Positions 1-47,515 of a DNA stretch of 47,515 bases are shown here, piece by piece (positions within the stretch are counted from its first letter, which is position 1; each line of letters opens with the position of its first letter). The translations under genes and the position numbers were made by a program. The notes under the pieces are model-generated. The model had not been told where the DNA came from. It searched no databases and worked only from the letters and a program-made list of their open reading frames with translations. Source of the DNA: a virus; IMG/VR virus record IMGVR_UViG_3300035034_000318, positions 1-47,515 of that record. One strand, 5' to 3'.

Positions 1-334
1 GAGTGAGCGTCACCATCTTAATAAAAGAGATTTACATTTCTGTATCAGAGGCGGTTGACCGGTACCCCTTACTCTAGCTTCACAATATCAACGGATGGCA
101 GTTAATCCCTATTAAGCGAAATTACTTACCTGTAGGTTGTCTCTTTTTCACAGAGCCTACTTCTTTTAAAGCCTTTAGTTAGCTTTTGCCTTCCAGCGCA
201 TCGATATCCGTCGACGATGTTACATCGCAAACTCTTGATGAGTCGAGCTACCTCGACCAAACAGTGCTGGTTGTGTGCCTATGAGTTGTTAAATGTGCCT
301 ATGAGTTGTTAAATGTGCCTAAGTGTGAGAAGTT
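1..334. other. Left-edge region without a recognisable gene
   Basis: All six frames are broken by stops and I see no credible start with a ribosome binding site. The region lies downstream of the minus-strand recombination operon. It holds short inverted repeats: a perfect 6-bp stem GTCGAG/CTCGAC with a 4-nt loop at 242-257, and a GTAGG/CCTAC stem with an inner CTCT/AGAG stem at 132-160. It also holds a 20-bp tandem repeat at 274-321. Neither stem is followed by a clean T-run, so I do not call a terminator, and I see no tRNA with a normal TPsiC arm. It could be an intergenic, regulatory or small-RNA region. Confidence 0.5.
274..321. repeat. 20-bp tandem direct repeat (iteron-like)
   Basis: The unit tgtgcctatgagttgttaaa occurs perfectly twice (274-293 and 294-313), followed by a third partial copy of its first 8 bases (314-321). 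The TGTGCCTA core therefore recurs exactly every 20 bp, about two helical turns. It lies 14 bp beyond the stop codon of the minus-strand nuclease gene. It could be a protein-binding array or simple slippage; the sequence alone does not decide. Confidence 0.85.
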
Positions 335-853
335 TTAAGAAATTGTTTTACAACGTGCCTCAAAGTTAACAGTGTTGTGTTCAAAGAAGTCATCAAAGCC
401 GGTAATACGCCAAACGTTGCCGCCATTGTCAATATAATCTAAGTGCCTGATGGTATAGAATGGTTCTGGCATTAAGTATGCTACATATTTGCCTTTGCGG
501 TTAAATTTCATAAACAAAATGCTACAATCGCCTGGGTCGGCTGCTTCTAGCGTTTGTTCTAGCCAAGTTTCTAAGATAGGAACTGGACTTTGTGTAAACA
601 GTTGATGGAAACTGAAGTCCGCGTAGTTTTTGCACTCGCAGTTGAAGTATTTCCAGTCGTCTGGTGGAATAATGTCGCCTTTGTGTGCTCTGATCTGCCC
701 TTCGGTAAGGGTGTCTCGACGATGCGCATTCTTACCACCAGTAAACGCGCCGGAGTCGGGCACTCTAGTGAAGCTAGAAGCATACGTTTGAGAGAGAAAC
801 TTGGATATCTCTCTCTCAAACGTTTTACCTTTGGTCTTACTTTTGCTGGGCAT
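335..853 (-). CDS. PD-(D/E)XK nuclease, Holliday-junction-resolvase-like
   Basis: A 172-residue protein. Its N-terminal half has the layout of small PD-(D/E)XK resolvases (Hjc/RecU type): an early acidic residue in the helix GKTFEREI (E13), an R-x-P-x-S-G segment near residues 30-35, then K-G-D-I with D60, and after about 12 residues the E-C-K element (E73, K75). These would be the metal-binding and catalytic residues. It is the last gene of the minus-strand gp47-gp46 operon and overlaps the upstream small gene by 17 bp, which suggests translational coupling. In T4 the junction-resolving enzyme is endonuclease VII (gp49), a different fold; I infer that this protein fills that role, cutting branched recombination or packaging intermediates. 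The fold call rests on motif spacing only; another restriction-type nuclease is possible. Confidence 0.65.
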   Translation of the reverse strand: MPSKSKTKGKTFEREISKFLSQTYASSFTRVPDSGAFTGGKNAHRRDTLTEGQIRAHKGDIIPPDDWKYFNCECKNYADFSFHQLFTQSPVPILETWLEQTLEAADPGDCSILFMKFNRKGKYVAYLMPEPFYTIRHLDYIDNGGNVWRITGFDDFFEHNTVNFEARCKTIS

Positions 854-1178
854 TCCTTTTCCTTTGTTTGCGTATTCCTGGACGTAATCTTTCGTTATAA
901 AAGTTATCTTGACAATCCAGCTGTACTAATTTAGCCATATCGATAAGGTGCCTGAGCTTCTTCTGGAATTTAAAGTAGGTTCTGTAGGAATCCTTCTCTA
1001 AGTATATAAAGTAGGCGTCAAAGTATTCGAGATAAGCTTCTGCTAGCTTATCTCGACTGTCGTGAAACTCCTCATCGCTAACACTCCGATACTCGTCTTC
1101 GGGTATCGGCTTGTTATTTTCGTCTTTACGAGCAGCTCGCATCCTTGCCATTTTTTCGTTTACTGTTTCTTGGCTCAT
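837..1178 (-). CDS. Small charged protein of unknown function, gp46-linked
   Basis: A 113-residue, highly charged and apparently all-helical protein with no membrane segment or signal peptide. The N-terminus is rich in K, R, E and D, the middle is aromatic (Y and F rich, about residues 45-75), and the C-terminus is basic (RLRPGIRKQRKRNAQQK). The start codon is separated from the gp46 stop by a single base, and its end overlaps the nuclease gene by 17 bp, so the three are almost certainly co-translated. The basic tail would suit nucleic acid binding, but that is inference. I do not recognise the family. Confidence 0.6.
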   Translation of the reverse strand: MSQETVNEKMARMRAARKDENNKPIPEDEYRSVSDEEFHDSRDKLAEAYLEYFDAYFIYLEKDSYRTYFKFQKKLRHLIDMAKLVQLDCQDNFYNERLRPGIRKQRKRNAQQK

Positions 1179-1179
1179 G

Positions 1180-2952
1180 TCATTCTACCACATCTATATC
1201 GTTTGCATAGCTAGTAAAGCCACCGTCTTTTATTACTTTGAGAATGTGATTTACTCGTCCTATCAGTTCGTCCTTGTGGGAGATTAGAAAAATATTCTTT
1301 TCACGTTCTCTGCCGATCTTCTTTAGTACCGATAAAGCACTTTCTACACCGGCACTATCAAGTCCGCTATCTATAAGTTCGTCAATAAACAGTAAGTTAA
1401 TGTTCTGATACAAGCTCTCCCAAACGTCTCGGAAAGCAAAGCTAAGACCTAGTATAAGACGGTTTCTTTCTCCGCGTGACAAGTTATCAAAGTCAAGGTC
1501 CTGGCCTAATTGGGTAATTTCGACATTCAAGTCATTTTGAAACGTAACTTGATGAGGTAACCCTAAGCGATCCAAGTAATACGACAGTCTGTGGTTTAGG
1601 TAAGCAAGATTCTGATCAATAATCTTTTTACGTATGAAGCTATCCTTGTTTGTAAGCAGCTTTAGCAAGAACTCCTGATGTTCTTTGTAACTAGTGAGGT
1701 CGTTCACTGCGAACCAAGTAATTTCTTGGATTGCGTCAGTCTGTAACTCCTCGATCTGACTTTGATACGGATCTTCTTCATTAGATTTTGACTCAAGTGC
1801 CTGTTGCAGGCTTGCAACGTTGTTCTGGTGTTCGTATGCTTCTTTCATTGTTTCGTAAAACGTAGACGGCCTGCTGTCTACATTGCCGATTTCATCTAGC
1901 TCAGAGACAACTTTGTTAAACTTACTAGTGACTTCGGTATAGTATAACATTGCATCGTCATATTCTTTAGATTTTTTGTTGTCTATCTCTTTTTTCTTGT
2001 CTTCTTGGAGTTCCTGCCCGCATGCGTAACACTTTGCACACTCAAGGTCGTTAATGTCCTGTTGTACTGTGTTAACCGTCTTCTCAGCGCGTGTTAAAGC
2101 ACTCTCTAACGTGATTTTCTCTTTACTGAGTGCAACGACCTTGTTATTGGTGTCGGTCCAATTGGATAGGTTTTCGTGATCGACTAATTCCTTAGTAATA
2201 TCAAGATGTTCTAGTTCAGATATTGCGCGTAAGAGATTATCAATGTCTTGCTGCTTCTTTTTATTCCACATCTTCTGCTTTGTGCCGAGACTTTTGATTG
2301 TGTGCTCAATTTTACTGTTAGCAGTTTGGATGGCATCAATTTTTAAGGTTTCTTCGGTAATTTGGTTCTTAGTTGCACGAACTTTTTCCTTAAGAACATC
2401 TGCTTTTTCTGATAGGATAGTAATGCCTAACAATTGCTCAATAATTGCTCGTTGGTCATTAGTTCGCATACTAAGAAACGGTTCGGTATATGTGTTTAGT
2501 GCAACGATATGCTTAAACATGTCGTGACTCATACCTAATAAGTCGTTAATGGTGTCCTGTGTCCTACGACTATCGCCTTGTGACTCGTCTGTAATCTCTT
2601 GCGCGTGTTCGTTGATATAGAACTTTAGAAAATTCGGTGCTCTTCCGCGTTCTATTCGATAATCTAGTCCGTCCTTTTCAAAATGCAGCGTTACTAGCAT
2701 GCCTTTATTGTTAGTCTTGTTTATTAGATTATTTTTCCTAATATTTGTAAGAGCAGTACCGTAAAGTGCATAGCTAAGTGCGTTAATAATAGAAGTTTTT
2801 CCAGTACCATTGCGTGAGCCGTTATCGTCGCCGCCCTGGTCTAAGTTTTCGCCTAGCACTAAGGTCAGTTTTTCTTTATTAAAGTTCACAGCTTGCGTAA
2901 TGTTTCCTACGCTCATAAAGTTGCGAACCGTTAAATCTTTAATTTTTATCAT
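1180..2952 (-). CDS. 46: gp46 recombination endonuclease subunit (Rad50/SbcC-like ATPase)
   Basis: A 590-residue SMC-family ATPase that pairs with gp47 to process DNA ends for recombination-dependent replication. Visible parts are a Walker A loop ending G-T-G-K-T (about residues 49-53), preceded by a long glycine/aspartate-rich insert after G34. Two coiled-coil arms rich in E, K and Q flank a zinc-hook motif C-Y-A-C (C308/C311, with a further Cys at 305). Near the C-terminus are the ABC signature L-S-R-G-E (about residue 486), Walker B L-L-F-I-D-E followed by the D-loop S-G-L-D-S, and the H-loop I-S-H-K. The length fits T4 gp46 (about 560). It starts 3 bp after the gp47 stop, the T4 gene order. 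All catalytic elements are intact. Confidence 0.95.
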   Translation of the reverse strand: MIKIKDLTVRNFMSVGNITQAVNFNKEKLTLVLGENLDQGGDDNGSRNGTGKTSIINALSYALYGTALTNIRKNNLINKTNNKGMLVTLHFEKDGLDYRIERGRAPNFLKFYINEHAQEITDESQGDSRRTQDTINDLLGMSHDMFKHIVALNTYTEPFLSMRTNDQRAIIEQLLGITILSEKADVLKEKVRATKNQITEETLKIDAIQTANSKIEHTIKSLGTKQKMWNKKKQQDIDNLLRAISELEHLDITKELVDHENLSNWTDTNNKVVALSKEKITLESALTRAEKTVNTVQQDINDLECAKCYACGQELQEDKKKEIDNKKSKEYDDAMLYYTEVTSKFNKVVSELDEIGNVDSRPSTFYETMKEAYEHQNNVASLQQALESKSNEEDPYQSQIEELQTDAIQEITWFAVNDLTSYKEHQEFLLKLLTNKDSFIRKKIIDQNLAYLNHRLSYYLDRLGLPHQVTFQNDLNVEITQLGQDLDFDNLSRGERNRLILGLSFAFRDVWESLYQNINLLFIDELIDSGLDSAGVESALSVLKKIGREREKNIFLISHKDELIGRVNHILKVIKDGGFTSYANDIDVVE

Positions 2953-2955
2953 TGA

Positions 2956-3966
2956 TTATAACTCGTTGTAGATGTCTAGCAGCATTTTCTTATCAAAGTT
3001 GTTAGAGTCAATAGCAGTAATTTCGTTACAAACAATTTGATCTACACTTTCAAAGTGCTTAATGTTAATGTCCGAAGTCATTTCCTCTACTTGCTTTTGT
3101 GGAATCAGCGTAATTTCTCGACAGTTGTATTGATTAATAAATGTCTCTTTGATAAAGCTTGCTTCTTCAAACGAAATCGGAATGTCGATTTCGACTCGCA
3201 AGTACATTTTGCTTTTGATAATCGTGCTATTCTCGTCTAACAGTTCGGACAACTTTACTGTACGATATTTGGGAGCGTCTGGCCAATTAATGAACTCGGG
3301 CTCACCGTCGTTTTCTTTGTCGAGTATCATCATTCCTCTGTCGTCGTCCCATGCGTCAGCGTAGTTATGAGGAAATGCATTTCCGATGTAATGTATTTTT
3401 CCTTTCTTCTGTCTCTTATGAAAGTGACCAGAAAACACGTATTCTTGATTCTTAAAGTGCTGTGCTTTTAAGTCGCCGTGGTCAGGCATTTGCACCATTG
3501 CGTTCATGTAGAAGCTAGGTAGTTCAAAGTGTCCGAAGAGATATTTTGACTTTAGCTTTTCCATTTTCTTCCATTCGTCACCGACTAGCCACGGAACGAG
3601 AGCAACGTCGTCGCGCTCCGTGATCTCGTTAACAATTGTTATTCCGGGTATGTGTTTGCCAAATTCAACAGAATGGACGTCGCGCTTGTCTTTATAATAC
3701 AAGTCGTGATTACCGGGAAAAAAGAAAAACTGTTCAAAGGCACTACCTAGTTTTTCTAGTATTCTCAAGGAACTATTCATGGTTGAAATGTTCAGCGTGT
3801 TGCGATTGTGATGATAATCACCGCAGAAGATGCCTGTTTCGCATCCTGCTTTTTTAGCTTCAGCAATATACCAGTCAATGAACTCTTCGCAGTCTTGATT
3901 GTGTGTCTTGGAGTTACCTTTTAACCCCAAGTGTATGTCTGTAAACACAGCAGCCTTTTTGAACAT
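2956..3966 (-). CDS. 47: gp47 recombination endonuclease subunit (Mre11/SbcD-like)
   Basis: A 336-residue calcineurin-type phosphoesterase, the nuclease partner of gp46. The metal-binding motifs appear in order: D-I-H (D10, H12), G-D-Y-H-H-N (D50), G-N-H-D (N86, H87), G-H-F (H146) and G-H-F-H (H181, H183). All ligands expected for two-metal catalysis are present. The start is supported by GGAG six bases upstream of ATG. It is the first gene of the gp47-gp46-small gene-nuclease operon and has its own near-consensus promoter about 20-50 bp upstream. The length matches T4 gp47 (339). Confidence 0.95.
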   Translation of the reverse strand: MFKKAAVFTDIHLGLKGNSKTHNQDCEEFIDWYIAEAKKAGCETGIFCGDYHHNRNTLNISTMNSSLRILEKLGSAFEQFFFFPGNHDLYYKDKRDVHSVEFGKHIPGITIVNEITERDDVALVPWLVGDEWKKMEKLKSKYLFGHFELPSFYMNAMVQMPDHGDLKAQHFKNQEYVFSGHFHKRQKKGKIHYIGNAFPHNYADAWDDDRGMMILDKENDGEPEFINWPDAPKYRTVKLSELLDENSTIIKSKMYLRVEIDIPISFEEASFIKETFINQYNCREITLIPQKQVEEMTSDINIKHFESVDQIVCNEITAIDSNNFDKKMLLDIYNEL

Positions 3967-3986
3967 TTATTTCTCCAGTTTTATAA

Positions 3987-4015
3987 AGTATACACTACTA
4001 AGTCGTTGATGTCAA
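3987..4015 (-). promoter_or_regulatory. Host-type (sigma-70) promoter for the gp47-gp46 operon
   Basis: On the minus strand, TTGACA (4015-4010) is followed by a 17-base spacer and TATACT (3992-3987). The -35 is consensus, the -10 has one mismatch, and the spacing is ideal. The predicted transcript start is about 3980, giving a leader of roughly 14 nt that contains the gp47 ribosome binding site. It implies expression by unmodified host RNA polymerase. The promoter lies in the gap between the gp55 stop and the gp47 start. Confidence 0.8.
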
Positions 4016-4022
4016 AGGATTT

Positions 4023-4922
4023 TTAGTCGCTAGTGTCGTTGCGCCGTTCGTTTTCCATATCGTCGTCGTTGCGCTTAACCTCTGTTTCCCACTGCCCTGC
4101 CTGCTGGCGGGTGTAGCTAGGAGTAAGGTCATTCATCTCAAGAATATCGTCACGAATGTTTTGGTTGCGTTTTTCTATGTTAATTACGCGAACAAAACTG
4201 TTGGTTACTGCGGCTGTGTAGTAAGCAAACGGATTGTCTGACTTACTTTCGTCGAACTGTAAGCCGATCTGTGATAATTGCAGAATAGCCTGTCCGCGCA
4301 TTTCGTCGTTGTACGTATAACCGCGCACGTTTCCTCGCGTAGCGTAGCGCTCGCACAACTTTATCCACATCTTAGCTAACTCGTTTGTAGCTTGCCCGTG
4401 GTCTTTGTCAAAGTGACCGTGTTCTAGATCTCCCTTCCAATGACTTTTTCCGACTAGTATTACTTCGCCTTCGTTATTAAATTTATAGTGCTTAAACGGT
4501 GGAAAGTTCAGTTTGATCTTAGTGTCTGCTACTGTTTTCGGCGTGCGTTTTCTGCCAGGTGCATCGGGGATGTGGTCAAATGTCATCACTCGGAATATAA
4601 GTTCTTCTTTAGTAATGTTTTCCACATATACTTCACATTCAGCTTGCTTAACTTTTTCTCCAGCAAGTTTGCGAGCCTCGTATGCTTGTGAACTTAGTCG
4701 CTTAGCCTTGGCTCGCTTCGCCCGATCAATAGATCCGTAATCCGTGACCTTATTCCCTTCTTCGTCAGTTTTATTCCTAGTAGCGACATGAATGTCCTTG
4801 ACATCCAGCAATATAAGGTCGAACAGATTAAATTCTGGCTGCAAAAAGCTGCAAAATGTGTTCTTAGACTTATGTATTTGTACTAAAATATCTTTATTAT
4901 TTAGATAGTTGCGTTTTTTCAA
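4023..4922 (-). CDS. 55: gp55 sigma factor for late transcription
   Basis: A 299-residue protein if it starts at the TTG at 4922-4920. That start has AGGAGG six bases upstream, and the product begins K-K-R-N-Y-L-N-N-K, resembling the T4 gp55 N-terminus (K-Y-N-Y-V-N-N-K from memory). Upstream extension of the frame runs through the gene's own promoter, so the longer start at 4979 is wrong. The sigma-like core lies in the C-terminal half: L-A-K-M-W-I-K-L, then G-Y-T-Y-N-D-E-M-R, F-D-E-S-K-S-D-N-P-F-A-Y-Y-T and the basic helix N-I-E-K-R-N-Q-N-I-R. Compared with T4 (185 residues) about 120 residues are inserted between the N-terminal motif and this core, as I recall for other marine T4-likes. It should recruit host RNA polymerase to ATAAATA-type late promoters. 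Confidence 0.9.
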   Translation of the reverse strand: MKKRNYLNNKDILVQIHKSKNTFCSFLQPEFNLFDLILLDVKDIHVATRNKTDEEGNKVTDYGSIDRAKRAKAKRLSSQAYEARKLAGEKVKQAECEVYVENITKEELIFRVMTFDHIPDAPGRKRTPKTVADTKIKLNFPPFKHYKFNNEGEVILVGKSHWKGDLEHGHFDKDHGQATNELAKMWIKLCERYATRGNVRGYTYNDEMRGQAILQLSQIGLQFDESKSDNPFAYYTAAVTNSFVRVINIEKRNQNIRDDILEMNDLTPSYTRQQAGQWETEVKRNDDDMENERRNDTSD

Positions 4923-4928
4923 TGTTTC

Positions 4929-4934
4929 CCTCCT
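4929..4934 (-). promoter_or_regulatory. Ribosome binding site that fixes the gp55 TTG start
   Basis: Perfect AGGAGG on the minus strand, six bases before TTG at 4922-4920. It lies about 10 bases downstream of the predicted transcript start, and there is no ATG nearby. Together with the T4-like N-terminus this places the start. Confidence 0.8.
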
Positions 4935-4950
4935 AAGGGCTGTATTTACT

Positions 4951-4979
4951 ATTATAATACACACAGTTAAATTTGTCAA
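4951..4979 (-). promoter_or_regulatory. Perfect-consensus sigma-70 promoter for gp55
   Basis: On the minus strand TTGACA (4979-4974), a 17-base spacer and TATAAT (4956-4951): both hexamers match consensus with optimal spacing. The predicted start of transcription is near 4944, upstream of the AGGAGG and TTG of gp55. The -35 hexamer directly abuts the plus-strand late-promoter-like element at 4980-4987. Confidence 0.88.
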
Positions 4980-4987
4980 CTAAATAC
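4980..4987 (+). promoter_or_regulatory. Late-promoter-like element before gp48
   Basis: CTAAATAC, one variant of the recurring ATAAATA element in this genome (T4 late consensus TATAAATA). It is 24 bp upstream of the gp48 ATG, leaving room for a short leader with GGAG. It probably drives the baseplate block under gp55 control. The call is by similarity and position only. Confidence 0.55.
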
Positions 4988-5010
4988 TTGATACAATTGG
5001 AGATTTTTAA

Positions 5011-5983
5011 AATGGCAGTAGATCCTAACTCGTTTAGCAGAGACACACCGGGTGCACCTAGGAGACCAAACGAGTTTGCTAACCAGACTCCTGGTCCTCG
5101 AAATCAAAGTCCGAGTTGGTCGTTGCCGACAGAAGGCATATCTGAATTTGCTAATGACACATTTAACAGCGGAATTGAAACTGGCAAGAAATTTGTTGGA
5201 GAAATTACCTCAGCGTTTGGTTTAGCAAAAGCAAATAGATCTAAAAACATAAACAGCGGAGCTAGTCAGAAGGCCAAAGGTACTGCAACTGCACAATGGC
5301 GTAATACTATTGAAAATCCGGACTGGCGAGTTAAACTTAGTCTACCTCCCCAGTTTGCTGCTGACAAGATGTTACAACCACTAGCAGAACTAAACGGTTT
5401 AGTTTTCCCGTACACACCTACAATAATACTAGGTCATACTGCTAATTATAATAGTCTTCAACCGGTACACACAAACTATCCCTTCCAAATATACGATAAC
5501 AGTAGTGTGCAAGAAATTGTTATTACTGGCGACTTTACTGTAGAAAATGCAGAAGATGGTCGGTTTTGGCTTGCTGCCATCCATTACTTGAGAAGTGTGA
5601 CTAAGATGTTTTATGGCGACGGAGATAACGCAGGGCAACCGCCACCAAGAGTCAAGCTAAACGGTTACGGAGACTATGTATTTAATGACGTGCCGTGCGT
5701 AGTTACAAACTTTACTGTAGACCTTCCGTCAGATGTTGACTACATTGCAGTTGACATGAATGTAGGTGCGCCTGGATCTAGCAGTGCTAGTGGTGGACCC
5801 GGTGGCGGCAGTGACCCTGGCAACGTAAAAGCAGCTAATGCAGTAGGGGTTGCTTGGGTACCCAGCAACAGCCTTATAACTGTTACTGTGATGCCTACTT
5901 ACAGCAGGAAAGCTATTTCTAAGTTCAACTTAAATGATTTTGTTAACGGGTCTTATATAACTAACAAAGGAGGGTTTGTCTAA
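5011..5983 (+). CDS. 48: gp48-like baseplate tail-tube cap protein
   Basis: A 323-residue structural protein. I start it at the ATG at 5011 (GGAG upstream); the longer TTG frame from 4973 overlaps the promoter. Residues 1-35 are proline-rich with T-P-G motifs (DTPGAPRRPNEFAN, then QTPGP), followed by a helical/low-complexity linker and, from about residue 95, a tail-tube-type domain. That domain includes V-K-L-S-L-P-P, L-V-F-P-Y-T-P and a central stretch G-D-F-T-V-E-N with R-F-W-L-A-A-I-H-Y-L-R-S. A Gly/Ser-rich loop at about 252-270 interrupts the C-terminal part. The pattern and neighbours match the gp48 tube-cap family of marine T4-likes, which joins the baseplate hub to the tail tube. It ends in a TAATG overlap with gp53. 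Confidence 0.7.
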
Positions 5984-6285
5984 TGGCACAGTATGCATCG
6001 ACTAGTCCTTGGAGTCAAACTAGAGTTACTAACTTAGGCGCACTTGATATTTTAAGTATACGAGCAGTGCCAGCCGAAAGTGACGATGTAAGATACACAA
6101 TAGAAACGCAGTACACATATCGTCCAGATTTGTTAGCATATGACTATTACGGTAGCCCAAAGCTATGGTGGGTATTTGCACAACGAAACATGGATATAAT
6201 CAAAGATCCTATATATGATATGATTGCAGGTACTACTATCTTTCTACCTAAGCCTGCAACACTAAAAAACCTTTTAGGAATATAA
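5983..6285 (+). CDS. 53: gp53-like baseplate wedge protein
   Basis: A 100-residue protein with the compact LysM-like signature of gp53 wedge subunits. It has Y-R-P-D-L-L-A-Y-D-Y-Y-G-S-P-K-L-W-W-V near the middle, then R-N-M-D-I-I-K-D-P and a closing G-T-T-I-F-L-P-K-P. In T4, gp53 helps hold wedges around the hub. Its ATG overlaps the upstream stop by one base, and its stop is immediately followed by the ATG of the next gene, so the genes are co-translated. It is shorter than T4 gp53 (196), so the match covers only the core. Confidence 0.8.
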   Translation: MAQYASTSPWSQTRVTNLGALDILSIRAVPAESDDVRYTIETQYTYRPDLLAYDYYGSPKLWWVFAQRNMDIIKDPIYDMIAGTTIFLPKPATLKNLLGI

Positions 6286-8985
6286 ATGTCTAGAGTTGAT
6301 AGAATCCAAGAAGAAAAAGCACAAACTTTGTCAAGATTGTCGGGCATTGACTCTGGTGAGTCACGCCCTGGCCAATTCTCGTCAGATTCTGCAGGTACTA
6401 ATGAGAGCGGAGACATTAGGGTAATAGGTGCAATAGGCGACACTTTATCTGATATTACCAGCGGCATCGGCGAGTTTGCTGAAAGTACGTTCGGTAAACT
6501 GAAGGACTTTGGTTCCGGGATATTTTCGGCAGGAAGTAGTAATGAAAGAGAAAAAGACAGCAGAGGCCAAAAGACCAGTGCCACAGTTAGTGGTAATAGT
6601 GCCACTACGTCTCCAAGCGCATCATCTATGAACCCGTTTGCTTCGGGTAGCGTGGCTAAAAAGACGTTCAAAGGAAGCCAGTCGGCTAGTCAGTCGTCAG
6701 GAGAAAAACAATCTACAGGTTCTAGTTCTGCTTTTGCAAATCCTTTAGAAGAATTTGCAACACACAACTGTATCTTTACTTTGGGAGTGTTGACACCGGA
6801 GAGTGTTAATGATCCGTATAACAGTTATCGAAAAACCGGAGCAACATACACTATATTACGATCGGGCGGCGGCGGAATTGACAACTCTCGCGTTACTACT
6901 GGGTTTGAGCAAGCAGGAAACCTAGAGTACTTTATTGATGATTTTACTATGACATCTATAGTTGCTCCGAATCAAAGAACAGGAATGAGTTTAGGTACTA
7001 AGCTATCGTTCAAGATCTACGAACCATATAGTTTGGGCATATTCTTACAAAGCTTAGAAATAGCAGCAAATAGGGCAGGATACAAAAATTATGTAGAAGC
7101 TCCGTTTTTGCTTGAATTAAACTTTGTCGGAGTTAACGAAGACGGAGTGGCTAAACCGGCCAACAAAACAAATAAAAAAATTCCTTTCAAACTAATAAAT
7201 GTTGAGTTTGACGTTGACAGCGGCGGGTCGGTATATGTAGTAGAAGGAATCCCCTGGAATGAACAGACGTCAACTGATGCAGTACAAGATATCACTGACC
7301 CGATAGAAATTCGAGGCGCGTCAGTAGCCGAAGCACTATCGTTCGGTGAGCAGAGTTTAACTGCAATTATTAATCAGAAGCAGAAAGAATTAGCAGAAAA
7401 AGATGAGTTACCGGCAAACGATTTATACGTTGTTAGGTTTCCTAAATCAAGAGTAAAGGCAGGATCATCAAATTCTGGTTCTATTGACCCACCATCCGGT
7501 GCCACTGTAAGTAAAGAAAGCACTAGCAGTTCTACGATAAAAACTGAACAGTTTAAGAGTCGAGTTGGTGACTATTTTAGTAATGCAGGAGGACAAGGTA
7601 ACGACAATATATATCAGTCGATAACCGGCGAGTCAACAACAGACGTTAACAAAATTGGCGCTAGTCTTATGGCTGAAGATTTTAATCAAGGTACAGATCA
7701 CCCATTTCCTCGAGGTATATACACTTATGATCCGGAAGCAAGGATTTGGCGCCGCGACAGTCCGGAGCTCAGCCTAAGTGACGACCAACGTACATTTAGG
7801 TTTCCTCAAGGAATGACTATTCAGAAGATTATTGAAGAGATAGTTCTTATTAGTAATTATGGTGAAAATGCAACCAAGTCTCCAGACAAAGAGGGAATGA
7901 TAACTTGGTTTAAGGTAGAGACAGAGTGTTACTTATTAAACAGTCCTGCTGTCGAATCAGTAACAGGCCGTAAGCCAAGGGTATTTGTTTACAATGTTGT
8001 TCCGTATAGGGTTCACTCTGGAGTAGTTACTGCTCCAAACAAAGATGCAGCCGGTGCAGAGAGTAGAGCTCAACAGGTATCAAAGGTTTATAACTACATC
8101 TATAGCGGCGAAAACCAAGACGTTCTTTCTTTTGACATACAGTTTCGAACAGCGTTTTACGAAGCAGTTTTGTCAGACCGCGCGAACGAAGGCGACGATG
8201 ACAGGAAAGGTGGTGCTAACTCTCGGCTAGATACCAAGCCCTTGCCGGAAAATGGATTAGATAGTTCGACTGGCAGCAAAGCCCCTACGTATAGCAACAG
8301 AGGAGTTAATAGTGTAGGTGACTGGATCGGAGGCGGTAGAGAAATTGATGCCAAGAAAAACTTAGCCAGACAGTTTCATAATACGCTACTGAATAGTAAC
8401 GCTGACTTAATTACTGCTAACGTTGTGATTTGGGGAGACCCGTATTATTTGCCTGACAGCGGTATGGGTAACTACACAGCAAATACTAGTGAAGAAAAAT
8501 CTACAATGACCGAAGACGGCGGCATGGACTATCAGAGAAACGAAATAGACATTCTTGTTAATTTTAGAACACCTGTTGATTATAACGATGCCGGCGGCAT
8601 GGACTTTCATTCGAACACTACCAAAACAATTAATGGGTTTAGTGGATTTTACAGAGTAATTACTGTAGAAACCACGATTACTGGAAATAAGTTTACGCAA
8701 TCTCTCGAATTAATCCGTCGCAGAAATCAATCACTTGATGGCATTGGTGGCAACTCAATTATTGAAAAGCAATCATCTAGCTCGTTTAGTAGTGATACTC
8801 CAGGTCCGGTAGCTAACCCAAATGCATTTGCTCGTAATACCCCAGGTCCGGTAGCTAACCCAAATGCATTTGCTCGTAATACTCCAGGACCAGTAGCTAA
8901 CCCAAATGCATTTGCTCGTAATACTCCAGGACCAGTAGCTAACCCAAATGCATTGCCCTCTAGAGTAGATGCAACTAACAACTAA
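6286..8985 (+). CDS. Baseplate hub-like structural protein with C-terminal TPGP repeats
   Basis: An 899-residue virion protein between gp53 and gp5. Residues 1-155 are Ser/Gly-rich and low in complexity. Residues from about 160 form a folded region (N-C-I-F-T-L-G-V-L-T-P, later F-K-I-Y-E-P-Y-S-L-G-I). A second folded region near the C-terminus contains V-I-W-G-D-P-Y-Y-L-P and G-F-Y-R-V-I-T-V-E with F-T-Q-S-L-E-L-I. This is reminiscent of hub proteins that measure and hold the tail spike. Residues 837-892 are four 14-residue repeats of the form NTPGPVANPNAFAR. From position and pattern I suggest the role played by gp27 in T4, but I cannot demonstrate homology. Its start has AGGA upstream and abuts the gp53 stop. 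Confidence 0.6.
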   Translation: MSRVDRIQEEKAQTLSRLSGIDSGESRPGQFSSDSAGTNESGDIRVIGAIGDTLSDITSGIGEFAESTFGKLKDFGSGIFSAGSSNEREKDSRGQKTSATVSGNSATTSPSASSMNPFASGSVAKKTFKGSQSASQSSGEKQSTGSSSAFANPLEEFATHNCIFTLGVLTPESVNDPYNSYRKTGATYTILRSGGGGIDNSRVTTGFEQAGNLEYFIDDFTMTSIVAPNQRTGMSLGTKLSFKIYEPYSLGIFLQSLEIAANRAGYKNYVEAPFLLELNFVGVNEDGVAKPANKTNKKIPFKLINVEFDVDSGGSVYVVEGIPWNEQTSTDAVQDITDPIEIRGASVAEALSFGEQSLTAIINQKQKELAEKDELPANDLYVVRFPKSRVKAGSSNSGSIDPPSGATVSKESTSSSTIKTEQFKSRVGDYFSNAGGQGNDNIYQSITGESTTDVNKIGASLMAEDFNQGTDHPFPRGIYTYDPEARIWRRDSPELSLSDDQRTFRFPQGMTIQKIIEEIVLISNYGENATKSPDKEGMITWFKVETECYLLNSPAVESVTGRKPRVFVYNVVPYRVHSGVVTAPNKDAAGAESRAQQVSKVYNYIYSGENQDVLSFDIQFRTAFYEAVLSDRANEGDDDRKGGANSRLDTKPLPENGLDSSTGSKAPTYSNRGVNSVGDWIGGGREIDAKKNLARQFHNTLLNSNADLITANVVIWGDPYYLPDSGMGNYTANTSEEKSTMTEDGGMDYQRNEIDILVNFRTPVDYNDAGGMDFHSNTTKTINGFSGFYRVITVETTITGNKFTQSLELIRRRNQSLDGIGGNSIIEKQSSSSFSSDTPGPVANPNAFARNTPGPVANPNAFARNTPGPVANPNAFARNTPGPVANPNALPSRVDATNN
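8794..8961 (+). repeat. Four in-frame 42-bp tandem repeats coding for TPGP units
   Basis: Units at 8794-8835, 8836-8877, 8878-8919 and 8920-8961, each 42 bp (14 codons, core NTPGPVANPNAFAR). The DNA is almost identical, differing mainly at a few third positions; the last unit diverges at its end. The repeat makes the C-terminal tail of the hub-like protein. A related motif opens gp48 at the other end of the block. Confidence 0.95.
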
Positions 8986-9011
8986 CAACCAGACTAGAAC
9001 ATAGGATAATA

Positions 9012-11273
9012 ATGCCAAAAGAAATTAGAAGTAGTGCACAACAATCGTTAAAGGAACTAGGGTTTACAGGGTCTGGCCCGTTTGAAGCGGTTGTAGTGAG
9101 TCACCTCGATCCTGGGTATATGGGATCTCTTAAGGTTGACTTGCTGCGCAAAAATCAAGCAGGATCGTTTAAAGAAAGAGTTGGTACTACTATCGAAGTT
9201 AGTTATCTAAGTCCGTTTTATGGAGTTACAAACAAAGATCACTCAACTGCTAACGACGGCTACGAAAATACACAGAAGTCTTATGGAATGTGGTTTGTAC
9301 CGCCTGACACCGGAACTCGTGTACTTGTAACGTTTGCCGAAGGCGATATATCGAGAGGATTTTGGATAGGCTGCATACAAGATCAGTATATGAATTTTAT
9401 GCTGCCGGATGGTAGAGCCAGTACGGAAATTACTACTGACGGCACTCCTGGTGAGCTAAAGGGTAAAAAGCTTCCTACCGGTGAATATAATAAGAGACTG
9501 TCGAAAGCCAATAAAGATCCTACAATGTACGCAAAGCCTTACAATTCGGATTTTTCAGAATCTTTGGTTAAACAAGGGCTAATAGACGACGAGCACCGAG
9601 GCACAACTACTACAAGTGCGCGGCGCGAAGTGCCGAGCGCAGTCTTCGGCATCAGTACCCCAGGCCCTATTGACAAAAGATCGGGTGCTATTAAGGGAGA
9701 ATATGGCGAGTTCGGATCTAAAGCTAATGTTTTTGTTAATCGACTCGGTGGTTCAAGCTTTGTTATGGATGACGGTGACGACAAGTTCATCCGCAAGACA
9801 CCAGCAAGCGAAGGTCCTCCAGATTACGCAAACGTAGAAAAGGGCGACTACGCCGGCGACCGTACTATCCCTCAAAACGAAGTTTTTAGGTTGCGCACTA
9901 GAACAGGACATCAAATTCTTATGCATAATTCCGAAGACTTGATCTATATCGGGAATGCTAAAGGTACTAGCTGGATCGAACTAAGCAGTAACGGCAAAAT
10001 AGACATTTATGCTCATGATAGCATAAGTGTGCATACAGATCAAGATCTAAATTTTACTGCTGACAGGGATGTTAATATCGAAGCTGGCCGAAACATTCAT
10101 ATGCGAGCTAGAGGAAGGGAAGAAGGTGGTAACATCCAAATGGAAAGTAAGCACGACACGCACATCCTTGTTGAAAACGATATGAAAGTCGATATTAAAA
10201 AGTTCCAGGACATTACTGTAGGCAAAGACCGCAACCTTACGGTTGAGGGTGATTCGCACCACGATGTAACTGGTACAATCTTTGTTCTTGCAGATAAAGA
10301 TATAAATTATAAAGCAAAGCTACAATATAACCTAGAAACTCTTGAAGGTAATATAAATGTACTTTCTGGAGCAAACATAAACATAAACTCCCCTAAAGGA
10401 AAGATGGATATTTTGGCTAGTGCAGTTATTGCTATAGACGGGTCTCTTGTTCATATTAACAGCGGAATCGCAGGGCCTGCGGCCCCAGCAGTCGACGCAG
10501 TAGTAGCAGACACTTTTGAACCTTTGTTAACCTTTGATAATAGCCAAATAGTTCCATCAGATATGAGCAAAGTAACAGTTAAATCAATAGTAAAGAGAAT
10601 GCCAAGTCACGAACCGTGGTTACAGCACGAAAACTTAATGCCGGCAGACTTTAAGCCAGAGAAGACAGACGTTCTTATAGAAGAACCTATAGTAGACTCT
10701 GAGTACATACGAACTACTGACACCTTCAGAAAGAACCGTACATCCTCTGAATTAGGACCGGAACTGCGTCAACAACAGCCGGGCCGATCTGTTCCTGCAT
10801 CTACAAGGACAAACGTAGATTCGCGGGGCCTGCCAAGAAAACCAGTAATGACACCGGTTCCTACAGATCTAACTGATTTTATTAAAAAGAAAGAAGGCTT
10901 CCGGTCAAAGGCATATTGGGACAATAATCAGTATTCGATTGGGTACGGTACTAAGGCCAAAAGTAGAAATGAAGTTATTACAGAAGAAGAAGCAGAAGCA
11001 AGACTAATAGCTGACGTTGCTGGCCGAAGAGAATTTGTAAAATCTTACAGCGAAGAAAATAACTATAACTGGAATGATTCTCAAGTTGATTCGCTATCGT
11101 CGTTCTCGTATAATCTCGGCAATGGCTCGATAGATCAAGTAACTGCTGGCGGAACAAGGACTAATGCACAAATAGCAAGCAAGATGAAGCTTTACGATAC
11201 TGCTGACGGCAACAGACTTGCTGGACTAACACAACGACGAGATGAAGAGTCTCGCTGGTTTAGTCAGACTTAA
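9012..11273 (+). CDS. 5: gp5-like baseplate hub/spike protein with C-terminal lysozyme
   Basis: A 753-residue protein. Residues about 15-135 are the OB-fold typical of gp5/VgrG hubs (G-M-W-F-V-P-P-D-T-G-T-R-V-L-V-T-F, then G-F-W-I-G-C). Residues about 305-490 are a repetitive beta-helix-like spike stretch with alternating hydrophobics (I-D-I-Y-A-H-D, N-I-E-A-G-R-N-I-H-M). Residues about 619-753 are a GH24 (T4-lysozyme-type) domain: catalytic E628 in K-E-G-F, D637 nine residues later as in T4 (E11/D20), and S642 near the usual threonine, followed by I-G-Y-G-T. It would puncture the envelope and cut peptidoglycan during infection. In T4 the lysozyme lies between OB-fold and helix; here it is last. 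AGGA precedes the ATG. Confidence 0.9.
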   Translation: MPKEIRSSAQQSLKELGFTGSGPFEAVVVSHLDPGYMGSLKVDLLRKNQAGSFKERVGTTIEVSYLSPFYGVTNKDHSTANDGYENTQKSYGMWFVPPDTGTRVLVTFAEGDISRGFWIGCIQDQYMNFMLPDGRASTEITTDGTPGELKGKKLPTGEYNKRLSKANKDPTMYAKPYNSDFSESLVKQGLIDDEHRGTTTTSARREVPSAVFGISTPGPIDKRSGAIKGEYGEFGSKANVFVNRLGGSSFVMDDGDDKFIRKTPASEGPPDYANVEKGDYAGDRTIPQNEVFRLRTRTGHQILMHNSEDLIYIGNAKGTSWIELSSNGKIDIYAHDSISVHTDQDLNFTADRDVNIEAGRNIHMRARGREEGGNIQMESKHDTHILVENDMKVDIKKFQDITVGKDRNLTVEGDSHHDVTGTIFVLADKDINYKAKLQYNLETLEGNINVLSGANININSPKGKMDILASAVIAIDGSLVHINSGIAGPAAPAVDAVVADTFEPLLTFDNSQIVPSDMSKVTVKSIVKRMPSHEPWLQHENLMPADFKPEKTDVLIEEPIVDSEYIRTTDTFRKNRTSSELGPELRQQQPGRSVPASTRTNVDSRGLPRKPVMTPVPTDLTDFIKKKEGFRSKAYWDNNQYSIGYGTKAKSRNEVITEEEAEARLIADVAGRREFVKSYSEENNYNWNDSQVDSLSSFSYNLGNGSIDQVTAGGTRTNAQIASKMKLYDTADGNRLAGLTQRRDEESRWFSQT

Positions 11274-11282
11274 TATTACTCG

Positions 11283-11290
11283 GATAAATA
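11283..11290 (+). promoter_or_regulatory. Late-promoter-like element just before gp25
   Basis: GATAAATA four bases upstream of the gp25 ATG. The motif matches others in the window, but a start of transcription at the usual distance would fall at or just after the ATG. It is either a chance match or gives a leaderless message; gp25 also lacks a clear Shine-Dalgarno. Confidence 0.35.
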
Positions 11291-11294
11291 CACT

Positions 11295-11744
11295 ATGAGC
11301 ACATTAGAGAAAAGCCTTTATAAAAGAATACAGTCGAAGCAAAGCGGCAGCAGAGCCCGGGCAGCAACGGCTAACACAGTCTATCGCGGTACTAGTACTG
11401 TTAACACAGAAAACAAAGGTTTCCGACTTTATGACATTGCTATCATAAAGCAAGACCTTATAAATCACTTTAATATACGACAAGGTGAAAAATTAGAAAA
11501 CCCAGAGTTTGGAACAATCATCTGGGAAATACTGTACGAACCTCTTACAGAAAGTCTCAAGCAAGTAATTGTACAAGATATTGAAATTATTGTTAACAGC
11601 GATCCTAGGGTTGCAGTAGATCGAGTTATTGTTGATCAATATTCTAACGGTATACAAATCGAGTGTGTTCTCACCTTCCTTGACTATAACATCTCTGAGA
11701 AAATGCAGCTACAGTTTGACCAAGCCAACGGATTAATTGCTTAA
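11295..11744 (+). CDS. 25: gp25-like baseplate wedge protein
   Basis: A 149-residue member of the GPW/gp25 family, the conserved core of contractile baseplate wedges. Visible family features are an N-terminal basic stretch, then Y-D-I-A-I-I-K-Q-D-L-I-N-H-F, the hallmark R-Q-G-E-K-L-E-N-P-E-F-G (about residues 70-81) with W-E-I-L-Y-E-P-L, and a closing beta segment. In T4, gp25 acts with gp6 and gp53 at the inner baseplate, and here it sits directly before gp6. Its length is close to T4 gp25 (132). Confidence 0.92.
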   Translation: MSTLEKSLYKRIQSKQSGSRARAATANTVYRGTSTVNTENKGFRLYDIAIIKQDLINHFNIRQGEKLENPEFGTIIWEILYEPLTESLKQVIVQDIEIIVNSDPRVAVDRVIVDQYSNGIQIECVLTFLDYNISEKMQLQFDQANGLIA

Positions 11745-11769
11745 TTATATACGTGGTTTACTCTTTATA

Positions 11770-11777
11770 ATAAATAC
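11770..11777 (+). promoter_or_regulatory. Late-type promoter before gp6
   Basis: ATAAATAC at 11770-11777. The transcript would start near 11784, giving a short leader with AGAGGAAAG before the gp6 ATG at 11799. The spacing suits a T4-type late promoter. Confidence 0.6.
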
Positions 11778-11798
11778 ATTATAACAGAGGAAAGTAGA

Positions 11799-14700
11799 AT
11801 GTCAGCAACAGATAGACAGAATCGATTACTAGTAGCAGAAGATTGGAAGCGAGTTTACCAGACCTTCCGTAACGCAGATTTCCAGAGTTACGATTTTGAC
11901 AATCTAAGACGCACAATGATTTCGTACTTGCGCGAGAATTACCCAGAAGACTTTAATGACTATATTGAGTCTTCGGAGTACCTTGCTCTTGTTGACCTGA
12001 TTGCGTTTCTAGGGCAGAACCTTGCTTTCCGTATTGATCTAAACGCCCGAGAAAACTTCTTAGAGCTCGCAGAACGTCGAGAAAGCGTTCTGCGTTTAGC
12101 ACGCCTTATTAGTTACAACCCTAGCAGGAACCAAGCAGCAAACGGATTCCTTAAATTCTCGGCAGTGCGCACCTCGGAAGACCTGCTAGATAGTAACGGT
12201 ATTAACCTTAAAGGGCAATCAATCCAATGGAACGATAGTACTAACTCTAATTGGTACGAGCAGTTCATTAAGGTAATGAACACGTCTCTTCCTGTAAACG
12301 GAGTGTTTGGGCGACCTGCAAAGAAAGAAGAAGTAGCCGGCATACCGACCGAACAGTACAGAGTTAACGGACTTAATACCACTGTTCCGGTGTATAGTTA
12401 CCAGAAATCAATAGAAGGGAAAAACACGCCGTTTCAGATAGTATCGACTGATATAAGTGACGGTGACTTTTTTGAAGAACCACCGTTACCAGGAAATAAC
12501 TTTGCTTTTCTCTACAGGAATGACGGCCGCGGCCCAAGTAGTACAAATACAGGATTCTTTGTGCATTTTCGCCAAGGTGTTCTCGATAACGGTCAGTTTA
12601 CAGTTACTCAGCCAGTAGCAAACCAAACTGTTGCTATCGACACAACTAATATTAATGACACAGATATCTGGTTATACAAATTAGATTCGAACGGTAATGA
12701 ACAAGAGTTGTGGACCAAAGTTGATAGCGTTGAAGGTAACAATATTATCTATAATAGTATCAGTAAAAACATTCGTAATGTGTTTAGTGTGTTAACTAGA
12801 GTAGACGATCGAATTAACTTAATCTTCTCGGACGGTGTATTTGGTGAATTGCCGAAAGGCAACTTTAGGTCATACTATCGAATAAGTGAAAATAGAAGTA
12901 TGGTAATTACTCCGGGTGCAATGTCAGGTATTAATTTCTCTATTCCTTATTTGAGCAAGCTTGGTAAGCAAGAAGAAATTACATTTACTGTTGAGTTACA
13001 GACTACAGTTTCGAACTCAGCAACTAGCGAAACAAATGCTAGCATTAAAGCTAATGCGCCTGCTACCTATTACACACAAAACAGAATGATTACTGGTGAA
13101 GACTATAACGTAGCTCCGTTAGCAGTGAGCCAAGAAATTGTAAAGGTTAAGTCGATTAACCGTACATCAAGTGGTATCTCACGGTACTTTGATTTAATTG
13201 ATGCTACTGGAAAATATAGCAGTACTAACCTGTACGGCAACGACGGAATTGTGTACAAGGAGTATATTGATAGAACTACATCTTTTTCATTCGAAACACA
13301 GACTGATATCGAAGGAGTTATTATTAATGAAATTGAACCTATATTTAAGGATAAGAAGATAAATCATTTTTACTTCGATAAGTTCCCGGTAATTAGTGCT
13401 GCTGACTTAAATGTATTTTGGTTAGTGACGTCTAGCGACACTAATACATATACAGGATTCTTTAGTAACGATCCTACTAATCCGGATTCCGGATTAGTAA
13501 AGGTCGGAGCATTTACTACTTCGAATCTTCGATATGTTACTGCTGAGAGCTTAGTTAAATTTGTGCCTCCAACGGGATACTATTTTACTAAAGATCATGC
13601 GCTGATGCCTGGATCTGCTAGTAAAGTCGGAGACAAGACAGCTATATGGACTAAGGTATTTGCAGTTGCAAGTAACGGTGTTGACACAACTATTGCACCT
13701 GGATGGGGAGCTGTGGCACTAAGCGATAATATTCCGCACGGTGCGTTATTAACTGAAATACGTCCTAAGATTGCAGGGTCGTTGCTTGACGACGTCAAGC
13801 GGCAAGTGATTGACCAAACGTTTGCGTTTAATAATTTTGGACTACGGTTTGACGCCGGAACTCGGCAATGGAGGTTAATTAAAGCTGCTAACTTAAACGC
13901 AAGAAGCTCGTTTAACGCAGGATTTGCCGGCGACCTAAGCGGCCAAGGCCTTGATGCTAGCTGGTTAATAAAGTTCGAAACTTCTGGAGAACGATACAAG
14001 GTTACATACCGTGGCCTTCGATACGTGTTTGAAAGTGACGAGGAAATACGATTCTTCTATGATTCTATAGATAAAATATACGACAGTAGAACAGGTAAGA
14101 TTATTAAAGATAAGATCTCTATATTAAACATCAATACCGCACCTGATAGTGCTGCTCCGTTTCTGTCTAACTTTGACTGGGAAATATTGTCAGAGTACAG
14201 AGACAAAGAAGGATATGTTGATACTACTCGTGTTGAACTTACGTTTTTTGACAGTGACGACGATGGAGTAGTTGATGACCCTGAGCTATTTAAAAACATT
14301 GTAGCTCCTGAGTCAACTGATAAAGACGGAAATACAAATATACTAAGTAAGACAGTAGTGCAAGAAAAGTATGTAACTTCGGCAGGAACTGAAGATTACC
14401 AATACGCAGACTACGAAGATCTTAATATAAAACTATTGATAAGCGACAATGATCTAGGACCATTAAGTGCCGAAATTGACGGCCAAGTATTCTACTTTAA
14501 TGATTCTGGGTTATTTAAGGTACTAGATAAACGAACATTAACGTTAAGTATTACTAGCGATTACAAAGCATTTGTTGGTAGAGACCACCTTAAGTTTCAC
14601 TATATACATACGGCAGATTCGAACAATAGGATAGATCCGAGCTCGAGTAACATTATGGATACATACTTGTTAACACGCGGATATGACAGGCAGTACAGAC

Positions 14701-15296
14701 TTTATTTAGACGGCCAGCTAACAGAAAAGCCACTTCCGCCTAGTTCGGATCAACTATTTAGGTCGTTCGGAAGGTCTATTAATAAGATAAAGTCAATAAG
14801 CGACGAAGTAATTTATCACCCAGTTAAGTACAAAGTACTTTTTGGATCAAAGGCGAACGAAGATTTGCAGTCAACATTTAAAGCAGTAAAGAATCCTGAT
14901 CAAGTGTTAAATGACAACGACATCAAAACACGGATCATAAGCCTTGTTAATCAATACTTTGCTATTGACAACTGGGACTTTGGCGATACGTTTTACTTCC
15001 AGGAACTAGCCACTTTTGTTATGAACAGAATGGCACCGGATTTAGTTACATTTATTATTGTTCCAAACCAGGCAGAACAAGGTTTTGGCAGTTTATTTGA
15101 AATAAGGTCAGAACCGGACGAGATTTTTATTAGTGGAGCATCAGTAAATGATGTCATACTAATAGATGAAATTACAGCATCACGATTAAATGCTAATGGC
15201 ACAGTTGTTACAACATCAGATATGCCGACTAATAGAGGGCTACAGAGCACTCAGTCAGTCGGCACGCTAAACAGTACTGGGGGACTTAGTTACTAA
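11799..15296 (+). CDS. 6: gp6-like baseplate wedge protein
   Basis: A 1,165-residue wedge protein. The N-terminal 120 residues carry the gp6/gpJ-type signature: D-F-Q-S-Y-D-F-D-N-L-R-R, then S-S-E-Y-L-A-L-V-D-L-I-A-F-L-G-Q-N-L-A-F-R and R-E-N-F-L-E-L-A, then R-L-I-S-Y-N-P. In T4, dimers of gp6 form the continuous ring of the baseplate. T4 gp6 is about 660 residues; the extra length here lies mainly in the middle and C-terminal half, as in other marine T4-likes I recall. A late-type promoter and RBS precede it, and its TAA overlaps the ATG of the giant gene by one base. Confidence 0.9.
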   Translation: MSATDRQNRLLVAEDWKRVYQTFRNADFQSYDFDNLRRTMISYLRENYPEDFNDYIESSEYLALVDLIAFLGQNLAFRIDLNARENFLELAERRESVLRLARLISYNPSRNQAANGFLKFSAVRTSEDLLDSNGINLKGQSIQWNDSTNSNWYEQFIKVMNTSLPVNGVFGRPAKKEEVAGIPTEQYRVNGLNTTVPVYSYQKSIEGKNTPFQIVSTDISDGDFFEEPPLPGNNFAFLYRNDGRGPSSTNTGFFVHFRQGVLDNGQFTVTQPVANQTVAIDTTNINDTDIWLYKLDSNGNEQELWTKVDSVEGNNIIYNSISKNIRNVFSVLTRVDDRINLIFSDGVFGELPKGNFRSYYRISENRSMVITPGAMSGINFSIPYLSKLGKQEEITFTVELQTTVSNSATSETNASIKANAPATYYTQNRMITGEDYNVAPLAVSQEIVKVKSINRTSSGISRYFDLIDATGKYSSTNLYGNDGIVYKEYIDRTTSFSFETQTDIEGVIINEIEPIFKDKKINHFYFDKFPVISAADLNVFWLVTSSDTNTYTGFFSNDPTNPDSGLVKVGAFTTSNLRYVTAESLVKFVPPTGYYFTKDHALMPGSASKVGDKTAIWTKVFAVASNGVDTTIAPGWGAVALSDNIPHGALLTEIRPKIAGSLLDDVKRQVIDQTFAFNNFGLRFDAGTRQWRLIKAANLNARSSFNAGFAGDLSGQGLDASWLIKFETSGERYKVTYRGLRYVFESDEEIRFFYDSIDKIYDSRTGKIIKDKISILNINTAPDSAAPFLSNFDWEILSEYRDKEGYVDTTRVELTFFDSDDDGVVDDPELFKNIVAPESTDKDGNTNILSKTVVQEKYVTSAGTEDYQYADYEDLNIKLLISDNDLGPLSAEIDGQVFYFNDSGLFKVLDKRTLTLSITSDYKAFVGRDHLKFHYIHTADSNNRIDPSSSNIMDTYLLTRGYDRQYRLYLDGQLTEKPLPPSSDQLFRSFGRSINKIKSISDEVIYHPVKYKVLFGSKANEDLQSTFKAVKNPDQVLNDNDIKTRIISLVNQYFAIDNWDFGDTFYFQELATFVMNRMAPDLVTFIIVPNQAEQGFGSLFEIRSEPDEIFISGASVNDVILIDEITASRLNANGTVVTTSDMPTNRGLQSTQSVGTLNSTGGLSY

Positions 15297-16426
15297 TGTC
15301 TAACACCGATCAAAATGATTTTCCGCTACCAGCTAATGGTAACGGCGATAGAAAAAGTTCGAACCTATTACCTAAGTATTTTAGGACGCAGGTTAACGAA
15401 AAGTTTTTAGGTAGTACACTAGACCAAATGGTTCAGCCAGGTGTTGCTGAGAAAGTTTCAGGATATTACGGCCGCAAAACAGCCAAGGCGTATCGAGCTA
15501 ACGATACTTACATTGAAGATGTAAGCGAACAGCGCCAGAATCGTCAGCTAGAACCTGCAACTATTGTTAAGGACGACTTAGGAAATGTTGAGTTTTTCAG
15601 TGACTACCCTGACTTTATAAACCAAATAAAGGCGTTTAACGGTGATGTGTCTAACCACAGTAAGCTAAACGCCCAAGAGTTCTATGCGTGGAATCCTAAC
15701 GTAAATTGGGATATGCTAACAAACTTTCGAGAATATTTCTGGCTACCAACAGGTCCGCGGACTGTTAAAATTGCTGGTCAATCAAAAGACATCACAAGTT
15801 CGTACAGTGTTGTAACACAAGACCAAGGCGACAACACTACGTATAAATTCTCGGGCAGACTTGCTTCTAACCCTACACTAACACTCTATCGTGGGCAAAC
15901 TTACAGGTTTGAGATTAACTCACCTGGGTTTCCTATTGCATTTACTGTTGACAACAACTTTTCTATTCCTGATCCTGACAACGAAAGCATTAATATTGCA
16001 AGTGAGTACACTAAAGGACAACGATTCTTTGATGCAAGCGGCGTCGAAGTTGCTCCTCAATACATTGAAGAGGGGGTTATTGAATTTACAGTTCCTTTAG
16101 AAGCCCCTAATCATCTGTTTTATTTGAGCGAAAGTGATATTAATACAAGCGGGTTTATTCGAATCTTTAACATCGAAGAAAACACTGCAATTAACGTCGA
16201 AGAAGAAATTTTAGGCAAGACTTCGTATACTAGTTCGAATGGCGTAGTTCTTACAAACGGCTTAAAGGTGTCTTTTTTAGGTACTGCTACTCCGGAGAAA
16301 TACAGTACTGGCCAATGGTATGTTGAAGGCGTTGGAGAAGGAATTAAGCTAGTAAGTGAAACTGATCTAGTTATTCCGGCTGCGTATGCAGACGACATCT
16401 TAGTACCGTGGGGATCTAGTGACTAG
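15296..16426 (+). CDS. N-terminal part of giant virion protein, ending at an in-frame amber codon
   Basis: 376 codons from an ATG overlapping the gp6 stop to TAG at 16424-16426. The N-terminus (L-L-P-K-Y-F-R-T-Q-V-N-E-K-F-L, then Y-Y-G-R-K-T and W-N-P-N-V-N-W-D-M-L) and the cupredoxin-like stretch at about 195-285 (L-Y-R-G-Q-T-Y-R-F-E-I, H-L-F-Y-L) look like well-conserved virion protein sequence. The frame is not finished at the TAG: the same frame continues without another stop to 30403 (see the next entry). If the TAG is a true stop the product is a 376-residue fragment; if it is read through or is an error, this is the start of a 5,035-residue protein. By position after gp6 it may be the counterpart of wedge protein gp7; that is inference. 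Confidence 0.8.
   Translation: MSNTDQNDFPLPANGNGDRKSSNLLPKYFRTQVNEKFLGSTLDQMVQPGVAEKVSGYYGRKTAKAYRANDTYIEDVSEQRQNRQLEPATIVKDDLGNVEFFSDYPDFINQIKAFNGDVSNHSKLNAQEFYAWNPNVNWDMLTNFREYFWLPTGPRTVKIAGQSKDITSSYSVVTQDQGDNTTYKFSGRLASNPTLTLYRGQTYRFEINSPGFPIAFTVDNNFSIPDPDNESINIASEYTKGQRFFDASGVEVAPQYIEEGVIEFTVPLEAPNHLFYLSESDINTSGFIRIFNIEENTAINVEEEILGKTSYTSSNGVVLTNGLKVSFLGTATPEKYSTGQWYVEGVGEGIKLVSETDLVIPAAYADDILVPWGSSD
16424..16426 (+). other. In-frame TAG codon (codon 377) inside the giant gene
   Basis: Reading from the ATG at 15296: TGG GGA TCT AGT GAC TAG GAC AAC TTA CCA, with the frame unchanged on both sides. The next 73 codons, before the first initiator-type codon (TTG at 16646), are open and look like conserved protein, including D-Y-I-V-I-N-R-S-S and A-W-S-R-Y-N-R-W-F-H. 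The first in-frame ATG is near 17216 and has no Shine-Dalgarno. A new gene start is therefore unlikely; this is amber readthrough, suppression, mutation or a base-call error. Confidence 0.9.
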
Positions 16427-19400
16427 GACAACTTACCATTTGATAGTTCAAACGGATATGCTGGCACCAAGGACTATATTGTAATAAACAGATCTAGCGG
16501 GGACCGAAACGCTTGGTCGAGATACAACCGTTGGTTCCACTCTAGTACTATAGCTGCTGCTGCTCGTTATAATAATGTTACTGACGATCTTGATCAGTCT
16601 GCGCGAGCAACTCGTCCTATTATCGAATTTGATGCCGGTCTTAGGTTGTTTGACTACGGTACTCAAGCTAAGAACGATGTTGATTTAGTAGATGACTATA
16701 CTACTGACGTATTTTCTACAGTAGAAGGCAGTATCGGTTATAACGTCGACGGTGTCGCACTTGCTGAAGGTCAACGCATTCTTTTTACTGCTGACACTGA
16801 CGTAAGAGTAAGTGGAAAGATTTATCGCGTAACATTTGTACAATATAACAACAATAAGCAGATTTCGTTAATCGAAGAACCTGATGCTGAGCCAATAACT
16901 AATGAAGTCGTATTGGTTACTACTGGAAATAGCAACCAAGGTAAGCTATACTGGTTTGACGGAACTACTTGGAAGAAGACTCAAGAAAAAACTAAGAACA
17001 ATCAGTCACCTTTGTTTTCCTTATACGACAGCGCCGGCAACGAGTTTAGTGACATTTTGGTATATGATGAATCGTCGTTTACTGGTAGCACTGTATTTGA
17101 ATACAAGGTGGGCACGGGAAGCGTAGACCACGAGTTAGGATTTCCTCTTAGTTACCGAACTATTGAAAACGTTGGAGACCTACAGTTTAACTTTTCGTTA
17201 GTCAACGAAAACTTTATGTATCGAGAAGGCGACGCTCTGTTTACTAAAGAAACAGACATAGGGTACCTAAGACGGTATTCGAACCTTGACGACTATTCCG
17301 TTCAGAATGGTTGGGCTAAAACAAAAACACCGAGTAGTCAAGCAGTTATTAGACAATACATTGTTGAAGAACCTACTAACGAGTTTGTAATTGATGTGTA
17401 TGACCAAAGCAGTTCGATTGCCGACCTCTCCGTTAAGGTAGTATTAGATCAATCTCTGCAATTATTGGATACGGATTATTCTATAGACCGTACTAGTAGC
17501 AACGCGGTAGTTGTGTTTAATAAATTACTACCAGTTAACTCTAATGTTATACTAAAGTTGAAAAGTGCAACTTCTAAAAATAACATCGGGTACTACGAGA
17601 TTGCATACAACCTAGAAAGAAATCCCCTTAACAACAAGATTGGCGAGTTTACGCTTGGAGAAGTAAATGACCATGTTGAAACTATTGCTGCAAATGTTGC
17701 AAACTTTAAAGGTAAATTTCCTGGACCAAGTAACCTGCGAGATCTCGGCCAGCTAGATGCATACGGCCAAAGATTTGTTCAGCACACTGGGCCGTTCAAC
17801 CTTGCTAATTACCACATTACTGATAAAGACGCAAACATTGTTAAGGCATTGCGATACAGCCGATCTGAGTACGCTAAGTTTAAGAGAGTACTACTACAGA
17901 CTGCCGAAGATCTAGGATTTGATGGCACTCCTCGTCAGCAGTTAGACCTAACCCTAAGTCGCGTTAATGCAAATAAAAGTGCAAGTATGCCGTTCTATTT
18001 TACTGACATGTTGTGTGCTACAGCATCGCGCACTCTGGAATATATAGTTCCAGCAGGTGGTGAAAACTTCTATGCATTAACAGATCCGTTTACTCTTGAA
18101 TCAATTAGTGCAAAATCGGTCCTTGTGTACCTTAATTCAGTGCAGCTAATACACGGAATAGACTATACCTTTAACAAAGAAGGGTTTGTGGACATTAGCG
18201 CACTTCTTACTAAAGGCGACTTGATTGAAGTAGTAGAATGTGATACTACTGACGGATCATATATTCCTGCTACTCCTACTAAGTTAGGCCTGTATCCTGC
18301 TTATCTCCCCCAAATGTTTGTTGACAACACATATAAAACTCCGCAGACAGTTATTCAAGGTCATGACGGTAGTATTGTGCTTGCATATAATGATTACCGA
18401 GATGATATTATTCTTGAGTTTGAGTTACGAGTCTATAACAACTTGAAACAGGCTTATAATACAGACTTATTTGATCTAGATGACTTTGTTCCTGGCGATT
18501 TTAGAAATACCGGATACACAATAGATTCAATTAATCGATCAATGTCTGCTGATTTTGTTGAATGGGCAACGGTATCTGGTGACCCGGATTATACTTCGAA
18601 CTCAAAAGTTGACGTATCTAATCCGTTTACGTTTAATTACTCGAGTATGCTGTCGCCGTCCGGTGTTAATCTATCCGGTACATGGAGAGCAGTTTATACT
18701 CATGCATATGACACAGACCGTCCGCACACTCATCCTTGGGAAATGTTAGGATTGTCGATTAAGCCAACATGGTGGAACGAAGTTTACGGGCCGGCACCTT
18801 ATACTAGAAACAACCTAATATTGTGGGAAGACTTACAGTACGGCATCTTGCGGCAGCCTGGCACAGCACTTGTGCGCAATAAGAAATACGTTCGTCCCGG
18901 TTTGCTAACACACATTCCGGTAGACGATAGTGGCAACCTACTAAGTCCTCTAGATAGCGGGTATGCTAGAAACTTCGTTACTAGGTTAACTAAAGCCCTG
19001 TTTAAGTTTGGTGACTATACTCCTGCCGAAACTGCATGGCGCCGCGGCTCTGAATATCCGTTCAGTATTATTACTGCAAGAGTGTTAAATCAGCCACATA
19101 CTACTTTTGCAACTGGCTTTGACTTGTCAAGAGTGAAAAGAAACCAAGTAGGACAAATTATTTACACTGAGTCTGGCAAAGTAATTCGCTTACAGGACAT
19201 TGTATTTCCTAATGGCACTGATGATGTTAATCGCGTTAGTACTAGTGGTTTAGTAAACTACGTCTTTGATTACTTAGCAAGCAGTGTCGAAAGACAGCAC
19301 AATGTTTATAAGAGTCAGCTTAGTAGAATTACAAACCAGCTAAGAATTAAAGTTGGTGGCTTTACAGAGAAAGAAAAGTTTAGTTTAATCCTTGACAGCA

Positions 19401-22400
19401 GAAACCCTCTTAACGAAGGAAACGTTTTCCTGCCAATAGAGAACTACCAAGTATTCTTGAACACTAGTTCGCCAGTTGACGTAGTAACATATAGCGGTGT
19501 AATTATTGAAAAGACAGACTCGGGGTTTGTTGTAAAAGGTTACAACAGAGAAAACCCATCGTTTGAATATTATCCGCCAATAGAGGCTACTACTGACCCT
19601 GTAATAAACATCGGCGGAGTGAGCGAACAGTACGTTAACTGGGCTGCTGCTAAGCAGTACGTTAAGGGACAGAACGTAAGATATAACAGTTTGTTCTATC
19701 GAGTTACTGAGTCGCACGTGAGCAATAACGTATTCGACACTGACAAGTTTAGTAGGATTGCTTCGCTACCACAAATTGGCGGCCGAGAAGCAATTCTGCG
19801 CAGGAATTTCCAAAGTAGAACTCGAGAGTTATCGTACGGTACTGTTTTGCTTACTGTGCAAGATGTAGTTGACTTTTTATTAGGGTACGAAATTAGTCTA
19901 TTAGAGAAAGGATTTGCGTTTGAATTCTTTAACAAGGACACTAATCAAGTAGAGAATTGGACGTACAGTGTTAAAGAGTTTTTGTTTTGGACTACTCAGA
20001 ACTGGTCAGCAGGCAGCATTATTACTCTAAGTCCGAGTGCAGAACAAGTTAAGTTTAGCCGCGATTATGTTGTAGTTGACGATATATTTGACAACTTCTA
20101 TCCGTACTCATTGTTAGCAGCAAACGGCAGTAAGTTAGAAAGAAAGTTTAGCAGTATTTCTCGTAGTAATCAAAACGAATTTGGCCTGCGCTCATTAAAT
20201 ACTGCCGACGGAATCTATCACATTAAATTGCCGCTAGTGCAAAAAGAACATGTAATCCTGCTTGATAACCGTTCAGTGTTTAATGACGTCATATATGACT
20301 TAGAAGCTGGGTACAGGCAAGAACGTATTCGGGTAACTGGATACAGAAGTGACAACTGGAACGGCGCATTAGATATTCCTGGGTTCATTTACGACAGCGC
20401 AGTAGTAGTAGATTGGGAAGCCTGGACTGATTATTCAATTGGCACTCTAGTAAAATATAAAGAATTCTTTTATGTGTCGACGTATGATGTTCCAGGTACT
20501 AACGTGTTTATAGCAAACGCATGGGAGCGGTTACAAGACCGTCCAGAAGCTAAGCTGATACCTAACTTTGACTATAGGATTAGTCAGTTTGCAGACTTTT
20601 ATGACTTGGATACTGATAACTTTGACGTTGAGCAACAACGACACGCTCAGCATTTAATCGGTTACCAGAAGCGCCGTTATCTACAAAATATTATAAATGA
20701 TGATGTTTCGCAGTACAAGTTTTATCAAGGATTTATTCAGGATAAAGGGACTGTGAATGCGTTATCTAAGTTATTTGATGCATTGGGGTCAGCTGACAAA
20801 GACAGCTTAGAGTTTTACGAAGAATGGGCAATACGTCTTGGCAGATACGGCGACACAGACAACGCAGAGTTTATTGAGGTGTTACTGGACGAGAGTCAGT
20901 TTAAATTATCACCGCAGCCTATTGAGCTAGTCAACCGACTACCAGAAAATTCTGTAGACAATGTTTATCGCCAGCGCCCATTTGAGATTTACGCTACGCC
21001 TGAAGGATACAATAGCAATCCGTTTCCTATAGTTAAAAAGAATCCGTTTCAGCTTAGATCTGCAGGTTACGTAAGAGTAGACGACGTGGCGTTTAGAGTA
21101 CCTAACGCATCGGATATACTTGACGGCGATGTAACTAGTGTTGGTTACGGTGATTACATCTGGGTCTTTGGTCTTACCGAAGACTGGGATGTCTTGGAGC
21201 ACGTTAGAACTGTCCTAAGAGCAGTTAGCATCGAAGCAACTTCGGATGCTCGGGCTATTATTGAGTTTAATACAAATACTAAGAGTTTAGTTGTAGGGCA
21301 ATACATAGGAGTACAAAATCTTCTATCTACAAACAATAACTTCTATAGGATTGAAGAGTTAACTTCGAGTGCAGCAACAGTGACGGTGCCTAGCGGAGTA
21401 TCAATAACAGACCAAACAGGTGCCTCGGGCTTTGTTAGTACGTTAAGAAGTGTTCGCGTATTAGATTTAGTTCAAGCAAATACAGTAGTACAACAATCGC
21501 TAACTCCTGGACAGCGCGTGTGGATTGACGGAAATTCATATGATGACTGGTCGGTTTATGAAAATCAAGAAGTATATTCTGAAACAAATTCTATTGATAA
21601 TTTACAAAAAGTGTCACCGGGCACCGATTATGCTAGAACGTTAGCAGCATCGCGAGATAACACTAAAGTTGTTATAGGTGATCCTTCTAGCGATAGCGGT
21701 GTAGTATATATATACGCCAGAGGAGCAGAGTCAAATGAGCTAAAGTACCAGACAGAATTGTCGCAACCGTCTGCACTGCGTAACGGCGCGTCCTCTGGAG
21801 CAGGCTTTGGTTCTAGTGTTGCAATTAGTCCAGACGGTAACTTCCTTGCAGTAGGGTCACCGACAGCATCAAACATTGTGACTCCGTTTGTGGGACAGTA
21901 CCTTCCTATTACTGATTATGCTACTGGCGACATTGTTAGCTACGGCAACCAGTACTGGGAGGCAATTAGGCCTGTCCTATCTAGCGGATCTAATGACTCA
22001 TTTAATACATTTGATAGTTATGCGTTTTTGCAGAACAAGATATTAGATTCAACTCCGTTTACTGTTAAATTAATAATGCAAGGAGCTCCGTATATTCCGG
22101 GTGTAGAAGATATCGACCACTTCCTAATACGAGCGCCTTACGCTGCATATTTAAACAGTATTAGTAAGTTGGTGTTAGAAAACCCGAACAGCGGACTACC
22201 AGAAACAGTTAGTGTTGACAAGTTAGTGCTAAGGTGGAACAGTTACTCCAACGTAACGGATAAATCTAGTCTTGACGTAGTGGATCCGTTTACTGCTCGC
22301 GAACCTTTTGGAAACTCTTTTGATGTTCCGGTAAGTGTTACTTCGGCAATATCTAGTAACTTTATCAATGCTGGTCAACACGAGATTGAACAGAAGGTTG

Positions 22401-25400
22401 ACAACATTTTATACATAGATACTACTTACATTGTTCCGGTTATTGGTGACGTAGTAGAAACTGATTCGGGCCGCGGAACAGTGTACGATGTATACTCAAA
22501 AGGATTTAGTGCAGTATTATATATAATTGACGTCGAAGGCACCTTTAGAGAATCCGGAATACTGTTTTCTAAAAACCTAGAAGTAGGTCGTTACATGCAG
22601 CCAAGTGGCCCGGCCAACCCAGAGTTTGGAGGATATTGGGTTATAAAGACTTCGGTGACCTATAAAAACTCTCCGGATACAACTTTGCAACTATCTGATT
22701 ACGGTATACCTGGTACAGGCCTAGTATACCGAGACTATATTCAATACCGCAGAGCCAACGACAACTTTGCTCAAGCATTGTTGCCGAGTCGCATTGACGA
22801 AATAGAGTTTACTAATATTCTGGATACAGTCAATAATCACGGAACTGACAAGGATCGGAGCTTTATTACTAGCTTATCTTATAGAGGTGACAAACAAGAA
22901 ATTCTGCAAGATAACCCGGACAGCCGATGGGTAATACGTTTGCCTAAGCCTAACGAAAATGATAGTGTAATTCAGGACAAATATACTGTAGGCACTGATT
23001 TTACGATATGGGTTAACGATACTGATAGTCCTGACAGTATTAACAATATAGAAAATTACGGCCTTATGTACGATTACATAAATGGTACTACTATAGCTGA
23101 TCGCAGCGTACATACTGTTAGTGACCTATGGGACGGCTACATTGACTTTACGTTTACTAGCACCCAGGTTGATACTGATGTTGATTACGACGGCTTCGCT
23201 GATTACTACGAACCCGACGGTTCGCTTGGCATCCAGGATGTAGAGGTATTTGATAATAGTACCGGAGCAAGAGCGAGCGTAGTCTTTTATCAGAAGTATG
23301 GTGATCAAGGACGAGTTTACTTAAAGAACACAGTTGGTGAGTTTGAAGAAACTAATTCGCTTATGATTGACACACTTGAGTTTGATACAACGGCATTCCG
23401 TGCTGTGCGGGTTGTTGGTCTTATTAGTTATGTTTCTATGTCAAATGATACTATAGGCAAATTAGCAGTTATTGACAAAGGTTTAGATTTCCAAGTAACC
23501 GATACTGCTAATTTTAATGACGCTGCTTTAGTAAACGGCGAATATTGGTTCTATGACGTAGCAACGGTGCAAGGCCTAGGAGAATTGGCAGAGTATCCAG
23601 AAACGCAAGGTCTTGATTGGAAGCAAGTATTCAATATACCTATTGATGTCGACGGACAACCAGGAACCAATGCAGAACAAGGTGCGTATACTGTTTATAA
23701 AAGAACAGGCCGCGCTTGGGATTCTCAGGGGACATTTGTTATTCCTGACGCAATTGCTGGCGAAAACGCAGCAAAAGACCTTGACTTTGCGCAGCATGGT
23801 GAGCTCTATAGACTGTATATCTCGACTAACCGAAGAGTGTACGTAGTAAAACACGGTACTGACAGCAACGGCAATGAATATGACTGGGCACTCGATATAG
23901 ACCCAAAATACCGCGGCAGCTGGTTTAACATCCAGCGTTCGGTTACATTTGATACTGGGGACATTGTTACTGACGTATACGAAGTTAAAGACGAAGCAGG
24001 ACAGAGTTTTGTTCCGACTAAATTAGCCGTGGCGCTGTTTAGTGCAAAAACAGTAGTTTCTCCTAATTCAGTAAGACCTGCTAACAACACTGACCAATGG
24101 GATATGATAGACTACCGCGTTACAGTAGAGCCGTTTGTACCTCACGTACTAACGGAAGACCTTTACGGCGAAAACGTGTTTTTTGACACTGGGCAGACTG
24201 AATATGCTGCCGATACTTCGGTCTCGGCTAATGGTCAAGTTTTAGCAACTACTGTAATTACTAAGAAAACAGTAGGTCAAGATGTAGTTACAAATAATCG
24301 CGTGTTAGTTTATAGAATACAAGATGAGCGATATGTACTGAATCAAATAATAGATACTGTGGTACCTAATACTAGATTTGCCGAGAGCATATCGTTGTCG
24401 CCGAGCGGCGAATACCTAGTTATAGGAGAACCAGGTAGTGATGTATATGATTACGACCAAGGTCGAGTTCGTGTATATCAGTTAGATGCAGGCCAATTTG
24501 TACTATTGCAGACTTTAGTATCACCAAGAGACGATGTTGTTGAAATGTTCGGTTACAAAGTTAGTGCAACAGACACTGCTATTTCGGTAGTTAGTTTTAA
24601 CGGTGACATTGTATTGCCGACAACATTCGATAAAAATGCTAGTAGTGAGACCTCAGCTGACAACGACTTTACAAGCTTTTCGACAACTATTGTTAACTCT
24701 GGTAGTGTTACTATTTACGATAATGTTGAAGGCACTTTCTTATACGCTGACGCATTAGAATATGCTGATGCGAAGTCTTCGGAATTTGGCGAAACAATGA
24801 TTGCTGTGCGTAATCATATATATGTAGGACTTCCGCGCGCTAACCGAGATGATACTATAGGTACAATGTCAGACTTCCGTCGAGTACAAGGAGTTAGTGC
24901 TTGGACTAAGATAAGAACACCACTACCGATAGTTGATCTAAATAAGATGAAAGAATTGTTCTTGTTTGATACTAGAGATAATCAACTAGTGTCTTACCTG
25001 GATTACATTGACGTGCGTCAGGGTAAAATTGCAGGCCCGGCAGCAGAACAGATTGACTTCCGTACATTTACCGATCCTGCTCGTTATAATATTACAGACG
25101 ACACGCGATTCTTTGACGAAGCAAATAACTGGGAAGAGGAGCACGTTGGTAGAGTATGGTGGGATTTGAGTGCTGCTCGATTTGCTTCGCCATATCAAGG
25201 CGACGCAGTGTATCAAAGTGCTAACTGGAACGACTTACTTCCTGGGGCAAGCATTGACGTTTACGAGTGGGTTAAAAGTGCTGTTATTCCGTCAGAGTGG
25301 GATGCTCTTGCAGACACAAATGAAGGCATTGCTCGAGGAATAAGTGGTCAGAGCTTATATAGTGATGCTGTATATTCTCAAAAGTTAACATACGACTATG

Positions 25401-28400
25401 TTGCAAAGACATTTGGTAATGTTTATTACTTCTGGGTGTCAAACAAATTCACTACTCCTAATATCATTAGAAGAACGCTTAGTGTGGGCAACATTGCGCG
25501 GCTAATTGAAAATCCGTTCCAGGAAGGTTACTCGTTTGTTAATTTTACTGCTAGCAATAGATTTGTAATACACAATGCAGAAAGCCAAATATCTGGCAAA
25601 GATACTGCATTGGCGATAAGTTATTTCACACTTGAAAACCAAGAACAGAATGTTCACGATGAGTATCAGTTACTATCAGAGGGGCTTGGTACTAGTGTTC
25701 CTAAGAAAGACATCGAACGCAAGTGGGTTGATAGTTTAGTAGGATACGATGAGCAAAGTCGCGTGGTTCCCGACCCAAGTATAAGTCCTAGACAGATGTA
25801 CGGCACTTTATTCTACCCACGCCAAAGCTGGTTTGTTAACAGATTAGAGGCACTCAAGCAAGTAGTCGAGCGTGCTAATCTGTCATTGATGAAAAAGCCA
25901 ATTGTCGATAGTCGGAACTTAGCTACAATGTTGTCCGAAGATCCTATACCGTCAGTAAGTAATAAGCTTTATGACTATGCTATTGATTCGGTAGAAGAAC
26001 TTCGGTTTATTGGAACCAGTAAAGCAGCTACAGCAAACATCACTGTTGAAGTTGATGACGGCAAAGTGATCGGAGTTACTATCAACAATACCGGTCGAAG
26101 ATACCAAGACCTAGCACACGATATAGCTAGTAACGCACCTAGAAACGGACCAACGGTTACTGTTTACGGTACAGGTACAGGCCTTGACTTAGACTTGTTT
26201 ATAAACAACTTAGGCCAGATAACTGATTATGACATAGTTGATCCTGGAGAAGGGTATGCAAACAATATTACTGCAACAGTTCGTCCTATTAGTGCGCTTG
26301 TTCGATCTGATTCAACAATTGGCGGACGATGGGCAATATACTCCTGGAGTAGCGAAGCTAGCGAATGGCAACGTACACAAACTCAAAAGTATGATGTCAA
26401 GAAGTACTGGAAGTATACTGACTGGTACAGCGAAGGCAATAATCAGTTTACGTTGGTAAACCAGTTAATTGAAGGCACATACCAGTTACCTGCTTTAGAC
26501 AATAGTATCGGCGACGTTGTTAAAGTTGTTAATATCGGCGCAGGTGGATGGGTACTACTAAGGAAGGTCGACGATGTAGATACATTTGACTTTACCATAA
26601 ACTATGAAACTATAGGTCGTCAGGGCGGAACTTTGCAGATCGATGCTGCCCTATATGATAACTCAAAGAACCTTGTAGGGTTTGATACATTCAGATACGA
26701 TAGTAAGTTCTTTGATACAGAGCCTTCTACTGAAATTAGATTAATTATGAAGGCACTTAAACAAGACTTATTAACAGATGACTTAGCAGTTGACTATAAC
26801 GAGCTATTCTTCTCAAGTATTAGATACGTGTTTTCAGAACAGCTTAATGTAGACTGGGCATTTAAGACTAGTTTTGTAAAAGCTAAGCACAATGTTGGTT
26901 CTCTAGAACAGAAGGTTACTTTCCGTAATAGCAATTTACCAAGCTACAACGAATACGTTGAAGAGGTAAAGCCGTACAAGACCAATATCCGAGAGTATGT
27001 AAGTGCACTTGAAAGCATTGAAGAAACAAATTCTGTAGTAACGGACTTTGACTTACCTCCTCGCTATAATGCAGCCGAAGATAAGATACTGCCAGTTCCT
27101 GTTAGAGTAGTTAACGACGAACTAGTTAGTGCCGATGGTCTATTTAGTACGTATCCGGACAAGAACTGGAGAGACAACATTGGATTCAAGATTACTAAGA
27201 TCTCAATTGCAAATGCCGGAACAAAGTATCTTTATGCTCCGATAGTAACAATTGAAGGCGGCGGCGGAAGTGGAGCAACAGCTCGAGCGTATGTTGGAAA
27301 AGGTCAGCTAATTAAGATCCAAGTGGTTACACAAGGATCGGGATATACTAGTACGCCAAGAGTAGTTATTACTCCTCCCGCAAATAGCGAGGGAATAGTT
27401 GCAACGGCTACTGCGGTACTAGGAGAGTCGGTAGTACGTAGCATGAAAGTGTGTGTTAAGTTCGACAGAGTGTCGGGAACTGTAGCAATCCTATCTCTGG
27501 CGCAGCAACAGAATATTACGGGCACAGGAGCAAACACTGCGTTCGCGCTGAACTGGCCTATGGATTTAAAAACTAACAAGGTTGCTGTTACAATCGACGG
27601 TGAAGAAGCTCTTAGAAGCGAATACACCTACAAGAACGTAGTAGACACTAGCTTATCCTACACTCGAAACTTAGGTCAGATTGAGTTTGCTAGTCCTCCT
27701 GCTTTTGGAGCAACAGTAGTAGTAAAATACAATAAGTCACCAGAACTATTAATGGCAGCAGAGCGTATAGAGCATCTATATGCACCGACTAGCGGAATGA
27801 TAGGCGCGAAAATTCCGCAGCTAATGTCGGGTGTGGACTACGGCGGAGTTGAAGTTAAGAGCTTTGATTTCGATACATCAACTGGATGGGACAACGATGC
27901 TTGGTCGTCCGACGGCTGGGATATGTACGACACTACTTACGAAGATCTTGTATTCCGCTTAGACGGTAGCACTATTGTACTTGAGTTTGATACTCCTCTC
28001 GAGGACGGTATTGAGTATAATATCTATAAGAACGGAGTGCGAATTGACGAAGCAGAATACGATATCTCAACAATACCAGTAAACGAAAATGCAATGACTC
28101 CGACAATAGTCGGCGACGGCAGTACTACTAGATTTAACCTAGACGATTGGGCTATCCCGGCAGCCGACGGCGACGTGTTTATCGTTCGTAAGTCAACTAG
28201 TGACGGGAGCTATGCTCCTGACCCAGCAAGTTACGACACGCAGTTATCTGGTGGACGCCTTGATTACGGCAATGCAACCGGATTAAACGCAGAAGATATT
28301 ATCGTTGACGGTGACAACTTTGTTACTCCTACAACTAGTTCAGGTCCAGAAGAGATGGTGCCTGGACAAGTACTTGACACTGTTGATATTAAGGTGTTCG

Positions 28401-30403
28401 AACGTATAGGCGACGGCCAAGGCGAGATTATTAATCAAAACTACATTACTAATGGAGTACAAGACACGTACGAACTAGGGATTGTGCCAAATAGTTTAGA
28501 TGCTGTTATAGTTAAGGTCAACGGTACTATACTTGCTGATAGTTTGTATTCAATTGATTATGAGTCACTTACTGTGACACTTGATCCAATTATTGACGCA
28601 GGACAAAGGTTGACTATCTTGACAGTTGGCATGAACGGCAATAATGTGCTCGACACTGATACAATAATATCGGACGGAGTAACTACCCAATATCTAACTA
28701 GTGTTGCATGGCAGCCGGCACTAAACACCGTTGTAACGGTTAACGGAATAATATACACAGAAGCAGACGTAGTTGCTATAGAGCAAACTGGGCGAGTTGT
28801 GCTTAGCTTTGTAACTGCACCCGCAACTGGCAATGTTATTGATTATGCTGTATTTGACTCAGCAAACGGTGTCAGTAGCTTTAGCAGAGTGTTACGAGAC
28901 ACGTTTGAAGGGGACGATAGTTCGGCAACATTTATACTATCACAAACTCCTAAGGTTAAAGAACCAGTTGAGTTCTTTACACTAGTTGATGTTAGCGGTA
29001 TGATTCAAAATCCGGGATATAGTAAACAGTTTGTTGTAGATAACGCAGCCACATCGGACTACCAGTTTGATACGTTTCAAATTCCAAAGGCTACTATTGT
29101 GCCGTCGCTAGTACGTGTGTTCAATAACACTGTAGAACTGCAACGAGGTGTTGACTTTGTTGTTGACATTGCTAATAGTGGAATTAGAATAGGCGTAGGA
29201 GTACTTACTTCTGGTGACACGCTGTACGCTTACTACACTAAAGATGCAGATTATTTCATAAATGGTAACGAAATAACGTTCACTGACACTGTAGCAGCAG
29301 GAAACAGTGCTAACGTGTATCAATTTACAAACCACAACGTGCTTGACATAGACAGGATCGGGTACACAGTAAAAGAAACTAGTTCACTAACACCGGGCTC
29401 GGAAGAGTTTACCACGTATGCAGATCTATTAAGAGGAAGAATAAGCCTGTATACTCCGGCAGTCGGTACACAGTATGTATGGGTAGCAGTTAATGGTAAG
29501 TTACTAACTCCGTCAACAGATTACACTTTGTCTATTGACAAGAGTGTAGTCTACCTAGTTACTGCTCTGTCGATAGGCGACGAAGTTGATATAATCCACT
29601 TCTCTGCGCAAGTGCGCACACAGAGAATGGCATGGAGTAAGTTTAAAGACATTCTTAATAGAACTCATTACAAGAGATACGATAACGATAGTGGCCAGGA
29701 ATTAGCTGACGCACTGTACCCAGATGATTTATACGTTTCGGTTGTTGATGCGTCTGGATTACCGATACCGAGCAGAAGTACAAACAAGCCCGGCATCATC
29801 TTTATTGAAGGCGAGCGAATTGAGTATTTCATTAAAGACGAAGCTAATAACAAATTGCGTCAGCTACGTCGAGGCACATTAGGAACAGGAGTAAAAGATA
29901 TGTACTCGGCCGGTGCAGTTATTGTTGATAGCAGTAGTATAAAAAACATACCTTATAACGACGAGCTAGTAAGCGAAGTAATTGAAAACGACGGTAGTTC
30001 GGTTGTATATGGTACTAAATTTAACCTAACAGGATTTAACTTACGGTATGGCCAAACCTATAAAGACTTCTTTGAGGTGTTTGTAGGCGGCAAGAGATTG
30101 CGCAAGAACGCTGTTCAGGTTTATCAGTTTGATATGGTAGACGAGAATGGTGATATTGTTCAAGCAATAGCACCAGATAGCCCAGCAGGCGATGTAGTTA
30201 CTGAAAATCAGTTTGATGTCATAGTAGACAGTGTAACAGGAAACGTTAGTCTAGAACTACTGATAGCACCTGGAACAGACGACCGCATAGTAATGGTACA
30301 AAAAACTGGTAAGCTCTGGAGTGATCCGGGAACTGCGCTTAAAGATGCTAACAATTCAATTGTTGATTTCTTGCGCGGAAGTATAAGTAAGCTGCCTGAA
30401 TAA
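16427..30403 (+). CDS. Giant virion structural protein, main part (possible gp7 position)
   Basis: 4,658 codons continuing the frame that begins at 15296; the first initiator-type codon after the amber is TTG at 16646. Numbering from 15296, visible modules are as follows. Three short Trp/Tyr-rich modules like carbohydrate-binding CBM5/12 lie near residues 1445, 1705 and 2200. FG-GAP-like propeller blades lie near 2110 and 2170 (S-P-D-G-N-F-L-A-V-G) and again near 2971-3190 (S-P-S-G-E-Y-L-V-I-G). A paired G-x-G-Y-x-x-x-P-x-V module with G-G-G-G-S-G-A follows near 3965-4040. Then come repeated beta-sandwich units with V-x-V-N-G and D-Y near 4080-4770. No membrane segment or catalytic motif is obvious. 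Its place between gp6 and the fibre genes suggests a baseplate or adsorption-apparatus protein. Confidence 0.85.
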   Translation, partial: DNLPFDSSNGYAGTKDYIVINRSSGDRNAWSRYNRWFHSSTIAAAARYNNVTDDLDQSARATRPIIEFDAGLRLFDYGTQAKNDVDLVDDYTTDVFSTVEGSIGYNVDGVALAEGQRILFTADTDVRVSGKIYRVTFVQYNNNKQISLIEEPDAEPITNEVVLVTTGNSNQGKLYWFDGTTWKKTQEKTKNNQSPLFSLYDSAGNEFSDILVYDESSFTGSTVFEYKVGTGSVDHELGFPLSYRTIENVGDLQFNFSLVNENFMYREGDALFTKETDIGYLRRYSNLDDYSVQNGWAKTKTPSSQAVIRQYIVEEPTNEFVIDVYDQSSSIADLSVKVVLDQSLQLLDTDYSIDRTSSNAVVVFNKLLPVNSNVILKLKSATSKNNIGYYEIAYNLERNPLNNKIGEFTLGEVNDHVETIAANVANFKGKFPGPSNLRDLGQLDAYGQRFVQHTGPFNLANYHITDKDANIVKALRYSRSEYAKFKRVLLQTAEDLGFDGTPRQQLDLTLSRVNANKSASMPFYFTDMLCATASRTLEYIVPAGGENFYALTDPFTLESISAKSVLVYLNSVQLIHGIDYTFNKEGFVDISALLTKGDLIEVVECDTTDGSYIPATPTKLGLYPAYLPQMFVDNTYKTPQTVIQGHDGSIVLAYNDYRDDIILEFELRVYNNLKQAYNTDLFDLDDFVPGDFRNTGYTIDSINRSMSADFVEWATVSGDPDYTSNSKVDVSNPFTFNYSSMLSPSGVNLSGTWRAVYTHAYDTDRPHTHPWEMLGLSIKPTWWNEVYGPAPYTRNNLILWEDLQYGILRQPGTALVRNKKYVRPGLLTHIPVDDSGNLLSPLDSGYARNFVTRLTKALFKFGDYTPAETAWRRGSEYPFSIITARVLNQPHTTFATGFDLSRVKRNQVGQIIYTESGKVIRLQDIVFPNGTDDVNRVSTSGLVNYVFDYLASSVERQHNVYKSQLSRITNQLRIKVGGFTEKEKFSLILDSRNPLNEGNVFLPIENYQVFLNTSSPVDVVTYSGVIIEKTDSGFVVKGYNRENPSFEYYPPIEATTDPVINIGGVSEQYVNWAAAKQYVKGQNVRYNSLFYRVTESHVSNNVFDTDKFSRIASLPQIGGREAILRRNFQSRTRELSYGTVLLTVQDVVDFLLGYEISLLEKGFAFEFFNKDTNQVENWTYSVKEFLFWTTQNWSAGSIITLSPSAEQVKFSRDYVVVDDIFDNFYPYSLLAANGSKLERKFSSISRSNQNEFGLRSLNTADGIYHIKLPLVQKEHVILLDNRSVFNDVIYDLEAGYRQERIRVTGYRSDNWNGALDIPGFIYDSAVVVDWEAWTDYSIGTLVKYKEFFYVSTYDVPGTNVFIANAWERLQDRPEAKLIPNFDYRISQFADFYDLDTDNFDVEQQRHAQHLIGYQKRRYLQNIINDDVSQYKFYQGFIQDKGTVNALSKLFDALGSADKDSLEFYEEWAIRLGRYGDTDNAEFIEVLLDESQFKLSPQPIELVNRLPENSVDNVYRQRPFEIYATPEGYNSNPFPIVKKNPFQLRSAGYVRVDDVAFRVPNASDILDGDVTSVGYGDYIWVFGLTEDWDVLEHVRTVLRAVSIEATSDARAIIEFNTNTKSLVVGQYIGVQNLLSTNNNFYRIEELTSSAATVTVPSGVSITDQTGASGFVSTLRSVRVLDLVQANTVVQQSLTPGQRVWIDGNSYDDWSVYENQEVYSETNSIDNLQKVSPGTDYARTLAASRDNTKVVIGDPSSDSGVVYIYARGAESNELKYQTELSQPSALRNGASSGAGFGSSVAISPDGNFLAVGSPTASNIVTPFVGQYLPITDYATGDIVSYGNQYWEAIRPVLSSGSNDSFNTFDSYAFLQNKILDSTPFTVKLIMQGAPYIPGVEDIDHFLIRAPYAAYLNSISKLVLENPNSGLPETVSVDKLVLRWNSYSNVTDKSSLDVVDPFTAREPFGNSFDVPVSVTSAISSNFINAGQHEIEQKVDNILYIDTTYIVPVIGDVVETDSGRGTVYDVYSKGFSAVLYIIDVEGTFRESGILFSKNLEVGRYMQPSGPANPEFGGYWVIKTSVTYKNSPDTTLQLSDYGIPGTGLVYRDYIQYRRANDNFAQALLPSRIDEIEFTNILDTVNNHGTDKDRSFITSLSYRGDKQEILQDNPDSRWVIRLPKPNENDSVIQDKYTVGTDFTIWVNDTDSPDSINNIENYGLMYDYINGTTIADRSVHTVSDLWDGYIDFTFTSTQVDTDVDYDGFADYYEPDGSLGIQDVEVFDNSTGARASVVFYQKYGDQGRVYLKNTVGEFEETNSLMIDTLEFDTTAFRAVRVVGLISYVSMSNDTIGKLAVIDKGLDFQVTDTANFNDAALVNGEYWFYDVATVQGLGELAEYPETQGLDWKQVFNIPIDVDGQPGTNAEQGAYTVYKRTGRAWDSQGTFVIPDAIAGENAAKDLDFAQHGELYRLYISTNRRVYVVKHGTDSNGNEYDWALDIDPKYRGSWFNIQRSVTFDTGDIVTDVYEVKDEAGQSFVPTKLAVALFSAKTVVSPNSVRPANNTDQWDMIDYRVTVEPFVPHVLTEDLYGENVFFDTGQTEYAADTSVSANGQVLATTVITKKTVGQDVVTNNRVLVYRIQDERYVLNQIIDTVVPNTRFAESISLSPSGEYLVIGEPGSDVYDYDQGRVRVYQLDAGQFVLLQTLVSPRDDVVEMFGYKVSATDTAISVVSFNGDIVLPTTFDKNASSETSADNDFTSFSTTIVNSGSVTIYDNVEGTFLYADALEYADAKSSEFGETMIAVRNHIYVGLPRANRDDTIGTMSDFRRVQGVSAWTKIRTPLPIVDLNKMKELFLFDTRDNQLVSYLDYIDVRQGKIAGPAAEQIDFRTFTDPARYNITDDTRFFDEANNWEEEHVGRVWWDLSAARFASPYQGDAVYQSANWNDLLPGASIDVYEWVKSAVIPSEWDALADTNEGIARGISGQSLYSDAVYSQKLTYDYVAKTFGNVYYFWVSNKFTTPNIIRRTLSVGNIARLIENPFQEGYSFVNFTASNRFVIHNAESQISGKDTALAISYFTLENQEQNVHDEYQLLSEGLGTSVPKKDIERKWVDSLVGYDEQSRVVPDPSISPRQMYGTLFYPRQSWFVNRLEALKQVVERANLSLMKKPIVDSRNLATMLSEDPIPSVSNKLYDYAIDSVEELRFIGTSKAATANITVEVDDGKVIGVTINNTGRRYQDLAHDIASNAPRNGPTVTVYGTGTGLDLDLFINNLGQITDYDIVDPGEGYANNITATVRPISALVRSDSTIGGRWAIYSWSSEASEWQRTQTQKYDVKKYWKYTDWYSEGNNQFTLVNQLIEGTYQLPALDNSIGDVVKVVNIGAGGWVLLRKVDDVDTFDFTINYETIGRQGGTLQIDAALYDNSKNLVGFDTFRYDSKFFDTEPSTEIRLIMKALKQDLLTDDLAVDYNELFFSSIRYVFSEQLNVDWAFKTSFVKAKHNVGSLEQKVTFRNSNLPSYNEYVEEVKPYKTNIREYVSALESIEETNSVVTDFDLPPRYNAAEDKILPVPVRVVNDELVSADGLFSTYPDKNWRDNIGFKITKISIANAGTKYLYAPIVTIEGGGGSGATARAYVGKGQLIKIQVVTQGSGYTSTPRVVITPPANSEGIVATATAVLGESVVRSMKVCVKFDRVSGTVAILSLAQQQNITGTGANTAFALNWPMDLKTNKVAVTIDGEEALRSEYTYKNVVDTSLSYTRNLGQIEFASPPAFGATVVVKYNKSPELLMAAERIEHLYAPTSGMIGAKIPQLMSGVDYGGVEVKSFDFDTSTGWDNDAWSSDGWDMYDTTYEDLVFRLDGSTIVLEFDTPLEDGIEYNIYKNGVRIDEAEYDISTIPVNENAMTPTIVGDGSTTRFNLDDWAIPAADGDVFIVRKSTSDGSYAPDPASYDTQLSGGRLDYGNATGLNAEDIIVDGDNFVTPTTSSGPEEMVPGQVLDTVDIKVFERIGDGQGEIINQNYITNGVQDTYELGIVPNSLDAVIVKVNGTILADSLYSIDYESLTVTLDPIIDAGQRLTILTVGMNGNNVLDTDTIISDGVTTQYLTSVAWQPALNTVVTVNGIIYTEADVVAIEQTGRVVLSFVTAPATGNVIDYAVFDSANGVSSFSRVLRDTFEGDDSSATFILSQTPKVKEPVEFFTLVDVSGMIQNPGYSKQFVVDNAATSDYQFDTFQIPKATIVPSLVRVFNNTVELQRGVDFVVDIANSGIRIGVGVLTSGDTLYAYYTKDADYFINGNEITFTDTVAAGNSANVYQFTNHNVLDIDRIGYTVKETSSLTPGSEEFTTYADLLRGRISLYTPAVGTQYVWVAVNGKLLTPSTDYTLSIDKSVVYLVTALSIGDEVDIIHFSAQVRTQRMAWSKFKDILNRTHYKRYDNDSGQELADALYPDDLYVSVVDASGLPIPSRSTNKPGIIFIEGERIEYFIKDEANNKLRQLRRGTLGTGVKDMYSAGAVIVDSSSIKNIPYNDELVSEVIENDGSSVVYGTKFNLTGFNLRYGQTYKDFFEVFVGGKRLRKNAVQVYQFDMVDENGDIVQAIAPDSPAGDVVTENQFDVIVDSVTGNVSLELLIAPGTDDRIVMVQKTGKLWSDPGTALKDANNSIVDFLRGSISKLPE

Positions 30404-30407
30404 ATAC
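30400..30407 (+). promoter_or_regulatory. Late-type promoter overlapping the giant gene's stop codon
   Basis: ATAAATAC at 30400-30407; the TAA stop (30401-30403) is part of the element. The next ATG is at 30432, leaving a leader of about 18 nt with a weak GGA. It matches the other late elements in the window. Confidence 0.6.
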
Positions 30408-30431
30408 ACTTAACAGAAATGGAATTAAAAC

Positions 30432-31040
30432 ATGATAAATGAAATGAACGGCGTATTTATACAAGGACACCTTAAGATCCATGATCCGAAAACTGGCGAA
30501 GTTCTTGTTAATAAAAAGAATGCTATACATTACGAAAATATGAGTATAGCGTTGGCACAAAGTTTAGCCAACGCTGGTACCGGCCCAATTTCGGAAATGA
30601 GTTTCGGAAATGGCGGCACTAGTATAGACCCGACTGGTATTATTACCTATTTAACACCTAACTCAACCGGTACTAATGCTAGTCTGTATAATCAGACCTA
30701 CAGCAAGGTAGTTGATGACCGTAACGCAAGCAACTTAGATCCTACAAGAAATAAGATTGAAACACGACACGTTAGTGGTACAAACTATACCGACATTGTT
30801 GTGACTGCTTTGCTAGATTACGGCGAGCCTAATGGTCAAGATGCATTTGATACTGCGTCAAATACAAATTCTATGTTTGTATTTGATGAGATTGGACTAA
30901 GAAGTGCACCGGTTGCCGGGCAAACTGTTGGAAAGTTACTTACTCACGTTATTTTTCACCCAGAACAAAAGTCACTCAACCGATTAATACAGATCGATTA
31001 CACTGTCCGAGTACAGAGTCTTAGCGGAGGAAACGTGTAA
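30432..31040 (+). CDS. Conserved virion-associated protein before the fibre genes
   Basis: A 202-residue protein, soluble, with no signal or membrane segment. It opens M-N-G-V-F-I-Q-G-H-L-K-I-H-D and contains G-P-I-S-E-M-S-F-G-N-G-G and F-V-F-D-E-I-G-L-R-S, with a closing L-I-Q-I-D-Y-T-V-R-V; the pattern is beta-rich. It lies between the giant structural gene and three fibre-like genes, has its own late-type element, and ends in a TAATG overlap with the next gene. Its position is where T4 has outer baseplate and fibre-connecting proteins (gp8-gp10), and a connector role is plausible, but I cannot name the family. Confidence 0.6.
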   Translation: MINEMNGVFIQGHLKIHDPKTGEVLVNKKNAIHYENMSIALAQSLANAGTGPISEMSFGNGGTSIDPTGIITYLTPNSTGTNASLYNQTYSKVVDDRNASNLDPTRNKIETRHVSGTNYTDIVVTALLDYGEPNGQDAFDTASNTNSMFVFDEIGLRSAPVAGQTVGKLLTHVIFHPEQKSLNRLIQIDYTVRVQSLSGGNV

Positions 31041-33154
31041 TGGCTTATTACTTGAACTATACAGACGAGTTTAACAAAGGTGTAATTATAGTTGAAGAGC
31101 GATCTTTTAATGACGATAATACTAGTTTACGTATACCGGGCAAAGGTTATGTAAACTACGGCGAGATGATGGGCGAGAACTTGTTGCACATGCTCGAAAA
31201 CTTTGCGTTCTCGTCTGCACCTTTAAACCCGGTAGAGGGCCAGACTTGGTACAACACAACGGATGGTGTTGACCAATTAATGATCTACGACGGTACTCGT
31301 TGGTCACCAGCAAGCGGCATATTTAAAGCATCGGCGTCGCCAGCAGCAGATAACGCCGTTGCTGGCGACTTATGGGCCGACACAGCTAGTCAACAGTTGT
31401 ATCTTAGTACAGGCAGCGGCTGGCTGTTAGTTGGACCAGAGTTTTCGCAGGGATCATCTACCGGGCCTCGAGTTACAGTACTCGCAGGAACAGATAATGT
31501 TAATTACCCTGTGTTAATTATAGATGTAGACAACGTACCGGTTACTATCTTCTCAGTAAGTCAGTTTAGACCAAAATCTGCTATTGACGGGTTCAGAGAT
31601 ATTAATGTAGGCATAAATCTTAGTACAAGAATCACACCAGCCGGAACATTTAAGTTTCGCGGTCTTGCGGAGACTGCGGAGTCGCTACGTATACAAAATA
31701 AAGACATTCCTGCTATTAACTTTTTACGAAGCGACATTGATACTACGGCTAACGGAATATTCAGTGTTAGAAATAACCAAGGGATCAAAGTGGGCGAGTC
31801 TAGTCAACTAACGTTACAGACTAGCGGCCAACGCGGGCTAATTGTAAACAACTCTAGTGGCGCCGGGACCGACTTCCAGGTTAAAAGAGATACCGATTAT
31901 AAGACAGTCCTTCGTCTTAATAGTGATAATGCCTCGGGCACCTCAGGACCTGTTGTAGGTGTTAACAACCTAAGGCCAGAAGAGACTCTAGATATTACTG
32001 GCACATTAGGTGTTAGTAGCACAGTTAAGGTTAATTCTACTGCGCCGGCTACTGCATTAAACGAAGGCGCGTTACAAGTAGCAGGCGGTGCCAGTATAGC
32101 AAAGAGTTTATATATCGGCGAGGACCTTAAAGTAACCGGCAAACTAACTATAGCTGGCGATGTTATTGGTCCTGGTAACACGACATCAAAAATATCTGGT
32201 TATAATTCAATATCTGCTTCTAGGTTTGTTGGTAATTTGCTCGGCAACGTAATTGGCGCAGTAGAGGGTAATGCGTCTAGTGCTACTAAGTTAATAAGCA
32301 CTACTAGTTTTGCGTTAACTGGTGACGTTTCCTCTGCACCAGTTTTATTCGACGGTAACGCAAGTGCTCCTAAGGAGTTTAATACTGTCCTTAGTAACAC
32401 GTTTATTAGTAGTAAAGACGAAGCAACTTTAGTTGATGGTGGACCACTACGCATCGACAGTGACGACGAACTTCTTATTGATCGGCCCAGTGCCGGCTTA
32501 TATAAGATTAAACAACGCGACCTAGTAGCAAGTGTACCGATAAATCCTACTGGAATATTTGTTCCTTATGGTGGCGCAGTAGCTCCGCCTGGGTGGTTGT
32601 TGTGTGACGGGTCTATTGTTTCTCAGAGTATGTACACTGACTTGTTTAATGTGATCGGTCACAGCTTCTTAGATACGGCCGAACTAGTTAATCTAGGATT
32701 ATCGTCTACCTTAGTCTTTGGACTACCGGACTTTCGTGGAAGATTTCCACTAGGACTTGACGGAATGGGCGGCACAGCAGCAAATCGAGTGACTGACAAC
32801 GCAGCAGATACGTTAGGTAATTCAGGCGGTAATCAGACTGCCGATGTTAAGAAAGAGAATTTGCCAGAACACCAACACGATATGCAATCGGATGCTGGTG
32901 AACAGTTTTATGCGATTAGAAATATAACCAGTAATACTTCGGCAGATCCACAAGAAATAGCACTTAACCTTAGTCCAGGGTCTAATATTGCAACGGGAAT
33001 TGCAACAAGTGGCGATATTGATGACGGCGGTTTCTTTGATCAGTCTCCTACTAAGGGATATAGAACCGTCGCAGGCGAAGAATTAGGGGCACCGCTTACT
33101 ACAATGAATCCGTACACCGCAGTTAATTATATCATTTGGACAGGGAGTGTATAA
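31040..33154 (+). CDS. Tail fibre/collar protein with C-terminal tail-collar domain
   Basis: A 704-residue fibre-type protein. The N-terminal 190 residues are a module shared with the next two genes: G-K-G-Y-V-N-Y-G-E, E-N-L-L-H-M-L-E-N-F, then two W-Y/W-A 'label' segments (G-Q-T-W-Y-N-T, G-D-L-W-A-D-T) and L-L-V-G-P. The middle is repetitive beta structure. Residues about 510-590 are a phage tail-collar domain: P-Y-G-G-A-V-A-P-P-G-W-L-L-C-D-G, F-G-L-P-D-F-R-G-R-F-P-L-G. A histidine-rich E-H-Q-H-D and a closing N-Y-I-I-W-T-G complete the fold seen at fibre tips such as T4 gp12. It probably touches the host surface. The next gene begins at the base after its stop. Confidence 0.82.
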   Translation: MAYYLNYTDEFNKGVIIVEERSFNDDNTSLRIPGKGYVNYGEMMGENLLHMLENFAFSSAPLNPVEGQTWYNTTDGVDQLMIYDGTRWSPASGIFKASASPAADNAVAGDLWADTASQQLYLSTGSGWLLVGPEFSQGSSTGPRVTVLAGTDNVNYPVLIIDVDNVPVTIFSVSQFRPKSAIDGFRDINVGINLSTRITPAGTFKFRGLAETAESLRIQNKDIPAINFLRSDIDTTANGIFSVRNNQGIKVGESSQLTLQTSGQRGLIVNNSSGAGTDFQVKRDTDYKTVLRLNSDNASGTSGPVVGVNNLRPEETLDITGTLGVSSTVKVNSTAPATALNEGALQVAGGASIAKSLYIGEDLKVTGKLTIAGDVIGPGNTTSKISGYNSISASRFVGNLLGNVIGAVEGNASSATKLISTTSFALTGDVSSAPVLFDGNASAPKEFNTVLSNTFISSKDEATLVDGGPLRIDSDDELLIDRPSAGLYKIKQRDLVASVPINPTGIFVPYGGAVAPPGWLLCDGSIVSQSMYTDLFNVIGHSFLDTAELVNLGLSSTLVFGLPDFRGRFPLGLDGMGGTAANRVTDNAADTLGNSGGNQTADVKKENLPEHQHDMQSDAGEQFYAIRNITSNTSADPQEIALNLSPGSNIATGIATSGDIDDGGFFDQSPTKGYRTVAGEELGAPLTTMNPYTAVNYIIWTGSV

Positions 33155-35101
33155 ATGAGTTATACATTAAATAGAACAGACGGCACTATACTAACCGAAC
33201 TAGTGGACGGAATTTTAGACAACGATACTACTGATATATCGTTAGTAGGGAAAAACTATACCGGTTACGGAGAGTACATAAACGAAAACTTCATCAAAAT
33301 GTTGGAGAATTTTGCAAACACAACGGTGCCGCTTGCTCCGTTACGCGGTCAGTTGTGGTATGACACTAACCTAAACAAACTAAGAGTTTACAACGGTGAA
33401 GAATTTGTTTCAGCAGCCGGAAGTTTTGTCAGTCAAAGTGTTCCACAGCAGCCGATCCCGGGCGATACTTGGTTCGACACTTCCAGAAACCAGTTATTTT
33501 TGTACGACGGTGGAGAGTTCCGGTTAGTTGGGCCGCAATTTACCCTCCAACAAGGACTTAGTGGAGTACAGGTACGTACTGTTCAGGACACTAATAGTAA
33601 CTCTAGAACTGTGCTTGTAATAAGAGTAGGTGAGATGTTACAGGCTATTGTGGCTAGAGAGCAATTTACACCAAAGCCTGAAATTGGTAATATTGTTCAG
33701 GAGTTAGTTTCAACAAGTAACCCGACTGGAATAATATATCCAGGATATAACTTAGTTAATACGAACACATTTAAGTATCGAGGAACTTCTACTCGCTCTG
33801 AAAATTTAATAACTCAGACTAACATCGAGTTTCCGGCTGAAGAGGTGCTAAGAAAAGACATAGATCAAACTATGCAAGGCACCCTTCTTATTAACAACGC
33901 CGTGGGCCTAACTATCGGTAGCAACAACCGTTCAACTTTTACTATGTCTAATGGACTAGTAATAGAAAACTTAGCAAATAATGAAGATGTTCGTGTGGTT
34001 GTTAACAGTTCAACAGTAGCAACGGATGCAGTTACTATCCTTACAGAGCCGCAATTGGTTGGTATCTTTAACGCAGCACCTGAACATACCCTAGATGTTG
34101 CTGGAGATGTCAGAATCACCGGAAACCTAACCGTAGAGGGAAGCAGGGTTGATATCGAGGTTCAGCGCCTGCGTGTTGAAGATATAAACATCCAACTAGG
34201 CGCTTCGGGAGATTCAACTCCTATATCAGATGCTATGGCCAACGGTGGCGGCATTACGTTGTTTGGAGACCAAGAAAAAACGTTTGACTGGAGACTTTCT
34301 ACTAACAGTTGGACTTCAAGTGAAAATATGGACTTAGCTGAAGGCAAGTCTTATAAAATTAGCGGAGTAACACTGCTTAATAAGAATAGTTTATCCGACG
34401 ACATACTTACTGCCACCGGATTAACTCGAGTAGGTGTACTAGACTATGTAGATATTAACACAGTAAGAATCGGAGCTACTGCCGCTGACCCGAACACTCC
34501 GGCCGCCGTAATAACACGAACAGGGTCTGGCAACGTCGGGTTAACTATTGCTGTAGGTGGTAACATTGATGTTGACAACAACAGAATTACTAAATTAGCC
34601 AATCCGTTTGCAGCGACCGATGCTAGTAACAAATATTATGTTGACATAGAGGTTAATAAGGCTCCTATTATATTCTCGCTAGACATCACTGGTTGGGGAG
34701 ACCCGACTACTATAAACACCAATATAGTGGCTCACTTAACTCAAGTATTTCCGCCAGATTTAGGGTTTACTGGAAAACAGGCCCGAATAATTACTAGTTA
34801 TATTACTAGTCAAGTAATCGATGGCATAGACGTTCGTACTCCGTCAGATATTACGTATGTAAGGGCTATGGTAGACGCCCGTGACCCAAATGCTCCTGGA
34901 TATACACCGGCTGATGAGTTTTCTGACCTTAGCACACGAGAAGTAGTTGAGGATATTTCCTTGCCAACTAACTTGTCAGTGCCGTATACTCCTATTATTG
35001 AAAGGATAACTAGGCTTTATGAGATCAACAGTATCGGAGCATGGGCAGTTAAAAACGTACCCGGTACACAAGATAACACATATCCTGTTATTCCGGATTA
35101 A
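33155..35101 (+). CDS. Fibre-like structural protein, paralogue 2
   Basis: A 648-residue protein whose first ~190 residues match the flanking genes. It has V-G-K-N-Y-T-G-Y-G-E, N-E-N-F-I-K-M-L-E-N-F, the label motifs G-Q-L-W-Y-D-T and G-D-T-W-F-D-T, Y-D-G-G-E-F-R-L-V-G-P, and an R-x-x-L-V-I-R-V-G segment. The C-terminal part differs from its neighbours: after a short T-L-D-V-A-G-D-V-R-I-T-G-N-L beta repeat comes a unique end with no collar domain. I infer a different tip or assembly partner. GGGAG precedes the start, and its ATG follows directly on the previous stop. Confidence 0.75.
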   Translation: MSYTLNRTDGTILTELVDGILDNDTTDISLVGKNYTGYGEYINENFIKMLENFANTTVPLAPLRGQLWYDTNLNKLRVYNGEEFVSAAGSFVSQSVPQQPIPGDTWFDTSRNQLFLYDGGEFRLVGPQFTLQQGLSGVQVRTVQDTNSNSRTVLVIRVGEMLQAIVAREQFTPKPEIGNIVQELVSTSNPTGIIYPGYNLVNTNTFKYRGTSTRSENLITQTNIEFPAEEVLRKDIDQTMQGTLLINNAVGLTIGSNNRSTFTMSNGLVIENLANNEDVRVVVNSSTVATDAVTILTEPQLVGIFNAAPEHTLDVAGDVRITGNLTVEGSRVDIEVQRLRVEDINIQLGASGDSTPISDAMANGGGITLFGDQEKTFDWRLSTNSWTSSENMDLAEGKSYKISGVTLLNKNSLSDDILTATGLTRVGVLDYVDINTVRIGATAADPNTPAAVITRTGSGNVGLTIAVGGNIDVDNNRITKLANPFAATDASNKYYVDIEVNKAPIIFSLDITGWGDPTTINTNIVAHLTQVFPPDLGFTGKQARIITSYITSQVIDGIDVRTPSDITYVRAMVDARDPNAPGYTPADEFSDLSTREVVEDISLPTNLSVPYTPIIERITRLYEINSIGAWAVKNVPGTQDNTYPVIPD

Positions 35102-35131
35102 TTGTTTTGCTTTGTTTAGAACTTAGCATCG

Positions 35132-35139
35132 GATAAATA
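35132..35139 (+). promoter_or_regulatory. Late-type promoter before fibre paralogue 3
   Basis: GATAAATA at 35132-35139 in the 67-bp gap; the leader would carry AAAGGGGA before the ATG at 35169. It resembles the other late elements. Confidence 0.55.
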
Positions 35140-35168
35140 ATAAAAGCACATAAAGGGGACATGCAAAC

Positions 35169-36647
35169 ATGGCTTATCAGATAGATAGATACAACAGGAC
35201 GTTGTTGACGTTGGTCGAGGACGGCACAATTGACTCGAGTACCGATCTTCGATTCATTGGTAAAAATTATGCCGGGTACGGCGAGATTCATAACGAAAAC
35301 TTCCTGTTTTTGTTAGAGAACTTTTCTGGCGCAAATCCACCGCCAAAGGCCTTAAGCGGGCAACTATGGTTCGACAACAGCCAGGGCAAATTGAAGTATT
35401 ATGACGGAACAATATGGCGGGCTACCGGTGGCAGCGAAGTAACTGGGACGGCACCGCTTGGTTTAAGCACGGGTGATTTTTGGTGGGATAGTGGCAACGA
35501 TCAACTTTATGTATACAACGGAATTGAGTTTGTACTTATTGGTCCTGAAGGAGTCGGAGCAGGCTTAACAAAGATGGTTAGCCAAACTGTATTAGACAGC
35601 ACTAGCAGTCCAAGAGATGTTATAGTTGCGTTTATTGATGACAGCCCAATTTCAATCTTTTCAGCTACTTCTTTTACAATAAACACCAGCGAAGACCTAA
35701 GTGAGACTGGCTACGACGTTATTAATCGAGGCATTACTCTAAGGGATTCGACAGACGGATATACAACTTCGGATTACAGGTTTACAGGAACTGCAACAAA
35801 CGCAGATTCATTAAACAGACGGCCAGCTGCTGATTTTATAACAGCTGATAATCCTGACTTTGTAAACCGAATCACTACGGGAATTTCGGGAATGTCTATT
35901 GCAAGTGCTTTCAATTTTGAGGCACTTACTGGTGGTCCTAATCCGTTACGTGGTGTAATTCGCAATGAAAGCGGAGCAAACAACGAAATACACTTTAGAA
36001 CAATGGACGCTGTGGGTAATTCAGTTCATAGCTTAACAGTTAATAGCACAGGTTTGTTGCCCGGAGCAACAAATACATTTAATTTAGGCTCTCCTACTCT
36101 CCGATTTAAAGAGATATACGCAGATTCGTTTAGTGGAGGCGGAGCCAGCAAAGCAGATTCACTATTCCTTAGCGGAACTACTTATCTAAGTGCTTCTGTT
36201 ATTGCTGTTCCTAACACAATTGTTGCACGTTCGGCAAACAACGTCGTCTTTGCTAGTGAATTTAACGGAATAGCCACCAGCGCAAAGTATGCTGACTTGG
36301 CAGAAAAATATACAACTGACTATGAATACTCTGTGGGCACTATTATGGCAGTGGGAGGAACAGAAGAAACAACTGTTGCTAGTTCAGGTAGTGTTCCGAT
36401 TGGCGTAGTATCAGAAAAACCTGCTTTCTTAATGAACTCCGAAGCAGACGGACAGTCGTTGGCACTAAAAGGCCGAGTTCCGGTTCGAGTTGTAGGTAGC
36501 GTACAAAAAGGAGACCCTGTATACGTCCTTAATAACGGCATAGGGTCTGCTGAAATGGCACTTACTAACGGAATAATGGTCGGTATTGCGTTAGAGGGTA
36601 AAGAAACCGCTCAAGAAGGCCTGGTTGAGTGTGTGCTCAAGGTATAA
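35169..36647 (+). CDS. Fibre-like structural protein, paralogue 3
   Basis: A 492-residue protein with the same N-terminal module: I-G-K-N-Y-A-G-Y-G-E, N-E-N-F-L-F-L-L-E-N-F, G-Q-L-W-F-D-N, G-D-F-W-W-D-S, Y-N-G-I-E-F-V-L-I-G-P. Its C-terminal 120 residues are a distinct domain: A-D-L-A-E-K-Y, then Y-S-V-G-T-I-M-A-V-G-G, P-I-G-V-V-S-E-K-P-A-F-L-M-N and G-R-V-P-V-R-V-V-G. I recall this type of ending in many marine phage fibre proteins; its function is not established from sequence. The start has AAAGGGGA about 10 bases upstream. Confidence 0.75.
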   Translation: MAYQIDRYNRTLLTLVEDGTIDSSTDLRFIGKNYAGYGEIHNENFLFLLENFSGANPPPKALSGQLWFDNSQGKLKYYDGTIWRATGGSEVTGTAPLGLSTGDFWWDSGNDQLYVYNGIEFVLIGPEGVGAGLTKMVSQTVLDSTSSPRDVIVAFIDDSPISIFSATSFTINTSEDLSETGYDVINRGITLRDSTDGYTTSDYRFTGTATNADSLNRRPAADFITADNPDFVNRITTGISGMSIASAFNFEALTGGPNPLRGVIRNESGANNEIHFRTMDAVGNSVHSLTVNSTGLLPGATNTFNLGSPTLRFKEIYADSFSGGGASKADSLFLSGTTYLSASVIAVPNTIVARSANNVVFASEFNGIATSAKYADLAEKYTTDYEYSVGTIMAVGGTEETTVASSGSVPIGVVSEKPAFLMNSEADGQSLALKGRVPVRVVGSVQKGDPVYVLNNGIGSAEMALTNGIMVGIALEGKETAQEGLVECVLKV

Positions 36648-36650
36648 ATA
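36643..36650 (+). promoter_or_regulatory. Perfect T4-type late promoter (TATAAATA)
   Basis: TATAAATA at 36643-36650 is identical to the T4 late consensus and overlaps the TAA stop (36645-36647) of the upstream gene. The transcript would start near 36657, with AAGGA and the ATG at 36677 following. Confidence 0.75.
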
Positions 36651-36676
36651 AACTACATAGTTAACAAGGAAACATG

Positions 36677-37687
36677 ATGGCAGTTACTCCAGGCTCGCGA
36701 ATCTTAGCAGCAGAATATAACAGCTTACAGAACAGAATAGCAACTGTGTTGGGCAACGGCACAGCCGCATTCGGATACGGGCAGCCGGTCTCTAGTGCCC
36801 CAGTAAGCGGCGGCACTGTAGTGACTGCTGACAGACTGAAAAAGATCCGGAATGACATAGAGTTGGTGTACACACACCAAACTGGTAATTTGCTAAATCT
36901 TGTCGAAATTGACGTAGGTGACGTAATTGGCGCAGCACAAAGTGGCACTGATCTCACATTTAATTCTAACGGAAGTTATACTTTTAACAACCCTGACCAG
37001 ACTAAGGGGTTTTTAGATTACTTAACTGCAATGAGTGCTATAGAAGTAAATAGGTACGCTGTTGTTCCTGGACAACAAGAGTACGTTCCCTCTGTAGTAT
37101 CTGATCAGCGTACTGGATCATGGAGTTACGGTGCTGTTACTTCCGAAATCGAAATTCGGTTTTCTACTCCTGATGCTCGTCGCCACTTCTTTAATTCTGG
37201 CGGCGAACTAGAAATTTCGGGAGTAATTAATAACTTAGCTTCTGGTTCGCCTAGCTACACACGAAACCTAGGCTGGCAACAGATTATTCAGAATCCCGGT
37301 CTTATAAGAATTAATCATGATTCGGTTAGTGTTTCAAATGCCGGCGGTAGTGGTGTTACTCTAGCACAAGGTAGTAACTATGGAAATTCTCAGCTAACCA
37401 GCGCGTATGCTGAAATTTTTAGAAAGCGTGCAGACGCCGGCGTGTACACAAACAGCTATTGGTCAATATCAGCACGGGCGCTAACTGCTTCTATTATTAA
37501 ACTTAGGGTGCAACTAGTAGACGGTGGACCAGAAAGTAACTTAGATGGCACTGCCCGAGGCAGCGTGTATGGTGGAGTTAAAGAACCAGTAACTGCTGAT
37601 ATTGTTATGAGGTACGGCGGCAAACGCGCAGCAGCCGCAGTTGAAGTTCCGTTTCCTTCATTCGTAATAGTAAATAGTTTCCAATAA
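36677..37687 (+). CDS. Virion structural protein, unknown role
   Basis: A 336-residue protein. Two ATGs lie in tandem (36674 and 36677); AAGGA is six bases before the second, so I choose 36677. It begins with a helical segment (I-L-A-A-E-Y-N-S-L-Q-N-R-I-A) followed by beta-rich sequence with G-Y-G-Q-P-V and many Ser/Gly/Thr; Y-W-S-I-S-A-R-A-L and Y-G-G-V-K-E-P-V-T-A-D-I near the end resemble fibre or capsid-decoration domains. It closes the late structural block and has the strongest late-promoter match in the window. I do not recognise the family. Confidence 0.6.
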   Translation: MAVTPGSRILAAEYNSLQNRIATVLGNGTAAFGYGQPVSSAPVSGGTVVTADRLKKIRNDIELVYTHQTGNLLNLVEIDVGDVIGAAQSGTDLTFNSNGSYTFNNPDQTKGFLDYLTAMSAIEVNRYAVVPGQQEYVPSVVSDQRTGSWSYGAVTSEIEIRFSTPDARRHFFNSGGELEISGVINNLASGSPSYTRNLGWQQIIQNPGLIRINHDSVSVSNAGGSGVTLAQGSNYGNSQLTSAYAEIFRKRADAGVYTNSYWSISARALTASIIKLRVQLVDGGPESNLDGTARGSVYGGVKEPVTADIVMRYGGKRAAAAVEVPFPSFVIVNSFQ

Positions 37688-37690
37688 CGA

Positions 37691-37719
37691 TTGACAAGAG
37701 TGCTCTTATGTCATAATAT
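37691..37719 (+). promoter_or_regulatory. Host-type (sigma-70) promoter opening the accessory cluster
   Basis: TTGACA (37691-37696), 17-base spacer, TAATAT (37714-37719). The transcript start is expected near 37726, leaving a leader with AGGAG at 37731 before the ATG at 37742. The spacer contains the inverted repeat AAGAG-TG-CTCTT, a possible operator. Confidence 0.7.
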
Positions 37720-37741
37720 ATAGTATGACTAGGAGAATTTA

Positions 37742-38095
37742 ATGGATGAACGACTCGAAAAAGCTTTAGACTTTTCAAACTATATGATTACGCTTAACAA
37801 CCAAAAGCGCATTCTTAAAGAACAGTTCCGTGAACAAATCATTTTTTATCACGCTGGCGCCCAGTTTACTGTGACCAAAGAGCTACTAACATTTGTTACT
37901 ATGTTAGTAGAAACTGAGCACGTTGAAAACGTGGTGCTAGTTGACGATAACGAAACCCCTGCAAAAATCGAAAACTTAGAAGCGTTCTTAGACGACATTA
38001 TGGACGTCTACTTCTCTGCTACTAACACGTTTCACACCGAGTACACTAAACTTAAGAACAATCGTTCTGTGGAGAAACTAACAGACTATGAGTAA
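37742..38095 (+). CDS. Small conserved-type protein, first gene of the accessory operon
   Basis: A 117-residue acidic, mostly helical protein: A-L-D-F-S-N-Y-M near the N-terminus, a short beta part (A-Q-F-T-V-T-K-E-L-L), a central L-V-E-T-E-H-V-E-N-V-V-L-V-D-D-N, and a C-terminal helix ending R-S-V-E-K-L. I recall similar small proteins in marine T4-like phages, with no known function. It has a strong AGGAG six bases upstream and its own promoter, and its end overlaps the first glycosyltransferase by 8 bp. Confidence 0.6.
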   Translation: MDERLEKALDFSNYMITLNNQKRILKEQFREQIIFYHAGAQFTVTKELLTFVTMLVETEHVENVVLVDDNETPAKIENLEAFLDDIMDVYFSATNTFHTEYTKLKNNRSVEKLTDYE

Positions 38096-38933
38096 AGGTG
38101 TACTGGTATTTGCTCGCAACAACTATCAAATTGATTACATAAAACAGGCATACTTCCTCGCACGCCGAGTTTCGAAATATCTTAGCCTGCCGACTACGGT
38201 CGTTACGGACAGTAAAGACTACCTTTTGTGGAAGTATCCGGACGCTGAATCTGTATTTGATCACGTTATTATAGCAGACTGTAGCGACATGCCTGGTGAT
38301 AAAGTGTTTTACGACGGTGCTATGGTTTCTAAAACTCTTCGTTGGAGAAATGGTGACAGACCAGACTCGTACAATTTATCACCATACGACGAGACCCTAG
38401 TTTTAGATACCGATGTTGTAATTTGTAATGACATATTCTTAAAATGTTTTTCGGATCAAAACGACTTATTAATGTACAAAGAAAGCACTGACATTACTGG
38501 CATTGATAGGGGCAAGGAATTTATTACTATCTCAGACACTAGTGTTGATTTTTATTGGGCGACTGTGATCTTCTTTCGTAAAACCGAAACTAACAAAACC
38601 TTCTTTGACCTAGTTCGACACATACAAGATAATTGGGATCACTATAGGCATATTTTTCAACTGCGTACCAGCCAGTATAGAAATGATTTCTCGTTCAGTA
38701 TTGCAGCGCATATTATGAATGGGTACCAGTCTGGCAATTTTATTATGCCGGTGCCCGGGAAGTTGTACTACGTTACAGATAAATCTATACTTTGGCAGAT
38801 TGCTAGCGATAGCTTGCTCATATTGCTAGAGAAGCCCAAACATAACGGCGAATACACAGCTCTTAGAATAAAGAATGCTAACGTCCACGTAATGAATAAG
38901 TTTAGTTTAAATAGGTGCATTGATGAACAGTAG
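38088..38933 (+). CDS. Glycosyltransferase, GT-A fold, DxD type (copy 1)
   Basis: A 281-residue protein with the layout of nucleotide-sugar transferases: an N-terminal Rossmann-like strand (G-V-L-V-F-A-R-N-N) followed by a helix, V-V-T-D-S-K-D, and the metal/nucleotide-binding strand L-V-L-D-T-D-V-V-I (about residues 103-111). Later come F-Y-W-A-T-V-I-F-F-R-K-T and a C-terminal acceptor-side region. It is followed by, and related to, the next gene. The donor sugar and acceptor cannot be told from sequence. GGAGA lies 12 bases upstream of the start. It ends with TAG, the only true TAG stop I find in the window. Confidence 0.72.
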   Translation: MSKGVLVFARNNYQIDYIKQAYFLARRVSKYLSLPTTVVTDSKDYLLWKYPDAESVFDHVIIADCSDMPGDKVFYDGAMVSKTLRWRNGDRPDSYNLSPYDETLVLDTDVVICNDIFLKCFSDQNDLLMYKESTDITGIDRGKEFITISDTSVDFYWATVIFFRKTETNKTFFDLVRHIQDNWDHYRHIFQLRTSQYRNDFSFSIAAHIMNGYQSGNFIMPVPGKLYYVTDKSILWQIASDSLLILLEKPKHNGEYTALRIKNANVHVMNKFSLNRCIDEQ

Positions 38934-39759
38934 AGGTTTCTTAATATACGCAGAAGGAAAAGAGTATGTCAAGCAGGCATACCTTTGTGCATTAAGCATC
39001 AAGGCCAGCGGTAACAAATACCCGGTTAGCATTGTTACTAGTAACAAGGTTCTCAAAAAGCACGAAAAGGCGTTTGACAAGATTATTAAAGTGCCTTGGT
39101 ACGAGGCTAGTAACAGCCGATTTAAGTCAGAGAACCGCTGGAAACTGTACCATGCCACCCCTTACGATCAAACAATTGTTTTAGACAGTGACATATTGGT
39201 ACTAGACAATCAAGAGTCGTTTTGGAAATTCCTTGACAACTATGATCTTTACTTCCCTTGCAAAGTTTTTAATTATCGCGGTAATTTAGTAGATGAAAAA
39301 ATGAATCCGTATAGGGCAGCATTTCGTGAGAATGACTTACCCAACTTCTATAACGCGGTGCACTATTTTAGAAAAAGTGAGCTAGCACATACGTTTTATG
39401 AATGGGTAGAGCTAGTAACTAAAAATTGGGAACTGTTTTACGGGAACTTCTGCAAAGAACACTACCCGACAGAACCTAGCATGGACATTACTACTTCTAT
39501 TGTGTCTCGCATTTTAGATATTGACGACGACATATCGAATGTTGGCTACTCAGCGCCGCATATTAAGCACATGAAACCTGCTCTACAGGATTGGGAATCA
39601 GTACCGGATCTATGGCAACAACGTATTGGTGTGTATCTTACTGATGACGTTCGACTCAAGGTAGGTAACCATTTACAGAACGGAGTGTTTCATTATACGG
39701 AAAACACCTTTGTTACTGCTGAAATAATACGGAAATATGAACAATGTCTAAAAAGATGA
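38923..39759 (+). CDS. Glycosyltransferase, GT-A fold, DxD type (copy 2)
   Basis: A 278-residue relative of the gene before it. I start at the ATG at 38923 (AGGTG five bases upstream) rather than the TTG at 38920; it overlaps the previous stop by 11 bp. Shared features are G-F-L-I-Y-A-E-G-K-E-Y-V-K-Q-A-Y at the start, V-S-I-V-T-S-N, and the DxD strand I-V-L-D-S-D-I-L-V-L (about residues 82-91), then a F-Y-N-A-V-H-Y-F-R-K-S segment matching the first copy's Y-W-A-T-V-I-F-F-R-K-T. The two probably arose by duplication and may add successive sugars. Substrates are unknown. Confidence 0.75.
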   Translation: MNSRGFLIYAEGKEYVKQAYLCALSIKASGNKYPVSIVTSNKVLKKHEKAFDKIIKVPWYEASNSRFKSENRWKLYHATPYDQTIVLDSDILVLDNQESFWKFLDNYDLYFPCKVFNYRGNLVDEKMNPYRAAFRENDLPNFYNAVHYFRKSELAHTFYEWVELVTKNWELFYGNFCKEHYPTEPSMDITTSIVSRILDIDDDISNVGYSAPHIKHMKPALQDWESVPDLWQQRIGVYLTDDVRLKVGNHLQNGVFHYTENTFVTAEIIRKYEQCLKR

Positions 39760-40322
39760 TGTATGTTAAGTTTGACCAAAAGACTGGCACAGTTATAGGT
39801 GTTAGAGGTAAAGAGTACACTGAAGAAAATTCTATTCCGGTAGAACTTGCTGAAGTACAGGATATACTTGACGGCATTGTATTAGCTGACGAGTACGAAG
39901 TAAGATATAACACTAAACTCAAACAGATGGAGTTTGCCAAACGAAATGATAATAAGATTGTTGGCAACTCAATAAACGACTTTATATACGAAATGCCAGT
40001 TAAATTGATAGAAGATCCGGACATTATAGTGGTCCAAGATATCGTTAATACGTGCTGGAAAATACACATCGGCGCACGGCTAGGTAGTAGTTTAAGAAAT
40101 AAAGGTGTAGGCATAAGTGACAGAATGATGTTGAGCATAACGGCCAAAGGAGATCCGAACGTTCTTTACAAAACTCTTTTTGTTGAGCTTAGTGACATAG
40201 TTCGTAATAATTACGTAGTACTGCCGTTTACTATGTTATTTGAAAGTACCTCACAGCCGATAAGTGTATATACATCGCGCAGATTTGACACGTACCAATT
40301 TAAAAGGATCTTTAATGAGTAA
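39744..40322 (+). CDS. Unknown protein between the glycosyltransferases
   Basis: A 192-residue protein starting at an ATG overlapping the preceding gene by 16 bp and ending with an 8-bp overlap onto the next. The N-terminus M-M-Y-V-K-F-D-Q-K-T-G-T-V-I-G-V suggests a small beta-hairpin domain. The middle has V-K-L-I-E-D-P-D-I-I-V-V-Q-D and C-W-K-I-H-I-G, and the end is beta-rich (V-Y-T-S-R-R-F-D-T-Y). It has one cysteine, no membrane segment, and no nucleotide-binding or catalytic motif. The overlaps say it is made with the glycosyltransferases. It is a candidate for a scaffold or for the modified substrate, but nothing in the sequence proves either. Confidence 0.6.
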   Translation: MSKKMMYVKFDQKTGTVIGVRGKEYTEENSIPVELAEVQDILDGIVLADEYEVRYNTKLKQMEFAKRNDNKIVGNSINDFIYEMPVKLIEDPDIIVVQDIVNTCWKIHIGARLGSSLRNKGVGISDRMMLSITAKGDPNVLYKTLFVELSDIVRNNYVVLPFTMLFESTSQPISVYTSRRFDTYQFKRIFNE

Positions 40323-41217
40323 TAAGATAAGAGTTGTAGATCAGGATATTATCTTTCTATCCTATGACGAGCCGAACGCAGAAAAAAACTACGCAGACCT
40401 TTGCTCTAAGGTGCCTTGGGCTAAGCGTGTACACGGCGTTAAAGGTAGCGATGCAGCGCATAAAGCCTGTGCATCGCTATCCGAAACTGAGTACTTTGTT
40501 ACTGTAGATGCTGATAACATAATTGACTCTAGTTTTCTAAACGTAGAAGTAGACACGGAAGAACTAGGATTATCGTCCGACCACGTGTTTAGTTGGTGCG
40601 GCAATGTACATGTTAATGGACTGCGGTACGGCAACGGCGGCTTAAAAATGTGGACTCGTAAATTTGTTAACGAGATGAAAACACATGAGAACGCTGTTGA
40701 AGACGACCACCGCAGTGTGGTAGAGTTTTGTTTTAATCACTTGTATTATCAGTTTAATGCGAATTATAGCACTAGCTACACAAACGAGACACCGTTCCAA
40801 GCATGGCGTGCAGGATTTCGAGAAGGTGTAAAGATGAGTTTAGACCAAGGTGCTAAAGCTCCGACCATAAAGAATGTTTGGTGGCAAAATTACCAGAGAT
40901 TACTAGTATGGTGCAACATCGGTGCCGACACGAAAAACGGTACGTGGAGCATGTTAGGTGCCCGAGAAGGCGCATACCTAACTAACTGTACAGATTGGGA
41001 TTATACACAGGTTAGAGATTTTGAATACCTAACCGGTTACTGGAATTCTATGTACAAAGACACAGACGAAGCTGCTGCTAACGATAAGTCTGTAGCAACT
41101 GGCGCATTGTTGCAGGCCAAGACTGGCATCGAGATTGCAGATCTTAATGCAGACGGATCCAAATTCTTTAAGCAAGTGTACGAAAACACGCCACGAATTA
41201 TTGGTAGGAAAGTATGA
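40315..41217 (+). CDS. GT-A-like nucleotide-sugar transferase domain protein
   Basis: A 300-residue protein. I start at the ATG at 40315, with AAGGA just upstream; an earlier ATG at 40264 lies inside the previous gene. It begins D-I-I-F-L-S-Y-D-E-P-N-A-E-K-N-Y, then A-K-R-V-H-G-V-K-G-S-D-A-A-H-K-A, and a metal-binding-like V-T-V-D-A-D-N-I-I (about residues 63-71), the order of GT2-like GT-A domains. N-G-L-R-Y-G-N-G-G-L-K-M-W and F-Q-A-W-R-A-G-F-R-E follow and are repeated in the protein encoded at 42686. The role is presumably sugar transfer; a non-catalytic sugar-nucleotide binder is possible. Its stop overlaps the next start (ATGA). Confidence 0.68.
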   Translation: MSNKIRVVDQDIIFLSYDEPNAEKNYADLCSKVPWAKRVHGVKGSDAAHKACASLSETEYFVTVDADNIIDSSFLNVEVDTEELGLSSDHVFSWCGNVHVNGLRYGNGGLKMWTRKFVNEMKTHENAVEDDHRSVVEFCFNHLYYQFNANYSTSYTNETPFQAWRAGFREGVKMSLDQGAKAPTIKNVWWQNYQRLLVWCNIGADTKNGTWSMLGAREGAYLTNCTDWDYTQVRDFEYLTGYWNSMYKDTDEAAANDKSVATGALLQAKTGIEIADLNADGSKFFKQVYENTPRIIGRKV

Positions 41218-42617
41218 GCGACGACATAAACAGCAGATTAATAGCAGTAACGCAGATACTAGACGAAGTTGGACCGGGATTTTGTTTGGCTAAATGGAAA
41301 CAAGTAACTTTACACCTCCATGCTGGCTTAACTCATAGCTGTCATCACCCAGTAGCACACAAAATTCCAGTTGAAGAACTAAAAGATAATCCTAGTGCCT
41401 TGCATAACACTAAGTTTAAAAAGCAGCAACGGAAGATGATGCTCGAAGGCAAGCGCCCGGACGAGTGCAATTACTGCTGGCGAGTAGAGGATAGTAACAA
41501 AGACGCGATAAGCGACAGAACTTACAAGTCAGCAGAACCTTGGGCAATGCCCTACGCAAAAGAGGTTAAGTCACAGTCTTGGGACGAAGATGTTGTTCCT
41601 ACTTATTTAGAAGTTAGCTTCAGCCACGTCTGCAACTTTAAGTGCAGTTATTGTGGACCTCAAGTTAGTAGCAAATGGCTAGACGAAATAAAAAAACACG
41701 GGGCATACCCTACAAGTTCGCCGTTTAACAGTCTAGAGCCGATGAAACAACAAGGCACTATTCCTATTCCCACTAGAGAATTTAACCCTTATGTGGATGC
41801 ATTTTGGAAGTGGTTTCCTGATATTTCTGATAAGTTGCATCACTTTAGGATAACAGGTGGTGAGCCACTATTATCTAGAGACACATTTAAAATGTTAGAC
41901 TATATAATAGAAAACCCGATGCCGAACTTAGAATTTTCCATTAACAGCAATATGTGTGTACCTGCTGCACTATTTGAAAAGTTTATGGATAAGATTAAGA
42001 TTATTTGTAGCGAAGGAAAAGTAAAAAAGTTTAAAATCTTTACAAGTGCAGAAGCATACGGCGCCCAAGCCGAATATATTAGGCACGGTCTTGATTACAA
42101 CGAATGGTTGTTTAATATTCGACGTGTGTTGACAGAAGTGCCCGAAGCATCGTTTACCTGTATGTGCACATACAACATCTTAAGTATGCTTACTTTTGAC
42201 AAATTTCTGGAAGATATATTAGCAATAAAGAAAGAATTCGGTGGCCATAAACGCAAAAGTATTCCTATAATATTAGATGTACCGTATCTAAATTACCCCG
42301 AGCACCAGACTATAAAGATCGCACCGTCGGAATGGAATGTACAGTATATTGGTAAGCAATTGAAGTTTATACTAGACAATCTAGAAGACTGCAACGACTT
42401 GTCAAAAGCAAACTATGGTTTTTATAGCTGGGAGGCTGACAAGTTTAGTAGGTTACAAGATATATTTGTTACTGAACAGTTAGATACGCATCGAATAGAT
42501 GCCCTTCGAAAAGACTTTATTATATTTGTCGACGAACACGATCGTCGAAGAGGAACAGATTTCTTAAAAACATTCCCTGAAATGGCAGGAGTCTATAAAG
42601 AATGGAAGGCGTTATAA
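41214..42617 (+). CDS. Radical-SAM enzyme with N-terminal twitch-like cysteines
   Basis: A 467-residue protein. The radical-SAM motif C-N-F-K-C-S-Y-C (C140, C144, C147) binds the cluster that cleaves S-adenosylmethionine, and G-G-E-P follows at about 215-218. Ahead of this domain are extra cysteines: C43 in H-S-C-H-H and C85/C88 in E-C-N-Y-C-W. They could hold an auxiliary iron-sulphur cluster, an N-terminal version of the twitch/SPASM arrangement that is normally C-terminal. AGGAAA precedes the start, and the ATG overlaps the upstream TGA. The substrate is unknown; relatives modify peptides, sugars or nucleosides. An intergenic hairpin and a promoter follow. Confidence 0.82.
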   Translation: MSDDINSRLIAVTQILDEVGPGFCLAKWKQVTLHLHAGLTHSCHHPVAHKIPVEELKDNPSALHNTKFKKQQRKMMLEGKRPDECNYCWRVEDSNKDAISDRTYKSAEPWAMPYAKEVKSQSWDEDVVPTYLEVSFSHVCNFKCSYCGPQVSSKWLDEIKKHGAYPTSSPFNSLEPMKQQGTIPIPTREFNPYVDAFWKWFPDISDKLHHFRITGGEPLLSRDTFKMLDYIIENPMPNLEFSINSNMCVPAALFEKFMDKIKIICSEGKVKKFKIFTSAEAYGAQAEYIRHGLDYNEWLFNIRRVLTEVPEASFTCMCTYNILSMLTFDKFLEDILAIKKEFGGHKRKSIPIILDVPYLNYPEHQTIKIAPSEWNVQYIGKQLKFILDNLEDCNDLSKANYGFYSWEADKFSRLQDIFVTEQLDTHRIDALRKDFIIFVDEHDRRRGTDFLKTFPEMAGVYKEWKAL

Positions 42618-42618
42618 G

Positions 42619-42651
42619 CTAGTGCGTTAGTGGTCGTGACGCATTGGCTAG
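42619..42651 (+). other. Intergenic imperfect hairpin, possible weak terminator
   Basis: CTAG-TGCGT pairs with ACGCA-(TTGG)-CTAG across an 11-nt loop. It sits between the stop of the radical-SAM gene and the -35 of the next promoter. There is no T-run, so an intrinsic terminator is unlikely; it may be an RNA end structure or operator. Confidence 0.3.
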
Positions 42652-42680
42652 TTGACGTATTTAATAAAAGGTGATATAAT
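42652..42680 (+). promoter_or_regulatory. Host-type (sigma-70) promoter inside the accessory cluster
   Basis: TTGACG (42652-42657), a 17-base spacer, TATAAT (42675-42680). The -10 is perfect and the -35 has one mismatch. The expected start of transcription (42686-42688) coincides with the ATG of the next gene, so the message would be leaderless. Confidence 0.72.
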
Positions 42681-42685
42681 AAGTT

Positions 42686-43720
42686 ATGTATGATATAGTT
42701 TTTATCGGTAACAATTGCGCTCAATGGTCTAACTTAAAGACGCGGTACCCTACGGCTAAACGTTCTCCAGACTTTTCCAAAGCACAAAAAATGTCAATGA
42801 CAAAGATGTTTTGGGCCATTTGGCCAGATGTAATAGTTAACGAAGACTTTGACTTTTCCTACAAGGTTCCGAAGTGGGAAGAAAACTATATCCACGTCTT
42901 TAAAAACGGCGACGATTATAAAGATGGCATTTGTTTGTTAAACAAAAACAGTGCAGTTAGTAAAAATGAAATCGAACATAGATTCTTTACAAATAAAAAA
43001 GAAGTGAATACACAAGCCAGTACGCCTAACCCTTATGACGTAGTTTTTATATCTTATAACGAAGTGGACGCAGAAAAGAATTATAATTTACTATTGTTAA
43101 CAGTGCCTAGAGCAAAGCGTGTGAATGGAGTTAGGGGTATTCATCAAGCTCACATTGCAGCGGCTAAACAATGTTCGACCAGCATGTTCTGGGTAGTCGA
43201 CGGTGATGCAGAAATTGTTGATAATTTTAGCTTCGACTACCTAGCTCCAAAATGGGACCAGGACTGTGTGCATGTGTGGCGCAGTCATAACCCGGTAAAC
43301 GGCTTAGAGTACGGCTACGGCGCTGCCAAGCTGCTTCCTAGACTGCTAACAGAGAGAGTAGATGTTACGGCAACAGACATGACAACCAGTATCAGTTACA
43401 AATTCAAAGCAGTCCCGGAAATATCTAATATCACTAACTTTAATACAGATGCCTTTTCTGCTTGGAGAAGCGCATTTAGAGAGTGTGCTAAACTAGCAAG
43501 CAAAACAATACAAGGACAAGTAGACGAAGAAACTAAACAACGACTTGATGTTTGGTGCACTAGCGGTAGAGGAGCAATGTTTGGAGATTACGCAATTAAC
43601 GGTGCAACAGCAGGCCGAGACTACGGAATTGCTAATAAAGATAGCGTTATGCTGTCCAACATAAACGACTTTAGTTGGCTGCACCGACAATTCCTAGAGG
43701 AGTACTGCGGTAACATATGA
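42686..43720 (+). CDS. GT-A-like transferase with a degenerate N-terminal repeat
   Basis: A 344-residue protein in two related halves. The C-terminal half (from about residue 117) reads D-V-V-F-I-S-Y-N-E-V-D-A-E-K-N-Y, R-A-K-R-V-N-G-V-R-G, W-V-V-D-G-D-A-E-I, N-G-L-E-Y-G-Y-G-A-A-K-L, F-S-A-W-R-S-A-F-R-E, clearly paralogous to the protein at 40315. The N-terminal 110 residues are a shorter worn copy: D-I-V-F-I-G-N-N, T-A-K-R-S-P, and F-W-A-I-W-P-D-V where the intact copy has V-D-G-D-A. That loses the acidic pair, so this half is probably not catalytic. It is led by a promoter; the nearest Shine-Dalgarno-like AAGGTG is 12 bases away. Confidence 0.68.
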   Translation: MYDIVFIGNNCAQWSNLKTRYPTAKRSPDFSKAQKMSMTKMFWAIWPDVIVNEDFDFSYKVPKWEENYIHVFKNGDDYKDGICLLNKNSAVSKNEIEHRFFTNKKEVNTQASTPNPYDVVFISYNEVDAEKNYNLLLLTVPRAKRVNGVRGIHQAHIAAAKQCSTSMFWVVDGDAEIVDNFSFDYLAPKWDQDCVHVWRSHNPVNGLEYGYGAAKLLPRLLTERVDVTATDMTTSISYKFKAVPEISNITNFNTDAFSAWRSAFRECAKLASKTIQGQVDEETKQRLDVWCTSGRGAMFGDYAINGATAGRDYGIANKDSVMLSNINDFSWLHRQFLEEYCGNI

Positions 43721-44715
43721 GATATCAAGATATCCCGTTTAAAGATATTACTAGTTTCGGACAGCAAACAATGTTGGATAATAAGTTGTTTTCTGTATCT
43801 TGGATTTTGGCTAGATTTTGTAATTATAATTGCTCTTACTGCTGGCCATACGCCCGATCCAGCACACCGGACCATCGTTCTTTAGAGGCATACAAAGACA
43901 CAATAACTGAAATAAAACGGCAAGCAAGAGAGAACGGATTTACCGAGTTTCATTTTTCGTTTAGTGGCGGTGAACCAACTGCTTATAAAAAGTTTGGACA
44001 GTTAGTAGAGCATTACGTAAATGACGACCTTGCAGAATATCAAAGTCTGCACATGACTACAAATCTGAGCCCTGGCAGTAAATGGTGGAATAAGTGGCTC
44101 GATGCTACTGATGCTCTCAGTCGCCGTAGTATTACGGCTAGCTTTCACGCAGAATTTGCAAGCGAACAAGCGTTTGGCGATAAATGCCTACAGCTAATTA
44201 ACAATAACACACACCTTACTATTAACCAGGTAATGGTACCTGAGCTGTTTGACGAGTATTATGAGAGATGTGCAAGGTTTGCTGACCGCGGCATAAACGT
44301 CACACTAAAGCCACAGAGCAACGACACAGCAACTTCTATAGTAGAGGGTTACACTGACGCACAAAAAGAACTTCTTCAAATTGGATTCCCCCAACAGCAC
44401 CTTGGAAAGGTTACTCCTCAGGTTCGAATAGAAGATTCGCAAGGTAACACATATTATATAGACCAGGCAGAGAGGTTTAACGCATTTGGTTTTAATAAGT
44501 TTCGAGGATGGAACTGTAACGCAGGATTCCAAAGTTGCATTGTACGCGAACCTGGCGGAGAAGTTAAACGATCTTATAGCTGCCATGATGCTCCGTTAGG
44601 AACTATTCAAGATGGATTTGACCTATTTAAGAAACCGGCAAGTTGTATTACTCCGACTTGCGTAAGTTCTGCAGATTCAAAAATCCCCAAGGAAAAAAAT
44701 GAAAGTAGAAATTGA
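43717..44715 (+). CDS. Radical-SAM enzyme with C-terminal cysteine cluster
   Basis: A 332-residue protein. The canonical motif C-N-Y-N-C-S-Y-C-W-P lies at C35, C39 and C42, with F-S-G-G-E-P near residue 87. Toward the C-terminus several cysteines (W-N-C-N-A-G-F-Q-S-C, Y-S-C-H, S-C-I-T-P-T-C) follow the SPASM-like order, with G-G-E-V-K-R-S between, which suggests one or more auxiliary clusters. Peptide and sugar modification are typical of such enzymes; the target is unknown. The ATG overlaps the upstream TGA, and the 3' end overlaps the methyltransferase by 17 bp. Confidence 0.82.
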   Translation: MRYQDIPFKDITSFGQQTMLDNKLFSVSWILARFCNYNCSYCWPYARSSTPDHRSLEAYKDTITEIKRQARENGFTEFHFSFSGGEPTAYKKFGQLVEHYVNDDLAEYQSLHMTTNLSPGSKWWNKWLDATDALSRRSITASFHAEFASEQAFGDKCLQLINNNTHLTINQVMVPELFDEYYERCARFADRGINVTLKPQSNDTATSIVEGYTDAQKELLQIGFPQQHLGKVTPQVRIEDSQGNTYYIDQAERFNAFGFNKFRGWNCNAGFQSCIVREPGGEVKRSYSCHDAPLGTIQDGFDLFKKPASCITPTCVSSADSKIPKEKNESRN

Positions 44716-45301
44716 AGATGTATTATTTTGGATGGATGCAGTGCGCAACTCCGGTGACCGTGATAGGGCGCTCGAAAGCTTTTGGAAGGGACAAGTTCGA
44801 TCTAAGGTGTGGTTGGCAGAAGTTCTCGAAAGTTACGCAACGCCAGTTGAGTCGAAAATCGTTATTCATGGTGGGTGGAATGGAGTACTTGCTAGCATAC
44901 TATTTAATAGTAATCTAAACATTAGTGAGATACATTCTTACGATATTGATCCCGCCTGCGAACAAACTGCCTGTACGGTAAATAAACAACAAGAGATACA
45001 AGGCAGATTCCGGGCAATAACCGGCGATTCAACTTTACAGATATACAGTGCTGACATAGTTGTCAACACCATATGCGAGCATCTAACACAAGAGCAATAC
45101 AATAGCTGGCTAGCACTAGTACCAGTAACGGCAATGATTGTGCTACAGAGTAATAATTACTTTAAGTGTGCAGAGCACATTCGATGTGCCTCAACAATAA
45201 AAGAATTTGAAGAACAGTCAGGAATAGAAGTTATACATTGTGCGGAGCTAGAGACTCCGCTTTATACACGGTTTATGTTAATAGGGAGAAAAATTGTTTA
45301 A
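44699..45301 (+). CDS. Class I SAM-dependent methyltransferase-like protein
   Basis: A 200-residue protein with a Rossmann-type methyltransferase order. Strand 1 and loop are I-V-I-H-G-G-W-N-G-V-L-A (about residues 53-64), an unusual form of motif I; the acidic end of strand 2 is S-Y-D-I-D-P (about 80-85); strand 4 is D-I-V-V-N-T-I-C-E-H-L (about 119-129). I recall similar G-G-W-x-G ... D-I-D-P ... N-T-x-C-E-H proteins in marine phages. AAGGA precedes the ATG. It is embedded between two radical-SAM genes with overlaps on both sides, so it probably works on the same product or on a cofactor. The methyl acceptor is unknown. Confidence 0.68.
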   Translation: MKVEIEDVLFWMDAVRNSGDRDRALESFWKGQVRSKVWLAEVLESYATPVESKIVIHGGWNGVLASILFNSNLNISEIHSYDIDPACEQTACTVNKQQEIQGRFRAITGDSTLQIYSADIVVNTICEHLTQEQYNSWLALVPVTAMIVLQSNNYFKCAEHIRCASTIKEFEEQSGIEVIHCAELETPLYTRFMLIGRKIV

Positions 45302-46373
45302 GTTCTCAGAACTCGAAGACATACATTTTGAAATAACTAATAAGTGCCAGGCAGCTTGTCCGATGTGTTCCAGAAACCATCACGGCGGCCAAGATAATCC
45401 GTTAATAAAAAATCAAGAGTGGTCTACTGACGATTTTAAGAAGATTGCAACTCCGGAGTTATTAGGTCAAGTTGGCGGATTCTATATGTGCGGCAACTTT
45501 GGTGATCCTATAATTAACGTAGATCTAATTGATATGATCGAATATGCTGCACAAACTAATCCTAGTCTAAATATTCGCATTCATACAAACGGCAGTGCTA
45601 GAACCACGGCCTGGTGGGAACAACTAGCAAAGGTTATGCCCGAGAACCATAACGTAATTTTTGCATTAGATGGCCTAGAAGACACCCACCATCTTTATCG
45701 TATAGGTACAGACTATGCTCGGATTATTAAAAATGCAACTGCATTTATTAAAGCTGGCGGTCACGCTGAGTGGTGCTTTATAAAGTTTAAGCATAACGAG
45801 CACCAAGTGGCAGAAGCCCAGAGCCGTGCCAAAGACCTAGGGTTTGCTTTGTTTACTGAGAAGAACAGCTCTAGATTTGTAGGTAGCCCTAAGTTTCCAG
45901 TATACAACCGCACCGGAGAAACGCAGTACTTCATTGAACCACCTTCGTCTTCGGAACTTCCTTTTATATCCGAAGACACTGTTAAGAATTACAGAAAAGT
46001 ATTGGGTGATACTGAGATTAGTTGTTATGTCCAGCACACTAAAGAGATATACATCGATGCGTATCGAAACGTGTTTCCGTGCTGCTTTCTCGCAAGTGCT
46101 CCGTACAACTACGCGCCGGCATCTGATATTACTCGCGAGTACCGAAATCATATGTTAGAACAGTACCGCGAGTTAAAACAAACATTAGGTAATACAAACG
46201 CATTGGATCGATCAGTTAATGAGATAGTTAGTTCTGAAAGCTGGCAGACAGCTTGGGATTATTACTGGACACAAAACAAGTTAATAACTTGCGCAAGAAC
46301 CTGTGGGAAAACCCCGGAGCTGCCTAAGCCAAAAGATCAATTTATTAAGGTGATATCACTTGACAACAAATAA
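45294..46373 (+). CDS. Radical-SAM enzyme with SPASM-like C-terminus (TTG start)
   Basis: A 359-residue protein starting at TTG, with AGGGAG six bases upstream and an 8-bp overlap with the methyltransferase; no ATG is available near the conserved N-terminus. The motif C-Q-A-A-C-P-M-C (C18, C22, C25) binds the SAM cluster. In place of G-G-E-P there is C-G-N-F-G-D-P, as in some sugar- or peptide-modifying members. The C-terminal half holds C-Y-V-Q, N-V-F-P-C-C-F and, near the end, C-A-R-T-C-G, consistent with auxiliary clusters (SPASM). It overlaps the next gene by 14 bp. Confidence 0.82.
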   Translation: MFKFSELEDIHFEITNKCQAACPMCSRNHHGGQDNPLIKNQEWSTDDFKKIATPELLGQVGGFYMCGNFGDPIINVDLIDMIEYAAQTNPSLNIRIHTNGSARTTAWWEQLAKVMPENHNVIFALDGLEDTHHLYRIGTDYARIIKNATAFIKAGGHAEWCFIKFKHNEHQVAEAQSRAKDLGFALFTEKNSSRFVGSPKFPVYNRTGETQYFIEPPSSSELPFISEDTVKNYRKVLGDTEISCYVQHTKEIYIDAYRNVFPCCFLASAPYNYAPASDITREYRNHMLEQYRELKQTLGNTNALDRSVNEIVSSESWQTAWDYYWTQNKLITCARTCGKTPELPKPKDQFIKVISLDNK

Positions 46374-47515
46374 CGACTGGTATAATAACGAAGAAAGCCA
46401 ACTAGGAAAATATCAACGAGAAATAGAAACCGTTTCGGGTTCGCAGAGTTACTGCGTACTACCGTGGATTCACTTTGCTACTCGCCCTAACGGTGATATG
46501 CGCTTGTGCTGTAGTGCAAACGCAAGCGGCGCAGGAAAAGATCACGAAGTAGGCTTAGTTAAAATGGAAGACGGCAAACCTGCTAACTTTGGTAAAGACA
46601 CTCCAATGTCAGCGTGGAACAACGATTACATGAAAAGTGTGCGCACTACAATGTTAAAAGGTGAAGTTCCTGCAAGTTGCACTAAATGCTTCAAAGAAGA
46701 AAGCCAAGGAGTTGTGTCCAAAAGAATCTGGGAAACAGTAACGTGGAATCGCGACGATGTGGATATTCCTTACTTAATAGAACAAACTAAAGAAGACGGC
46801 ACTGTGCCAGAAGAATTACAATACCTTGACCTAAGGTTAGGTCATACTTGTAATATTAAATGCGTAATGTGTAGCCCACATGATTCTAGTAAATGGGTTA
46901 AAGATTGGCAGAAGTTATTACCTCAGATCGAGGATGATAATGTTAAGCAACAACTTCAATTTGACAAGGCTAATTTTGACAATAAGTGGCATCAAAAAGA
47001 CACATTTTGGGAGGAGATGTACAAGCAAATCCCTAACCTTAAACAAGTGTACTTTGCCGGCGGCGAACCACTCATGATTAAAGAGCATAAGATGTTCATT
47101 GAAGAAATTGTAAGACAAGGCTACCAAGATAAGATATTACTTCGATATAACTCGAACGGGTTACTAGTTGACGACGAACTGCTAGAATTATGGAAGAAGT
47201 TTAAAAAGGTTAAGTTTGCTATTAGTATGGATGCTTGCGGTCCTCGCGACGAATATATTCGCTTTCCTACAGATTTCGCGCAGGTTGAAAAGACTCTTCA
47301 TATGTTAGACGATTCACCTGACAACATTCAGACAAGCCTAGCAACTGCTATACAAATTTTTAACATCAAGCATTTACCAGAGTTCATGAAATGGAAGATA
47401 CGTTCTAACTTTAAGAAGCTAAACCGAGGTACAGTACCGGGTGGTGTGCAGATGGGCGGTGGCCTTGTAAATATGCACTTACTATATATTCCTACGTTTC
47501 TTAGCATACAGATAC
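46360..47515 (+). CDS. Radical-SAM enzyme with N-terminal twitch domain (partial at window end)
   Basis: The frame is open from 46354 to the window end (385 codons from the start) with no stop, so the gene is cut. The only sensible start is TTG at 46360, with AAGGTG seven bases upstream; later ATGs would delete the conserved N-terminus. That N-terminus has Y-C-V-L-P-W-I-H-F, L-C-C (C50, C51) and C-T-K-C (C107, C110), an auxiliary-cluster domain before the radical-SAM domain. The core motif C-N-I-K-C-V-M-C (C164, C168, C171) follows, with F-A-G-G-E-P and N-S-N-G later. I believe this is the family named 'N-terminal twitch' radical SAM in some annotation sets, which is common in marine phages; this is from memory, not a search. 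Confidence 0.85.
   Translation, partial: MTTNNDWYNNEESQLGKYQREIETVSGSQSYCVLPWIHFATRPNGDMRLCCSANASGAGKDHEVGLVKMEDGKPANFGKDTPMSAWNNDYMKSVRTTMLKGEVPASCTKCFKEESQGVVSKRIWETVTWNRDDVDIPYLIEQTKEDGTVPEELQYLDLRLGHTCNIKCVMCSPHDSSKWVKDWQKLLPQIEDDNVKQQLQFDKANFDNKWHQKDTFWEEMYKQIPNLKQVYFAGGEPLMIKEHKMFIEEIVRQGYQDKILLRYNSNGLLVDDELLELWKKFKKVKFAISMDACGPRDEYIRFPTDFAQVEKTLHMLDDSPDNIQTSLATAIQIFNIKHLPEFMKWKIRSNFKKLNRGTVPGGVQMGGGLVNMHLLYIPTFLSIQI

Follow-up and report, generated by a model that had tools for sequence, protein, structure and literature searches.

The giant gene and its neighbourhood

The window analysed here is the whole of a 47.5-kb virus record (47,515 nucleotides) which, judging by its content, is a fragment, and its forward strand carries a frame of 5,036 codons that is interrupted once by an amber codon (Table 1). 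Apart from the terminal TAA at codon 5036, the TAG at codon 377 is the only stop in this frame, exactly as the original prediction had stated, and the chance probability of the 4,658 open codons at the base composition of the window is approximately 10^-135. The first in-frame ATG, GTG or TTG past the TAG is the TTG at 16646 (codon 451), such that the 73 codons following the stop are indeed devoid of any initiator, as had also been predicted. This TTG lacks a well-spaced ribosome-binding site, and none of the candidate starts close by has a convincing one. A frameshift artefact at the site was considered and rejected, as the alignment with relatives is in frame on both sides. The tetranucleotide CTAG is not unusual in the window, with 224 occurrences compared to 201 expected.

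Table 1. Coordinates of the interrupted frame and of the amber codons in the window
Feature	Position	Strand	Remarks
Predicted giant virion/baseplate-associated protein gene	15296..30403	+	5,035 codons plus terminal TAA, one interruption at codon 377
ORF as it stands	16426 end, 15296 start (15296..16426)	+	376 residues, ends in TAG
In-frame TAG	16424..16426	+	position aromatic (TTT, TGG, TTC, TAT) in 95/95 aligned relative loci
Rest of same frame	16427..30403	+	open up to terminal TAA; first possible start TTG 16646
TAG as true stop	38931..38933	+	ends gene 38088-38933; TAA at same place in two relatives

Matches of the giant protein to phrog_10938 lie both upstream (E 5e-27) and just downstream (E 1e-113) of the stop, and further ones follow along the gene. 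Over its full length the protein aligns with relatives in which the gene is a single ORF, of 5,014 and 5,024 codons counting the stop. The original proposal that one structural gene extends across the stop is thereby strongly supported, and sequence similarity places its product among the giant virion proteins (phrog_10938) that jumbo-type myoviruses encode, although the ORFs of relatives are uninterrupted whereas that of the window is broken at codon 377. The gene order is the same in close viral contigs, where the giant ORFs are single and span 4,505–5,024 codons, and the neighbouring genes in the window encode SbcC/SbcD-like nuclease subunits, a baseplate wedge, a hub/lysozyme and tail-fibre-like proteins. 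A DNA-level search of annotated phages returned no match, the N-terminal region has no sequence match among solved structures, and relatives among GTDB genome contigs reach only 38–39% and lie within metagenome-assembled genomes. Scanning with peptide patterns from a C-terminal piece of the giant protein returned no relatives; this part of the protein is covered by direct alignment with the full-length relatives.

Several further features of the window and its relatives were observed. About 500 residues of the giant protein (approximately 2224–2741, window 21965-23518) are absent from the closest relatives L103, L106, L109 and L116 and are kept in the more distant L111 and L114, whose ORFs align end to end. 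The baseplate hub/lysozyme protein (window 9012-11273) carries an endolysin-like domain at its C terminus, starting near residue 613, and its homologues in L107-L110 are without this domain and end at a TAA near residue 612. Window 31040-36647 holds three tail-fibre-like genes in tandem that are related to one another in their N-terminal parts, and relatives share the tandem arrangement. After the tail-fibre genes follows a cluster of three genes with separate Radical_SAM matches (41214-42617, 43717-44715 and 45294-46373), one of which is just under the Pfam cut-off. In the relative L112 (IMGVR_UViG_3300023049_000060), the homologue of the SbcC/gp46-like nuclease gene (window 1180-2952, reverse strand) is broken at the Walker A motif (GTGK|T), giving two ORFs side by side (13004-13273 and 13328-15316). 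These carry an apparent split intein, whose N part is short (37 aa) and whose C part terminates in FYTNGILSHN|T. A match to the VidaL intein 6vgv (E 7e-5) is obtained with the C part, relatives of which occur in 36 viral loci; the Pfam intein model is matched weakly, and the copy of this gene in the window itself is uninterrupted.

A private stop codon within a conserved frame

Alignment of close relatives at codon 377, which the original prediction had proposed as a check, yields a sense codon for an aromatic residue at every one of 95 loci, these including a few loci that overlap within the same contig: TTT at 82, TGG at nine, and TTC and TAT at two each. Position 377 thus marks a conserved, strictly aromatic residue of the giant protein, and none of the relatives displays a real gene boundary at the site, the outcome that had been named as speaking against an interrupted single gene. 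None of the other records examined carries a TAG at this codon, and pattern scans that allowed any codon at the site found no contig of the same species; two matches to a degenerate pattern were rejected as chance. In a tree of the first 877 residues, the window is sister to the clade bearing TGG (support 0.999), and the next groups out have TTT. Since TGG and TAG differ by one G-to-A step, the stop lies a single substitution away from the codon of the nearest relatives and is private to one record, as is characteristic of an error or a nonsense mutation.

Because synonymous divergence (NG86 dS) is mostly saturated, relative-rate counts were used in its place. With L111 as outgroup and L103 as sister, the changes assigned to the window and to the sister number 33 versus 25 in residues 1–376, 123 versus 121 in residues 378–2223, and 178 versus 204 in residues 2742–5035, and the largest chi-square over all combinations is 3.3, with no acceleration either before or after the stop. 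This, together with the lack of any further accumulated stops, indicates that the TAG is either recent, absent in nature, or bypassed; we note that efficient bypass of the stop would leave the downstream frame with the same conserved appearance.

Within the giant gene, no stop is present in 199,405 aligned codons of the relatives (some loci overlap), which makes the lesion unusual for any one contig. Across all window genes and 100 loci, comprising about 347,800 codons, there are two comparable isolated stops (L058:772 and L045:2053), both of them an in-frame TAA in the baseplate wedge gene, the former at a position that is Gln in most homologues. Four further stop rows, from L107-L110, were discounted as one gene end common to related contigs. 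Two stops per 348,000 codons correspond to approximately 0.1 per window of this size, and with 1e-5 to 1e-4 substitution errors per base, 0.02–0.2 premature stops would arise per such window. A given contig will seldom show a lesion of this type, yet a scan of many contigs should be expected to turn one up.

Possible decoding or fission at the amber codon

The phage, from outside the fragment, or its host could supply a tRNA through which UAG is translated, at least in late genes; this would account for an intact and conserved frame in what is a late structural gene. We regard such suppression or reassignment as improbable. TAG is indeed scarce as a terminator, as originally remarked, since 26 of the 27 other listed gene ends in the window are TAA or TGA and only the one at 38931 is TAG; the further suggestion that this scarcity suits recoding proved uninformative, because TAG is equally rare in close relatives that lack the amber at codon 377 (five of 84 stops, compared with 68 TAA and 11 TGA). 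In phages that recode TAG (table 15), many genes are interrupted, as in phAss-1 with 41 of its 147 ORFs (PMC10607447), whereas the window has a single in-frame TAG in 15,621 codons, compared with 577 Gln, 688 Tyr and 209 Trp codons. Nor is TAG avoided as a terminator, given that a gene truly ends at the TAG at 38931, and none of the relatives uses TAG within the giant gene. No tRNA gene was found in the window, and the only tRNA match among the contigs of relatives (one of 33) lies in a stretch that holds Leu(UAA) and Arg(UCU) tRNAs, such that no amber suppressor tRNA with a CUA anticodon is seen in the window or in these contigs, all of which are fragments. The missing suppressor is not decisive, because the gene may sit elsewhere in the genome and only 52.4% of predicted table-15 phages have one (PMC11210395). 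Overall, TAG reassignment is not supported on sequence grounds. Were the TAG nevertheless real in the population and decoded by a suppressor tRNA of the phage or its host, which we consider unlikely, one codon would gate a baseplate protein of 5,000 residues, the largest protein of a jumbo-type phage, and would thereby either control virion assembly or confine the phage to hosts that suppress amber codons.

Programmed readthrough, in which most ribosomes would stop at 376 residues and some would continue to give two virion products in a set ratio, appears very unlikely. In an AlphaFold2 model of the residues of a relative that match 25–560 (mean pLDDT 67), residue 377 falls in a stretch with pLDDT below 50 that sits between better-predicted regions, so the short product might conceivably fold; this weak point in favour of readthrough leaves the model neither for nor against a stable short product. 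RNA folding around the TAG, modelled without pseudoknots, is no better than for shuffled sequence (z 0.25 to 0.76), no Rfam match is present in the window, and the stop and its context are not conserved, as none of the 95 loci has a stop at codon 377 and there is hence no visible selection for such a switch. Suppression and readthrough together have a low probability. A fission into two separate genes, the second starting at the TTG of codon 451 or the ATG of codon 641, is most unlikely, as protein-level conservation extends through the 73 to 263 codons that separate these possible internal starts from the stop, a convincing ribosome-binding site is lacking at both, and relatives show no gene boundary at the site.

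Origin of the stop and comparison with known phages

The TAG at codon 377 is very probably a private single-base nonsense change in the giant gene of an uncultured jumbo-type myovirus, either a consensus error or a nonsense mutation, with no programmed recoding involved. Of the readings offered by the original prediction, mutation or consensus error fits all of the evidence, whereas readthrough and amber suppression are unsupported, because the amber is private at a position that is sense in all aligned relatives, no second gene is interrupted by TAG, the TAG at 38931 acts as a true stop, and neither an amber suppressor tRNA nor a recoding structure is seen. We suggest that an ancestral TGG, as in the sister clade, would by parsimony have been converted to TAG through one G-to-A step, and that the stop is probably not bypassed; the functional gene would then encode a single continuous protein of about 5,035 residues in which position 377 is aromatic. 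A consensus error in the metagenomic contig seems somewhat more likely than a true nonsense mutation, because a nonsense codon fixed in a conserved baseplate gene should be lethal in the absence of suppression. The case mainly illustrates that, where a metagenomic phage contig shows one isolated and private stop, relatives and reads should be consulted before recoding is proposed.

Among the closest parallels are the two isolated stops L058:772 and L045:2053. Each is likewise the one stop that breaks the frame of a conserved baseplate gene in this virus group, and past it the frame stays intact; they differ in being TAA and in affecting the neighbouring wedge gene rather than the giant gene. 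Among cultured phages, Agrobacterium phage Atu_ph07 (AUZ94962.1) and Pseudomonas phage Cassandra (WPK39118.1) encode proteins homologous to that of the window on both sides of the stop, although at only ~30% identity. In both phages the giant gene follows a large baseplate-wedge-type gene (annotated as baseplate wedge in Cassandra), a placement shared with the window, and, unlike in the window, it is one uninterrupted CDS. The TAG-reassigning phages, such as the crAss-like phages and phAss-1, resemble the window in having an amber inside a late structural gene. In these phages, however, TAG interrupts many genes and CUA-anticodon tRNAs are often present (PMC10607447, PMC11210395), whereas the window has a single in-frame TAG, which occupies an aromatic, non-Gln position, and TAG also ends a gene there.
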